A DNA stretch of 64,000 nucleotides from Geothrix sp. 21YS21S-2 (GTDB taxonomy: Bacteria > Acidobacteriota > Holophagae > Holophagales > Holophagaceae), in assembly GCF_030846775.1 (NCBI RefSeq), contig NZ_CP132910.1, forward strand, positions 2,700,001 to 2,764,000, given 5' to 3'. Shown piece after piece: positions 1 to 64,000 of this stretch; the first letter of the stretch is position 1, and each line of letters opens with the position of its first letter. Under the pieces are notes generated by a model. It was not told where the DNA came from. It ran no database searches and saw only the letters and a program-made list of their open reading frames with translations. The translations under genes and the position numbers were made by a program.

Positions 1-61
1 GGGTGAAGCAGGAGCTGCCGAGGCAGATGGTGAGGGTGGGCAGGCCTTCGGCATCAGGCAT
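1..61 (-). CDS. Partial [2Fe-2S] ferredoxin-like protein (N-terminus only)
   Basis: Only the first 20 codons lie in the window. They begin at an ATG at 61-59, preceded by an AAAGGG ribosome-binding site, 24 bases after the rex stop codon. The visible peptide contains TICLGSSCF. This CxxxxC pattern is typical of the first cluster ligands of thioredoxin-like [2Fe-2S] ferredoxins (NuoE/HydC-type). In Rex-regulated anaerobes such proteins often belong to NADH-linked hydrogenase or NADH dehydrogenase modules. Because the gene is co-directional with rex and close to it, it is probably in the same transcript. The rest lies outside the window, so the family call rests on one short motif. Confidence 0.5.
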   Translation of the reverse strand, partial: MPDAEGLPTLTICLGSSCFT

Positions 62-85
62 GGGATGCCCTTTCGTGAGGCGGAC

Positions 86-727
86 CTAGGTCCGGGAGGA
101 GAGTTTGGCGGAGAGCACGGCGAGGCCGATGGCGATGTCCTGGTCCTGGACGATGACGCCCGGGGGCAGGTCCAGGGGACAGCCGGTGAAGTTCCAGATG
201 CCCTCGACGCCGGCCCGGGCCAGGCGCAGGGCCACCTCCTGGGCGGCGTCGGGGGAGACGGTGAGGATGGCCATGCGCGCGCCGAGCCGGCGCAGCTCGG
301 GCTCCAGCCGGTCCATGTGCCACACGGGGGTGCTGTTCACCACCAGCCCCGCCAGGGCGGGGTCGATGTCGAAGGCGGCGCAGATGTCCAGCCCGTGGGC
401 CCGGAAGCCCTCGTAGCCCAGGAGCGCCATGCCCAGGTGGCCCACGCCCACCAGCACCGCGTCCCGCACCTGGTTCCAGTTCAGGCAGTGCTCGATGGCC
501 AGCACCAGCTCCTCCACCTGGTAGCCCATCTTGGGCAGCCCGGAGATGCCGATGAAGCCGAAGTCCTTGCGCACCTGCACGGCCTCCAGGCCGAGCAGCT
601 CGCCCAGGCGCGCGCTGGACACCACTTCGCGACCCAGGCGGCGCATCTCGCGCACCACGCGCAGGTAGCTGGGGAGGCGCTGGACGGTTGTGAGGGGGAG
701 GCTCCCGATCTTGTATCCGTAGGCCAT
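86..727 (-). CDS. rex: Redox-sensing transcriptional repressor Rex
   Basis: A 213-residue protein, the normal Rex length. Residues 1-80 form the winged-helix DNA-binding domain, with the family signature VRKDF at 52-56. A Rossmann domain follows with the dinucleotide motif GVGHLG at 94-99. Rex proteins bind DNA when the NAD+/NADH ratio is high and let go on binding NADH, so they control fermentative and respiratory genes. The ATG at 727 has a GGAGG site 5 bases upstream. The gene probably has its own promoter (TTGACA-N16-CACAAT), and a perfect palindrome covers the -10 and start region, which suggests autoregulation. A ferredoxin-like gene follows in the same direction. Confidence 0.95.
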   Translation of the reverse strand: MAYGYKIGSLPLTTVQRLPSYLRVVREMRRLGREVVSSARLGELLGLEAVQVRKDFGFIGISGLPKMGYQVEELVLAIEHCLNWNQVRDAVLVGVGHLGMALLGYEGFRAHGLDICAAFDIDPALAGLVVNSTPVWHMDRLEPELRRLGARMAILTVSPDAAQEVALRLARAGVEGIWNFTGCPLDLPPGVIVQDQDIAIGLAVLSAKLSSRT

Positions 728-740
728 GCCGCCTCCATAT

Positions 741-778
741 CAATTGCTACCATGGTATCGATACCATGGTAGCAATTG
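741..778. repeat. Perfect 38-bp palindrome, candidate rex operator
   Basis: Every base from 741 to 778 pairs with its mirror, so this is a palindrome with no central spacer. It consists of two copies of TACCATGGTA separated by TCGA and flanked by CAATTGC/GCAATTG. It ends 13 bases before the rex start codon and overlaps the predicted -10 box, so a bound protein would block transcription. If transcribed, it would form a 19-bp hairpin. It does not closely match the usual Rex box (TTGTGA-N6-TCACAA), although the outer part TTGCTA...TAGCAA is reminiscent of it. The bound regulator is inferred, not shown. Confidence 0.8.
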
Positions 779-802
779 TGGACCGGCCGGCCGGGATGTC
801 AA
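775..802 (-). promoter_or_regulatory. Predicted sigma-70 promoter of rex
   Basis: On the minus strand a perfect -35 box TTGACA (802-797) is followed by a 16-base GC-rich spacer and a -10-like CACAAT (780-775, 4 of 6 matches to TATAAT). The start site would fall inside the 38-bp palindrome, about 45 bases before the rex ATG. Confidence 0.5.
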
Positions 803-824
803 GCCGTTGATAATATTTATTGTT

Positions 825-3446
825 TTAATTGAGCTTGAAATTGACGCCGAAGGAGACCCGCACGGCCCGGTTCTCCTTCCCGATGGTGGGCGGGAAGAAC
901 ACCCACCGCCAGGCGAAGGCCTCCGCGGCCGCCCGGAATTCCGGGGCGCCGCCCTCGCTCTCCACGTGGAGGGGGATGCCGTCCCTGCCCACCGCCACCC
1001 GCAGCCTCACGGCGGCCTCGGCCTTGGCGGCCAGCGCCTCCGGCGGATAGGTGGGTTTCTCGGGGCGGTAGGCCACCTGGAGATCGGCCATGGGCACCTC
1101 GGGGAGCGCCTCCAGGCCGCCCTTCGGGAAGGGCGCGGCCTTGGCGCGGGGATCCTGGGCGGCGGGATCCCAGGTGCGGGTCACCTGGAGCGTGAAGGGG
1201 CCCGCCTCGATGGCGTCCTGGGACAGGCCGGGTCCGTCGTTGGCCTTCCGGCTGGGCAGGACCTCCACGTCGACGATGACGGCGTGGCCGGACGTATTGT
1301 TGAAGGCGCGCTCGTTGAAGCCGCGCGGTCCGTCCTGGCGCACCACCTCCAGGCGGTACTTGGACCGGGGGATCTCGCCGGCGGCCTTCACGTCCAGGCC
1401 GAGGCGGGCGTTGGCCGGGATCTCGAAGGAGAAGAACCGGTTCCGGCTGGCGTTGCCCTGGATGGTGGCCATGGCCGCGTGGGCCGGAATGAACACGCCA
1501 TTGAACCGGAAGGGGGAGTGCGGTGCCGGGGAGTCCAGGCTGGAGGGGGCGGCCTGGTCCAGGCGGAAGTCCACGTCCAGCTCCACCCGCACGGCCTTGT
1601 ACTTCATCCGGGCCGGCGGCGAGGAAAAGCAGAAGCGCCAGCCGTAGTCCTCGGCGGCGGCACGGAGCCCGGCCGGCCCATCCTTGGCCGTCACCTGGAC
1701 CGGCCAGCCCTCCCGGTCCACCACCAGTTCCAGCCGGACCAGGCCCTCGATCCGGGCGGCCTGGGCCGCGGGGGGGTAGTCCAGGCTGCGCGGGTGGTAC
1801 CACACCTTCATGGAACCGAGCTTGACCAGGGGCAGCGCCTTGATGGCCGCCTGGGTGAAGGGCACCGCCTTCGCCCTGGGATCCTGGGCGGCCGGATCCC
1901 AACTCCGCTCCACCTCCAGGATGAAGGGCCCCCCGGGCATGGCCATGAAAGCGCTATGGAACCTCTCGATCAGGGGCGGACATACGCGCACGTCCACGTA
2001 CTGGGTCTGGTCGGAAGTGTTCTCGAGCCAGCGGAGCTCGTTCTCCTCCGGGTGGCCCTTCCGTCCCACCCGAAGCTTGTAGCCCCTGAAGGGTTCGTCG
2101 CCATCCGGCCGGATCGTGAGCGTGAGCCGGGAGTGGGGCGGGATCTCGAATGACGCCGCCCCCCCCCCGGAGATGTCGGCGACGCCCCTGAAGAACCTGG
2201 CAGAATCGAAGGCCGGGATCATCCCATGGAACCGCCAGATTCTCGGGGCCTGGCCAAGGGCGGCCCCGGGGCGGGGAGCGGGGGCCGGGACGGGACCATC
2301 GGGCACCGGGAGGGGGGCGGGGAGGGGGGTCGCGGAGGACCGCGCCGCGGCGTCGGGCGGGTCCTCCAGCGGCAGCTGGTAGAGGGCGGCACGGGTGGGC
2401 TCGGCCTGGGCGGGGGCCGCGGGCGCGGCCTGGAGCGAAACCACGGCGGGCTTCAGGGGCGGTTCCGGAGGCGCGGCCACGAGGGGCGTCCAGTGGACGC
2501 CGTTGGCGAGGACGGTGACGGCGGCCAGGGCGAGGAGCCCGGGGCGGGTGAGGGTCTGGGTGGGAAGCATCGGAATGAGCAGGCGTTTGATGCGGTGCAT
2601 GAGGGAGCCTCCGTGGCCCGAGGGGGCCAGCTGGGTGGGTGGGCCGTGGCGCAGGGCCTCCAGGTCCGCCAGGGCCTGGGCGAAGCGCAGGCCCCCGCCG
2701 CAGTGGGCCGCGGCGGCGTCGTCGCAGCAGTGCTCCCGCTCCGCGCGGATCTCGCGGGAGAGCCACCACACGGCGGGGTGGTAGAAGAAGACGACCTCCG
2801 CGACGTTCTGGAGGAAGTTCACGAGGAAATCCCGGCGCGTGATGTGGGCGAGTTCGTGGGCGAGGACGGCCTCCAGGGAGGCCTCCGGCAGGGCCAGGAG
2901 GGCGGCGGCGGGCACGAGGATGACGGCCCGCCAGAAGCCCACCACCAGGGGCGAGTCCACGAGGTCGGAGACCACCAGCCGCACGGGGCGGGCGTGACGG
3001 AAGGCCTCGCGGAGGCGCTCCAGGCTGGCCTCGAGGGCGGCGGGCGCGGGGCGGGCTCCTTGCAGGCAGGGCCCGTAGAGCCAAAGGAGACCCGCCCCCA
3101 GCCTCAGGGCCAGGGCACCGCTGCCGGCGGACCAGGCCAGGAGGATCCACGGCAGCCGCGCATGGAGCTGCTCCCGGAGATCCGGTGGCAGCACGGTGAC
3201 GACCCCGGAGAACGTCGCCGCCGGCTCGATGGCCAGGGCCTCCGGCCGCGCCGCGGCGACGGTGGCCAGGAAGGCCAGGACCATGGCCAGGAGGCCCAGG
3301 CAGCCCACCAGGTACCGGGTCTGGGGACGGTGCGCGAAGCGCAGCGCCAGGAAGGCGGCGCACCCGATGAGGGCGCCCTCCCAGAGGAAGTGCACCAGCC
3401 CCCAGGCGAAGGCCTGGAGCCACGGGGCGAGGGCGGCGGTGCTCAT
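825..3446 (-). CDS. M56-family (BlaR1-like) membrane peptidase with two TonB-like modules
   Basis: An 873-residue protein read from the ATG at 3446, which overlaps the stop of the upstream BlaI-type gene as ATGA. The N-terminal part has several membrane segments and the zinc-protease motif HELAH at about 197-201, followed by REHCCDD, which is typical of peptidase M56/BlaR1. After a Pro/Ala-rich linker the protein holds two similar modules of about 220 residues (about 404-630 and 645-873). Each ends in a TonB C-terminal-like domain (YPP..A, then R..V.V....F.L). BlaR1-type proteases sense a signal across the membrane and cleave their BlaI partner. Here the usual penicillin-binding sensor is replaced by the duplicated modules, so the signal is unknown. 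Confidence 0.85.
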   Translation of the reverse strand: MSTAALAPWLQAFAWGLVHFLWEGALIGCAAFLALRFAHRPQTRYLVGCLGLLAMVLAFLATVAAARPEALAIEPAATFSGVVTVLPPDLREQLHARLPWILLAWSAGSGALALRLGAGLLWLYGPCLQGARPAPAALEASLERLREAFRHARPVRLVVSDLVDSPLVVGFWRAVILVPAAALLALPEASLEAVLAHELAHITRRDFLVNFLQNVAEVVFFYHPAVWWLSREIRAEREHCCDDAAAAHCGGGLRFAQALADLEALRHGPPTQLAPSGHGGSLMHRIKRLLIPMLPTQTLTRPGLLALAAVTVLANGVHWTPLVAAPPEPPLKPAVVSLQAAPAAPAQAEPTRAALYQLPLEDPPDAAARSSATPLPAPLPVPDGPVPAPAPRPGAALGQAPRIWRFHGMIPAFDSARFFRGVADISGGGAASFEIPPHSRLTLTIRPDGDEPFRGYKLRVGRKGHPEENELRWLENTSDQTQYVDVRVCPPLIERFHSAFMAMPGGPFILEVERSWDPAAQDPRAKAVPFTQAAIKALPLVKLGSMKVWYHPRSLDYPPAAQAARIEGLVRLELVVDREGWPVQVTAKDGPAGLRAAAEDYGWRFCFSSPPARMKYKAVRVELDVDFRLDQAAPSSLDSPAPHSPFRFNGVFIPAHAAMATIQGNASRNRFFSFEIPANARLGLDVKAAGEIPRSKYRLEVVRQDGPRGFNERAFNNTSGHAVIVDVEVLPSRKANDGPGLSQDAIEAGPFTLQVTRTWDPAAQDPRAKAAPFPKGGLEALPEVPMADLQVAYRPEKPTYPPEALAAKAEAAVRLRVAVGRDGIPLHVESEGGAPEFRAAAEAFAWRWVFFPPTIGKENRAVRVSFGVNFKLN

Positions 3447-3835
3447 GGCGCCTCCGCCTTCCGGCGGGCCTTGTCCAGCATCCGCTGGATCTCCTCCCAC
3501 TCCTCCGGAGACGCCGCCTGGGACTCCAGGGCCCGGACCATGAGGTCCTTGGCGCTGCCTCCGAAGGCCCGGCGGACCAGGTCCTGCACCAGGAAGGCCT
3601 GGGTGGGCTCCTGGTCCCGGGCCGCGCGGTAGACGTGGGTCATGGCCGAGGCGTCCCTCGTGACCAGGCCCTTGTCCGCCATGATCTGCATGAGCTTCAG
3701 GACGGTGGTGTAGCCCAGGTCGCGTTCCCGGGCCAGTTCCGTGTGCACGTCCCGCACGGTGGAGGGGCCCCGGCGCCAGAGGACGCTCAGGATGGCGAGC
3801 TCGCCGTCCGAGGGACGGATGGGATCGGGGCTCAT
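3443..3835 (-). CDS. BlaI/MecI-type transcriptional repressor
   Basis: 130 residues from the ATG at 3835, which has a GGAG ribosome-binding site; an in-frame ATG 17 codons further upstream would place the start inside the promoter and is unlikely. The N-terminus is the winged helix of the penicillinase-repressor family (DGELAILSVLWRRG, then GYTTVLKLMQIMADKGLV). Members dimerise on short inverted repeats and are inactivated by cleavage by the M56 partner, which is encoded immediately downstream with a 4-base overlap. The inverted repeat between its own -35 and -10 boxes supports autoregulation of the pair. Confidence 0.9.
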   Translation of the reverse strand: MSPDPIRPSDGELAILSVLWRRGPSTVRDVHTELARERDLGYTTVLKLMQIMADKGLVTRDASAMTHVYRAARDQEPTQAFLVQDLVRRAFGGSAKDLMVRALESQAASPEEWEEIQRMLDKARRKAEAP

Positions 3836-3858
3836 GGAGACTCCGGGGTGATGAAGCA

Positions 3859-3886
3859 AAGATACGAACCTATTCGTAGGTGTCAA
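3859..3886 (-). promoter_or_regulatory. Promoter with embedded inverted-repeat operator for the blaI-like/M56 pair
   Basis: On the minus strand TTGACA (3886-3881) is followed by a 16-base spacer and TATCTT (3864-3859). An inverted repeat, TACGAA-CCTA-TTCGTA in plus-strand reading at 3863-3878, lies in the spacer and touches the -10 box. That is where a repressor would exclude RNA polymerase. BlaI-family operators are similar-sized inverted repeats starting with TAC and ending with GTA. Confidence 0.65.
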
Positions 3887-3915
3887 GGGCCCGGAATATT
3901 AATTTCCTCGGAAAC

Positions 3916-3942
3916 TCATGGGCAGGGCATCCGTGCCGAAAA
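3916..3942 (+). promoter_or_regulatory. Possible sigma-28-like promoter of the poly-HAMP receptor
   Basis: TCAT, 15 bases, then GCCGAAAA matches the flagellar/chemotaxis sigma-28 consensus TAAA-N15-GCCGATAA at 9 of 12 positions. It lies about 40 bases before the chemoreceptor ATG. The -10 element is convincing but the -35 element is weak. Confidence 0.35.
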
Positions 3943-3981
3943 TTCCTCTGCCCGCCTCACGGCGCGGCAGCGGAGGCAGCC

Positions 3982-6900
3982 ATGTCCATCGACGTTCGGG
4001 GCACGATCCGGGGGCGGCTCGCCGCCATGGTGGCGATCCCGGTGGCCTTCCTCGCCATCTACTGCGTGGCCGATGCCCTGGGGAGCCTGAAGGCCTACCG
4101 GGAGTCCCGGGCGGCCATGGCCCTCGCGGAGGTGTGCGTCCGGGTGGGCGACGTGGTCCACGAGCTCCAGAAGGAACGCGGCGCCACGGCCGGATATCTG
4201 AGCAGCGGCGGGAAGCGGTTCGTGGACGAGAAGGCGGCGGCGCGAAAGCAGGCGGACCTGCGCATCTCGGACCTCCGGGGGACCCTTTCGGGCCTGGACC
4301 TGGGGGCCCAGGCGCCGGGCGTCCTTGCCAAGGTGCGCAGGGCGGACGGGAGCCTGGACAAGCTGACAGGCTGGCGGCAGTCGGCGGACGCCTTGGCGGT
4401 GGCACCGCCCCAACACGTGGCCAATTATTCAGGACTCATCGGCGGCCTTCTGGAGGTGGTGGAGGAGATCCCCCGGAACACGCGGGATCTCGGGCTCTTC
4501 TCGACCTCCCAGGCCTACCTCCAGGTGATGCGCGTGAAGGAGCAGTCGGGCATCGAGCGGGCCACACTCAACACGGCCTTCACCGCCGACCGCTTCCAGG
4601 AGGGCCTGTTCCGGCGCTTCTGCTCCCTGGTGGGCCAGCAGGAGGCCGGCGTCCAGACCTTCCGGAGCCTGGCGGCCCCCGCCCAGGCGGCCTTCCTCGA
4701 CAGGGAGCTGAAGGGGCCCTTCGCCGCGGGCGTGGACGGGTTCCGGGCGGTGGCCTTCGACCGGGGCGGGCAGGGCGGCTTCGGGGCGGATTCGGCCCAG
4801 TGGTTCCGGCTCGCCACGGCCCGCATCGACGCCCTGAAGGCGGTGGAGGCCCGCATGGGCGCCGATCTGCGGGCCATGGTGCAGGCCAGCCTGGACCATG
4901 CCCGGCGCGGCATGGCGCGTGCGGCCCTGGTGATGGCGCTGGCGCTGGGCCTGTCCGTGTTCCTGGCGGTGACCCTGGCCAGGGGGATCATCCGGCCCCT
5001 CCAGGTGTGCTCGGCCTCCCTGGGGCGCATCTCCGCCGGGGACATCCCCGGCCGCATCACGGAAACCTACTATGGCGAGTTCAACGAGATCCGGGACAAC
5101 CTCAACCGCTGCACCGGGGCCGTCAACGCGCTGGTGGCCGACGCGGGCATGCTGAGCCGGGCCGGGGTGGAGGGCAAGCTGGCCACCCGCGCCGACGCGT
5201 CCAAGCACCAGGGGGACTTCCGCAGGATCGTCCAGGGCGTCAACGACACCCTCGACGCCGTCATCGGGCCGCTCAACGCCGCCGCCGACCACGTGGACCG
5301 CATCTCCAAGGGCGATCTTCCCCCGCGCATCACCGCCGACTACCCCGGCGACTTCAACGGGCTGAAGAACAACCTCAACCGGTGCATCGACGCCGTGGGG
5401 GCCCTGGTGGCCGACGCGGGCATGCTGAGCCGCGCGGCGGTGGAGGGCCAGCTGGCCACCCGCGCCGACGCGTCCCGGCACCAGGGCGATTTCCGGCGCA
5501 TCGTCCAGGGCGTCAACGACACCCTCGACGCCGTCATCGGGCCGCTCAGCGAGGCCGCAGGGCACGTGGACCGCATCTCCAAGGGCGACCTCCCCCCGCG
5601 CATCACCGCCGACTACCGGGGCGACTTCAACGAGCTGAAGAACAACCTCAACCAGTGCATCGACGCCGTGGGCGCCCTGGTGGCCGACGCGGGGATGCTG
5701 AGCCGGGCGGCGGTGGAGGGCCAGCTGGCCACCCGCGCCGACGCCTCCAGGCACCAGGGCGATTTCCGGCGCATCGTCCAGGGCGTCAACGACACCCTCG
5801 ACGCGGTCATCGGCCCGCTCCGGATGGCCGCGGACCACGTGGACCGGATCTCCAGGGGCGACCTCCCACCGAGGATCGAAGCCGAGTACCGGGGGGACTT
5901 CAACGAGATCAAGGCCAGCCTCAACCGGTGCATCGGCGCCGTGGGCGCCCTGGTGGCCGACGCGGCCATGCTGAGCGGCGCAGCGGTGGAGGGCCGGCTG
6001 GCCACCCGCGCCGACGCCTCCCGTCATCAGGGGGACTTCCGCCGCATCGTGCAGGGCGTCAACGACACCCTGGACGCCGTCATCGGCCCCCTCCGCGTGG
6101 CCGCGGACCACGTGGACCGCATCTCCAAGGGGGACGTCCCGGGCCGGATCACCGGGACCTACTACGGCGACTTCAACGAGATCAAGAACAGCCTCAACCG
6201 GTGCATCGACGCCGTGGGGGCCCTGGTGGCCGACGCGGCCATGCTGAGCCGCGCGGCGGTGGAGGGCCAATTGGCCACCCGCGCCGACGCCTCCCGGCAC
6301 CAGGGGGACTTCCGGCGCATCGTGCAGGGCGTCAACGACACCCTGGACGCCGTCATCGGCCCCCTCAACGTGGCCGCGGGCTACGTGGACCGCCTCTCCA
6401 AGGGCGACCTCCCCCCGCGCATCACCGCCGACTACCGCGGCGACTTCAACGAGATCAAGAACAACCTCAACCAGTGCATCGGGGCCGTGGAGGCCCTGGT
6501 GGCCGATGCGGCCATGCTGAGCCGGGCGGCGGTGGAGGGCCAGCTGGCCACCCGCGCCGACGCCTCCAGGCACCAGGGCGACTACCGCAGGGTCGTCCAG
6601 GGCGTCAACGACACGCTCGACGCCGTCATCGGGCCGCTCACCGTGGCCGCGGACTGCGTGGACCGCATCTCCCGGGGCGACATCCCTCCGCGCATCACCG
6701 CCGACTACCGCGGCGACTTCAACACCATCAAGACGAACCTCAACCGGTGCATCGACGCCCTGGACGGCATGCTGCGCCAGACCCGGGCCGTCATCGGCTC
6801 GGCCCGCGAGGGGGACCTGGGCGCCCGGGCCGGCACGGACGGCGCCATGGGCGCCTACGGCGAGCTGCTGGCGGGGTTCAACGCCACCCTCGACGCCGTG

Positions 6901-8262
6901 GTCACCCCCATCCGGGAGGTGATCCGGGTGGTGGGGGCCCTGGAGCGGGGCGACCTCACCCAACGCATCGCGGGGGACTACCGGGGCGACTTCAAGGAGC
7001 TGGGCGACGCCATGAACAACTCCGTGGCGGGCCTGGGGCGGACCCTGGCGGGGATCCGCTCGGCCTCCAACACCCTGGCCGCGGCGTCGGAGGAGCTCTC
7101 CTCCAGCGTCGCGGTCATCGCCGGCACCGCGGAGCGCCTCCTGAAGCAGGCCGAGCAGGCTTCGACCGGCACCCAGGGCGCCAACGCCAAGGTGCGGGAC
7201 CTGGCCGCGGGCGTGGGCGAGACCAACGCCCAGTGCGCCACCGTGGCGGCGGAGTCCGAGCAGGTCAACGGGCGCCTCCAGACCGCGGGGGCCGCGGTGG
7301 AGGAGATGAGCGTGAGCCTGGACATGGTGGGCGGATCCATGGAGCAGATGTCGTCCAGCATGGCCGTGATCTCCGATTCCACCGGGGCCATGACGGGGGC
7401 CGTGGACTCGGTGGCCGCGGCCATCCGGGAGATGGACGCCAGCCTGCGGGAGGTGTCCCGAAGCGCCGGCAAGGCCGCCACGGTGGCCGTCGGGGCCTCC
7501 CGCACCGCCGGGGACACGGCGCGGATCATGGACCACCTGGGCCGCAGCGCCCAGGAGGTGGGCAAGGTGGTGGACCTCATCAAGGGCATCGCCGCCCAGA
7601 CCAACCTCCTGGCCCTCAACGCCACCATCGAGGCCGCCAGCGCGGGCGATGCCGGCAAGGGCTTCGCCGTGGTGGCCGGCGAGGTGAAGGAGCTCGCCAA
7701 GCAGACCGCGTCGGCCACCGAGGAGATCCGCTCCCGCGTGGCCGAGATCCAGGAGAGCACGGGCCAGGCCGTTGCGGCCATCGGGGGGATCGTGTCGGTG
7801 ATCGACGAGATCAACGCCATCTCCGCCGGCATCGCCGTCGAGGTTGAGGAGCAGACCCGCACCACGGGCGGGATCTCCACCAAAGTCGCCGAGGCCGCGC
7901 AGAACGCCGGGGAGGTCTCCCGAAACGTCAAGGTCGCCGCCGCCGGGACCCACACCGTCAGCCGCAACCTGCGGGAGATCGCCACCGGGGGCCAGGAGGT
8001 GAGCCGCAACGTCCAGGACGCCGTCCTGGGGGTGCGGACCATCTCCCGGAACATGGCGGACCTGGCGGACCGCACCACGGGCATGGCCGCCACCAGCGGG
8101 CGCGCCGCGGACGACGTGGACGGGGTGGCGCGGAGCATCGCCATCGTCACCACCGCCACCATGGAGACCGCCCGGGGCGTGGGGGAGATCCGCAAGGCCT
8201 CCACGGACCTGGCCCGGCTGGCCGAAACCCTCCGGGCCTCGGTGGAGGCCTTCCGGCTCTGA
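3982..8262 (+). CDS. Giant methyl-accepting chemotaxis protein with NIT sensor and poly-HAMP array
   Basis: 1426 residues from the ATG at 3982 (GGAGG upstream); most chemoreceptors have 500-650. After a first membrane segment (about 9-30) comes an extracytoplasmic NIT-type domain beginning [16 protein letters not shown] second membrane segment (about 310-335) leads to a first HAMP domain. Then follow six near-identical 91-residue repeats and a seventh divergent one. Each is two HAMP-like units, giving about fifteen HAMP-like units in series. The C-terminal signalling hairpin contains [16 protein letters not shown] and [12 protein letters not shown], which contact CheA/CheW. NIT domains are associated with nitrate/nitrite sensing, but the ligand here is unproven. 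Unlike the other receptors in the window, it has no C-terminal aromatic pentapeptide. It is far from the che cluster, so it probably uses CheA/CheW in trans. Confidence 0.93.
5131..7041 (+). repeat. Tandem 273-bp repeats encoding the poly-HAMP array
   Basis: Repeat units start at 5131, 5404, 5677, 5950, 6223 and 6496, exactly 273 bases apart. A divergent seventh unit spans about 6769-7041. Each unit encodes 91 residues starting LVADA.MLS and containing [13 protein letters not shown] and RGDFNEIK-like segments. A cysteine codon recurs at 5110, 5383, 5656, 5929, 6202, 6475 and 6748 with the same period. Nucleotide similarity between the first six units is very high, so they probably expanded recently by unequal recombination. 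Confidence 0.95.
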
Positions 8263-8378
8263 AGTCCGCCCTTGCGCGCCAACGGATTACGCCGAGGTGA
8301 AGGGGCCGGCCCGGACCGACATCCAGAAGAATTACGGGAGCTGCGGTTATCCTGGAGGTACGTCATCCCGGGATCACC

Positions 8379-9095
8379 ATGCACCGCTTCGCCCTTCTCT
8401 GCCTCCTCCTCGCCCTGCCGGTCCCGGCGGCCCCGACCCTGGAAGGCACGGTGCAGCCCTACCGCAAGGTGGAGGTGAGCGCCCACGTCTCCAGCCACGT
8501 CGTGGACCTGAAGGCGGCCGAGGGGGACACCGTCAAGGCGGGGCAGCCCCTGGCCCAGCTGTATGCGCGGCTGGAGGAGCTGGAGATGAAGCGGTCCAAG
8601 GCCCTGCTGGACCGCCGCGAATACGAGGCCAAGGGGGCCCGGAGCCTGTTCGACAACCGGGTGATCCCGGAGGCCAGGGCCATGGAGTCCCGCATCGACC
8701 TGGAGCTGGCGCGGCTCAATTTCGAGACCGCCGCCGAGCAGGTCCGCCTGCGCACCATCCTCGCCCCCATCGACGGCCTCGTGGTCGAGCGCACCCGCGA
8801 GCTGGGCGAGGCCGTGGGCGCCTCCCAGGTGGTGTTCCGCATCCTGGACCTGAGCAAGGCCACCATCCTCTGCACCGCCAGGCCCGACAAGGTCGCCCGC
8901 CTGGTTCCCGGCCAGAAACTCACCGTCCACGTGTCCATCCCGGAGGGCATGACCGCCCTGCAGGCCGAGGTGGTCCTGGTCTCCCCCTGCCCGGACGCCT
9001 CGGGCCTCATGCGGCTCAAGCTCCTGGTGCGCGATCCCGCGCCGGGCCTGCGCGCCGGCCTGAAGGCCCTGGTCGACCTGCCCGAAGCCCCCTGA
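8379..9095 (+). CDS. Small HlyD/RND-type membrane-fusion (adaptor) protein
   Basis: 238 residues with a clear signal peptide (MHRFALLCLLLALPVPAAP). It has a split biotinyl/lipoyl-like domain (EVSAHVSSHVVDLKAAEGDTVKAGQPLAQL, then LAPIDGLVVERTRELGEAVGA), a short helical hairpin at about 65-115, and a C-terminal beta-barrel. These features place it with the periplasmic adaptors of efflux pumps. Such adaptors normally work with an inner-membrane pump and TolC, but no pump gene lies beside it. It is an orphan, about 100 residues shorter than typical adaptors. A cupin gene follows after 10 bases and is probably co-transcribed. Confidence 0.82.
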   Translation: MHRFALLCLLLALPVPAAPTLEGTVQPYRKVEVSAHVSSHVVDLKAAEGDTVKAGQPLAQLYARLEELEMKRSKALLDRREYEAKGARSLFDNRVIPEARAMESRIDLELARLNFETAAEQVRLRTILAPIDGLVVERTRELGEAVGASQVVFRILDLSKATILCTARPDKVARLVPGQKLTVHVSIPEGMTALQAEVVLVSPCPDASGLMRLKLLVRDPAPGLRAGLKALVDLPEAP

Positions 9096-9105
9096 AAGGA
9101 AGCCC

Positions 9106-9465
9106 ATGGTCCAGCTCGTCACGCAGCCTTTCGTCCTCCGCCCCGAGGGCAACAAACCCAAGCTCATCGAGGAGTTCGTGGGCAACGTGGCCTCGGGCAC
9201 CCCGGAGGTGAGCATCGCCCGCATGAAGGCCTCCGAAGGCTGGATGGAGCCGGGGCAGACGCCGGAGTTCGACGAGTACACCCTGGTGCTGGCCGGGACC
9301 CTGCGGGTGGAGACCCGGGAGGGCGTGACCGAGGTGCAGGCCAATCAGGCCGTGATCACCCGGGCGGGGCAGTGGGTGCGCTACAGCGCGCCGGGGGCGG
9401 GGGGGGCGGAGTACGTGGCGGTTTGCCTGCCCGGGTTCCATCCCGACACGGTGCACAGGGATTAG
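9106..9465 (+). CDS. Small cupin-domain protein lacking the usual metal ligands
   Basis: 119 residues forming a single cupin barrel. The first cupin motif aligns at GWMEPGQTPEFDEYTLVLAG and the second at AVITRAGQWVRYSAPG. The two histidines normally found in motif 1 (HxH) and the one in motif 2 are absent, so a standard metal-dependent enzyme is unlikely. A ligand-binding role is possible. It lies 10 bases downstream of the adaptor gene and shares its direction. The specific function is not recognised. Confidence 0.75.
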   Translation: MVQLVTQPFVLRPEGNKPKLIEEFVGNVASGTPEVSIARMKASEGWMEPGQTPEFDEYTLVLAGTLRVETREGVTEVQANQAVITRAGQWVRYSAPGAGGAEYVAVCLPGFHPDTVHRD

Positions 9466-9540
9466 GTTTTTTGGTATGGCATTCGTCGTGATCGGGTCCA
9501 GGGTCTGACCAGCCTTCCCCCATCCCCCTCTATCCAGTCC

Positions 9541-9655
9541 ATCGGCGTTCCTCCCCGTTCCCTTCTTGGGGGCAGGGAGCCGCGGCGCTCCACGCCAATG
9601 GACCCTCGCGCCGAAAGCCCCGGCTCCAAGGAAGGGAACGTGGAGGAACGCCGAT
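9541..9655. repeat. Long imperfect inverted repeat in the cupin/hypothetical intergenic gap
   Basis: The arm 9541-9569 (ATCGGCGTTCCTCC...) pairs with 9626-9655 with about two interruptions, giving a stem of nearly 30 bp. The loop of about 56 bases holds a further small hairpin (GGAGC...GCTCC). It lies between the 3' ends of two convergent genes and contains no plausible gene. It could be a dispersed intergenic palindrome or a bidirectional transcription barrier; there is no T-run typical of a terminator. Confidence 0.7.
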
Positions 9656-9676
9656 GAAGAAGGATGAACATGATGT

Positions 9677-10240
9677 CTAGCTGGGCGGCAGATCCTTGGA
9701 CTGGAGCTGAATGGTCAACTCCCCCGGCTGGCCGCTGACCATCCACAGGGCATCCTCGCTGAACGTCAGCCCCCGCGCCTGCAGCATCGTATTCATCGAC
9801 ACCAGGACGGCCCTGGGCTCCGTGGGGTGGCGCTGCACGCCGGGGCGGGCGCAGAGGCTGTCGATCAGCTTGTCCAGGAAGGGGCCGACGATCTTCTCCA
9901 CGGGCATGGCGGAACGGATCTCGGCCACCTTGATCCGCACCTGCCCCGCGCCCTCCCCGGCCACCTCCAGGCGGAGCGTGGGGCTCAGGCTCATGAACCC
10001 CTCCCCGGCCTTGAAGGTCAGCTCTGCGCCGTCGGGAAGGAAGCGGGAGGCTACGTAGGAGATGCCCACCGGCGACTTGCCGGCCGCGGCGGCAAGGCCC
10101 AGGCGGCACATCTTCTCGAGCCAGGGGTCGCCCAGGGTCGCGGTGAGGCGCTGGACCTTGAGGGCCAGGGCCGGCGTGCCGCCGGTGGGGACGGTGTCGA
10201 AGGCCAGTTCCTGGATGAGCACGTCCGTGGTCAGCGGCAT
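9677..10240 (-). CDS. Hypothetical protein
   Basis: 187 residues from the ATG at 10240, which has a strong GAGGAG site; a further ATG 9 codons upstream lacks one. There is no signal peptide or membrane segment. The sequence alternates hydrophobic and polar residues as in a beta-rich protein, with segments such as LPDGAELTFKAGEGFMSLSP and GQVRIKVAEIRSAMPVEKIV. The overall pattern loosely recalls DUF2993/LmeA-type lipid-associated beta proteins, but I do not recognise it with confidence. It ends a minus-strand run behind the CvfB-like and SNF2 genes, 50 bases downstream of the former. Confidence 0.7.
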   Translation of the reverse strand: MPLTTDVLIQELAFDTVPTGGTPALALKVQRLTATLGDPWLEKMCRLGLAAAAGKSPVGISYVASRFLPDGAELTFKAGEGFMSLSPTLRLEVAGEGAGQVRIKVAEIRSAMPVEKIVGPFLDKLIDSLCARPGVQRHPTEPRAVLVSMNTMLQARGLTFSEDALWMVSGQPGELTIQLQSKDLPPS

Positions 10241-10290
10241 GGCGGGACTCCTCGGCGGGTGCACCACGATATCAGGATCGACGGCCGCGG

Positions 10291-10946
10291 CTACTCCGCC
10301 AGGTGGATTCCCGCGTCGTCCATGGTGATCTTCCGGCCCTTGTACAGGGCGCCCAGGGTCTGCTTGAAGACCTTCTTGCTGATGCCGAACAGGGCGTAGA
10401 TCTCCTCGGGAGGGGTCCTGTCGCCCACCTTCAGGTGGCCGCCCTTGCGGGCCAGCACGGCCAGGACCTTCTCGGCGGCGGACTCCACCTTGGCGTAGCC
10501 GGGGGCGGCAAGGGCGATGTCGAGCTTGCCGTCGGGGCGCAGGGCCTTGACCCAGCCGTCCTGCCGGTGCCCCCGGGGCAGGCTTCCGAAGAGGTCGGAC
10601 GTGTGCACGAGGCCGTAGTAGCGGTGGTCCACGATGACCCGCAGGCCCAGGTCGGTGGGCTCGTCCACCAGGACGGTGACCTTGTCGCCGGCGCGGTAGC
10701 CCTCGGCCTCGTCCCGGAGGAAGTCGTCCAGGCGCGCCGAGGCCGCCACCCGGCCGTCGTCGGCCTCGAACACGCAGACCATGATCCTGCGCCCCTCGGC
10801 GATGCGGCGCTTCTGCTCGAACTTCACCTCGCTCCAGGGCAGGAGGAGGTCCCTGGGCTGGCCCCAGGCCAGGAAGGCCCCGGCGTCCTTGACGGAAACG
10901 ATGCGCAGGTAGGCGACGTCGCCGATCTTCACGGGCTCGTGGGTCA

Positions 10947-10947
<1 letters not shown>
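10291..10947 (-). CDS. CvfB-like S1-domain RNA-binding protein
   Basis: 218 residues from an ATG that overlaps the stop codon of the SNF2 helicase gene (TGATG), implying translational coupling. S1-type beta-barrel segments are visible (KIGDVAYLRIVSVKDAGAFLAWG, then GYRAGDKVTVLVDEPTDLGLRVIVD). A C-terminal winged helix follows (TPPEEIYALFGISKKVFKQTLGALYKGRKITMDDAGIHL). This order, S1 repeats then winged helix, is that of CvfB/YitL proteins, which bind RNA and affect gene expression in firmicutes. The role in this organism is unknown. It is slightly shorter than the usual 280 residues, so one S1 unit may be missing. Confidence 0.85.
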
Positions 10948-15014
<4,067 letters not shown>

Positions 15015-15023
15015 CTGGTCAGG

Positions 15024-17081
15024 TTAACCCCTTCCTGCAGTTTTGGCGCCGGAAGTTTTCGGCCGGGGGGCCTCCGCCGCCGTCCCGAGGAGCTCCGCGA
15101 GCGCGGCCAGGTCGGGTTCCAGGTGGGCGGGGAACTCCCCCTGGGCCCGGGCCGCCTGGGCCTTGGCCAGGAAGCTCCGGGCGTAGGTGCGCGCAACCTC
15201 GAGGGTCCGGTCGAACCGGGGATCCCCCCGCAGGGGTCCCAGTTCGGGGGCCGCCAGGAGCCAGTCGTAGCCGGCCGCGAGGCCGGACTCCGCGGAACGG
15301 GAGAAGATCCCCTGGGCCTCCTCGGTCAGGCCCAGCCTCAGCAGGAGGGGGGCGATGAAGAGGGTGCGGTTCGCCAGGTCCATGGAGCCGGCCTCCCGGC
15401 GCTGCCACCGGCCGAGCATCCTGCGGGCCAGGTCCCTGCCCCCGGCCGGGTCCTCCTCCAGCAGGTGCTTCATGAGCCGGGAGGCTCCGGCCCAGGATGC
15501 CTCCGTATAGGCCGCCTTCGCCTCCCCGGTGCGTCCCGCCCGGAACAGGCACCAGAACCTGAGCCAGGTGCAGAATCCGGGCCGGGCCTCCAGGGGGATC
15601 GCCCGGTCCAGGACCCCCAGGGCCTCCCCTTCCCGGCCCAGCTGGCCCAGGCACATGGCGTCCCAGGCGTAGCCCAGGGTGTTCAGGGGGTCCAGGGCCA
15701 TGGCGCGGCGGCCGCAGGCCGCCTGGAAGGAGGCGGTGGGCGCGACGGAGCCAAGCTGGATATAGGTCCGGGCGTCTTCCGGCGCGAACCTGACCGCCTT
15801 GAACACGGCCTCCAGGGCGGCCTCCGGGTCGACTTTCGTGCGGTTGGTCTCGATCCAGACCCGCACCCCCCAGGCCTGTCCGCACCGGGGGTCCAGGGCC
15901 AGGGCCCGGTCCGTCCAGCGCGCCGCTTCGGCGGCGGCCTTGGGGTCGCGGGTATCGAAGAACTGGGTTCCGAACAGGCCCCCGATCTCGGCCATCAGCA
16001 CCGCGCTGGCCGGTTCCAGGGCCTGGGCCCTGCGGAACGCGGCCAGGGCCCGGTCGAAATTCGCGGCTTCGCCGGTCGCGTCGTAGCGGGCCTGGAAGTA
16101 CTTGCCCTCCCGCAGGGCCAGTGCCACCTCGGAGCGGAAGGCGGCCAGGCCCATGCCTCCCGTGGCGTCCCAGCCCGGCTTCAGGAACCCGGCCAGACCC
16201 TGGGCGGCCTCTCTCAGCAGCCCGTTGTAGGTGGCGCGGGTCCCCTCGAACTGCCCGGCCCACCGCACCTTCCGGGTTCCCGCCTCGGCCAGCTTCAGGT
16301 CCAGCCGGAGGTGCCCGTCCTCCTCCAGCACCGTGGGAATCACCAGGTATTCCACCTGGTAGGCCGCCGCCACCCGCCCCAGGTCCCCCTGCACGGCAGC
16401 GACCTGGGAGCCGCTGGGGGGCATCCGGGTTTCCAGGCCCCGGACCCCCGCCAGGTAGGTGGAGAGCGTGTCGGGGATGCCGTCGCCCAGGAACGCGGAA
16501 TCGGCGCTTCCGAGCACCTTGGCGGGCAGGACCACCAGGCTGGGGCTCCGGCCCCCGGGGCGGGCCGGTTCCCAGGTCTTCAGCATGAGCAGGCAAGCCG
16601 CCGCGGCCAGGGCGGCGGGAAGGAGCCATCGGGGCCGGCGCTTCGGCCGGGCCTCGATGCGGATCCCCGGGGTGACCGCCAGACGCTGGCGGAGGGTGGT
16701 CTCTGGCGGGTCGGCCTCCGCCGCCACCTTGCCGGTGAAGCGGTAGCCCTTGCCGGGCAGGGTCTCCAGGTACAGGTGGGGCCGGGCGGTATCGCCGAGG
16801 GCCTGGCGCACTTTCCGGGCGGCCGTGTCCAGGGCGCTTTCGAAATCGAGGTTCACGCCGCTGGGCCAGATCCGCTGCCGGAGCTCTTCGCGGGTCACCA
16901 GTTCGCCCGGCCGCTCCAGCACCGCCACGAGGAAGCGGAAGGGCACGTCCTGGAGGGGGACCCGCTCGCCGCTGCGCCGCAGTTCACCCGTCCTTGCGTC
17001 GGCCTCGAAGCCGTCGAAAAGGAAGCGCCGGAGGGTGGACCGAGGGAGTGGGTACATGCCGGGGATTTCCAGGGGAGCCAT
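15024..17081 (-). CDS. CadC-like membrane regulator: OmpR-type winged helix plus TPR domain
   Basis: 685 residues. Residues about 18-118 are an OmpR/PhoB-type winged helix (ELVTREELRQRIWPSG, then TLPGKGYRFTG). A basic stretch and one membrane segment (about 148-166) follow. The outer part contains a FlgO-like region and TPR repeats (for example FDRALAAFRRAQALEPASAVLMAEIGG). CadC-type proteins bind DNA while anchored in the membrane and respond to envelope signals; TPR-bearing versions are numerous in Acidobacteriota. The start is ambiguous: the ATG at 17081 and one 8 codons later both have weak ribosome sites. Target genes are unknown. Confidence 0.85.
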   Translation of the reverse strand: MAPLEIPGMYPLPRSTLRRFLFDGFEADARTGELRRSGERVPLQDVPFRFLVAVLERPGELVTREELRQRIWPSGVNLDFESALDTAARKVRQALGDTARPHLYLETLPGKGYRFTGKVAAEADPPETTLRQRLAVTPGIRIEARPKRRPRWLLPAALAAAACLLMLKTWEPARPGGRSPSLVVLPAKVLGSADSAFLGDGIPDTLSTYLAGVRGLETRMPPSGSQVAAVQGDLGRVAAAYQVEYLVIPTVLEEDGHLRLDLKLAEAGTRKVRWAGQFEGTRATYNGLLREAAQGLAGFLKPGWDATGGMGLAAFRSEVALALREGKYFQARYDATGEAANFDRALAAFRRAQALEPASAVLMAEIGGLFGTQFFDTRDPKAAAEAARWTDRALALDPRCGQAWGVRVWIETNRTKVDPEAALEAVFKAVRFAPEDARTYIQLGSVAPTASFQAACGRRAMALDPLNTLGYAWDAMCLGQLGREGEALGVLDRAIPLEARPGFCTWLRFWCLFRAGRTGEAKAAYTEASWAGASRLMKHLLEEDPAGGRDLARRMLGRWQRREAGSMDLANRTLFIAPLLLRLGLTEEAQGIFSRSAESGLAAGYDWLLAAPELGPLRGDPRFDRTLEVARTYARSFLAKAQAARAQGEFPAHLEPDLAALAELLGTAAEAPRPKTSGAKTAGRG

Positions 17082-17222
17082 TTTAACGCCGCCGCCTTCA
17101 AGGGGAAGTCGCCGATACAGGTCCGGTGCAGGAAAGGTTCAGCCGGATTCCAGTGGACGCCGGGACGGGGCCAACGGATCTTTCGTCCGCCTGCAACCAA
17201 CCATCCTTGTCCGGAGGTTCCC

Positions 17223-17783
17223 ATGAACGCCAACGTGCTGGTCCTTCCCTTCCTCCTTGCCGCGACCGCCCAGGCCACGGACTTCGGCCCCCTCATGGAG
17301 GCCGTCCGGGCCACCTGGCCCGAGAAGGCGCACCTCTGCGTCGTCGCCAACTACCGCCACTCCCAGGCGGAGATCCTGGCCCTGGCCCGGGAGGCGGGCG
17401 ACGGCACCATCCTCACGGTGATCGACCTCACCCGCCGCGACCAGATCGGCCGGGCCTGCAACCTGGTCAAATACGGGCGAAGGCCCGACTACGTCGTCCT
17501 CCTGCCCCGCGACCCCCTGGTCCGGGACGGTTCGCCCCAGGCCACCCAGCTGCTTCACCAGGCGGCGATGGTCGGGATCCCGGCCATCGGCACCACCCGG
17601 ATGGCGGTGCGGCAGGGCGCCGTGTTCGCCATCGGCCCCGACACGGGGCTGAGCGTCCTGGTGAACGACGCGATCATCGGCACCATCGCCCCCGTCCTTC
17701 CCCCGAAGGGCTTCACCCCCGTGGCCGCCCGGGCCCGCGGGATGGCCGAGGTCACGGTGATCGCGGCCTTCCGGCCTCAGTGA
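17223..17783 (+). CDS. Small secreted protein of unknown function
   Basis: 186 residues from an ATG with a GGAGG site 5 bases upstream. A short signal peptide (MNANVLVLPFLLAATAQA) points to export. The body alternates alpha and beta elements (HLCVVANYRHSQAEILALA, VVLLPRDPLVRDGS, GIPAIGTTRMAVRQGAVFAIGP). This resembles one lobe of ABC-type substrate-binding proteins, but that comparison is only by pattern. It is transcribed divergently from the CadC-like regulator, with 141 bases between them, so it may be controlled by that regulator. Its 3' end overlaps the convergent GH31 gene by 7 bases. Confidence 0.75.
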   Translation: MNANVLVLPFLLAATAQATDFGPLMEAVRATWPEKAHLCVVANYRHSQAEILALAREAGDGTILTVIDLTRRDQIGRACNLVKYGRRPDYVVLLPRDPLVRDGSPQATQLLHQAAMVGIPAIGTTRMAVRQGAVFAIGPDTGLSVLVNDAIIGTIAPVLPPKGFTPVAARARGMAEVTVIAAFRPQ

Positions 17784-19843
17784 AGCAGGACCACCCGTGG
17801 CGGCCGGGCCGCGGGGGGGCGGCCGCCGCGCACGACGGCCAGCCTCAGGCCCACGCCCCTTCCCTTCCGCCTGGCTTCGTAGGTGGCCAGGCGGAAGTCG
17901 CCGGTGCGGTACGAGAATCCGTCGCCCGCGTCGGCGTAGATCCGGCCCGTGGCGCGACCCCGGGCGTCGAGCGCCACCAGCAGCGTCGTGGCCCCCTCGG
18001 GGGCGTCGCGGGTGGTCAGGATCTCCGGCCCCAGGGGCAGGATGGCGCCGGCGCGCAGGAAGAGCCGGGCCTGGAGCGGGTCCCCTGCCTCGCCCTCCAC
18101 CAGGGCCAGCGGGATCCACGCGCCCCTGGGCTTCGGGGCGTCCTGGGCCCAGGCGGGCACCACCAGCAGGTCCGGCCCGATCATGAAGGCGCGTTCCTCG
18201 CTGCGCAGGGCGGGGTTGCCGGGGTCGGCCAGGAAGAGCGGGCGCATGACCGGGACCCCCGTGCGCGAGGCCTCCTCGAAGCAGGTGTAGAGGTAGGGCA
18301 GGAGCCGGTAGCGGCGCAGCAGGGCGATGCGCGCGGTGCGCTCGGCGGACTCGCCGAAGGCCCAGGGCTCCTTGTCCTGGGGGCCCTTGGCGGCGTGGCC
18401 GCGGCAGAAGGGGAAGAAGGCCCCCACGGCGCTCCACCGGGCCCACAGGTCGGCGGTCGCCCTGCCGGCGTAGCCGCCCAGGTCCGGGCCGTTGAAGGGC
18501 TGGCCCGACAGGCCCAGGTTCAAGGTCATGGGGATGGACTGCAGGAGGTCCCGCTCCGTGGAGGTGTTGTCCCCCGTCCAGGTGGCGGCGTGGCGCTGGC
18601 CCCCCAGGAACTGGGCCCGGCTCAGCACGAAGGGGCGCAGCCCGGGGCGCGCGGCCAGAAGGCCCTCCCGGGTGGCCTGGGCCATGAGGTTGCCGTAGAG
18701 GTTGTGGTACTGGCGGTGGGGGCCGGCGGGAAGGCCGTCTCCGCCGGCATGGCGGTTGTCCTCGGGCATGGTGCCGTCCGGCGTCCCGAAGACCGCGGGC
18801 TCGTTCATGTCGTTCCACACGCCATCCACCCCCTGGGCCAGGAAGGGGCCGTAGAGGCCCGCCCACCACGCCCGCACGGAGGGGCGGGTGAAGTCGGGGA
18901 AGACGCAGGCCCCCGGCCACACGTCGCCCTGGAAATCCTCGCCTGAAGCCGTCTTCACCCAGCCGCCGGCGCCGGACCGGAAGACGGCGTAGCCGGAGTC
19001 CGCCTTCACCCCCGGGTCGATCATCCACACGGTGCGGAAGCCCTGGCCGTGGAGGTCCGCGTTGAGCCTGGCCGGGTCCGGGAACTTCGCCGGGTCGAAG
19101 GTGAAGACGCGGTATCCGTCCATGTAGTCGATGTCCAGCCAGAGGACGTCGCAGGGGATGCCCCGCGACCGGAACTCCCGGGCCACTTCGCGCACCCGCG
19201 CCTCGGGCTCGTAGGAATAGCGGCACTGCTGGTAGCCCAGGGCCCACAGGGGCGGCAGTTCCATGCGGCCGGTGAGGTCCCCGAGGGCCGCCAGCACCGC
19301 CAGCGGGCCGGGGCGTTCGATGACCAGGACGGGGAAGGCGGGGCCCTGGCAGGAGAAGGTGACGCCCTCCTCGCAGCTGAGCTCGGCCTTCCAGCTGGAA
19401 TCGAAGAGGACGCCGAAGGAAGTGCCGTCGCGCCGCACGCCCAGCACCCAGGGGTGGCTCTGGTAGAGGCGCCGGCCTCCGTCCTTGCCGTAGCCGTAGT
19501 TGTCGGTGTTCCAGAGCCGGATCCGGGAGCCGTTGCGCCGCAGGGGGCCGGTGACCTCGCCCGTGCCGTAGAGGTCCACGCCGGGTCCGCAGTCGAGGTG
19601 GGCGGTGGAACGACCGCCGCCGGCGCCGAAGGCGGGCCGGAGCTTCCAGGCCCGGGGCAGCGGCGCCCCGATGCGCGGCGCCCGGAGGAGGCTGGGGGAG
19701 GGCGCGGGCTCCAGCCCCTCGGGCAGGAACAGCGCGATCCCCGGCCCGGCCAGCCCCGCGGCGCGGGTGCGAACCGGACCCGCCCAGAGGACCTGGACCA
19801 GCAGGAGGGCCAGCAGGAAGGTCCGGACCACGCGCGCCTCCAC
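17777..19843 (-). CDS. Glycoside hydrolase family 31 (alpha-glucosidase-type)
   Basis: 688 residues with an N-terminal hydrophobic signal segment (about 7-22), so probably exported. The GH31 barrel is clear: LPPLWALGYQQCRYSYEP, then WLDIDYMDGYRVFTFDP, and the catalytic-nucleophile motif WNDMNEP near residue 347. A downstream conserved region contains SRAQFLGGQRHAATWTGDN, whose aspartate is the expected acid/base, then DLGGYAG. Family members cleave terminal alpha-glucosides or alpha-xylosides; the substrate cannot be told from the sequence. The next gene upstream ends 1 base before its start codon. Confidence 0.93.
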   Translation of the reverse strand: MEARVVRTFLLALLLVQVLWAGPVRTRAAGLAGPGIALFLPEGLEPAPSPSLLRAPRIGAPLPRAWKLRPAFGAGGGRSTAHLDCGPGVDLYGTGEVTGPLRRNGSRIRLWNTDNYGYGKDGGRRLYQSHPWVLGVRRDGTSFGVLFDSSWKAELSCEEGVTFSCQGPAFPVLVIERPGPLAVLAALGDLTGRMELPPLWALGYQQCRYSYEPEARVREVAREFRSRGIPCDVLWLDIDYMDGYRVFTFDPAKFPDPARLNADLHGQGFRTVWMIDPGVKADSGYAVFRSGAGGWVKTASGEDFQGDVWPGACVFPDFTRPSVRAWWAGLYGPFLAQGVDGVWNDMNEPAVFGTPDGTMPEDNRHAGGDGLPAGPHRQYHNLYGNLMAQATREGLLAARPGLRPFVLSRAQFLGGQRHAATWTGDNTSTERDLLQSIPMTLNLGLSGQPFNGPDLGGYAGRATADLWARWSAVGAFFPFCRGHAAKGPQDKEPWAFGESAERTARIALLRRYRLLPYLYTCFEEASRTGVPVMRPLFLADPGNPALRSEERAFMIGPDLLVVPAWAQDAPKPRGAWIPLALVEGEAGDPLQARLFLRAGAILPLGPEILTTRDAPEGATTLLVALDARGRATGRIYADAGDGFSYRTGDFRLATYEARRKGRGVGLRLAVVRGGRPPAARPPRVVLLH

Positions 19844-19844
19844 G

Positions 19845-21743
19845 TCAGATGCCCGCGAACCGCGTGACGAGCTCGATCACTTCCTCCATCTTGAAGGGCT
19901 TGGCCAGGAAGGCGTCCATGCCCGACTCCAGGCAGCGCTGGCGGTCGGAGTCCAGGGCGTTGGCGGTGAGGGCCACCACGGGCACGTGGGCGGCGCCCCG
20001 GGCGCGCTCCATGGCGCGGATCCGCCGGGTGGCCTCCAGGCCGTCCATGCGGGGCATCTGCATGTCCATGAGGACCAGGCTGAAGGTCTCCGTCTCCATC
20101 ATCTCCAGGGCCTCCACGCCGTCCTTGGCCAGGGAGACCTGGTAGCCGGCCTTCCGGAGGATGCTCCGCCCCAGGGCCTGGTTCACGGGCGTGTCCTCCA
20201 CCAGGAGCACCCGGGTCCCTTCAGGGACGGGTTCGGGTCCGGAGACGGCCGCCTCGGACGGGGACTTCGCCTCGGGCGCCCCGTCGAAGGGGAGGGTGAA
20301 CTCGAAGCGGCTCCCGCGCCCCACGGCGCTCTCGAGTCCGAGGCGCCCGCCCATGAGGGCCACCAGCTTGTGGGCGATGGCCAGCCCGAGGCCCGTGCCC
20401 CCGAAGCGCCGGGTGGTGGAGGAATCCGCCTGGGAGAAGGGCGAGAAGATCTCCACCTGCTTGTCCTCGGGGATCCCGATGCCGGTGTCGGTGACGGAGA
20501 AGCGCACCCGGCCCTCCTCCACGGCGTCGGCCTCCAGCACGATCCGGCCTTCCATCGTGAACTTGAGGGCGTTGGACAGGATGTTGTTCAGCACCTGGCG
20601 CAGCCGGTGGGAGTCGCCCAGCACCCGCCCGGGAAGGCCGGGACCGAGCCGGGTCTCCAGGGCCAGCCCCTTCTGCCGGGCCACCTCCGCCATGGGGCCC
20701 GCCACCTCCTTCAGGAGGGCCGGCAGGTGGAAGGGCCGGATCTCCAGGCCCATGTAGCCTTCGTCGATCTTCGAGAAGTCCAGGATGTCGTTGAGGATGG
20801 TGCGCAGGCTCTCGGCGGAGGACATCACCCAGCCCAGCTGCTCCCGCTGCTCCGGGGCCAGGTCCGAGCCCAGGGCCAGGTCCGTCATGCCCAGGATGCC
20901 GTTCATGGGGGTCCGGATCTCATGGCTCATGGAGGCCAGGAAGGCCGCCTTGGACCGGGCGCCGGCTTCCGCCGCCTCCTTGGCCGCCACCAGTTCGTCC
21001 CGCCCCCTTTCCAGCGCGTCCCGTGCGGCGGTGAGGTCCTCCACCCGCTCCAGCACCGCCCGGGACATGGCGTTGAAGGCGGTGCCCAGGCGCCCCACAT
21101 CGTCGGGCCCCTCGGCCACCGGCGGGAAGGTGAGCCGGCCCGCGGCCACCCACTCGCTGGCCTGGGTGAGGTGGGCCAGCTGCCGGGTGAGCCACAGCCC
21201 GAGCAGGGTGATGAGCCCGGTCGTGAGCACCAGCTCGCCCAGGGCGATGAGCAGCCCCTGGGTCAGCAGCTGGCGATGGGCCGCGATGATCTGGCGGAGG
21301 TCCAGCCCGAACCGGAGGGTGCCCAGCTTCTGCCCGGCCAGTTCCACCGGGGAGGCCACGTTGTAGGTGGGCCTGCTGCCCGGACCGAAGAGGTGGAAGG
21401 CGTGGTCGGGCTCCGGCAGGGGCTTGTCCCGGGGCCAGCCGCTCTGGGCGGCGATCCTGCCGGTGGCGTCCAGCACGGAGAGGTATTCGATCCCCTGGCG
21501 GGCCCGGCTCTCCTCCAGGATGGCCTGGAGGGTCGCGAAGTCCCGCTGGGCCAGGGGCGCCACCAGGGCCGCGTTGAGCACGGGGGTCATCTGCGCGGCG
21601 TGGTTCGCTGCCTGCTCGGTCATGTGCCCCGACAGGAGCCGCAGGCTGTTGGCCACCAGCAGCGTGAGCATCGCCGCCTCCACCGCCACCGCGGCGATGA
21701 GGAGGCGGCCCCGGACGGACCTCCAGGGAGGGTGGATGCTCAT
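19845..21743 (-). CDS. Hybrid sensor histidine kinase/response regulator
   Basis: 632 residues. Two membrane segments (about 12-34 and 155-180) bracket a periplasmic domain, followed by HAMP, a coiled coil and a HisKA domain with the phospho-accepting motif [19 protein letters not shown]. The ATPase domain has [20 protein letters not shown] and [12 protein letters not shown] receiver domain ends the protein, with [11 protein letters not shown] and the lysine in LAKPFK. The ATG at 21743 overlaps the stop of the upstream PhnD-like gene as ATGA, so the two are made together. The binding protein is therefore the likely ligand-sensing partner. No separate response regulator is adjacent. Confidence 0.95.
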
Positions 21744-22567
21744 GGGGCCTTGAGGGTCGCCCGGACCTCGGCGGCGTACGGATCCATGGCCTTGAGCTCG
21801 CCTGGCTTCAGCTTGCGGTAGCCCTCGAGCTTGTTGGCCTCGAAGTAGGCCCCGCCCTCCCTTGAGGCCGCGAAGGCCCACAGGGCCGCGTCGATCCGCG
21901 CCTTCTGGGGGGCATTGCGGGCGTTGAGCACGTAGACCCGGCCCGCCATGGGCTGGCTCTCCGCAAGGATCCGCAGGCCGGCCTGGACCTCGGGGGGCAG
22001 CTTCTGGAAGTTGGCCAGGGACACGAACCCCGCGCTGCCCTCGCCCGCCAGGAGCAGCTGGGCGACGCTGTCGGCGGCGCTCACGTACCGCACGGGCACC
22101 TCGGCGAGGTGCTGGGCCTTCAGCCAGTGCTGGCCCCACAGGGTGACCAGGGAGGTGGGGCTGAGGCCGATGGCGGTGGTGCCCTTGAGGTCCCGGACCG
22201 CCTTCACCTTCCCCTTGGTCGCGACCATGGCCACGGCCCTGAAGTCGGCCTTGTAGGTGAGGAGGGGCAGGTAGCCGGCGTCGGCCTGGAAGAGCCGCGC
22301 CTGATGGCCGGTGGTGATGGCCAGGTCGTACTCCTGGGCCAGGCCGCGGCGGGCGAATTCGGTGAAGTCGGGGGCCGTGAGGATCTCCACGGGCCGGGCC
22401 AGGGCCTTTTCCAGGTGGGTCCGCAGGGGCTGGTAGAGCTCCAGGATCACCCGGGCGCTGGTGTGGGGCGCCACGCCGATGCGCAGGGGGGCGGGTTCGG
22501 CGGCCGCAAGGGAAAGCCCCAGGGCGAGCCGGATGAAACCCTTCCACGCCAAGTGTCCGATGCCCAT
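21740..22567 (-). CDS. PhnD-like periplasmic substrate-binding protein
   Basis: 275 residues from the ATG at 22567; an upstream in-frame ATG would add a non-signal-like, arginine-rich extension. The N-terminus is a signal peptide ([19 protein letters not shown]). The body matches the phosphate/phosphonate-binding (PhnD) family: [36 protein letters not shown], then [16 protein letters not shown]. There is no ABC permease or ATPase here. Instead the gene is coupled by a 4-base overlap to a membrane histidine kinase, an arrangement known for binding proteins that present ligands to sensor kinases. The ligand is unknown. Confidence 0.88.
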
Positions 22568-22705
22568 GGCCCGCCCCCTGTTGCCGATCGTTGGATGAGT
22601 ATAGGCCCGAACGTCACGGGGACGAATCGGCGCTGGCGCCCGCATGAAACACCGTTATACGATGTATCCCTGCTTCCCCGCAATCCCGATCCGACCGGAG
22701 GTCCC

Positions 22706-24298
22706 ATGGCCGTCTCCAAGGTCCTTGTCAGCGCGCTGGCCGCGGTCCTAGCCAGCTCCCTCCCCGCCCAGCAGCTGCCCATCGTGGAGCGGACCCTCGC
22801 CAACGGCATGCGACTGGTGATGGTCGAGCGCCACGATCAGCCCACCATCGCCTTCGGCTGGATGGCCCGCGTGGGCTCCGCCAACGAGCGCCCCGGCATC
22901 ACGGGCCTGGCCCACCTGTTCGAGCACATGATGTTCAAGGGGTCGAAGACGCTGGGCACCCGCGACGCCAGGCGGGACGCGGAGCTCAACGACCTCCAGG
23001 ACCGGGTGCAGGCGCGGATGCGCGCCGAGATGAGCCTGCTGCGCGAGCAGCAGCGGCGCGGCGCCATCCCCGACATGATGGATCCGCGGGCCCGCACGCC
23101 CCGGCTGGCCAAGCTGATCGAGGAGTACGAGGCGCTGGTCCGGGAGCAGCGCGCCCTGGTGGTCAAGGACGAGATGGACCAGATCTACACCCAGGCCGGC
23201 GCCACCGGCATCAACGCCAGCACCAGCCAGGACCGCACCTTCTACATCGTGGGGCTCCCCTCCAACAAGCTGGAGTTGTGGATGTGGATCGAGTCCGACC
23301 GCATCGCCAACCCCGTGTTCCGGGAGTTCTACAGCGAGCGGGACGTGATCCTCGAGGAGCGCCGCCAGACCCTGGAGAGCCGCCCCGGCGGCCTCGTCGG
23401 CGAGGCCTTCAACGCCATGACCTGGATGGCCCACCCCTACACCTGGGAGGTCATCGGCTGGCCCAGCGACATCGCCCAGGTGACCCGGGAGCAGGCCAAC
23501 GAGTTCTTCGCCACCTACTACGCCCCCGGCAACCTCACCGCCGTGCTGGTGGGGGACTTCGACGCGGAGAAGGCCGCGGCCATGGCCGAGCGGTACCTGG
23601 GCCGCATTCCCGCGGGCCGGAACCCGGTCCCCGAGGTCACCACCCTCGAGCCGCCCCAGCCCGCCGAGCAGCGCATGATCGCCGACGTGGAGACGACCCC
23701 CTCCATCCAGGTGGAGTACAAGACCGTCTCCGCCGTGCACCGGGACGCCGCGGCCTTCGCCGCACTGGGCGGGATCCTGGGCGGCGCGCAGGTGTACGGC
23801 GGACGCCCCGGCCCGGGCTCCGCCCGGGTCCCCACCGGCCGCCTCCACAAGGCCCTGGTGCTGGAACGCAAGGTCGCCACCGGCGCCAGCGCCGCCTTCC
23901 ACGGGGAGAAGTACGGCGGCACCTTCGCCCTGCGGGCCACCCCCGGCCCCGGCCACACACCTGAGGAACTGGAGCCCCTGCTCCACGCCGAGGTCGAGCG
24001 CATCGCCCGGGACGGCGTCACGCCCGGCGAGCTGCAGCGCTTCAAGAACGCGACCCAGGTGGGCTTCTACACGCGCCTGGAGACCAACTCCGGCATCCGG
24101 GAGACCCTGGCCCAGGCGCTCGCCGTGGGCACGGTGCAGGACTTCCAGGAGGCCCCCGGCCGCATCCAGGCCGTCACCGTCGAGGACGTGCAGCGTGTGG
24201 CCAGGCAGTACCTCACCCCCAACGCCCGCAACGTGCTGATCACCCACCGCAAGGCGGGCGACGCCAGGCCCCGGACCCAGAACGCGGAGGTGAAGTGA
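22706..24298 (+). CDS. M16-family (pitrilysin-type) zinc peptidase, catalytic subunit
   Basis: 530 residues from an ATG with GGAGG 5 bases upstream and a signal peptide (MAVSKVLVSALAAVLASSLPAQ). The inverted zinc motif HLFEH is at 70-74, in GLAHLFEHMMFKGS. Compared with short M16B enzymes there is an insertion of about 95 residues (about 80-175) rich in charged helices before INASTSQDRTFY. C-terminal segments LAVGTVQDFQEAPGRIQAVT and RQYLTPNARNVLI are typical of the family. It is followed by a second M16 gene whose start overlaps its stop (TGATG). The two probably form the usual heterodimer in the periplasm. Confidence 0.93.
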   Translation: MAVSKVLVSALAAVLASSLPAQQLPIVERTLANGMRLVMVERHDQPTIAFGWMARVGSANERPGITGLAHLFEHMMFKGSKTLGTRDARRDAELNDLQDRVQARMRAEMSLLREQQRRGAIPDMMDPRARTPRLAKLIEEYEALVREQRALVVKDEMDQIYTQAGATGINASTSQDRTFYIVGLPSNKLELWMWIESDRIANPVFREFYSERDVILEERRQTLESRPGGLVGEAFNAMTWMAHPYTWEVIGWPSDIAQVTREQANEFFATYYAPGNLTAVLVGDFDAEKAAAMAERYLGRIPAGRNPVPEVTTLEPPQPAEQRMIADVETTPSIQVEYKTVSAVHRDAAAFAALGGILGGAQVYGGRPGPGSARVPTGRLHKALVLERKVATGASAAFHGEKYGGTFALRATPGPGHTPEELEPLLHAEVERIARDGVTPGELQRFKNATQVGFYTRLETNSGIRETLAQALAVGTVQDFQEAPGRIQAVTVEDVQRVARQYLTPNARNVLITHRKAGDARPRTQNAEVK

Positions 24299-25764
24299 TG
24301 AACGCCCGGATCGCCCTGGCCCTCGTGACGGCGACCGCCCTGTCGGCGCAGGCCATCCCCTCCCGCCCCGAGAAGCTGGAGTTCGCCCCCATCGTCTTCC
24401 GCACGCCCCTGGCCAGGGAACTCAAGGCCAGGCTGAGGAACGGCATCCCCGTCTACCTGGCCCCCGCCGGCAGGGAGGGCACGCCCCTGGTGCGGGTCTC
24501 CGTGGCCTGGCGGGGCGGCGCGTACCTGGATCCCCGGGGCCGGGAGGGCCTGGCCAAGCTCTTCGGATCCCAGCTCGTGCAGGGCGGGAGCGCCGCGCTG
24601 GAGGCCGCGCAGCTCGAGGACCGCCTGGAGGCCATGGCCGCCACCCTCACCTCCGCCTGCGGAGAGACCACCGGCAGCCTCTCCCTCCAGGTGCTCGACA
24701 AGGACCTGGACGCCGGCCTGGAGCTCCTCCTGCAGTCCCTCACCGCCCCCGCCTTCGCCCAGGACCGCCTGGACCTGGCCAAGCGCCAGGCCCGCCAGGC
24801 CGTGAGCCGGCGCAACGACGCCGTCACCTCCATCGCCTCCTACCAGTTCAACTTCCTCCTGCACGGGGAGGACCACTTCGCCTCCCGGGAGCCCACCTCC
24901 GCGAGCCTGGACGCCCTCACCCGGGAGGACCTCAAGGCCTTCCACACCCGTGTCCTGGACCCCGCGAACCTGGTGGTGACCGTGTCGGGATCCTTCGAGC
25001 GCAAGGCGATGCTGGCCAGGCTGGACCGCGCCCTGGGCGCCCTGAAGCCGGGTCCCGGGGCGGCCGCCAAGGTCCCGCCCTCCACCTTCGCCCGCAAGCC
25101 CGGCATCTATTTCACCGCCAAGGACGCGCCCCAGGCCATGGTCACCTGGGCCATGCCCGGCCTGCGCCGCAGCGACCCGGACTGGCACGCCGCCTACGTC
25201 ATGAACCAGCTCCTGGGAGGCCCCGGCTTCACCAGCCGCCTCATGAAGACCATCCGCTCCAACGAGGGCCTGACCTACGGCGTCTATTCGAGCCTGGGCC
25301 CGGGCCCCTACTGGCGCGGAGACATCGTGGGCCGCATGCAGACCAAGAACCGCTCCGTGGCCTACGCCCTGCGCCTGGCCCTGGCGGAGATGCATAAGCT
25401 CAAGGAGACGGCGGCCCCCGTTGACGAACTCAAGGTCATCCAGCAGGGCATCATCGAATCCTTCCCCAGCCAGTGGCCCGGACGGCAGGCCATCGTCACC
25501 CGGTTCGCCGAGGAGGCCCTGCAGGGCTGGCCCGAGGACTGGTGGGCGGACTTCCGGGAGAAGATCCAGGCCGTGACCCCCGCCGACGTGCAGCGCTGCG
25601 CCCGGAAGTACCTCGACCTGGACCGGCTCGTGGTCCTGGTGGTGGGCAAGGCCGGCGAGGTCCTGCCCGGGGACCCCGACCATCCCGGCGCCCTGCGCGA
25701 CGTGGCGCCGCTCCCCTTCACCGAGCTCCCGCTGCGGGACCCCCAGACCCTTCAGCCCAGGTAG
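24298..25764 (+). CDS. M16-family peptidase-like protein, non-catalytic partner
   Basis: 488 residues; the ATG at 24298 overlaps the stop of the catalytic partner. It has a signal-like N-terminus (MNARIALALVTATALSAQA). Where active members have HxxEH, this protein has GREGLAKLFGSQLVQGGS, with neither histidine nor glutamate, so it cannot bind zinc there. It keeps the C-terminal substrate-clamping motif LLGGPGFTSRLMKTIRSNEGLTYGVYS, characteristic of the non-catalytic subunit of M16B heterodimers. The pair probably degrades peptides in the periplasm. The 3' end overlaps the convergent PilT-type gene by 13 bases. Confidence 0.93.
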   Translation: MNARIALALVTATALSAQAIPSRPEKLEFAPIVFRTPLARELKARLRNGIPVYLAPAGREGTPLVRVSVAWRGGAYLDPRGREGLAKLFGSQLVQGGSAALEAAQLEDRLEAMAATLTSACGETTGSLSLQVLDKDLDAGLELLLQSLTAPAFAQDRLDLAKRQARQAVSRRNDAVTSIASYQFNFLLHGEDHFASREPTSASLDALTREDLKAFHTRVLDPANLVVTVSGSFERKAMLARLDRALGALKPGPGAAAKVPPSTFARKPGIYFTAKDAPQAMVTWAMPGLRRSDPDWHAAYVMNQLLGGPGFTSRLMKTIRSNEGLTYGVYSSLGPGPYWRGDIVGRMQTKNRSVAYALRLALAEMHKLKETAAPVDELKVIQQGIIESFPSQWPGRQAIVTRFAEEALQGWPEDWWADFREKIQAVTPADVQRCARKYLDLDRLVVLVVGKAGEVLPGDPDHPGALRDVAPLPFTELPLRDPQTLQPR

Positions 25765-26903
25765 CGCCTGATCTCGGAAGGCCGGAAGCAGCGGGCCAGC
25801 GCCGTCTCCTCCGAGATGCGCCCGGCCTTGGCCATCTCGGCCAGGCTCTGCTCCATCGTGGTCATGCCGTCGGCGCGCCCCGTGGAGATCAGGGTGTAGA
25901 GCTGGTGGTCATCGCCCTTGCGGATGGTGTTGCGCACGGCGTGGGTGGCGTGGAGGATCTCCAGGGCGGGCATCATGGCCCCGGTGCGCGAGGGTACCAG
26001 CTGCTGGGCCACGATGGCCGAGAGGGCGAGGGAGAGCTGCTGGCGGATCTGGGGCTGGTTGCTCATGGGGAAGGAGTCCAGGATGCGGCTCACCGCCTGG
26101 GAGGCGTCGTTGGTGTGGAGGGTGGAGAACACCAGGTGCCCGGTCTCGGCCGCGGTGAGGACGGTCTGGATGGTTTCCGGGTCCCGCATCTCGCCCACCA
26201 GGATCACGTCCGGGCTCTGGCGCACGATGCTGCGGATGGACGAGGCGAAGTCCGGCGCGTCCGGGCCGACCTCGATGTGCTCCACGATGGACTTCCGGCT
26301 GGGGTGCACGTATTCCACCGGGTCCTCGATGGTCACGATGTGGTCCTGGCGCTCGGCGTTGACGATGTCCAGGAGCGCGGCGAGGGTCGAGCTCTTGCCC
26401 GAGCCGGTGGCGCCGGTGACCAGCACCAGCCCCTGGCGGCCCTCGGCCAGCCTCCGCAGCCCCGGCGGGAGGTTCAGGGACTGGAGGGTCGGGACCTTCA
26501 GGGGCAGCAGCCGCAGGCTCCCCGCCACCGTCCCCCGCTGGTAGTGGACGTTCACCCGGAACCTCCCGGTGCCCTTCCAGGTGAAGCAGAAGTCCACGGA
26601 CCGGTTCCGTTCCAGCTCCTTCTGCTGCGGGGAAGTGAGCAGCGGCACCAGGAGGCGCCGGATCTGGTCCCCCTCCAGCGCCGCGCCCGGGTCCCGCTCC
26701 ATCCGCCCGTCCACGCGGAACGCCACCGGCGCCCCCGCCACCAGCAGCAGGTCCGAAGCCCCGCGGGAGCGGGCCTGCCGCAGCATGGCGTCCAGCTCCG
26801 GCGAGGGCCCGGCCTCCTCGCGCCGCAGCTCCAGGTCCGGGGACTCCAGGCCCTGGTTGAGCTCGGCCACGAGCTTGTTGAGATCCTGACCGGGCTGGGA
26901 CAT
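25752..26903 (-). CDS. PilT/PilU-family type IV pilus retraction ATPase
   Basis: 383 residues from the ATG at 26903. An N-terminal extension of about 40 residues precedes the PilT domain (ASDLLLVAGAPVAFRVDGRM). Walker A is GATGSGKSS near residue 168, followed by the Asp box IVTIEDPVEYVH, Walker B ILVGEMRDPETI and the His box HLVFSTLHTNDA. PilT-type motors depolymerise pilin and power twitching. The C-terminus matches PilT/PilU (GMTTMEQSLAEMAKAGRIS). No other pilus gene lies nearby, so this is an unlinked copy. It could be PilU-like; the sequence alone does not decide. Confidence 0.92.
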   Translation of the reverse strand: MSQPGQDLNKLVAELNQGLESPDLELRREEAGPSPELDAMLRQARSRGASDLLLVAGAPVAFRVDGRMERDPGAALEGDQIRRLLVPLLTSPQQKELERNRSVDFCFTWKGTGRFRVNVHYQRGTVAGSLRLLPLKVPTLQSLNLPPGLRRLAEGRQGLVLVTGATGSGKSSTLAALLDIVNAERQDHIVTIEDPVEYVHPSRKSIVEHIEVGPDAPDFASSIRSIVRQSPDVILVGEMRDPETIQTVLTAAETGHLVFSTLHTNDASQAVSRILDSFPMSNQPQIRQQLSLALSAIVAQQLVPSRTGAMMPALEILHATHAVRNTIRKGDDHQLYTLISTGRADGMTTMEQSLAEMAKAGRISEETALARCFRPSEIRRYLG

Positions 26904-27039
26904 GGGGGAGGCCTCCGAAGCCCCATTGGTACAGCCGGGAGGCGGCGCGGGCAAGGGACCTCGCCGAATCGCCTTCCGGAGCGCCCGATGGCCATCCGGG
27001 CTCCTTAGGCTCAAGAATTTTTGAATATACAGAGCCGTA

Positions 27040-27065
27040 TTTTTCATGTATGCACCTATGAAAAA
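27040..27065. promoter_or_regulatory. AT-rich inverted repeat upstream of the YhcG-like gene
   Basis: TTTTTCAT at 27040-27047 and ATGAAAAA at 27058-27065 form an 8-bp inverted repeat with a 10-base spacer. It lies in a short AT-rich patch (about 27004-27076) that contrasts with the GC-rich surroundings. A second imperfect palindrome, TCAAGAATTTTTGA, is at 27011-27024. These could be operator or promoter elements for the nuclease gene, or boundaries of an acquired segment. Confidence 0.4.
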
Positions 27066-27107
27066 CTTAGCGTTTTAGCGGCCTTCGCTCCATGGCATCG
27101 TGCCCGA

Positions 27108-28166
27108 ATGAAGAACCCGCCGACTCCCCGATCCACCGCCGATTCCGGCATCGCCACCGCCCAGCACTTCAGCCCCATCCTCGACCTCATCCGGCAGTCG
27201 CGCAGGCGCGCCCTCCAGGCGGTCAACGCGGCCCTGGTGGACCTCCATTGGGGGATTGGGCGGTACCTCAGCGGGAAGATCCGCGCCGATGGGTGGGGGA
27301 AAACCACCGTGGCCGCCCTCGCGGATTGGCTCCTCCACCGGGAACCCGGGCTCCGCGGGTTTTCGGCCTCGAATCTGTGGAGGATGCGGCAATTCTACGA
27401 GACCTATGCGGAGGATGAGAAACTCGCGGCACTGCTGCGAGAATTGTCGTGGACACACAATCTGATTGTTTTCAGCAAGTGCAAATCCATTGAAGAAAAG
27501 GGGTTCTACCTCAATATGGCAGTGAGGGAGCACTGGGGCACCCGTGAACTGGAACGCCAAATCCAGGGCGCCCTGTTCGAGAGGGTCCTTGCAACCGGTC
27601 CCAATCTCTCACCTCCGCTGCGAGAACTTCGCCCCGAAGCGGCCGCCATCTTCAAGGACAGCTATCTGGTGGATTTCCTGGACCTCCCGGAAAACCACTC
27701 CGAGAAGGACCTGCAGCGGGGCCTCGTTCAGCATCTCAAGGACTTCCTCCTGGAACTGGGCCGGGACTTCTGTTTCGTGGGCAGCGACTACCTCCTCCAG
27801 GTGGGTGGCGTCGACTTCCGCCTCGACCTCCTGTGCTTCCACCGGGGTCTTCAGGCCCTGGTGGCCTTCGAACTGAAGATCGGCGGGTTCGAGCCGGGCC
27901 ACCTCGGGCAGCTCTCCTTCTACCTGGAGGCCCTCGACCGGGACCACCGCAAGCCCCACGAGGCTCCCAGCATCGGCGTGCTCCTTTGCAAGGACCGGAA
28001 TGCCGACGTGGTGGAATATTCCCTCAGCCGCACCCTCAGCCCGGCCCTCATAGCGGACTACCAGACCCAGCTTCCGGACAAGGGCCTCCTCCGCGCCAAG
28101 CTGGAGGAGTTCTATGAATTGGCCGCCCGGGAGGCCTTGGATCAGCTTCACGATTCCAGGTCTTGA
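27108..28166 (+). CDS. YhcG/DUF1016-family PDDEXK nuclease-domain protein
   Basis: 352 residues from the ATG at 27108; an upstream in-frame ATG would start inside the AT-rich control region. The N-terminal DUF1016 domain is visible (ILDLIRQSRRRALQAVNAALVDLHWGIGRYL, then FSASNLWRMRQFYETY, LSWTHNLIV). The C-terminal half is the PDDEXK nuclease-like domain: GGVDFRLDLLCFHRGLQALV, the ELK catalytic-type triad in AFELKIGGFEPGHLGQLSFY, and IGVLLCKDRN. Such proteins are usually found with type I restriction systems or as isolated accessory genes. Here it stands alone. Parts of the gene (about 27420-27530) are less GC-rich than its neighbours, suggesting acquisition. Confidence 0.92.
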   Translation: MKNPPTPRSTADSGIATAQHFSPILDLIRQSRRRALQAVNAALVDLHWGIGRYLSGKIRADGWGKTTVAALADWLLHREPGLRGFSASNLWRMRQFYETYAEDEKLAALLRELSWTHNLIVFSKCKSIEEKGFYLNMAVREHWGTRELERQIQGALFERVLATGPNLSPPLRELRPEAAAIFKDSYLVDFLDLPENHSEKDLQRGLVQHLKDFLLELGRDFCFVGSDYLLQVGGVDFRLDLLCFHRGLQALVAFELKIGGFEPGHLGQLSFYLEALDRDHRKPHEAPSIGVLLCKDRNADVVEYSLSRTLSPALIADYQTQLPDKGLLRAKLEEFYELAAREALDQLHDSRS

Positions 28167-28234
28167 GATGCCGTCTCGCCACCGGCTCCCTTCCGGGTTA
28201 AGCTGGGCCACCTTGGTTCGGCCGGAGGGATCCC

Positions 28235-28972
28235 ATGCAGCCCGAGCGCGTGTACTTCTACGGCACCTGTCTGGTGGACCTGTTCTATCCGGAAGCGGGC
28301 ATGGCCGGGATCCGGCTGCTGCGCCGCGCGGGCGTGGAGGTGCTGTTCCCGGAGGGGCAGACCTGCTGCGGGCAGCCGGCCTTCAACTGCGGCTACCGGG
28401 AGGAGGCGCGGGCGGTGGCCCGGGGCCAGGTGGCCCTCTTCCCCCTGGACATCCCCGTCGTGCTCCCTTCCGGAAGCTGCGCGGGCATGATGCGGAACCA
28501 CTACCCGGAGCTCTTCCACGGCGAGCCCGACGAGGCCCGGGTCCGGGCCTTCAGCGGGCGCGTCTTCGAGCTCACGCAGTTCCTGGTGGATGTTCTGGAC
28601 GTCCGGCTCGAGGACCTCGGGGAGCCGGTGAAGGTCACCTGGCACAGCTCCTGCCACGCCCTGCGGGACCTGGGCCTCGAGGGCCAGCCCCAGTCCCTTC
28701 TCGGCCAGCTGGCCAACGTGGAGCTGGCGCCCCTGGGGCGGGAGCGGGAGTGCTGCGGCTTCGGGGGCACCTTCGCCGTGCGGCATCCGGAGATCTCGGG
28801 GTCCATGGCCTGCGACAAGGCCGACGACGCGGTGGCCACGGGGGCCAGCCGGGTGCTCAGCACGGACGGCGGATGCCTCCTCAACGTCCAGGGCGCCCTG
28901 GAGGCCAAGGGCGAGGCCCTCCGGGTCCAGCACATCGCCGAATTCCTCTGGGAGCGCACCCATGCACGCTGA
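28235..28972 (+). CDS. lutA: L-lactate oxidation Fe-S subunit LutA/LldE
   Basis: 245 residues from the ATG at 28235 (GGAGGGAT upstream). Two cysteine-rich CCG domains are present: FYGTCLVDLFYP with TCCGQPAFNCG, and HSSCHALRDLG with ECCGFGGTF. These are the hallmarks of LutA/LldE, a cytoplasmic iron-sulfur subunit of the LutABC complex that oxidises L-lactate to pyruvate without a flavin dehydrogenase. The downstream lutB start overlaps its end by 11 bases. The spacing from the YhcG-like gene (68 bases) leaves room for a promoter. Confidence 0.95.
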   Translation: MQPERVYFYGTCLVDLFYPEAGMAGIRLLRRAGVEVLFPEGQTCCGQPAFNCGYREEARAVARGQVALFPLDIPVVLPSGSCAGMMRNHYPELFHGEPDEARVRAFSGRVFELTQFLVDVLDVRLEDLGEPVKVTWHSSCHALRDLGLEGQPQSLLGQLANVELAPLGRERECCGFGGTFAVRHPEISGSMACDKADDAVATGASRVLSTDGGCLLNVQGALEAKGEALRVQHIAEFLWERTHAR

Positions 28973-30389
28973 GACGGGCTTCCGGGAATCCGCCGCCCAG
29001 GCCCTGGGCGACCCCCAGATCCGGGCCAACTTCCGCCGGGCCATGGACGGCCTCATGGCCAAGCGGGCCGCACAGTTCCCCGACCCCGAGGACTTCCAGG
29101 CCATGCGCCACCTGGGCACGGCCATCCGCGCCCGGAGCCTGCTGAAGCTGCCCGCACTGCTGGAGCAGCTGGAGGCCAGCTGCCTGCGCAACGGGATCCA
29201 GGTGCACTGGGCCCGCACCTGCGAAGAGGGCAACGAGCTGATCCTGGGGCTGCTGCAGGCCCGGGGGGCCACCCGGCTGGTCAAGGGCAAATCCATGGTG
29301 TCGGAGGAGATGGGGCTCAACCACTTCCTGGAGGCCCATGGCGTGGAGGCCCTGGAATCGGACCTGGGGGAGTACATCATCCAGCTGGACCAGGAGACGC
29401 CGAGCCACATCATCATGCCGGCCATCCACAAGAACAAGACGCAGATCGCCCGGCAGTTCAGCCAGAAGATCAAGGACGCGAAGTACACCGAGGACGTGGA
29501 CGAGCTCACCGCCCTGGCGCGCAAGGTGCTGCGCCGGAAGTTCTTCGAGGCCGACGCAGGGCTCTCCGGCGTGAATTTCGCCGTGGCGGACACCGGGACC
29601 CTCTGCCTCGTGGAGAACGAGGGCAACGGGCGCATGAGCACCCACGTGCCGCCCCTGCACATCGCCGTCATGGGCCTTGAGAAGGTGGTGGAGACCCTGG
29701 AGGACGTGGCGCCCCTCTACGCCCTCCTCACGCGCTCGGCGACGGGCCAGGCCGTGAGCACCTACCTCAACCTCATCCGCGGTCCCCGGGGCCCCGGGGA
29801 GCTGGACGGCCCCCGGGAGGTGCACCTGGTGATCCTGGACAACGGCCGCTCCCGCATCTACGCCGATCCCCAGCTTCGCGCGACCCTGCGCTGCATCCGC
29901 TGCGGGGCGTGCATGAACCACTGCCCGGTGTACACGCGGGTGGGGGGCCACGCCTTCCAGGCGGTGTACCCCGGCCCCATCGGCACCATCCTCACCCCCC
30001 AGATGGAGGGGGTGGGCGTCCGCCATGAACTGCTGCACGGCTCGAGCCTCTGCGGCGCGTGCGCCGAGGTGTGCCCGGTGGAGATCCCCATCCCCGAGAT
30101 CATCGTCCGCCTCCGGCGGGAGGCCACCCACCGGGACGCCGCCTCCGCCGTGGAGGGCCGGGGAACGGGGCGGACCGCGACCGAGGACCTGGCCTGGCGC
30201 CTGTGGGCCGCCGTGCTCTCCCGGCCCCGGGTCTACCGGCTCGCGGCCTGGTGCGCCACCCGGTTCCGCCGCCTGATCCCCGGCGGCCTGCCCCTGCTCA
30301 AGGCCTGGACCCTGTCCCGGGCCAAGCCGGTGCCCGCCCGGCGCTCCCTGCAGGAACGCGTCCGAGAGGAGGGACTCCCCCATGGCTGA
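28962..30389 (+). CDS. lutB: L-lactate oxidation Fe-S subunit LutB/LldF
   Basis: 475 residues; the start lies inside the end of lutA. An N-terminal LUD domain (LVKGKSMVSEEMGLNHFLEA, then SGVNFAVADTGTLCLVENEGN) is followed by two [4Fe-4S] motifs, CIRCGACMNHCPV near 310 and LCGACAEVCPVEIP near 362. The remaining C-terminal part is typical of LutB/LldF. In the LutABC complex it passes electrons from lactate oxidation to the quinone pool or another acceptor. The full set lutA-lutB-lutC overlaps end to start, indicating one operon. Confidence 0.96.
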   Translation: MHAETGFRESAAQALGDPQIRANFRRAMDGLMAKRAAQFPDPEDFQAMRHLGTAIRARSLLKLPALLEQLEASCLRNGIQVHWARTCEEGNELILGLLQARGATRLVKGKSMVSEEMGLNHFLEAHGVEALESDLGEYIIQLDQETPSHIIMPAIHKNKTQIARQFSQKIKDAKYTEDVDELTALARKVLRRKFFEADAGLSGVNFAVADTGTLCLVENEGNGRMSTHVPPLHIAVMGLEKVVETLEDVAPLYALLTRSATGQAVSTYLNLIRGPRGPGELDGPREVHLVILDNGRSRIYADPQLRATLRCIRCGACMNHCPVYTRVGGHAFQAVYPGPIGTILTPQMEGVGVRHELLHGSSLCGACAEVCPVEIPIPEIIVRLRREATHRDAASAVEGRGTGRTATEDLAWRLWAAVLSRPRVYRLAAWCATRFRRLIPGGLPLLKAWTLSRAKPVPARRSLQERVREEGLPHG

Positions 30390-31041
30390 CGCCCGCGCCG
30401 AGATCCTGGAACGCCTCCGCGCCGGTGGGGGCGGAGAGGCCGTCCCCCTGCCCGACACCGCCGTCCTGGCCCGACGCACCTGGGCGCCCGCGGAACGGAT
30501 GGCCCGGCTTCGCCGGGGCATGGAGGCCGTGCACACGGAGTTCCTGGAGGCCGCTCCGGGCCAGTGGCCCGGCGTGGTGCTGGGCTTCTGCCGGGACGAG
30601 GGCTTCGCCAACCTGCTCTATGGACCCCGATGCGCCGCCGGGCAGGCCCTGGCTGCCGCATGGACGCCCCGGGACCCGGAGCTGATCCCCTACCAGGACC
30701 CCGTGGAGTCCTTCAAGGCGACCCTATTCGACGGGGTGGCGGCCGGCTTCACCACGGCCCTGGCGGGGGTGGCGGAGACCGGCGGCCTGCTGCTTGAACC
30801 CGGCCCCGAGGAGCCGCGCCTCCTCTCCCTGGTCCCTCCGGTGCACATCGCCCTGCTCCTGGCCTCGGCCATCGAGGACACCCTCTGGTCCGCCATGCGG
30901 ACCCGCGGCTGGGGCAAGGGCACCGCCCGCAATTCCCTGCTCATCTCCGGCCCCAGCAAGACCGCGGACATCGAGCAGACCCTGGCCTACGGGGTGCACG
31001 GACCCAAGCGCCTCGTCGTCGTGCTGGTGAACAACCTATAG
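30382..31041 (+). CDS. lutC: L-lactate oxidation LUD-domain subunit LutC/LldG
   Basis: 219 residues; the ATG overlaps the lutB stop by 8 bases. It is a stand-alone LUD domain with TTALAGVAETGGLLLEPG, LVPPVHIALLLASAIEDTL and a C-terminal GPSKTADIEQTLAYGVHGPK, all strongly conserved in LutC/LldG. It completes the three-subunit L-lactate dehydrogenase complex. Its last codons overlap the 3' end of the convergent regulator gene by 6 bases. Confidence 0.95.
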   Translation: MADARAEILERLRAGGGGEAVPLPDTAVLARRTWAPAERMARLRRGMEAVHTEFLEAAPGQWPGVVLGFCRDEGFANLLYGPRCAAGQALAAAWTPRDPELIPYQDPVESFKATLFDGVAAGFTTALAGVAETGGLLLEPGPEEPRLLSLVPPVHIALLLASAIEDTLWSAMRTRGWGKGTARNSLLISGPSKTADIEQTLAYGVHGPKRLVVVLVNNL

Positions 31042-31755
31042 GCGCTTGCGGATCTCGCGCTCGGCGAAGGTCACGTGCTCCAGCATGGCCCTGGAGGCCG
31101 TCTCGGCATCGTGGGCCTTGATCGCCTCGAAGACCCGGGTGTGCTGGTCGATGATCTTCTGGGCGTTGTTGGGGGTGTCCAGGAGCAGCTGCTGGCTTCC
31201 GGCCGACACCGCCTTGCTCCATTCCTCATGGACGGTGCGAAGTAGTTTGATCAAAAGATTGTTATGGGTCGCCTCCGCCACCGCATAGTGGTAGGCTCCA
31301 TCATATTCCTCTCCTTTTTCAGAGTCTCCCTGCCGGATGCGATCCTTCATCTTTTCAAGGAGCATTCCTATCTGCTCGATCTCCTCGTCCGTGGCGCGTT
31401 CCGCGGCCAGCGCAGAAGTGGCGGTCTCGAAGATGCGCCGCACCTCGAACATGTCGAGGAGCGAACCGCGTTCCACCGCCAGGAACATGGCCAGGGGGCG
31501 GATCACCTCGTTGGCCGACGCATCCCGGATGAAGGTGCCCTCGCCGTGGCGGATCTCGATGAACCCCAGCATCTCCAGGGACCGGATGGCCTCGCGCACG
31601 GATACGCGGCTCACCTGGAGCTTGTCGGCCAGTTCCCGTTCGGACATCAGCTTGTCTCCGGGCTTCAGCGCCCCGCCGGATATGAGCTGCTGGATCTGGT
31701 CGGCGATCTCTTCATATATGCGCTTGGTCTTTACGGGAGTGAATTCGATGGCCAC
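31036..31755 (-). CDS. lldR: FadR-subfamily GntR regulator, probable lactate regulator LldR
   Basis: 239 residues from a GTG at 31755 with an AGG-containing ribosome site; no ATG in a good context exists near the domain start. The GntR winged helix is at about 8-75 (ISGGALKPGDKLMSERELADKLQVSRVSVREAIRSLEMLGFI). An FCD ligand-binding helical domain follows (LLDMFEVRRIFETATSALAAERA, then YDGAYHYAVAEATHNNLL). FadR-subfamily LldR proteins control lactate genes and respond to lactate. The position between lutABC and lldP, and a TGGT-N3-ACCA site in the adjacent intergenic region, support this. Effector and sign of regulation are inferred. Confidence 0.85.
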   Translation of the reverse strand: MAIEFTPVKTKRIYEEIADQIQQLISGGALKPGDKLMSERELADKLQVSRVSVREAIRSLEMLGFIEIRHGEGTFIRDASANEVIRPLAMFLAVERGSLLDMFEVRRIFETATSALAAERATDEEIEQIGMLLEKMKDRIRQGDSEKGEEYDGAYHYAVAEATHNNLLIKLLRTVHEEWSKAVSAGSQQLLLDTPNNAQKIIDQHTRVFEAIKAHDAETASRAMLEHVTFAEREIRKRL

Positions 31756-31888
31756 GGGGAACCTCGCCACGATCCTAGCAGGCCCAGGGGGCGGGGAACC
31801 GGCCCAAAGCATGAATACGATATCTTTGACCCAAACCGAATTGCTGCAATAAATAAAGTTAGAAACCGGACGAAGTTGTCCAAAAATT

Positions 31889-31905
31889 TGGTGGTAGGAC
31901 CACCA
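31889..31905. promoter_or_regulatory. FadR/LldR-type operator in the lldR-lldP intergenic region
   Basis: TGGTGGTAGGACCACCA is an inverted repeat whose core TGGT-AGG-ACCA (31892-31902) fits the TGGT-N3-ACCA pattern bound by FadR-subfamily GntR proteins. A further half-site, TTGGTAG, follows at about 31911-31917. A possible lldP promoter upstream has TTGACC at 31826-31831 and an AT-rich -10 region near 31849, which would place the operator just after the start site. Confidence 0.65.
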
Positions 31906-31977
31906 GACCTTTGGTAGTCTTTCTCGCTCCCCTGATCTTTCTTCCAACCCACCCACTCCTCACCTAAAGGAGGTCCA

Positions 31978-33726
31978 ATGAATTGGACTCAGGTGTACTC
32001 GCCCGTAATGGGCAACATCTTCTTGTCGGCCCTCGTGGCCGCCCTGCCCGTGTTCGTGCTCCTGGGCCTGCTGGCCTTCTGGCACGTGAAGGCACATATT
32101 TCGGCCCTTCTGGGCCTCGCCACCGCGCTCCTGGTGTCGATCTTCGTCTACCACATGCCCGCCAAGCTCGCGGGCATGGCCGCGGTGAACGGCGCCCTGT
32201 ACGGGCTGCTGCCCATCGGCTGGATCGTGCTGAACGCCATCTTCATCTATGACATCACCGTGAAATCCGGTGATTTCGAGGTGGTGAAGCACTCCATCGC
32301 CGGGATCGCGGCCGACCGCCGCATCCAGGCCCTGCTCATCGCCTTCAGCTTCGGTGCCTTCATCGAAGGCGCCGCGGGCTTCGGCACCCCGGTGGCCATC
32401 TCGGCGGCCATGCTCATCGGCCTCGGGTTCCGGCCCCTCCAGGCCGCCGGCCTCGCCCTCATCGGCAACACGGCCCCCGTCGCCTACGGCGCCCTGGGTT
32501 CCCCCCTCATCGCCCTCGCCGGCGTGACGGGTCTGCCCCTGGAACTGCTCAGCGCCGCCGCGGGCCGCATCCTGCCCATCTTCTCCCTGGTCGTGCCCTT
32601 CTGGATCATCTGGACCATGGCCGGCCGCAAAGCCATGATGGAAGTCTGGCCCGCCTGCCTCACCGCCGGTGCCTCCTTCGCCGTCTGCCAGTTCCTCGTC
32701 AGCAACTACCACGGCCCCTGGCTGGTGGACATCGCCGGCGCCATCATCTCCATGGTCTGCACGGTCATCCTCCTCAAGTTCTGGCAGCCCAAGACCCTCT
32801 GGCGCTACGAGCATGAGCGCGAGGAAGCCCACGCCGAGATCCCCGACCAGTCCACCGGCAAGGTCGTCAAGGCCTGGATGCCCTGGGTCTTCCTGTCCCT
32901 GTTCGTGTTCGCCTGGGGCACCCCCCAGGTCAAGACCTTCCTGAACGGCGGCACCAAGGCCGCTCCCAACTTCCTCTACGGCATCTCCAAGCTCGACTAC
33001 CCGATGCCCCTGCTCCACATGGCCGTCACCAAGACCCCGCCGGTCGTCGCCAAGCCCGCCAAGGAAGCCGCCGTCTACACCCTGAACTGGCTCTCCGCCA
33101 CCGGCACCAGCCTCATGCTGGCCGGCATCGCGGGCGGCCTCCTCCTGGGCTTCGGCCCCTGGCAGCTCCTGAAGATCTGGGGCAACACCGTCAAGCGCGT
33201 CCGCATCTCCCTGCTCACCATCGCCGCCATGCTGGCGCTGGGCTTCTGCACCAAGTCCGCGGGCCTGGACGCCACCATGGGCCTGGCCTTCGCCGCCACG
33301 GGCGCCGTCTTCCCCTTCTTCAGCGCCATGCTGGGCTGGCTGGGCGTGGCCCTCACCGGTTCCGACACCTCCTCCAACGTGCTCTTCGGCGGCCTGCAGA
33401 AGATCACCGCGCAGCAGCTGGGCCTCAACCCGATGCTCACGGCCGCGGCCAACACCTGCGGCGGCGTCATGGGCAAGATGATCGACGCCCAGAGCCTCGT
33501 CGTGGCTTCCGTCGCCACCCACCAGGAAGGCCAGGAAGGCACGATCCTCCGCTACGTCTTCTGGCACAGCATCGTGCTGGCGGCCCTCGTGGGCATCGTG
33601 ATCATGCTCTACGCCAAGGTGCTCCCCTCCAGCTGGATGCCCACCGCCCCGGCGCCGGCTCCCGTCGTCACCGTCGCCGCCCCGGCTCCCGCCGTGGCAG
33701 CTCCCGTCGCGACGCCCGTCAAGTAG
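31978..33726 (+). CDS. lldP: L-lactate permease LldP/LctP
   Basis: 582 residues from an ATG with a strong AAAGGAGGT site. There are about twelve or more membrane segments along the protein, with the family signature FGAFIEGAAGFGTPVAISAAML and GNTAPVAYGALGSPLIAL. Conserved later segments include LTGSDTSSNVLFGGLQK and NTCGGVMGKMI. LctP-family carriers import L- and D-lactate (and glycolate) with protons. The last 30 or so residues are an unusual Ala/Pro/Val-rich tail (PTAPAPAPVVTVAAPAPAV) not needed for transport. A rho-independent terminator follows 23 bases after the stop codon. Confidence 0.95.
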   Translation: MNWTQVYSPVMGNIFLSALVAALPVFVLLGLLAFWHVKAHISALLGLATALLVSIFVYHMPAKLAGMAAVNGALYGLLPIGWIVLNAIFIYDITVKSGDFEVVKHSIAGIAADRRIQALLIAFSFGAFIEGAAGFGTPVAISAAMLIGLGFRPLQAAGLALIGNTAPVAYGALGSPLIALAGVTGLPLELLSAAAGRILPIFSLVVPFWIIWTMAGRKAMMEVWPACLTAGASFAVCQFLVSNYHGPWLVDIAGAIISMVCTVILLKFWQPKTLWRYEHEREEAHAEIPDQSTGKVVKAWMPWVFLSLFVFAWGTPQVKTFLNGGTKAAPNFLYGISKLDYPMPLLHMAVTKTPPVVAKPAKEAAVYTLNWLSATGTSLMLAGIAGGLLLGFGPWQLLKIWGNTVKRVRISLLTIAAMLALGFCTKSAGLDATMGLAFAATGAVFPFFSAMLGWLGVALTGSDTSSNVLFGGLQKITAQQLGLNPMLTAAANTCGGVMGKMIDAQSLVVASVATHQEGQEGTILRYVFWHSIVLAALVGIVIMLYAKVLPSSWMPTAPAPAPVVTVAAPAPAVAAPVATPVK

Positions 33727-33749
33727 GACGAGTTCGTTTCCGCACGACC

Positions 33750-33784
33750 GGGTCCTGCCAGCCTCCCGCTGGCGGGACCCTTTT
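33750..33784 (+). terminator. Rho-independent terminator after lldP
   Basis: GGGTCC-T-GCCAGC, loop CTCCC, then GCTGGC-G-GGACCC pairs over 12 bp with one mismatch and runs directly into TTTT. It ends 30 bases before the dehydrogenase gene, so that gene probably depends on readthrough or a promoter I cannot see. Confidence 0.8.
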
Positions 33785-33813
33785 CAGGGCCGCCAGGGCC
33801 CGAGGACAGTACA

Positions 33814-36651
<2,838 letters not shown>

Positions 36652-36665
36652 GGTAGAGTTGGGGG

Positions 36666-37511
36666 ATGGTCTTTCTTCTCGCCGTCTCCCTCCTCTGGGC
36701 CCTCTCCTTCGGACTGATCCCCCGGGTCAGTCCGCTGGGGGCGCCCTTCGTGGCCGCCGCCCGGTCCCTGCTGGCCCTGGCCCTCTTCCTGCCCTTCGTG
36801 CGGATCAGGGGCCTGGCCCGGCGGGACGGGTTCGCGCTGGCCCTGGTGGGCGCGCTTCAGTTCGGCCTGATGTACGTCTTCTACACCGCCAGCTTCCGGT
36901 GGCTGCTGCCCAGCGAGGTGGCCCTCTTCACCATCTTCACGCCCATCCTCGTGGCCCTGGCCGACGATGCCCTCTCCCTGCGCATGTCCTGGTCCGTGCT
37001 GGGCGTGGCGGCGCTGGCCGTGGCAGGCACCGCGATCTGCCTGGGCGCGCGGGTGCGCCAGGAAGGCGTGCTCCTGGGCTTCCTCCTGGTCATGGCCTCC
37101 AACGCCTGCTTCGCCCTGGGCCAGGTGGGGTACCGGCGCCTGGCGCGCCGCCTTGGAAGGCCCGACCGCCAGCTCATGGGCCTCCTCTTCACCGGCGCCG
37201 CCCTGGTGACCCTGGCCATGGCCGTGCCCGGGATCGACCTTCCCCGCATCCGGCAGGCCTCCGCTTCCCAGATCCTGGTGCTCGCCTACCTGGGCCTGGT
37301 GGCCTCGGGGCTGGGCTTCTTCCTCTTCAACACCGGCGCCCGCAAGGTGGACGTGGGCACCCTGGCGGTCTTCAACAACGCCAAGGTGCCCCTGGCCATC
37401 CTGGCTTCGGGCCTGGTGTTCGGGGAGCGGGTGGAATGGATACGACTCGCGATGGGGGGTGGGGTGATCGCCTTCGCACTGGCTCTGAATGCCACTATTC
37501 GTGGAAGATGA
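36666..37511 (+). CDS. EamA-family (DMT superfamily) transporter
   Basis: 281 residues with about ten hydrophobic membrane segments in two EamA halves (MVFLLAVSLLWALSFGLIP at the start; ILVLAYLGLVASGLGFFLFN and GLVFGERVEWIRLAMGGGVI near the end). These inner-membrane carriers export or import amino acids and metabolites; the substrate cannot be predicted. It starts 14 bases after the D-lactate dehydrogenase gene, so it may share its transcript. A decayed 67-bp copy of part of this gene (37236-37302) occurs downstream at 38689-38755. Confidence 0.9.
   Translation: MVFLLAVSLLWALSFGLIPRVSPLGAPFVAAARSLLALALFLPFVRIRGLARRDGFALALVGALQFGLMYVFYTASFRWLLPSEVALFTIFTPILVALADDALSLRMSWSVLGVAALAVAGTAICLGARVRQEGVLLGFLLVMASNACFALGQVGYRRLARRLGRPDRQLMGLLFTGAALVTLAMAVPGIDLPRIRQASASQILVLAYLGLVASGLGFFLFNTGARKVDVGTLAVFNNAKVPLAILASGLVFGERVEWIRLAMGGGVIAFALALNATIRGR
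37236..37302 (+). repeat. Source segment of the 67-bp direct duplication (inside the EamA gene)
   Basis: This stretch of the EamA gene begins GACCTTCCCC and ends CTGGGCCTGGTGG. It matches 38689-38755 at 60 of 67 positions without gaps. The matching copy lies about 1.45 kb downstream, on the far side of the AT-rich island. Confidence 0.85.
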
Positions 37512-37719
37512 ATAATTCTGTTGCAAAGTGGCGAGGCCATCACTAATTTCTGTAAATGCCCACGGCCCGCCTCATCACCCACCGGCTTGACGCAGATGAT
37601 CCGGACATTTTTCCTTGAATTTAATTTCAATACCATTTTACAGCACCAACAAAATTGGCTCTCCATTGTCCAGCGCAAGCATTTGATATCGTAAAAATCT
37701 ATTACGACAGGTGATATTT

Positions 37720-38068
37720 ATGATTCGTTTTTTATCCTATATTACTTTAGGTTTTACATTTCCCTTCACGGGCGGCCTAACAGCAGGAGCGCCCGCCCAG
37801 GGTGCCATGCCCGCGGAAGTCGGCCCCGGAACCTGCGATTGGGGGATTTCGCTTCTGAATGGGGGCCGCTCCCGTTATAAGAGCCGGTGCCGTAACGGGG
37901 GGAATCATTGCAGGGCTTGGGGGACTGGTTTCCTCTGCCGTTCCGGGCGGTATCGAGCTTAGAGATAAATTCAATAGGAACGAAGAAAACTGGAAGGCTA
38001 ATTTCCGTGCCATCCAGAACTATTCGGACACCAATTGCGCGGGCAATAAACCCGACATAAGTTATTAA
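37720..38068 (+). pseudogene. Candidate small secreted Gly-rich peptide gene, apparently split by a one-base frameshift
   Basis: A frame from the ATG at 37720 (AGGTGAT upstream) encodes a signal-like start, MIRFLSYITLGFTFPFTGG, and runs to 37962 in a poor C-terminus. An overlapping frame, 37859-38068, encodes a glycine-rich segment (AVTGGIIAGLGGLVSSAVPGG) and a polar tail (RNEENWKANFRAIQNYSDTN). Losing one base from the G-run 37861-37865 would join the two into one protein of about 115 residues: leader, glycine-zipper-like region, tail. The layout resembles small bacteriocin-like or pore-type peptides, but I do not recognise the family. It may be a sequencing error, a true frameshift, or two unrelated short frames. 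The region is less GC-rich than the window average. Confidence 0.3.
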
Positions 38069-38104
38069 ACCAACAACTACTCACTGCATAATAAGGACCC
38101 ACCA

Positions 38105-38350
38105 ATGGCATTAACTCAACCAAGGTTGATTGCATCGAGCATGGTTTTCATTGTTGCCGTCACCACACCAATTTTTATAAAAGCTATTGATATTGAAAGT
38201 TGTCTTAACAAACTTCCATTCGTCATCCAATTCCTATTATCGAATATTATGGCATTTGGATTGTTATCTATATTCATAACAATAATAAAAGCTGTCGTGC
38301 GCATGCTGAAATCAAAAACCGTCAGGCCTGGTGAGGATTTCCCCAAATAA
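38105..38350 (+). CDS. Small hypothetical membrane protein
   Basis: 81 residues from an ATG preceded by AAGGA. Two hydrophobic segments (about 7-27 and 37-65) suggest a small inner-membrane protein, ending in a basic and polar tail (RMLKSKTVRPGEDFPK). Codon use is AT-rich (many ATT, ATA and TTA codons), unlike all large genes in the window, which points to foreign origin. It follows the possible peptide gene after 36 bases. Small two-span proteins in that position are sometimes immunity proteins, but this is speculation. The coding status itself is uncertain. Confidence 0.4.
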   Translation: MALTQPRLIASSMVFIVAVTTPIFIKAIDIESCLNKLPFVIQFLLSNIMAFGLLSIFITIIKAVVRMLKSKTVRPGEDFPK

Positions 38351-38495
38351 GCCTCGAAGGCACTTGCCTTATTCACCAACCGCCAACCAGAGTGGCATGA
38401 ACAACCTCCGGCCCACGGGCGTCCAAGATCCACAGTATCCCCTCAGCGGGGTATCCAACGCTGATGATAATTGGGTTAATGCAATTTTTGCTTTT

Positions 38496-38594
38496 CCTTG
38501 GCGCCTCGGCGTTAAAATTTTCCTAGGTTATGCCGACGCAAAGATTACTCGCGCCGAGGCAACCGGCAAAAAGCCTAACGCCGAGGCGCCGAGG
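38496..38594. repeat. Intergenic palindromic repeat with GCCGAGG units
   Basis: CCTTGGCGCCTCGGCGTTA (38496-38514) pairs with 38576-38594 with a single mismatch, giving a 19-bp stem around a 61-base loop. The loop and right flank contain further short GCCGAGG/GACCGAGG/GCAGAGG units spaced 8-10 bases apart. Such low-complexity palindromes are found as dispersed intergenic repeats in several bacterial groups. Whether this one is repeated elsewhere in the genome cannot be seen from here. Confidence 0.65.
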
Positions 38595-38688
38595 GGACCG
38601 AGGATCGCAGAGGAAAAGCCCAAAAGCCTTTTGCAGATCAGCACGTTCGGATGGACGGGGGTGGCTGAGGGGATACGGTCCACAATGG

Positions 38689-38755
38689 GACCTTCCCCGG
38701 ATCCGGCACGTCACCGCTTCCCAGTTTCGGGTGCTCGCCTACCTGGGCCTGGTGG
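38689..38755 (+). repeat. Decayed 67-bp copy of part of the EamA gene
   Basis: Identical at 60 of 67 positions to 37236-37302, same orientation, no gaps. It is not part of an open gene here, so it is a remnant. It could come from a paralogous transporter gene truncated by the insertion of the AT-rich island, or from a partial duplication. Confidence 0.85.
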
Positions 38756-38830
38756 TTTCCCTGTGCGATTCCGGGGAAAAACCGAGCGGGACGGAATACG
38801 CCCTGCCCTTGGACCTGGGATGACCCCCAT

Positions 38831-41800
38831 TCACCGGAAGTAGTCGACGCCCGCCCTGAAGATCTCCATGTCCTTGTCCCCCGGCACGTTGTACCACACG
38901 TGGGGTGTGTAGCGCTCGGGGTGCGCCATCTTCCCGAAGACCCGGCCGTCGGGGCTCGTGAGGCCCTCGATGGCCAGGGAGCTGCCGTTGGGGTTGAACT
39001 CCAGGTCCAGGGTGGGTTCGCCCCGGTCGTCCACGTACTGGGTGGCCACCTGGCCTCGGGCCAGGAGGTCCTCCAGCACGTCGGCGGGGCCCACGATGCG
39101 GCCCTCGCCGTGGGCGATGGCCACGGTGTGGACGGCGCCGGGCTGGAGCCGGGAGAGCCAGGGGCTGCCGTTGGCCACCACGCGGGTGCGGGCGAAGCGG
39201 CTGGCGTACCGCAGGCTGTTGAAGGTGAGGGTGGGGCTGCGGGGGTCGAGGTCGCGGATCTCGCCGAAGGGCACGAGGCCCAGCTTGATCAGGGCCTGGA
39301 AGCCGTTGCAGATGCCCAGCACGAGACCGTCGCGCTTCCCGAGCAGTTCGTGCACGGCGTCCTTCACCCGGGGGTTGCGGTAGGCGGCGGCGATGAACTT
39401 GCCGCTGCCCTCGGGCTCGTCGCCGGCGGAAAAGCCGCCGGGGATCATGAGGATCTGGGCCCGGGCGATGGCTTCGGCCATGGCGTCCAGGGATTCCTCC
39501 ACGGCCCGGGCGTCCAGGTTGCGGAAGACCACGGTCTCGGCCACGGCCCCGGCCCTTTCGAAGACCTGCGCGGTGTCGTACTCGCAGTTGGTGCCGGGGA
39601 AGACGGTGAGGACCACCCGGGGACGGGCGAGGCCCAGGGCGGGCCCCCGGGGCGCATGGAGCACGCGGGGCTGGAAGGGCGGCAGCGCCGGGGCTGCGCC
39701 CTCCAGGCGGGTGGGGAAGATGGGCTCCAGCGGCGCCTCCCAGGCGGCCATGGCCCGGTCCAGCGGCAGGACCATGCCCTTCGTGCGGATCACGGGCTCG
39801 GCCCGGGTCGTGCCGAGGCGGGTCCAGGCGAGGCCGTCCAGCAGCTCCTCCAGGTCGCCGTCGAGCTCCAGCACGAGGGCGCCGGGGCGGGGGGCGAACC
39901 AGTGGGAGGGTTCGCGGCACTCCAGTTCGAGCCCCACCCCGTTGCCGAAGGCCATGATCGACAGGGCGGGGGCGAGGCCGTCCATGCCCACGGTGCGTGC
40001 GGCCAGCACCCTGCCCTCCCGCACGAGCCGGGCGGCGTGGGCGTAGGTCTTGTCGAGCACCTCCCAGTCGGGGAGGGCCTCCTCGGTGCGCAGGAGGTCG
40101 ATCAGCACCACGGCGTGGCCGGGGCCCTTGAACTCGGGGCTGGTGACCTGGTCGGCCCGCACCACGTCCACGGCGAAGGCCACCAGGGTCGGGGGCACGT
40201 CCAGGTCCTTGAAGGTGCCGCTCATGGAGTCCTTGCCGCCGATGGCGGGGGCGCCCAGGGCCATCTCGGCGTGCAGGGCCCCCAGGAGGGCCGCGAAAGG
40301 CCGGCCCCAGCGCACGGGGTCGCCTGCGGGCTTGCCGAAGTATTCCTGCAGCGTGAAGCGCAGCTTGCGCGGGTCCGCGCCCACCACCGCCAGGCGCGCC
40401 GCGGCCTGCACGTGGGCCCACACCGCGCCGTGGAAGGGGCTCCAGCGGCTGAGGGCGGGGAAGTAGCCGTGGCTCATGGCGCTGGCCGACAGGGTCTCGC
40501 CGTCCTGCACGGGGAACTTGGCCACCATGGCCTCGCCCGGCGTGCGCCGGAGGCGCCCTCCGAAGGGGGCCAGCACGGTGCCTGCGCCGATGGTGCAGTC
40601 GAACTTCTCGCCCAGGCCGCGCTGGCTGCAGGTGTTCAGGTCAGCGAGGCCCTCCAGCCAGCGGCGCTCCAGGTCCTCCGGGGCCACGGGGGGCGCGGCG
40701 AAGGGGGTGGCCGCGGCGGGGGACTCGATGCGCACGGAGGTGAACTGGGCGGCGCCGTTGGTGTCCAGGAACTCGCGGGAGAGGTCGGCGATGGTGCGGC
40801 CGCGCCAGGTCATGCGCAGGCGCGGCTCCTCCGTGACCCGGGCCACCAGGGTGGCCTCCAGGTTCTCCAGGGAGGCCAGGCGGAGCACCTCCGGGGCGTC
40901 CTCCGCGGCCACGGCCACGGCCATGCGCTCCTGGCTCTCGGCGATGGCCAGTTCGGTGCCGTTGAGGCCTTCGTACTTCCGCGGGATCACGTCCAGGTCG
41001 ATGACCAGGCCCGGGGCCAGCTCCCCGATGGCCACCCCCACGCCGCCGGCGCCGAAGTCGTTGCACTTCTTCACCAGCCGGCAGAAGGCGGGGGAGCGGA
41101 ACAGGCGCTGGAGCTTGCGCTCCATGGGGGGATCCCCCTTCTGCACCTCGGCGCCGCAGGTGTCGATGGAGTCCTCGGTGTGGCTCTTGGAGCTGCCGGT
41201 GGCGCCGCCGATGCCGTCGCGGCCGGTGCGGCCCCCCACCAGGATGATCACGTCGCCGGGCGCGGGCTCCTCTCGGCGCACCTGGGCCTGGGGCACGGCG
41301 CCCACCACCGCGCCGATCTCCATGCGCTTGGCCACGAAGCCCGGATCGTAGTACTCCGTCACCTGGCCCGTGCACAGGCCGATCTGGTTGCCGTAGGAGG
41401 CGAAGCCCTGGGCGGCCTCCTGGGTGATCTTGCGCTGGGGCAGCTTGCCGGGGAGGGTGGCGTCCATGGGGACCCGGGGGTCGCCCGAGCCCGTCACCCG
41501 CATGGACTGGTACACGTAGGAGCGCCCGCTGAGCGGGTCGCGGATGGCCCCGCCCAGGCATGTGGCGGCTCCGCCGAAGGGCTCGATCTCGGTGGGGTGG
41601 TTGTGGGTCTCGTTCTTGAACATGAGCAGCCAGGGCTCATGGCCGCCGGGAGCCGCCGTGTTGTCCACGTCCACCACCACCGAGCACGCGTTGATCTCGC
41701 TGGTGAGCTCCTGGTCGTCGAGCTTGCCGGCCCTGCGCAGGGCCCGGGCGGGGAGCAGCGCGATGTCCATGAGGCACTCGGGGCGGTCCGCCAGCTCCTC

Positions 41801-42595
41801 CCCGAAGACCTCGGCCCGCAGGTCGCGGTAGGCCCCGTAGGCGCGCCGGATGGGCCGGGCCATGGGGCCGTCCTCCACGGCCACGTCCGTGACCCGGGTG
41901 AGGAAGGTGGTGTGCCGGCAGTGGTCGGACCAGTAGGTGTCCAGCAGGCGCAGCTCGGTCTCGGTGGGGTTGCGGCCCTCGCCCCGGAAGTAGGTGCGAG
42001 TGTGCTCCAGGTCCGCCAGGGTCATCGCCAGGCCCATGCGGGCATGCAGTTCCTCGAGGAAGGAGGGGCCGCCCTCGTTGAAGCCGTCCAGCACGGCCAC
42101 GGCGGCGGGCTCGGGCAGGACCGGGGTGAGCGTCGCGGGCTTGTGCCAGGAGGCCTCCCGGCTGTCCACGGGGTTGATGAGGAAACCCCGGATGCGGTCC
42201 ATGTCCCCGGGCGCCAGCGCGCCCCGGAAGACGAAGACGTGGGCCCCGGCCACCGCGGGCCGCGCGCCGTGGGACAGGAGCTGGAGGCACTGGGCGGCGC
42301 TGTCGGCCCTCTGGTCGTACTGCCCGGGCAGGTACTCCACGGCCAGGGCCGTCTCCTCCGGGCCCACGGGCAGTTCCTCGTCGAACACCGCGTCCACCGG
42401 GGGTTCGGCGAAGACGGTCCAGCGCGCCGCCTCGAGGTGGGCCGCGGAGAGGCCCTCCACGTCGTAGCGCGCCGCGAGGCGCACGCCCTCCAGGCCCGTG
42501 ATGCCCAGCTGCTCGCGCAGGTCGTGGCGAAGCTTCTCCGCCTCCACGGCGAACTCGGGCTTCTTCTCCACGAACAGGCGGCGGATGTCGGGCAT
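38831..42595 (-). CDS. purL: Phosphoribosylformylglycinamidine synthase (PurL, large single-chain form)
   Basis: 1254 residues from the ATG at 42595. It catalyses the ATP- and glutamine-dependent conversion of FGAR to FGAM in purine synthesis. The synthetase part shows LLDTYWSDHCRHTTFLTRV, FKNETHNHPTEIEPFGGAATCLGGAIRDPLSGR and a second half with GAPAIGGKDSMSGTFKDL. The C-terminal glutaminase has the catalytic cysteine in GLVLGICNGFQALIKLG and the His-Glu pair in KMAHPERY. This is the long fused form (proteobacterial/eukaryotic type) rather than the split PurL/PurQ/PurS. It is last in the minus-strand run beginning with the chemotaxis genes, 76 bases after uvrA, and probably has its own promoter. 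Confidence 0.97.
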   Translation of the reverse strand: MPDIRRLFVEKKPEFAVEAEKLRHDLREQLGITGLEGVRLAARYDVEGLSAAHLEAARWTVFAEPPVDAVFDEELPVGPEETALAVEYLPGQYDQRADSAAQCLQLLSHGARPAVAGAHVFVFRGALAPGDMDRIRGFLINPVDSREASWHKPATLTPVLPEPAAVAVLDGFNEGGPSFLEELHARMGLAMTLADLEHTRTYFRGEGRNPTETELRLLDTYWSDHCRHTTFLTRVTDVAVEDGPMARPIRRAYGAYRDLRAEVFGEELADRPECLMDIALLPARALRRAGKLDDQELTSEINACSVVVDVDNTAAPGGHEPWLLMFKNETHNHPTEIEPFGGAATCLGGAIRDPLSGRSYVYQSMRVTGSGDPRVPMDATLPGKLPQRKITQEAAQGFASYGNQIGLCTGQVTEYYDPGFVAKRMEIGAVVGAVPQAQVRREEPAPGDVIILVGGRTGRDGIGGATGSSKSHTEDSIDTCGAEVQKGDPPMERKLQRLFRSPAFCRLVKKCNDFGAGGVGVAIGELAPGLVIDLDVIPRKYEGLNGTELAIAESQERMAVAVAAEDAPEVLRLASLENLEATLVARVTEEPRLRMTWRGRTIADLSREFLDTNGAAQFTSVRIESPAAATPFAAPPVAPEDLERRWLEGLADLNTCSQRGLGEKFDCTIGAGTVLAPFGGRLRRTPGEAMVAKFPVQDGETLSASAMSHGYFPALSRWSPFHGAVWAHVQAAARLAVVGADPRKLRFTLQEYFGKPAGDPVRWGRPFAALLGALHAEMALGAPAIGGKDSMSGTFKDLDVPPTLVAFAVDVVRADQVTSPEFKGPGHAVVLIDLLRTEEALPDWEVLDKTYAHAARLVREGRVLAARTVGMDGLAPALSIMAFGNGVGLELECREPSHWFAPRPGALVLELDGDLEELLDGLAWTRLGTTRAEPVIRTKGMVLPLDRAMAAWEAPLEPIFPTRLEGAAPALPPFQPRVLHAPRGPALGLARPRVVLTVFPGTNCEYDTAQVFERAGAVAETVVFRNLDARAVEESLDAMAEAIARAQILMIPGGFSAGDEPEGSGKFIAAAYRNPRVKDAVHELLGKRDGLVLGICNGFQALIKLGLVPFGEIRDLDPRSPTLTFNSLRYASRFARTRVVANGSPWLSRLQPGAVHTVAIAHGEGRIVGPADVLEDLLARGQVATQYVDDRGEPTLDLEFNPNGSSLAIEGLTSPDGRVFGKMAHPERYTPHVWYNVPGDKDMEIFRAGVDYFR

Positions 42596-42620
42596 GGGGG
42601 GTTCCCTGTCAAAACAGAAC

Positions 42621-42657
42621 GGCCGCCCGAATGCGGCCCCGTGTCCCCTAGAATATA
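42621..42657 (-). promoter_or_regulatory. purL leader: extended -10 promoter and hairpin
   Basis: On the minus strand TGCTATATT (42660-42652) is an extended -10 element; no good -35 box is present at the usual spacing. About 14 bases further on, GGCCGC-ATTCGG-GCGGCC (42638-42621) forms a 6-bp hairpin followed by GTTCTGTTTT. The hairpin could end uvrA transcripts, protect the purL leader or act as an attenuator; the T-run is interrupted, so none of these is certain. Confidence 0.4.
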
Positions 42658-42671
42658 GCAAGAACGCGGTA

Positions 42672-45600
42672 TTAATGGTTCAATGCAAAGCCCGTGGCCG
42701 AGGCCCCGCACGCCATGATGTCCGCGGGCGTGCCGGCCGCCACGAGGTCCCCGCCCTGGGGCCCACCCCCGGGGCCCAGGTCCACGACCCAGTCCGCGGC
42801 GCGCACCAGGTCCAGGTCGTGCTCCACGGCCACCACCAGGTTGCCGCCTCCGGCCAGCCGGCGCAGCGCCGCCACCAGGCGCTCCACGTCGCCGGCCCCC
42901 AGGCCCCGCGCGGGCTCGTCCAGGAGCACGGCGGCGCCTTCCGGAGGCGCGGCGAGGATGGAGGCCAGGCGCAGGCGCTGCCATTCCCCGCCGGAGAGTC
43001 CCGGGCCGGGCTGCCCCAGGCGCAGGTAGCCCAGGCCCACCCGGGCCAGGGCGTCCAGGGGCCCCGCCAGGACCGGGTCGGACCCGAAAAGGGCCAGGGC
43101 CTCCTCCACGGTCGAGGCGAAGACCCCGGCGATGGACCGGCCCTCCAGGAGACACTCCAGGACCTCGGGCCGGAAGCCCGCGCCCCCGCAGGTCTCGCAC
43201 CCCACGGTCACGTCCGGCAGGAGGTCCATGGCAACGGTGAGCACCCCCCTGCCCTCGCAGGCTTCGCAGCGCCCTCCCGCCGAGGCCGTGGAGAAGTGCC
43301 GGGCCGCGAGCTTCAGGGCCCGTGCCCGGGGGGTGGCGGCGAAGCGCCGGCGCAGGGGTTCCGCCAGGCCCGCGGCGGTGGCCACGGTGGTGGACCAGCC
43401 CGGGCCGGAGCCCCCCTGGTCCAGGACCTCCACGCGCCGGAGGGGGATGTGGACCCGCAGCTCCCCGCAGCCCACCGGGCCCCGCCCGGCCAGGAGGGAG
43501 CGCAGCGAGGCCGCCAGGACGCCCCGCACCAGGCTGGACTTGCCGCTGCCCGAGACGCCCGTGACGGCCACCAGGGCCCCCGCCGGCAGGTCCACGTCGA
43601 GGCCGCGCAGGTTGTGGAGGTTGGCGCCGCGGATGGACACGCCGGGGGAAAGCGAGCGCGCCGGGGCGAACGCGGCCGGGGTCCGCCGCGCCAGGATCCG
43701 GCCGGTGTGCGAGGAGGCCGGGAAGGAGCCCGGGGCGCCGTGGCCCGTCACCCGGCCGCCTTCGGGTCCCGCCCCGGGGCCCAGCTCCAGGATGTGGTCG
43801 GCCCGGGCCACCAGGGCCGGGTCGTGCTCGACCACCACGACGGCGTTGCCGGCGTCGGCCAGGCCGCGCAGGACCCCCGCCAGGCGCGCGGTGTCCCGGG
43901 GGTGGAGGCCGAGGGTCGGCTCGTCCAGCACGTAGGTGACGCCCGAGAGGCCCGAGCCCAGGGACGCGGCCAGCCTCACCCGCTGGGCCTCGCCGCCGGA
44001 GAGGCTCGCCATCTCCCGCCCGGGCGCGAGGTGCCCCAGGCCCGCCTCCTCCAGGGCCGCCAGGCGGGGCAGGATGTCCTCCCGCAGGGCCGCGGCGGGA
44101 CCGGACAGGTCCAGGGACCGGAACCAGGCCCGGGCCGCGGCCGCGGGCATGCCCGCGAGTTCGGGCAGGCGCAGCCCCGCGAAGGCGGCCCCCCGGGACC
44201 GCGGGTTCAGGCGCTCCCCGCGGCAGTCCGGGCAGGGGGTCTCGGCCAGGAGCTCCGCCAGGCCCTCGCCCTTCTCCAGGTGCACCCGCTCGTACTCGGT
44301 GTCCACCAGGGCGGCGAAGCCCTCCCAGGGGGTGGCGAGCCGGTGCACTCCCTCGCGCCTGCCCCGGCGGTAGGCCCACTCCACGTCCAGGATCCCCTCG
44401 CAGCCGCGCATGGCCACGGTCCGGGCGCGGGCGTCCAGCCCGCGCCAGGGGAGGGTGAAGTCCAGCCCCAGCTTCCGGCCCGCGGCCAGGAGGGTGGCGA
44501 CGTACCTGCCGTCGGGCTCTCCCAGGTAGGCGCCGAAGCGGGTGCCGTCCATGGCGCCGGCGCCGAGGGGCAGGTCCGGGGCCGTCACGAGCCGCTCCGG
44601 GTCGCAGGCCTGGAGGAAGCCCAGGCCCTTGCACCGGGGGCAGGCCCCGGCTTCGGCGTTGGGCGAGAAGGCCGAGGCGGGAAGCGGCTCCGACCCGGCC
44701 CTGGACCAGAGCATGCGGTAGAGTTCGTCCAGCTCCGTGACGGTGCCCACCCGGGAGCGGGGGTTGCGCCGGCCCGAAGCCTGGGGCACGGCCACGGCGG
44801 CCTGGAGGTTGCGGGCCGAGACGAACTCGGCCCCGCCCTTGCGGGGCAGGAGCCGGCGCGCCCAGGGCGCCACCAGGTCGTTGAACCGGTTGAGGCTCTC
44901 GGCCAGCAGGGTGTCGAAGGCCAGGGAGCTCTTGCCCGAACCCGAGGGTCCGGTGACCACCGTGAGACCTCTCGCCGGGAAGGCGGCGTCCACCTCCCGC
45001 AGGTTGTGGGTGGTGACGCCCCGGAGCTCCATGGGCGGGGCGGCGGCCGGGGCGGGCGGGGACGCCGCGGGGAGGGGGAAGCCCCGCAGCCCCGCCCCCG
45101 TGAGGGAGCCAGCGCAGGCGGCCACCGCGGCGGGGGGTCCGGCCACGACGATGCGGCCGCCTCCGGGACCGCTGCCGGGCCCCAGGTCGATGACGTGGTC
45201 GGCGCGCAGGATCACGTCGGGATCGTTGTCCACCACCAGGAGGGTGTGGCCGGCTTGGGCGAGGCGGTCCCAGGCCCGCAGCAGCACCTGGGTGTCGGCG
45301 GCGTGGAGCCCCGTGGTGGGCTCGTCCAGGGCGATGAAGGCGGTCCCCTTCCCCGCCCGGGCCAGCTCCGTGGCCAGCTTGACCCGCTGGGCCTCGCCGC
45401 CCGAGAGGGTGGTGGCGGGCTGGCCCAGGGGCAGGTACCCCAGGCCGCAGTCCAGGAGGGCCGTGAGGATGCGGGCCAGTTTCGGCTGGTCCCCGAACAC
45501 CTCGGCGGCTTCCCGGACGCTGCACTCAAGCACGTCGGCGATGCTCCGGCCCCGGAAGGGAACGGCCAGGACCTCCGGGTGGAACCGCCGCCCGGCGCAG

Positions 45601-47417
45601 GCGCCGCAGGGCACGGACACCGTTCCCAGGTGCTTCATGCCCACCTCCAGCACCCCGGCCCCTTCGCAGGTCTCGCAGCGCCCTCCGGGCGTGTTGAAGG
45701 TGAAGTGGCCCTTGCCCAGGCCCGCGGCCCGGGCCTCCGGGGTGGCGGCGAAGAGGGCCCGGATCAGGTCGAAGGCGCCGGTGTAGGTGGCGGCGTTGGA
45801 TCTCGGGGTCCGGCCGATGGGGGACGCGTCCACCAGAAGCGCCGGGCGGCGTCCGGCGACGTCCTCCAGGAGGGAGGTCTTGCCGGCCCCGGAGACGCCG
45901 GTGACCACGTTGAGGCCGCCCTCCACCAGCTCGATGGCGAGGTCCTGCAGGTTGTTGCGGCACAGGCCCTCGATGCGCGTGCGGGGCCCCTCCCGGGGGG
46001 TCCGGGGCGGAGGGCGGAAGCCGCCCCGCAGCCAGGTGCGGGTGGGGGCGTCGCCCGGTTCCAGAAGGCCCGCCGGGGGGCCGCTGTAGAGCAGGCCTCC
46101 GCCCTCCCTGCCCGGACCGGGGCCCAGGTCGACGATCCAGTCGGCACCCAGGGCGACGACGGGATCGTGCTCGACCACCACCACGGTCTGGCCCTGGTCC
46201 CGCAGCCGGCGCAGCACGCCCAGCAGGCGCGCCGCGTCGCCCGGGTGGAGGCCGGCGGAAGGCTCGTCCAGCACCAGCAGGAGGCCCCGCAGTTCCCCCA
46301 GGGCCAGGGTGAGCAGGCGCAGGCGCTGGGCCTCCCCCAGGGAGAGGGTGGGCGCGGGGCGGTCGAAGGCCAGGTACCCGAGGCCCAGTTCGGTCATCAG
46401 GGCGGTGCGGGCCAGAAGGTCCTCCCGGATGGGCGCAAGGACGCCGGCCCCGGGACCGGAGGGCTCCAGTCCCGCCAGGAATCCGTGGAGTTCCGAGGCC
46501 GTCCTGCGGGCCAGGTCCGTGATGGCCAGGCCCCGCCACCGGACCGCCAGGGCCTCCGGACGCAGCCGCGCCCCCAGGCACGATGAGCAGGGGGTGGTGC
46601 GCACGTAGCGCAGGATGGAGTCGTTGCGCTTGCCCCGGAGGATCTCCTCCATGACCGGCGCGAGGCCCCGGTAGAAGCCGTCCTGGCGGGGGCGGGCGGT
46701 GATGCCGGTCCACTTGAGGCGGGATTCCAGGGGGTGCTTGCCGTAGGGAACCCGTAGGCGCTCCGAGCCGAACAGGACCACGTGCCGGGCCTCGTCCCCC
46801 AGGTCCCGCCAGGGGACGTCGACGGAGCCTCCGTGGGCCCGCAGCACCTGGTCCAGCACGTCCAGGGTCACCTGGGAGTACATGAGGTAGCCGTTGGGCG
46901 TGCTCACGTGGAGGGCCCCCTGGCGCAGGCTGCGGGCGGGGTCGGCCACCAGGAGGTCCAGGTCCAGCCGGTCCTCCACCCCCAGGCCGGCGCAGGCGGG
47001 GCAGGCGCCCTCCGGGCCGTTGAACGAGAAGAGCCCCCGCGTGGGAGGGACCGGCCCCTTCCCGAGCCGCGCGAAGAGGAGGCGCAGCAGGTCCCACACC
47101 TCGGTGAGGGTGCCCACGGTGGAGCGGGGATTGGCCAGGGCCGCGCGCTGGCCCACGGCCACGGCGGGCCCCAGCCCGGTGATGGAGGCCACCGCCGGCC
47201 GCGCCAGGCCCCCGGTGAACTGCCGGGAGAAGGAGGGGAGGGTCTCCAGGAACCGCCGCTGGCCCTCCCGGAAGAGGGTGTCGAAGGCGAGGGAGGACTT
47301 GCCGGAACCCGACACCCCGGTCACGACGGTGATGCGGCCCCTGGGGATCGCCACGTCCACGCCGCGCAGGTTGTGCTCCCGCGCGTCCCTGACGACGATC
47401 CAGCCATGGTCCTCCAT
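42672..47417 (-). CDS. Double-length UvrA-like ABC ATPase lacking UvrB-binding domains
   Basis: 1581 residues in two fused UvrA-like halves (about 1-795 and 797-1581), giving four nucleotide-binding modules. Walker A motifs are GVSGSGKSS (34-42), GVSGAGKTS (about 510), GPSGSGKSS (about 826) and GVSGSGKSS (about 1288). Signatures are LSLGEAQRL, LSGGEAQRV, LSGGEAQRV and LSGGEWQRL. CxxC zinc-finger pairs occur in all modules (for example CETCEGAG...CGACAGRRF). Each half is about 790 residues versus 940 in UvrA. The region between RLLFARLG and LFSFNGPEGACPAC, where UvrA has its UvrB-binding domain, is missing, and so is the matching region in half two. Similar short UvrA-like proteins (DrrC type) act outside classical excision repair; double-length UvrA is known from Chlamydia. 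It starts 9 bases after cheD. Confidence 0.9.
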   Translation of the reverse strand: MEDHGWIVVRDAREHNLRGVDVAIPRGRITVVTGVSGSGKSSLAFDTLFREGQRRFLETLPSFSRQFTGGLARPAVASITGLGPAVAVGQRAALANPRSTVGTLTEVWDLLRLLFARLGKGPVPPTRGLFSFNGPEGACPACAGLGVEDRLDLDLLVADPARSLRQGALHVSTPNGYLMYSQVTLDVLDQVLRAHGGSVDVPWRDLGDEARHVVLFGSERLRVPYGKHPLESRLKWTGITARPRQDGFYRGLAPVMEEILRGKRNDSILRYVRTTPCSSCLGARLRPEALAVRWRGLAITDLARRTASELHGFLAGLEPSGPGAGVLAPIREDLLARTALMTELGLGYLAFDRPAPTLSLGEAQRLRLLTLALGELRGLLLVLDEPSAGLHPGDAARLLGVLRRLRDQGQTVVVVEHDPVVALGADWIVDLGPGPGREGGGLLYSGPPAGLLEPGDAPTRTWLRGGFRPPPRTPREGPRTRIEGLCRNNLQDLAIELVEGGLNVVTGVSGAGKTSLLEDVAGRRPALLVDASPIGRTPRSNAATYTGAFDLIRALFAATPEARAAGLGKGHFTFNTPGGRCETCEGAGVLEVGMKHLGTVSVPCGACAGRRFHPEVLAVPFRGRSIADVLECSVREAAEVFGDQPKLARILTALLDCGLGYLPLGQPATTLSGGEAQRVKLATELARAGKGTAFIALDEPTTGLHAADTQVLLRAWDRLAQAGHTLLVVDNDPDVILRADHVIDLGPGSGPGGGRIVVAGPPAAVAACAGSLTGAGLRGFPLPAASPPAPAAAPPMELRGVTTHNLREVDAAFPARGLTVVTGPSGSGKSSLAFDTLLAESLNRFNDLVAPWARRLLPRKGGAEFVSARNLQAAVAVPQASGRRNPRSRVGTVTELDELYRMLWSRAGSEPLPASAFSPNAEAGACPRCKGLGFLQACDPERLVTAPDLPLGAGAMDGTRFGAYLGEPDGRYVATLLAAGRKLGLDFTLPWRGLDARARTVAMRGCEGILDVEWAYRRGRREGVHRLATPWEGFAALVDTEYERVHLEKGEGLAELLAETPCPDCRGERLNPRSRGAAFAGLRLPELAGMPAAAARAWFRSLDLSGPAAALREDILPRLAALEEAGLGHLAPGREMASLSGGEAQRVRLAASLGSGLSGVTYVLDEPTLGLHPRDTARLAGVLRGLADAGNAVVVVEHDPALVARADHILELGPGAGPEGGRVTGHGAPGSFPASSHTGRILARRTPAAFAPARSLSPGVSIRGANLHNLRGLDVDLPAGALVAVTGVSGSGKSSLVRGVLAASLRSLLAGRGPVGCGELRVHIPLRRVEVLDQGGSGPGWSTTVATAAGLAEPLRRRFAATPRARALKLAARHFSTASAGGRCEACEGRGVLTVAMDLLPDVTVGCETCGGAGFRPEVLECLLEGRSIAGVFASTVEEALALFGSDPVLAGPLDALARVGLGYLRLGQPGPGLSGGEWQRLRLASILAAPPEGAAVLLDEPARGLGAGDVERLVAALRRLAGGGNLVVAVEHDLDLVRAADWVVDLGPGGGPQGGDLVAAGTPADIMACGASATGFALNH

Positions 47418-47426
47418 TGGAGGATT

Positions 47427-47942
47427 CTAGCGCGGCCTGCCGTCGGGGAGGTCCAGGGGCTTGCCGTCGATGCGCTTGAGGCGGGACATGAGGACGGTCC
47501 CTGTGCGGGTGTTGAAGATGACCTTTCGCCCCACGTCCCCGCCCACGTCCGAGGCCACGATGGGGATGCCGGCCTCCTGGAGCAGCTCCCGGGCGACGGC
47601 GATGTTCCGTTCGCCCACGGTGACGGCGCCCTGGCTGTTGCCGATGACGTTGCCCCCGCCGAAGACCTTGGCCACCAGCCGCTCCCGGGTGCAGCCCCGG
47701 TCGAGCATGGCCCGGATCAGCTTGTCGATGGCGATGTTGCCGTACTTGGGCGTGGGCAGGCCGTCCCCGTTCCACAGGGCCAGCATGTAGTGGTTGATCC
47801 CCCCCATCTGCATCGTCGCGTCCCAGAGGCACACCGCCACGCAGGACCCCAGCACCGTCGACACCTCGAACTCCTGCCGGTGCGCGAACACCATGCAGGG
47901 GTAGAGGTAGTGGCTGGGGACCTTCTCCAGGACCTGGTCCAT
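47427..47942 (-). CDS. cheD: Chemoreceptor glutamine deamidase CheD
   Basis: 171 residues. The catalytic cysteine lies in VLGSCVAVCLWD (C34) and the histidine in GGINHYML (H51), with the 17-residue spacing seen in characterised CheD. It deamidates glutamines on chemoreceptors and in many species interacts with CheC. No cheC gene is present here. It starts 2 bases after the preceding response-regulator/kinase-like gene. Confidence 0.96.
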   Translation of the reverse strand: MDQVLEKVPSHYLYPCMVFAHRQEFEVSTVLGSCVAVCLWDATMQMGGINHYMLALWNGDGLPTPKYGNIAIDKLIRAMLDRGCTRERLVAKVFGGGNVIGNSQGAVTVGERNIAVARELLQEAGIPIVASDVGGDVGRKVIFNTRTGTVLMSRLKRIDGKPLDLPDGRPR

Positions 47943-47944
47943 GG

Positions 47945-49174
47945 TCAGAACGCTTGCGGCTCGTCGAAGATCAGGATGTTGTCGTCCTGGGCACGGGCTT
48001 CCGGGTCCGCCAGGGACAGGGCCCTGGGCAGGACGACGCGGAAGAGGCTGCCCCGGCCGGGTTCGCTGTCGACGTGGAACCGTCCGTCCAGGATGTCCAC
48101 CAGGGCCCGCACCACGACCAGGCCCAGGCCCTGGCCCCGGGCCACCTTGAAGGATCCCCCCTTGTTCCGGAAGGGCTCGAAGATCGCCTTCAGGCCCTCC
48201 CCGGACATGCCCGGACCGCCGTCCTGGACTTCCAGGACCAGGCCGGCCTCCGTCACCTCGGCGCGCACCTCGAGGGCGCCCCCCCCGTGCTGCACGGCGT
48301 TGGAGACGAGGTTGGCGAGGATGTGGTGGAGCATGTCCGCGTCGGTGTGCCAGTCCGCCTCCAGGCCCTGGAGGCTGATGGCCACGCCGAGCCCCCTTTC
48401 CCGGGCCTTGGGCTCGAAGGAGGCCGCCACGTCCCGCACCACGGAGCCCACGTCCACCCTCGAGATGAAGGGGCTGGCCTCGCCGGCCTCCACTTCCGCG
48501 GCGGCGAAGACGTTGCGGATCTGGCAGTCCAGGTGGAACGCCTCGTCCTTGACCAGGAGCGCCAGCTCCCGGGCCTTGCCGGGGGGCAGGGCCGGGTCGG
48601 CGATGCTGTCGGAAAGGGCCATGATGCTGCCGAGGGGGTTGTTGATCTCGTTGCGCATGAGGGCCAGGAAGCGGGTCTTGACCTCCTCGGAGTGCTGGAG
48701 CTTCTCGTTGAGGGCCAGGAGGTTCCGGTTCATGGCGCTGGCGTCGTGGAGGGCCTTGCCCAGGCTGTCGCGGCTCTCCTTGAGCTCCTGCGTCCTCCGG
48801 CGGATGGCGAGATGGGTCTTCACCCGGACTTCCAGCTCCTCGTACTGGACGGGCTTGGCCAGGCAGTCCACGGCGCCGGCGTGGAACGCCCGCACCCGCT
48901 GGGTGGTGCCCAGGAGGCCGCTCATGACGATCACGGTGGGAGGCCCGTCCCCGGACTGGGCCAGGAGTTCCCGGCAGACGTCGAAGCCGTTCATGCCGGG
49001 CATGGACAGGTCCAGGAGGACCAGGCCGGGTCTTTCCCGGAGGGCCACCTCCAGGCCCAGGGCGCCGTCGGGGGCGTCCAGCACCCGAAGGCCGATGCCT
49101 CCCAGGAAGGCCCGCAGGGCGACCCGCAGGCCCGCGTCGTCGTCGATGACCAGGATGGTATCCGTGGGCTCCAT
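47945..49174 (-). CDS. Response regulator fused to a kinase-like domain without the phospho-accepting histidine
   Basis: 409 residues. An N-terminal receiver has the acidic pocket IDDD, the phospho-accepting D55 in LVLLDLSMPGMNG and the lysine in LAKPVQ. A coiled coil leads to a dimerisation helix whose H-box reads FLALMRNEINNPLGSI. Asn175 stands where active kinases have histidine (SHEIRNPL). The ATPase domain is intact: NLVSNAVQHGGG, QDGGPGMSGEG, IFEPFRNKGG, GQGLGLVVV. It therefore may bind ATP but cannot autophosphorylate in the usual way. Possible roles are a phosphatase, an output module controlled by the receiver, or a pseudokinase scaffold. The gene sits between cheB and cheD in the chemotaxis operon. 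Confidence 0.88.
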   Translation of the reverse strand: MEPTDTILVIDDDAGLRVALRAFLGGIGLRVLDAPDGALGLEVALRERPGLVLLDLSMPGMNGFDVCRELLAQSGDGPPTVIVMSGLLGTTQRVRAFHAGAVDCLAKPVQYEELEVRVKTHLAIRRRTQELKESRDSLGKALHDASAMNRNLLALNEKLQHSEEVKTRFLALMRNEINNPLGSIMALSDSIADPALPPGKARELALLVKDEAFHLDCQIRNVFAAAEVEAGEASPFISRVDVGSVVRDVAASFEPKARERGLGVAISLQGLEADWHTDADMLHHILANLVSNAVQHGGGALEVRAEVTEAGLVLEVQDGGPGMSGEGLKAIFEPFRNKGGSFKVARGQGLGLVVVRALVDILDGRFHVDSEPGRGSLFRVVLPRALSLADPEARAQDDNILIFDEPQAF

Positions 49175-49189
49175 GGCTTGCTCCGGGCT

Positions 49190-50239
49190 TCAGCGGGCGA
49201 TCAGTTCGGGAATCATGGACAGGGGGACGACCTTGTCGGCGGCGCCCAGCTTGATGGCCTCCTTGGGCATGCCGAAGACCACGCAGCTCTCCTCGTCCTG
49301 GGCCAGGGTGTGGGCCCCGGCCTGCTTCATCTCCAGGAGGCCCCGGGCGCCGTCGTCGCCCATGCCGGTCATGATGACCCCCAGGGCGTTCCTCCCCGCG
49401 TACTTGGCCACGGACCGGAAGAGCACGTCCACGGAGGGGCAGTGCCGGTTCACGGGGGGCGCGCTGACCACCTCGGCCACGTACTGGGCGCCGCTCCGGC
49501 GCACCACGAGGTGCTTGCCGCCGGGGGCGATGAGGGCCCGCCCGGCCAGGACGCGGTCGCCGGTCTTCGCCTCCCGCACCTCGATCTCGCAGATGCTGTT
49601 GAGCCGGGCCGCGAAGGCGGCCGTGAACTTCTCGGGCATGTGCTGGACCACCACGATGCCCGGGCAGGTGCGGGGCAGGGAGGCCAGGACGAACTCCAGC
49701 GCCTGGGTCCCCCCGGTGGAGGTCCCGATGGCGGTGAACCGGTCGGTGGTGACCACCATGGCCTCGCCTCCCGGCGGAAGCACGATGTCCGCGTTGGCCT
49801 TGGGCGGGACGGGCTTGAGCACCCGGCTGACCCGGGCGCCGGCGGCGGCCCGCACCGCCATGACCAGATCGCCGGAGCTGTCCTCCAGGAAGTTCTTAAC
49901 GCCGAGCGTGGGCTTGGTGAAGATCGTGAAGGCGCCGGCGGCCAGGGCCTGCATGGTGGTCTCGGCGCCCTTGGCCGTCAGGGACGAGCAGATGATGACG
50001 GGCGTGGGGCGCTCGGCCATGATCTTGCGCAGGAAGGTGATGCCGTCCATGCGCGGCATCTCCACGTCCAGCAGGATGACGTCCGGCCACTCCTTCTTCA
50101 TCTTCTCCATGGCGAACAGCGGGTCCATGGCCTGGCCGATGACCTTGATCCCGCGGTCCTTCCCGAGGATCTCCGAGAGGGCCTGCCGCACCACCGCGGA
50201 ATCGTCGATGATCAGGACTTTGATGGGTTCAGGGGACAC
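49190..50239 (-). CDS. cheB: Chemotaxis methylesterase/deamidase CheB
   Basis: 349 residues. The receiver domain carries D58 in [13 protein letters not shown]. The methylesterase domain has the full triad: S174 in GTSTGG, H200 in [10 protein letters not shown] and D296 in MTGMGDDGA, with the same spacings as E. coli CheB. It removes methyl groups from chemoreceptors when phosphorylated by CheA, giving adaptation. Its start overlaps the end of cheR by 11 bases. Confidence 0.98.
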
Positions 50240-51074
50240 GATACACCGTCGGGCGAAGGGGGGTGAGGTTGTGATCGAGCCCGGTCAGGCTCTCGGAGTG
50301 GCCGACGATGAGCAGGCCCCCCGGCTTGACCTGCGCGGCCACGGCGTCCACCACGAGCTTCTTCTGGGGCGGCTCGAAGTAGATGAGGACGTTGCGCAGG
50401 AAGGCGACGTCGAAGGGGCCCAGCCTTGGCAGGGGCTGGATGAGGTTGGCCTGGGTGAAGGTCACCCGCTGTCTTAGATTCCGGTTGACGAGAAACATTC
50501 CCTCCTGTTTTCCGGTGCCCTTGAGGCAGCTGGCGTGGAGCAGGTCCTTGGGGATGCCGGCGCTGCGCTCGATGGGGTAGAGGCCGGTGCGGGCCCGCTC
50601 CAGGACGCGCGTGCTGATGTCGGTGCCCAGCACCTGCCAGTCGGCGGTGCCCAGGAGGTCGGACAGCACCATGGCGATGGTGTAGGCCTCCTCCCCGCTC
50701 GAGCTCGCCGCGCTCCAGACCTTGAACGGGAAGGGCACGGGGCGCAGGGCGCGGATGTGGTCGGCCAGGATGCGGAAGTGCTCGGGCTCGCGGAAGAAGC
50801 TGGTCTCGTTGGTGGTCATCAGGTCGATGGCCGTCTGGAGCTCGGCCTTCTCGGAGGGGTCCTGGAGGATCTTGAAGTAGTCCCCGAAGGAGGCCAGGCC
50901 GCGGTGCCGGAGGCGGCTGCCGAGGCGGCCCACCACGAGGGCCTTCTTCTGGTCCGAAAGGTTGATGCCGGTAAGCTGCTTGACCAGGGTCCGGATGCGG
51001 CCGAACTCCTGGTCCGAGATCGCTGGAGAACCCGCAGCCAGCGGAAGCCCGGAAGGAGGAGGGCGCAGGGTCAC
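50229..51074 (-). CDS. cheR: Chemoreceptor methyltransferase CheR
   Basis: 281 residues. The all-helical N-terminal domain is followed by the SAM-dependent methyltransferase core with [14 protein letters not shown], the SAM-binding loop [18 protein letters not shown] and [14 protein letters not shown] beta-subdomain typical of pentapeptide-dependent CheR is located between the methyltransferase strands. It methylates glutamates on chemoreceptors. Three receptors in this window end in the type of aromatic pentapeptide that tethers CheR. The ATG overlaps the stop of cheW by 4 bases. Confidence 0.97.
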
Positions 51075-51613
51075 GAGGCTTCCGTCCTGGAACCGCCCGA
51101 GGCCAGGGCCGCCATCTCGTCGATGGAGAGGACGTGGTTGACGTCCAGCAGGATGACGAACTTCCCGCCCACCTTGCCCACCCCGGCCAGGAAGTCGCTC
51201 CTCAGGGTGCTGCCGAAGGACGGGGCCGGCTCGATGTCGGAGGCGCCGATCTCCAGGACCTCGCTCACGTGGTCCACGATGACCCCCAGCTCCACGATGT
51301 CCCCCTCCTGCTCCACCTCGAGGATCACCACGCAGGTGCGCCGCGCCACTTCCGTGGCGGGCCGGCCGAACCGGACCGAGAGGTCGATCACCGGCACCAC
51401 CGCCCCGCGCAGGTTGATCACGCCCCGGATGAAGTCCGGCATGAGGGGCACCTCGGTGAGGGCCCCGTACTGGATCACCTCCTTGATGGACCGGATGTCC
51501 ATGGCGAAGTTCTCGCCGCCCAGCACGAAGGCCAGGAACTGGTCCTTCTTCTCCACCTGGGCCCGCTCGACGCCGCCCCGGGTGCGTTTGTTGACCTGCA
51601 TCGCTTCGGCCAT
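51071..51613 (-). CDS. cheW: Chemotaxis coupling protein CheW
   Basis: 180 residues from the ATG at 51613, chosen over one 5 codons upstream because AAGGAG lies 7 bases before it. A single CheW (SH3-like) domain is present: FLAFVLGGENFAMDIRSIKEVI, PLMPDFIRGVINLRGAVVPVIDL and LGVIVDHVSEVLEI. It links chemoreceptors to CheA. The gene lies 16 bases downstream of a chemoreceptor gene and overlaps cheR. Confidence 0.96.
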   Translation of the reverse strand: MAEAMQVNKRTRGGVERAQVEKKDQFLAFVLGGENFAMDIRSIKEVIQYGALTEVPLMPDFIRGVINLRGAVVPVIDLSVRFGRPATEVARRTCVVILEVEQEGDIVELGVIVDHVSEVLEIGASDIEPAPSFGSTLRSDFLAGVGKVGGKFVILLDVNHVLSIDEMAALASGGSRTEAS

Positions 51614-51629
51614 GGCCGTCTCCTTCAAG

Positions 51630-53258
51630 TCAGAACCGCGAGAATTCTTGTTCGTCCAAGGCCGGGGCCAGGGCCCGGGGTTTCCGGCCCTGGACGGGGG
51701 GCCGCCCCGGAGCCTTGGCCCGGGCCTGGGGGCGGGCCCCCGCCAGCCGGAAGAAGGCCACGGTGCTCTGCATCTCCTGCGCCTGGGCGTTCACCTCCTC
51801 GGAGGTGGAGGCCAGTTCCTCGGAGGCCGCGGCGTTCTGGGCCACGGACTGGCTGATCTGTCCGATGGCATCGTTGATCTGGCCCACGCCGGAGTTCTGC
51901 TCCGCGGAGGCCGCGGCGATCTCCATGACCAGGTCCGAGGTCTTCTGGATGGAGGGCACGATGGTGTCCAGGAGCTTGCCGGCGCGTTCCGCCAGCTCCA
52001 CGCTGCCCGAGGCGAGGCCGCTGATCTCCTCGGCCGCGATCTGGCTCCTTTCGGCCAGCTTCCGGACCTCCGCCGCCACCACCGCGAAGCCCTTCCCGTG
52101 CTCCCCGGCCCGGCCCGCCTCGATGGCCGCGTTCAGGGCCAGGAGGTTCGTCTGGTAGGCGATGTCGTCGATGATGGCGATCTTCTGGGCGATCTGCTTC
52201 ATGGCGCCCACGGTATCCTTCACCGCCTGGCCCCCCTCCCGGGTGTCCTGGGCCGTGTGGGTCGCCAGGTCCCCGGTCACCTTGGCGTTCTCGTTGTTCT
52301 GGGCGATTGAGGCGCTCATCTCCTCCATGGAGGCGCTGGTCTCCTCCACGCTCGCCGCCTGTTCGCTGGCGCCCTGGCTCAGGGACTGGGCCGTGGCGCT
52401 GAGCTGCTCCGAGGCGCCCACCAGCATGTCCGAGGACTCCTGCACCTGGCCGACGACGTCCGACAGCTTTTCCACCATGACCTTGATGGAGGCCATCATG
52501 CTCTCCGTATCGCCCCGTTCCGTCACGACCTCCAGGGCCAGGTTGCCCTCGGCCACCTGGCGCACGATGGACGCGGCGTAGGCGGGCTCGCCCCCGACCT
52601 GGCGCTTGATCAGCCGCGTCACGAGGAGCCCCAGGCCCACGGCCAGGAGCATGCCCACGCCCATGGCCACGGTCATCTGGACCGAGGCGGAGTGGGCGGT
52701 CTGGGCGTTGGCGGCGGCGATGCCCTCGGCCTCCTCGACGTTCTCCCGGATCATCTTCTCGATGACGCCGTTGAGCTCGCTGGTGATCTTGCCGACGTTC
52801 GGGCTGTAGGAGACCGCCACCGAATCGGCGATCTTGTTCTCGTTCCGGAACCGGATCATGGGCTGGGCCACTTCCCGGTCGTAGGTGACGGTCAGTTCCC
52901 TGAGCCGGGCCAGGTTGGCCTTCTCGTCCGCCGAACTGGCCTGCTTGGCGTAGGCGGTCATGGCCTCCTGCATGAGCTTCCAGTTCTTCTCGTAGGCGGC
53001 CAGGACCTGCGCCAGCTTCTCCTTGTCGGGGGCCGCGATGGTCTTGCTCAGGGAGTTGCGCACCAGCTGGAAGTTCCCGTTGATGGCATCCAGGTTCTTC
53101 ATGGGCGCGGTGGCGTTCTCGAACATGAACCGGTCGCTTTCGGCCAGCTTGCCCAGGTTGCTGATGCCGATCGCTCCCACGCCGCCGGCGATGAGGGCGA
53201 CCAGAATGAAGGAAAGGATGAGTTGCGTCGCGAGACGGAGTTGCTTGAACCAGTTCAT
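51630..53258 (-). CDS. Methyl-accepting chemotaxis protein in the che operon
   Basis: 542 residues. Two membrane segments (about 9-32 and 195-215) flank a four-helix-bundle-type sensor domain of about 160 residues. HAMP ([28 protein letters not shown]) and a long signalling domain follow, with the tip [44 protein letters not shown] flexible Pro/Arg/Ala tail of about 35 residues ends in EFSRF, matching the x-aromatic-x-x-aromatic CheR-tethering pentapeptide. It lies between cheA and cheW, 23 bases after cheA. Its signalling domain is nearly identical to those of the receptors at 57361 and 59145. The ligand is unknown. Confidence 0.95.
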
Positions 53259-53281
53259 GGGGCTCCTGATGGTGGAAATGA

Positions 53282-55432
53282 CTAGTTGGAAATCACAGGC
53301 TGGGAGGAGGATCGGCCGCGGCGGGTCGCGAGCTGCACGAGCTGGGGGACGTCGAGGATCAAGGCCACTTCGCCGGTGCCGAGGATGGTGGACCCCCCGA
53401 CGCCCTTGAGGTTGCGGAAGAGCTCCCCGAGCGGCTTGATGACCGTCTGGAATTCCCCGAGGAGCCTGTCCACCACGATGCCGGCGCGCGTCTCCCCGTA
53501 CTGGATGACCACCACCCGCTCCTTGGCGGGCCGGGGCCCCGGCACGCTGAAGACCTCCCGCAGGCGCAGGAAGGGCAGCACCTCGCCCCGCAGGTTGATG
53601 AGGTGGTTCTCCTCGGACTCCAGGAAGGGGCCCAGGTCCAGGCACTCGATGACGGTGTCCAGCGGGATGACGTAGCAGGTGGATTCCACCTCCACCCGGA
53701 AGCCGTCGATGATGGCGAGCGTCAGGGGGAGCCGGATGCGCATGGTGGTGCCCGAGCCCTCGTAGCTCTCGATCTCCACCGTCCCCCGCAGCTCGTCGAT
53801 GTTCCGGCGCACCACGTCCATGCCGACGCCCCGGCCCGAGAGGTTGCTCACGGCGGCGGCGGTGGAGAACCCCGGCTCGAAGATGAGGGCGTGGACCTCG
53901 GCGTCGGACAGGTCCGCCCCGGCGGGCACCAGGCCCCGCTCCACCGCCTTGGCCAGGATCCGCGCGCGGTCCAGGCCGCCGCCGTCGTCGGCCACCTCGA
54001 TGACGATGCTGCCGGATTCATGGAAGGCGTTGAGCGAAAGGGAGCCCGTGGCCGGCTTGCCCCGGGCCAGGCGCACGTCGGCGGACTCGATGCCGTGGTC
54101 GATGGAGTTGCGCACGATGTGCATGAGCGGGTCGGCGATCTTCTCCACGATGGTCTTGTCCAGCTCGGTGTCGGCGCCCTGGATCTCCAGCTCGATCTCC
54201 TTGCCCAGCTCCCGGCTCACGTCCCGCACGATGCGCCGGAACCGGCTGAAGGTCTCCCCGATCTGCACCATGCGAAGGCTGAGCGCGTTGTCCCGGATCT
54301 CCTCCACCAGCTTGTTGAACGTGGCGGTGGCCTCCAGCAGGCGGGCCTCCTTGGAGTGGCTGGCCAGGGCCTGGGCGCTGGCCCCGGCGATGACCAGCTC
54401 GCCCACCAGGTTCACCAGCTTGTCCAGCTTGTCGGCGGCGACCTTCACCACCTTCATCTCGTTGGCCAGCTTGTCGTGGAAGCGCTTCTGCTTCTCCAGG
54501 GCCGCGACGACCACGGGAGGAGGCACGGACTGGTCCTCCACGAGGATCGTCCCGATCATCCGCTGGGAGTCCTCGGCCTTCTGGGTGGCGAGGGCCGACT
54601 CCAGGTCGTGGGGCGTGATGCAGCCCCCGGCCACCAGGATCTCGCCGAGGTAGTGCTCCTCCTCGGGCAGGGCCTGGATGAGGGACAGGTACTCCTCCAC
54701 CTTGGAGTGGGGCGGGATCATCCGGATCCGGCTGTCGTCCTGGATGAACTCGAACACGCCCTCCAGCGTCTGCCGGTCCGCGTCCGTCTCCAGGTCCATC
54801 TCCAGGCCCAGGTAGCAGAGCTCCGGGTCGAAGGCCTCCCCTGCGGGGAGCCTCTCCAGGAGGGAGTGCAGGCTGACCATGCGGCCCAGGGTGCGCAGGT
54901 AGCGCACGAAGGACAGGGGGTCCATGCCGTTCTGGAGCACGGTGGGCGAGAAGCGCACGGAGATGTGCCAGTGGTCCCCTCCGCCCTCGCGGCGGGGGGC
55001 CACCTCCGGGCGCACCGCCTCGGCCACCGTCGCCACGCCGTTCTCGAGCCAGGGCACCAGGGCCGCCATCAGGCGCTCGCCCTCCGCGGCCACTTCCGGG
55101 GGTTCGGTCGCGTTCTCCCGCACCGTGGTGGCCAGGAGGCGCACCAGGTGGTCGTGGCACTCCAGGAACAGCCCCACCAGTTCCGGGGTCAGCGGGGTCC
55201 GCCCGCCGCGCACCCGGTCCATGACGCTTTCCACCGTGTGGGCGAAGCGCACGATGGGGTCCAGGCCGAACAGGCCCGCCGAACCCTTGATGGTGTGCAC
55301 GGCGCGGAAGATGGCGTTGATGGACTCGGAGGCGTCGTCCTGGTCCTCCACGGTGAGGAGCGCCTCCTCCATGGAGGCCAGCAGCTCACGGCATTCGATG
55401 ATGAAGGTCTGTTTGACCTGTTCCATGTCCAT
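53282..55432 (-). CDS. cheA: Chemotaxis histidine kinase CheA with a GspE-N-like insert
   Basis: 716 residues. The P1 domain carries the phospho-accepting H46 in [15 protein letters not shown]2-like region at about 155-235 is followed at 261-316 by an insert resembling the GspE/MshE N-terminal helical repeat ([24 protein letters not shown], then [21 protein letters not shown]). P3 dimerisation, the P4 ATPase ([31 protein letters not shown]) and a CheW-like P5 domain complete the protein. It phosphorylates CheY and CheB in response to chemoreceptors. A second in-frame ATG two codons later could also be the start. Confidence 0.97.
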
Positions 55433-55439
55433 GGGTGCC

Positions 55440-55751
55440 TCAGGCGGTGGGGGCGATGAGCAGGGTGTCCCCGAAGGCGGCGGCCAGGTTGAGCTGGTCG
55501 AGGACCTCCAGGACGGCGGGGCTGTGGCGGATGAAGGGCAGGACCCCGCCCCTGGCGCGGGCCTCGCGCTTGAGCCAGAGCAGCACCTGGGCGCCGGCGG
55601 TGTCCAGCTCCTCGATGCCCGAGAGGTCCACTTCGAGGGCCGGGTCCATGGTCAGCTCCTCCCCGAGGCGCTGGCGCGCCTCGGCGGCGTGGTAGATGGT
55701 GAGCTCGCCCGCGACGAGGAGGGTGTGCTGGGTGCGTTCGAAGGAGATCAT
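55440..55751 (-). CDS. STAS-domain protein
   Basis: 103 residues forming one STAS (anti-sigma-antagonist-like) domain: LLVAGELTIYHAAEARQRLGEEL, then EVDLSGIEELDTAGAQVLLWLK, where a serine or threonine is expected after the aspartate and Thr is present. Stand-alone STAS proteins often occur in chemotaxis operons between cheY and cheA, but their role there is unclear. It lies 7 bases before cheA and 8 bases after cheY. Confidence 0.88.
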   Translation of the reverse strand: MISFERTQHTLLVAGELTIYHAAEARQRLGEELTMDPALEVDLSGIEELDTAGAQVLLWLKREARARGGVLPFIRHSPAVLEVLDQLNLAAAFGDTLLIAPTA

Positions 55752-55759
55752 GGCCGGCC

Positions 55760-56128
55760 TCAGGGAAGAATCAGCTTGGAGACGGCCACGAGCAGCTGCT
55801 CGGGCTTGAAGGGCTTGACAACCCAGGCCCGGGCGCCCGCGGCCTGGCCCTCGCGCTTCTTGTCCTCCCCGGCCTCGGTGGTGAGCATGATCACCGGGGT
55901 GAACTTGTAGGCCGGATGGACCCGGATGGACTTGAGGAAGGTGATGCCGTCCATGTTGGGCATGTTCACGTCGCAGATCATCAGGTGGACCTTCTGCCCG
56001 GTGAGCTTGGCCAGCGCGTCCTGCCCGTCGCAGGCCTCGATGACGTCGTAGCCGGCGCTGGCCAGGGCGATGGCCACCACCTGCCGGAGGCTCACGGAAT
56101 CGTCGATGATCATGATGGTTTTTGCCAT
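55760..56128 (-). CDS. cheY: CheY-like chemotaxis response regulator
   Basis: 122 residues from the ATG at 56128; an in-frame GTG 3 codons upstream is an alternative start. It is a single receiver domain with the acidic pair in IIDDSVSLRQ, the phospho-accepting D53 in LMICDVNMPNMDG, and the lysine in AWVVKPFKPEQL. With no output domain it is expected to act on the flagellar switch or another motor. No cheZ or cheC phosphatase gene is visible, so dephosphorylation must be spontaneous or encoded elsewhere. Confidence 0.93.
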   Translation of the reverse strand: MAKTIMIIDDSVSLRQVVAIALASAGYDVIEACDGQDALAKLTGQKVHLMICDVNMPNMDGITFLKSIRVHPAYKFTPVIMLTTEAGEDKKREGQAAGARAWVVKPFKPEQLLVAVSKLILP

Positions 56129-56137
56129 GGGGTCCAC

Positions 56138-57265
56138 TCAGAAGAAGGTGATGTCGGAATCCGTGTCATGGGAGGTCTGCTCCCCACGGTGGATGGCGAG
56201 CTGCTCGGCGGTCGTGTAGGTCGTCTCCAGCTCGGCGAGCCACTGGTCCACCTCCAGGCCGGAGGGGTGGTGCTCGAGGCGGTGGCTGAACTTCTCCATG
56301 TCCGCCACGACGCTCTGGAGGATCTGCCCGACCCGGTCCTGGAACTGCAGGTGGACCAGGGTGCTGGAGATCTCCTGGCCCAGGTGGATCCCCACGCCCT
56401 CGAAGCGCTGGGCGGAGTCGGACAGGAGGGTGACGCCCTGCTGGATGTCCTCCACCACCTTCTTGATGGTGGCGTCGGCCTTCCGGACCATCTCGGCGTC
56501 GGTTGCCGCGAAGGACTGGGTGGCGGCGAGGGTGTCCAGGAGCGACTTGTTCACCCAGGCCACCTTGGAGGTGATGGCGTTGCCCGTGGTGCCCGAGCGC
56601 ATGCTCAGCTTGCGCACCTCGTCGGCCACCACGGCGAAGCCCCGCCCCAGCTCCCGGGCGTGGGCGGCCTCGATGGCCGCGTTCAGGGCCAGGAGGTTGG
56701 TCTGGTTGGCGATGGCGGCCACCTCTTCCGACATGGTCCGCAGCTCTTCGGTGATGGCGGCCAGGTCCTGGATCTTCTCCAGCACCTCGTTCCGGACCCT
56801 GGCGCCCTTCTCCAGGTCCTGCACCACCCCGTGCAGGGCGGCGGAGCCGCCCTCGATGGCGGCCTGCAGGTTCCGGTTCGACTCCAGTCCCGCGGAATGG
56901 ACCGCCTCCTTGAGGTTGCGCTGCATGGCCGAAAAGCGTCCGGTGAGCGCCGTGACGGCCTCCTCCATCTCCGACCGGGCCTGGGAGGTCTGGCCGGCCC
57001 AGAGGGGGACCACGGCGCCCGCGACCTGCTCGATCCCGGGACGGGCCTGGGGGGTGGCCTGTTCGGGCGCCGACTCGGGCACGGGGGGGGCGGGGGCGGG
57101 GCGCCGCCCCAGGAGGACGCACCCCAGGGCCGCGACGCCCAGGAGCGCGCCCATCCGGGAGAATCCGGAGGCCAGAAGGGGCGCCAGGAAGACCGCGGCA
57201 GGGACGCCGTAGGCGGCCAGATGCCGCGTGAGCGGAGGTTTTGTTCCAGTCTCTGGGGATTCCAA
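56138..57265 (-). CDS. Short methyl-accepting chemotaxis protein without a periplasmic sensor
   Basis: 375 residues. Two closely spaced hydrophobic segments near the start (about 18-55) leave no room for a periplasmic domain. A Pro-rich linker follows, then an MCP signalling region with the tip [40 protein letters not shown]. The C-terminus has LVHLQFQDRVGQILQSV and ends TDSDITFF, a pattern shared by a class of short MCP-like proteins located at the head of che operons. It lacks the aromatic pentapeptide. It may sense membrane state or cytoplasmic signals. It precedes cheY by 9 bases and is probably the first gene of the core operon. Confidence 0.88.
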   Translation of the reverse strand: MESPETGTKPPLTRHLAAYGVPAAVFLAPLLASGFSRMGALLGVAALGCVLLGRRPAPAPPVPESAPEQATPQARPGIEQVAGAVVPLWAGQTSQARSEMEEAVTALTGRFSAMQRNLKEAVHSAGLESNRNLQAAIEGGSAALHGVVQDLEKGARVRNEVLEKIQDLAAITEELRTMSEEVAAIANQTNLLALNAAIEAAHARELGRGFAVVADEVRKLSMRSGTTGNAITSKVAWVNKSLLDTLAATQSFAATDAEMVRKADATIKKVVEDIQQGVTLLSDSAQRFEGVGIHLGQEISSTLVHLQFQDRVGQILQSVVADMEKFSHRLEHHPSGLEVDQWLAELETTYTTAEQLAIHRGEQTSHDTDSDITFF

Positions 57266-57360
57266 GGGGTCCGGTCTCCTGAACGGGGCGCAGGGTCGCG
57301 CGGGGAAGGTCGAATCATACAGGCGAAGGAAAGGATTCCATCACCCCGGCGGGTCAGCCA

Positions 57361-58980
57361 TCAAAATCGTGTGAACTCACCCGCTTCTTCCTCCCGCTGG
57401 GGGGCGGCCCGCCGGGGCGTGACCGGGGAACGACCGGACGTGCGATTCCGGACGGGCGCGGCGGCCTTGGCGAGCCGGAAGAAGTCCATGGTCCCCTGGA
57501 GTTCGAGCGCCTGGGCGTTGACCTCCTCCGAGGTGGAGGCCAGTTCCTCCGAGGCGGCCGCGCTGTGGGCGACGGCCTGGCTGATCTGCCCGATGGCGGC
57601 GTTGATCTGGCCCACCCCTGAATTCTGCTCCGCGGAGGCCGCGGCAATCTCCATGACCAGGTCCGACGTCTTCTGGATGGAGGGGACGATGGTGTCGAGG
57701 AGCTTGCCAGCGCGTTCCGCCAGGTCAACGCTGCCCGAGGCGAGCCCGCTGATCTCCTCGGCGGCCACCTGGCTCCGCTCGGCCAGCTTGCGCACTTCGG
57801 CCGCCACCACCGCGAAGCCCTTGCCGTGTTCCCCGGCCCGGCCCGCCTCGATGGCCGCGTTCAGGGCCAGGAGGTTGGTCTGGTAGGCGATGTCGTCGAT
57901 GATGGCGATCTTCTGGGCGATCTGCTTCATGGCGCCCACGGTCTCCTTCACCGCCTGGCCCCCTTCCACCGTCTCCCTGGCCGTCCTGGTGGCGATATCC
58001 CCGGTGACCTTGGCGTTCTCGTTGTTCTGGGCGATGGAGGCGCTCATCTGCTCCACGGAGGCGCTGGTCTCCTCGACGCTGGCTGCCTGTTCGCTTGCAC
58101 CCTGGCTCAGGGACTGGGCCGTGGAACTGAGCTGCTCCGAGGCCCCCACCAGCGACCGGGAGGCTTCCTGCACCTGCCCGACCACGCTGGCGAGCTTTTC
58201 AACCATGTTCTTGATGGAGGCCATCATGCTCGTCGTGTCGCCCGGCATGAGGTCCACCTGGACCGCCAGGTCCCCGGCCGCCACCTTCTGGGCGATGAGG
58301 GCGGCTTCCGTGGGCTCGCCGCCCACCTGGCGCTTGATCACCCGGGTCACCAGGAGTCCCAGCCCCATGGCCAGGGCGAACCCCGCGGCCATCGCGATGA
58401 TGAGATTGCGACGCAGCGCCTCGTAGGTGGCCGCTCCGGCCTTGTCGGCCTCCTGCGCCACATGGCTGTTGTCGTCGAGGATCTTCACGAGGAGGCCCCG
58501 GAGCTCGAGGTACTTGGGCCGGGCCGTCTGGACCGTCAGTTTCTTCGCCTCCTCCGATTTCTTGGCGTCCAGGAGGGTGGAGACGCTGTTGATGGTTTCC
58601 ACATAACTGGCCCATTTGGTGTCGATTTCCGCCCAGAGCGCCTTTTCGGTGTCGCTCATGTTGGTGGACCGCTCCTTCTTGGACCAATCCAGGAATTCCT
58701 TCTTGGCGCTTTCGATGTTGGCGAGTTCCACGGCCCGCCCCTTCTCGTCCGGGGCGATGACCATGTAGATCACCCGCAGCTGGAGGGCGGCCACCCGCAC
58801 GATGCAGTTGGCCATGTAGTTCTGGCCCTGCACGTTGTCCGTGTAGACCTGGTGCATGAGTCCGGCGACGGTCGAGGTCCCCCTCAACCCGAACAGGCCG
58901 ACCCCGATCGAAAGGATGGAAACGATCAGGAAGGCGAGCAACAGCCGTGCTGAAAGACGGAGGTTGTTCAGGCTTGACAT
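57361..58980 (-). CDS. Methyl-accepting chemotaxis protein
   Basis: 539 residues from an ATG with AAAGGAG upstream. Two membrane segments (about 11-33 and 190-212) enclose a helical sensor domain of about 155 residues ([31 protein letters not shown]). It is of the four-helix-bundle MCP type that binds small metabolites. HAMP and a signalling domain ([42 protein letters not shown]) follow, then a flexible tail ending EFTRF, a CheR-tethering-type pentapeptide. A sigma-28-like promoter lies 56-82 bases upstream. The signalling domain is nearly the same as in the receptor at 51630, while the sensor domains differ. Confidence 0.95.
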
Positions 58981-59035
58981 GCGGAACTCCTTTCGGTGCC
59001 GTGGATTGGGACAAGACGAACAAGGCTTCGATGAG

Positions 59036-59062
59036 TTATCGGTATTCCCGGTGGAGAGCTTA
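59036..59062 (-). promoter_or_regulatory. Sigma-28-like promoter of the 57361-58980 chemoreceptor
   Basis: On the minus strand TAAG (59062-59059), 15 bases, then ACCGATAA (59043-59036) matches the sigma-28 (FliA) consensus TAAA-N15-GCCGATAA at 10 of 12 positions. The predicted start lies about 50 bases before the ATG. This class of promoter typically drives late flagellar and chemotaxis genes. Confidence 0.6.
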
Positions 59063-59144
59063 GATTCGGCAGGTATTTCAACCCTTTCCGGCGCCCGGGA
59101 CGTCAGGAACGAGAAAAAACGGGCCTGAAATTCTGCACGTGGGC

Positions 59145-60788
59145 CTAGAACCTGACGAACGCCTCCCGGCCAGGGGCGGCCAGGGCGGTGGGCGCCCGAC
59201 CCTTCCCGGGATCCGCCAGGGGGTCCGGGGCCCGCTTCCGGGACGGCGCGGCCTTCCCCGCCAGCCGGAAGAAGGCCATGGTCGACTGCAGCTCCAGGGC
59301 CTGGGCATTGACCTCTTCGGACGTGGAGGCCAGCTCCTCGGAGGCCGCCGCGCTCCGGGCCACGGCCTGGCTGATCTGGCCGATGGCGCCGTTGATCTGG
59401 CTGACGCCCGAGTTCTGCTCCCCGGAGGCCGCCGCGATCTCCAGCACCAGGTCGCTCGTCTTCTGGATGGAAGGGACGATGGTGTCCAGGAGGTGCCCGG
59501 CCCGCTCTGCGAGGCCCACGCTGCCCGAGGCCAGTCCGCTGATTTCCTCGGCCGCCACTTGGCTGCGCTCGGCCAGCTTGCGAACTTCCGCCGCCACCAC
59601 CGCGAAGCCCCGGCCCTGGTCCCCGGCCCGGCCCGCCTCGATGGCCGCGTTCAGGGCCAGCAGGTTGGTCTGGTAGGCGATTTCGTCGATGATGGCGATC
59701 TTCCTGGCGATCTCCTTCATGGCCCCCACCGTGTCCTTCACGGCCTGGCCCCCTTCCCGGGTGTCCTGGGCCGTGCGGGAGGCCAGGTCCCCGGTCACCT
59801 TGGCATTCTCGTCGTTCTGGGCGATGGAGGCGCTCATCTCCTCCATGGAGGCGCTGGTCTCCTCCACGCTCGCGGCCTGTTCGCTGGCGCCCTGGCTCAG
59901 GGACTGGGCCGTGGAACTCAGCTTTTCCGAAGCTCCCGCCAGGGACTGGGAGGTTTCCTGCACCTGGCCGATGATCCCGGCCAGCCGGCCCACCATTTCC
60001 CGCATGGCCAGCAGGAGGCTGCCCTTGGCCCGGGGATCCACGTCCACGGGGGTCGCCAGGTCCCCATCCGCCACGCGCCGGACCACCTCGGCGGCGTACG
60101 AAGGCTCGCCGCCCAGGCTCCGGGTGATGCTCCGCGTCACCAGGAGGGCAGCGGCGGTCCCGACGATCAGGCCCAGGGCGAGCAGGGCCAGCTGCAGGCG
60201 CTGGGCCTGGGCCACGGCCTTCTCGATGGCGGCGGCCTTGACGGCGTTCTGCTGCGTGAGCTGGGCGCCCAGGTCGTCCAGGGCCTGCATCCAGCCGCCA
60301 TAGATGGGACGCAGCGTGCCCAGGATGAAGTCCCCGGCCTCCTGCTTTCCGGGTTTGCCCATGAGGTCCATGAGGCGGTCGATGGCCGGGAAGGCCTGCT
60401 CCCGGCTGGAGCGGATCCGGTCCAGGATGTCCTGCTCGGCGGCCGGAATCCGGCCCCGGCGGCCCTCGTTGACCCGGGCCAGCCGGCCCTCGGCCTCGCC
60501 GTAGCCCTCGCGGGCCTTCCGGTACAGACCCTTGGACCGCTCGAAGGCGGCGGGCTCCCGGGCGATGACCATGTCCCGGTAGGCCACCCGCATGCGGTCG
60601 GCGGAGATGATCATGGCCTGGGAGGCGTCGGCGGCGGCCTGGTTCACCCGGAACATTTCCACGGTCTGCGTTTCCATCGCTGCCATCTTCCGGTTGTCCA
60701 CCAGGATCGTGGCCAGCATCAGGGCGATCAGCAGGCCGAATCCCAGACCCAGTTTCACGCCAACGCGCAGATTGGAAAAAACATTCAT
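59145..60788 (-). CDS. Methyl-accepting chemotaxis protein
   Basis: 547 residues from the ATG at 60788, chosen because AGGGGG lies about 8 bases upstream. Membrane segments at about 11-30 and 193-215 enclose a helical sensor domain of about 160 residues with [26 protein letters not shown] and the signalling domain ([42 protein letters not shown]) follow. A flexible, basic tail ends AFVRF, again an x-aromatic-x-x-aromatic pentapeptide. It is the most upstream gene of the chemotaxis run and lies 164 bases before the next receptor. A weaker sigma-28-like site is upstream. The ligand is unknown. Confidence 0.95.
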
Positions 60789-60872
60789 AACGAGCCCCCT
60801 GGGGAGGGATTCGAAGCACACTTCCCCCAACCCCGTTTGGAGGAAATGGTCCTGGCAAAATCCGTTATTTAT

Positions 60873-60899
60873 ACATCGGAGCCAGTCTCATGAATCTAA
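60873..60899 (-). promoter_or_regulatory. Possible sigma-28-like promoter of the 59145-60788 chemoreceptor
   Basis: TTAG (60899-60896), 15 bases, then TCCGATGT (60880-60873) on the minus strand keeps the CCGAT core of sigma-28 -10 elements but matches the full consensus at only 7 of 12 positions. A TATAAA hexamer overlaps its end and could instead serve a housekeeping promoter. Confidence 0.3.
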
Positions 60900-60964
60900 A
60901 GTCCTGAAAATCCCCAACCTTTACCAACTCAATAATTAAATAACTGCACTTCAAACATTTGGGG

Positions 60965-60986
60965 CATGTAAAAAACTTTTTACATG
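60965..60986. promoter_or_regulatory. 22-bp AT-rich palindrome in a divergent promoter region
   Basis: CATGTAAAAA-AC-TTTTTACATG has perfect 10-bp arms. It lies in the 263-base gap between a chemoreceptor gene (minus) and a thioredoxin-like gene (plus), 66 bases before the latter's ATG. It is probably an operator for an unidentified regulator; a terminator is unlikely because neither gene ends here. Confidence 0.55.
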
Positions 60987-61051
60987 AGCCGCACCCATCG
61001 AGCGCCACACCGCCCCGGAAATGGAACCAGAATGACCCCGGAGGTTCCGCC

Positions 61052-61621
61052 ATGCCCATGCCCCCCATCCTTCCGGCCCTGGACTGGAAATCCATCTTCG
61101 AGTCCGGACTGCCCTACGCCGAGTGGATCGCCACCGGAACCGCCCCCGCCAACCGCGAGCGCATGCAGGAGCTCCTCAAGGCCACGGCGCTGGAACCCCA
61201 CGTCGCGGGTTTCCTGGCCGCCCTGGCCCGCCCGGTGCGGGTCGTGGCCATCGCCGAGGACTGGTGCGGGGACGTCGTCAAGCACGTGCCGGTGCTCGAG
61301 CGCATGGCCCGGGCTGCCGCCGGCCTGCAGGTTCGCTTCGTGTCACGGGAGCAGCACCCCCAGGTCTTCGCGAGGTTCCTCACCAACGGCGGGGAGGCCA
61401 TCCCCAAGTTCATCTTCCTGTCGGAAGCCTGGGTGGAAGTCGGCAACTGGGGCCCCATGCCCTCGTCCCTGCGCGAGCTCATCGCCCGCGGCAAGGCCTG
61501 CGGCGACGTGGCCGCCGCCCGCAAGAAGGTGTCGGCCCGCTACGAGGCCGACCCCGCGGGCCGGGAGACCCAGCGGGAACTGCTGGCCCTGATCGAGATC
61601 GCCGCCTGCACCGAACCCTAG
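61052..61621 (+). CDS. Thioredoxin-like protein with a single active-site cysteine
   Basis: 189 residues from the ATG at 61052 (GGAGG upstream). The thioredoxin-fold core begins VRVVAIAEDWCGDVVKHVPVLERMA, followed by LQVRFVSREQHPQVFARFLTNGGEAIPKFIFLS with the cis-proline before K. Relatives usually have WCGDC; here the second cysteine is valine (C72-G-D-V75), so the protein cannot form the usual intramolecular disulfide. It has no signal peptide and is probably cytoplasmic. It may act as a monothiol (glutaredoxin-like) or non-redox binding protein. It is transcribed away from the chemotaxis genes. Confidence 0.85.
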   Translation: MPMPPILPALDWKSIFESGLPYAEWIATGTAPANRERMQELLKATALEPHVAGFLAALARPVRVVAIAEDWCGDVVKHVPVLERMARAAAGLQVRFVSREQHPQVFARFLTNGGEAIPKFIFLSEAWVEVGNWGPMPSSLRELIARGKACGDVAAARKKVSARYEADPAGRETQRELLALIEIAACTEP

Positions 61622-61800
61622 GCCCGCTTCGGTCCCCCCGGTGCCTCCTCCTGGCGCGCCTCGAAGGCGGTCGGCAGGGCGGCGGACGTCAGGGAGTGGA
61701 CGGCCCGGGCCCTGGCGTCCCTGACCGGGATTCTTGGTAGGGTGGGGAGCCGATGAAGGCTCCAGTCTGCACCTGGTCCGGCCCGGCTCCAGGAGCACCC

Positions 61801-63204
61801 GTGACCCAGGTCCCCACCCCCGAGGAACGCTTCGCAGCCCAGCGGGAGGCGCGGTGGCGGGTGGGTTCGGCTTGCGCCTCCGCACGCAGGCGCAAGCTCC
61901 GGGCCCTCATGGGGGCCCTCCTGGCCCGGCTCCCGGAGGCCCGGGCCGCGCTGGCCGCGGACTTCCGCAAGTGCCCCGAGGAGGTGGACCTCACGGAGAT
62001 CTACCCCGTCCTTTCCGAGATCCGCACCGCCCTGCGCCACCTGGGTTCCTGGATGCGGCCCCGGAGGGTGCGGACCCCCCTGGCCTTCCTCGGCAGCGCC
62101 GCCAGCGTCCGGGCCGAGCCCAAGGGCGTGGTGCTGATCATCAGCCCCTGGAACTACCCCCTCTTCCTGACCCTGGGGCCCCTCGTCTCCGCCATCGCGG
62201 CCGGCAACTGCTGCATCGTCAAACCTTCTGAATTCTCGCCCCATGCCACCGCCTTCCTGAGGTCCCTCCTGGAGGGCCTGTTTGCGCCGGAGGAGGTGGC
62301 CGTGGTGGAGGGCGCGGCCCCGGAGGCCCGGGCCCTGCTGGACCTGCCCTTCGACCACGTGTTCTTCACCGGCAGCCCCGCCGTGGGGAAGCGGGTCATG
62401 GCCGCCGCCGCGCGGCGCCTGGGCTCCCTGACCCTGGAACTCGGGGGCAAGTCCCCCGTCCTGGTGGACGCCGGGGCGGACCTGGAGGAGGCCGCGGGGA
62501 GGATCGTCTGGGGAAAGTTCATCAACGCGGGCCAGACCTGCGTGGCCCCGGACTACGTGCTGGTCGCCGAAGGCGCCCACGACCGTCTCCTGGAAGCCCT
62601 GGTCCGCGCGGTGAAGCGCCACTACGGCGAGACGCCGGAGGCCCGCAGGGCCAGCCCCGACCTCGCCCGCGTCATCAACGCCGCCCACCTGGCCCGGCTC
62701 ACGGGCCTCCTGGCGGTTTCGGGAGGCCGCGTGGTGCTGGGCGGCGAGGCCGATACGACGGAAAACTACCTGGCCCCCACCCTCCTGGCGGACGTACCGC
62801 CCCACTCGGCCCTCATGCAGGAGGAGATCTTCGGCCCCATCCTCCCGGTGCTGAAGGTGGCCTCCATGGACGAGGCCGTGGCCTTCGTCAACGCCCGCCC
62901 CACGCCCCTGGCGCTCTACGTCTTCGCGGAGCGGGCCCGGGCGGAGCGCATCCTCGCCCGCACCGCCTCGGGCGGGGCCTGCATCGGCGACACGGTCCTC
63001 CACTTCGCCCATCCCCACCTCCCCGCGGGCGGCACCGGCGCCTCGGGCTTCGGGAGGGCCCACGGCCACCACGGCTTCCTGGCCTTCTCCAACGAGCGGG
63101 CCGTGCTCCGCCAGCGGACGCGGTTCTCCCCGGCCCGGCTCATGCACCCGCCCTACACCCGGTTCGTCCGGAAGCTGGTGGCCCTGACCCTCCGGTACCT
63201 CTAG
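61801..63204 (+). CDS. Aldehyde dehydrogenase (class 3/CALDH-like)
   Basis: 467 residues from a GTG at 61801 with AGGAG 7 bases upstream; an in-frame ATG at 61753 has a less well spaced site and would add 16 residues without domain content. Conserved motifs: VVLIISPWNYPLFLTLGPLVSAIAAGN, the catalytic glutamate in LTLELGGKSPVLV and the nucleophilic cysteine in INAGQTCVAPDY. The C-terminal hydrophobic tail (FVRKLVALTLRYL) is like that of membrane-attached fatty-aldehyde dehydrogenases. It oxidises aldehydes to acids with NAD(P)+; the physiological aldehyde is unknown. The stop codon overlaps the convergent DUF5916 gene. Confidence 0.93.
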   Translation: MTQVPTPEERFAAQREARWRVGSACASARRRKLRALMGALLARLPEARAALAADFRKCPEEVDLTEIYPVLSEIRTALRHLGSWMRPRRVRTPLAFLGSAASVRAEPKGVVLIISPWNYPLFLTLGPLVSAIAAGNCCIVKPSEFSPHATAFLRSLLEGLFAPEEVAVVEGAAPEARALLDLPFDHVFFTGSPAVGKRVMAAAARRLGSLTLELGGKSPVLVDAGADLEEAAGRIVWGKFINAGQTCVAPDYVLVAEGAHDRLLEALVRAVKRHYGETPEARRASPDLARVINAAHLARLTGLLAVSGGRVVLGGEADTTENYLAPTLLADVPPHSALMQEEIFGPILPVLKVASMDEAVAFVNARPTPLALYVFAERARAERILARTASGGACIGDTVLHFAHPHLPAGGTGASGFGRAHGHHGFLAFSNERAVLRQRTRFSPARLMHPPYTRFVRKLVALTLRYL

Positions 63205-64000
63205 CGGAACATCCAGCTCACCTTCACCTGGACCGCATCGTCCGAAGGCAGGCGGGAAAGCACGGCCACGTCCGCACGCGGGCTGAGGCTGCCCCGGTCG
63301 TTGACCAGCGCATCCGTGGCCACCCCGTGGGTGTAGACGAAAAACAGCGTGGACCCCGGGTTGAATTCCCATCGGACGATAAGGTTCTCATTCCATACCC
63401 GGTCCGAGAAGCAGGTGGCGGCGCTGGCGGCGTTGGGGGCCAGGGTCCCGTCGTCCACGTAGCTCTGGAGGTTCCGGAACTCCCAGTTGGCCATGAGCCA
63501 CTGTCCGAGGACCTGCAGGCTGAGCTTCGGGGTCACGGCGTAGGCCAGGCGCAGGGTCTCGTTGAACTGGGTCATGCGCCGGAGGCCGACCACGGGGGTC
63601 GTGCCCTGGGTCTCCAGGTACCTGAGCTCCCCCTCGTTGCGGGTGACGGAGGTGTCGGACTGGATCTCGATGGCCGGACCGAGCTTGATGGACTGGTACC
63701 ACCCCGCGTCGGAGGTGGGGCCGTCCGGCCAGAACGACCGGTTGGCCGTTATGCGCACGTACCAGGGCCGGTTCCCCGGCGTGTCGAACCCCAGGCCCAG
63801 GCCCGGGATGGAGCCCCGGTGGAGGTACTTCTTGACGGGATCCGTGTAGGCGCGAAGCTCCCGGTCGTCGTCCACGGGCAGGGAGACCCGGGCGCTGCCC
63901 CACACGGCCCAGAAATTGGTGAAGTCCGTGCTGGCCCAAGTGCTTGCGGTCCGCTGGAAGACCTTGCCGGCCTGGTCCCGGGCGAACGAGAAATCCACAC
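63201..64000 (-). CDS. DUF5916-type outer-membrane-like protein, C-terminal part
   Basis: The last 266 or so codons are in the window; the gene continues beyond its right edge. Alternating beta-strand segments (WYVRITANRSFWPDGP, LRLAYAVTPKLSLQVLGQWLMANW) and the closing strands NENLIVRWEFNPGSTLFFVYTHG and VQVKVSWMFR, ending in an aromatic-rich strand, resemble the C-terminal beta-barrel of DUF5916 proteins. Their function is unknown; they are common in Acidobacteriota and Bacteroidota. The final F-R differs from the usual terminal phenylalanine of barrel proteins. Confidence 0.8.
   Translation of the reverse strand, partial: VDFSFARDQAGKVFQRTASTWASTDFTNFWAVWGSARVSLPVDDDRELRAYTDPVKKYLHRGSIPGLGLGFDTPGNRPWYVRITANRSFWPDGPTSDAGWYQSIKLGPAIEIQSDTSVTRNEGELRYLETQGTTPVVGLRRMTQFNETLRLAYAVTPKLSLQVLGQWLMANWEFRNLQSYVDDGTLAPNAASAATCFSDRVWNENLIVRWEFNPGSTLFFVYTHGVATDALVNDRGSLSPRADVAVLSRLPSDDAVQVKVSWMFR

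Follow-up and report, generated by a model that had tools for sequence, protein, structure and literature searches.

Chemoreceptors of the Aer2 type, described as Aer2/McpB in Pseudomonas aeruginosa and as Aer2 of the F7 system in Vibrio and Shewanella, carry chains of alternating HAMP domains between the sensor and the signalling hairpin. Alternating HAMP conformers have been proposed as the path of the signal in Aer2 (PMC3570549), and tall poly-HAMP arrays exist for this receptor (PMC7184735). Tip height is ~25 nm in ordinary receptors and 35 nm in the tall arrays of Methylomicrobium (PMC7184735). Receptors of unlike length segregate into independent arrays (PMC6628036); the evidence for this length-based sorting so far comes from few model species with fixed length classes. 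Here we describe a chemoreceptor with a far longer HAMP chain, encoded in a 64,000-nucleotide stretch of the genome of Geothrix sp. 21YS21S-2 (hereafter the window), and its relation to a second receptor encoded elsewhere in the same genome.

Architecture of the receptor and its repeat array

The receptor is encoded on the forward strand at positions 3982-8262 of the window (1426 aa), with a GGAGG ribosome-binding site read in the sequence at 3972-3976, 5 nt upstream of the ATG. A periplasmic NIT sensor domain (4150-4869, aa 57-296) is bounded by two transmembrane helices, which were read as hydrophobic stretches at approximately 4018-4080 and, ahead of the first HAMP domain, at approximately 4912-4977. 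These are followed by fifteen HAMP domains and a long MCP signalling hairpin with a conserved tip (7033-8259, delimited by the MCPsignal match and alignment; tip start aligned at 7597). A Pfam scan of the protein gave 189 bits for NIT (PF08376), a total of 750 bits for HAMP_2 in 8 stretches, 103 bits for HAMP and 102.6 bits, above the cut-off, for MCPsignal (PF00015). Adjoining the gene, at 825-3886 on the reverse strand, we read a pair consisting of a repressor resembling BlaI and a membrane peptidase resembling M56/BlaR1.

The NIT domain matched that of NasR (PDB 4akk, E 2e-25), and its QxxR (aa 63-66) and GxxR (aa 190-193) motifs lined up with the nitrate-binding motifs of that protein. Residues Q63, R66, G190 and R193 were invariant across the three orthologues described below. 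NasR has the two arginines that bind nitrate, and glutamine in place of one glycine (PMC8199190). Since the motifs line up with those of NasR, the ligand of the receptor is probably nitrate or nitrite. The PAS (haem) domain that characterises F7/Aer2 receptors was not found in the Pfam scan at E values up to 10.

The HAMP region begins with a canonical, membrane-proximal domain (HAMP1, 4981-5121; partial HAMP_2 match at 4987-5130, and alignments). It continues with six di-HAMP units of 91 aa (5122-6759) and a divergent seventh (6760-7032) that shares 30% amino acid identity with unit 1. Each unit consists of one divergent and one canonical HAMP domain, giving a total of 1 + 2x7 = 15. It is a poly-HAMP chain of the Aer2 type, with well over three concatenated HAMP domains, divergent and canonical in alternation. 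A profile of the units matched PDB 9trk best (a histidine kinase-Gcn4p fusion, E 1.3e-17) and also 3vol (Aer2, E 1.5e-11); a phmmer search of PDB with the entire HAMP region found nothing. An AlphaFold2 model of HAMP1 and three units had a pLDDT of 43 and was excluded as evidence of fold. The HAMP_2 and profile matches bear out the original prediction of a poly-HAMP chemoreceptor, and the count agrees with the predicted fifteen or so HAMP-like units and divergent seventh repeat.

Tandem Repeats Finder detected the DNA array at 5074-6763 (period 273 bp, 6.2 copies, 87% matches, score 2433). The next best tandem array in the window scored only 72, which places this array far above chance. The absence of indels (0%) agrees with the predicted six units at an exact period of 273 bp. 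The prediction had also called the repeats near-identical and from this deduced a recent expansion. An expansion has occurred, but the units are only 76-92% identical at the DNA level. Synonymous divergence among them (dS 0.20-0.47) is comparable to that between this gene and its orthologue in a sister species (G068; 0.33 before the repeats and 0.23 behind them), so the expansion is about as old as the split between these species. Judged by these distances, it is species-old, which does not support a recent expansion. We consider it barely credible that the repeat number is an artefact of assembly. Draft genomes of relatives do often break within such arrays, but this genome is a single 5.25-Mb contig, and repeats that differ by 8-24%, with a longest exact internal repeat of 68 bp, are divergent enough to be resolved.

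A rare tip class and its second member

The genome encodes ~30 MCPsignal proteins and three CheA proteins. Most of the receptors sort into three classes by tip sequence and arm length. The first has the tip NAAIEAAKAG and a C-terminal arm of 151-152 aa. The second main class, with arms of 171-181 aa, includes the receptors of the window's own che cluster. The third is rare and has only two members, the window receptor and a partner receptor at 169-173 kb of the same contig, with arms of 221 and 207 aa, respectively, counted from QTN. In an alignment of the signalling domains, the window receptor carries a two-heptad insert in the descending arm (7303-7344) that is missing in the partner, and a mirror insert of two heptads in the ascending arm (7924-7965).

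The che cluster of the window (47945-60830, reverse strand) is complete and encodes a hybrid kinase/receiver, CheB, CheR, CheW, CheA and four MCPsignal proteins. Three of the last are membrane receptors (51.6-54.0, 57.4-59.1 and 59.1-60.8 kb), as expected from the three normal-length receptors that had been noted; the fourth, a shorter protein with no recognised sensor domain (56138-57340), had not been counted.

The partner receptor has a four-helix-bundle sensor and is unlinked to the window receptor, 2.5 Mb away. Its gene adjoins those for CheW, CheA (at 175 kb), a STAS protein and a SpoIIE-type phosphatase that bears an anti-sigma-like ATPase domain, and a CheB gene lies ~8 kb from it. The rare signalling class was present in 11 of the 77 genomes of the family. 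All 11 also had a CheA of the partner type at 62% identity or more, a protein present in only 14 of the 77. Because most members of the class adjoin this type of CheA, the link between the two is strong, and from tip class and co-occurrence we infer that the orphan window receptor couples to the CheA at 175 kb. Since its tip and arm length differ from those of every other receptor but one, whose stalk matches, the window receptor probably occupies an array distinct from the others, with a dedicated CheA. The proposal that so long a stalk may not fit the array of the normal-length receptors thus gains support, indirectly, and can be extended to tip sequence, arm length and a single length-matched partner. 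The STAS and SpoIIE-type proteins beside the partner suggest a partner-switch output, as in the Shewanella che1 locus, which carries Aer2 together with CrsA and CrsR, a sigma-factor partner switch (PMC9855816).

Among 396 genomes of the phylum and 93 of the class, this signalling class was confined to Holophagaceae. Weaker matches in the phylum belonged to another class, with C-terminal arms mostly of ~151 aa, and those inspected mostly had PAS-like sensors. Separately, we observed a 1420-aa receptor with a GRAG tip and several weak HAMP_2 matches near another CheA (L115; G052:C1:2536000-2552000, 4720-8979), a candidate poly-HAMP receptor in a second signalling class.

Unit number at two unlinked loci

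Orthologues of the window receptor were found in two relatives of the same genus. The G068 orthologue (971 aa) is shorter by exactly 5 x 91 residues and the G066 orthologue (1063 aa) by approximately four units. The window-type repeat is present six times in Geothrix sp. 21YS21S-2 (G000), twice in G066, which is a single contig, and once in G068, a fragmented metagenome-assembled genome of 330 contigs. The anticipated variation in length was therefore seen at the level of species, in whole units of 91 aa. The junctions between the units of G066 (YPGDF..L at the first, YRGDFN.IK at the last) are the same as in the G000 gene. G068 has a chimeric junction, with a YPGDFNGLK head joined directly to the terminal-unit tail LDGMLRQ. 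The simplest reading of these junctions is that the ancestor had at least two units, some of which would have been lost in G068 by recombination between repeats, and on this reading the array both grows and shrinks.

These observations raise the possibility that this is an ordinary poly-HAMP receptor in which the number of repeats drifts neutrally. Whole-unit changes of four and five units show that recombination alters its length, and the G068 junction, in which the head of unit 2 meets the terminal-unit tail, is what such an exchange would leave behind. Any equality of length with another receptor would then be coincidental. We compared di-HAMP counts in all receptors of the rare tip class with a complete HAMP region. 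The window and partner receptors had 7 and 7 units in G000, 3 and 3 in G066, and 2 and 2 in G068. Tandem pairs with the same tip and differing sensors in two further genomes had 3 and 3 (G061) and 1 and 1 (G053). The numbers were thus equal in 5/5 same-tip pairs, over counts from 1 to 7, with only three of the pairs unlinked. An exact permutation over the five pairs gave a probability of 2/120 for this match, with the caveat that common descent may account for the match in the two tandem pairs. With the three unlinked pairs alone, the probability was 1/6 by permutation and 0.016 if counts were drawn from those observed. Equal counts are therefore suggestive of height matching, without amounting to proof. 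The small number of independent pairs leaves room for drift, but sister species have moved from 2/2 to 7/7, or the reverse, and are still matched.

The distances along the receptors add to this comparison. The total number of HAMP domains differed by one in each unlinked pair (15/16, 7/8 and 5/6 for window and partner receptor in G000, G066 and G068), as the partner has one additional HAMP domain near the membrane. Between the first divergent HAMP and the tip, the window and partner receptors spanned 787 and 773 aa in G000, 423 and 408 aa in G066, and 332 and 318 aa in G068. This offset of 14-15 aa was constant in all three unlinked pairs and corresponds to one of the two mirror-image 14-aa inserts that the window receptor carries in its arms. 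Two heptads span ~2.1 nm; a lone HAMP domain spans 3.5 nm (PMC6628036), and a concatenated one less. The two heptads added to each arm therefore roughly offset the one missing HAMP. That the mirror inserts compensate the sole constant difference in HAMP number also speaks against drift, which we regard as unlikely.

Gene conversion between the loci could likewise keep the counts equal with no selection on height. The window and partner units are indeed related (78.9% identical), but the window units are as near to the partner units of the sister species G068 (78.4%), and the longest exact stretch common to the two arrays is 42 bp. The units of the two receptors form separate groups with no copying between the loci seen, and one type of unit in the partner array (FVGGWNQLVSGVNDTITNIVNPL) is absent from the window array. 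We consider this explanation very improbable. In the partner array itself (L051; G000:C1:166000-174500, 4470-6166) we observed a 341-bp exact internal repeat and two identical 91-aa units; to judge from this identity, the truly recent duplication is in the partner's array.

No further length-matched pairs were found in the 396 phylum and 93 class genomes, because the signalling class is confined to Holophagaceae and drafts often break inside the arrays. Poly-HAMP receptors in drafts G135, G234, G252 and G097 mostly ended with the contig inside the repeats, and pairing them was not possible. Contig ends in G135, G252, G045, G047, G049, G042 and G039 indicate that many draft Acidobacteriota assemblies break inside poly-HAMP arrays, and long receptors of this kind are for this reason probably under-counted in databases. 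Among the tandem same-tip receptors, two without a Pfam sensor match (L104, 8998-11832; L105, 3574-5919) have a CxxCH-like motif at the N-terminus, by reading, possibly a periplasmic haem sensor. The other member of each pair resembles the receptors with a four-helix bundle.

A proposed tall array and its relation to known systems

With moderate confidence, we propose that the window receptor belongs to a dedicated tall array, shared with its same-tip partner, in which HAMP number is an evolvable, height-matched spacer. The periplasmic NIT domain would sense nitrate or nitrite, and the signal would descend the 15-HAMP stalk, through canonical and divergent conformers alternating as in Aer2, to the rare-tip hairpin. 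As receptors of unlike length segregate (PMC6628036), the window receptor would very likely be confined to an array with the sole other receptor of its tip class, apart from the ordinary arrays. Its output is probably gene regulation by partner switching, instead of or besides swimming. At 10.5 A for each heptad pair (PMC6628036) and, by our own estimate, ~2.4-2.7 nm for each concatenated HAMP, the tip would lie ~65-75 nm from the membrane; at ~70 nm, such an array would exceed the height of the membrane chemoreceptor arrays in the literature cited here.

Unequal recombination would alter the number of di-HAMP units, while the two receptors would be held to equal height, so that HAMP number would act as a spacer matched across the array. 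More tentatively, and with doubt and belief nearly in balance, HAMP number could be an evolvable ruler: unlinked genes of the same array would change di-HAMP number in step and trade a HAMP domain against two heptads per arm, keeping the tips coplanar at ~70 nm. Stalk length that varies in 91-aa units is seemingly kept equal at two unlinked loci over at least two changes. The sample of matched pairs is small, and height and co-assembly are deduced from sequence. If upheld in more genomes, the pattern would be evolutionary evidence of selection on array height, and would provide a natural series of 5 to 16 HAMP domains for examining the reach of a conformational signal through stacked HAMPs.

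Among known systems, F7/Aer2 is closest, with alternating HAMP chains and an array that is distinct from the main one and exceeds it in height, to which the array proposed here can be likened. However, the window receptor has a NIT sensor, with no PAS or haem domain found, and 15 HAMP domains as opposed to 2 to 5 in Aer2. Its arms are longer than those of Aer2, which is of the 36H class, its tip is of a different class, and it has a partner whose HAMP number is matched to its own. Group III (Nik1-type) fungal histidine kinases also carry tandem HAMP repeats, of ~90 aa, and PDB 9trk, the best match of our unit profile, has tandem HAMPs and would appear to belong to this group; there the output is a histidine kinase and here a chemoreceptor hairpin. 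NasR of Klebsiella oxytoca, which binds nitrate, shares the NIT domain and its QxxR and GxxR motifs with the window receptor, but is a soluble antiterminator, whereas the NIT domain described here is periplasmic and drives a chemoreceptor. Finally, FrzCD of Myxococcus xanthus has a di-HAMP adjoining the signalling hairpin (PMC12077210), as in the window receptor, but is cytoplasmic and DNA-bound and contains a single di-HAMP.
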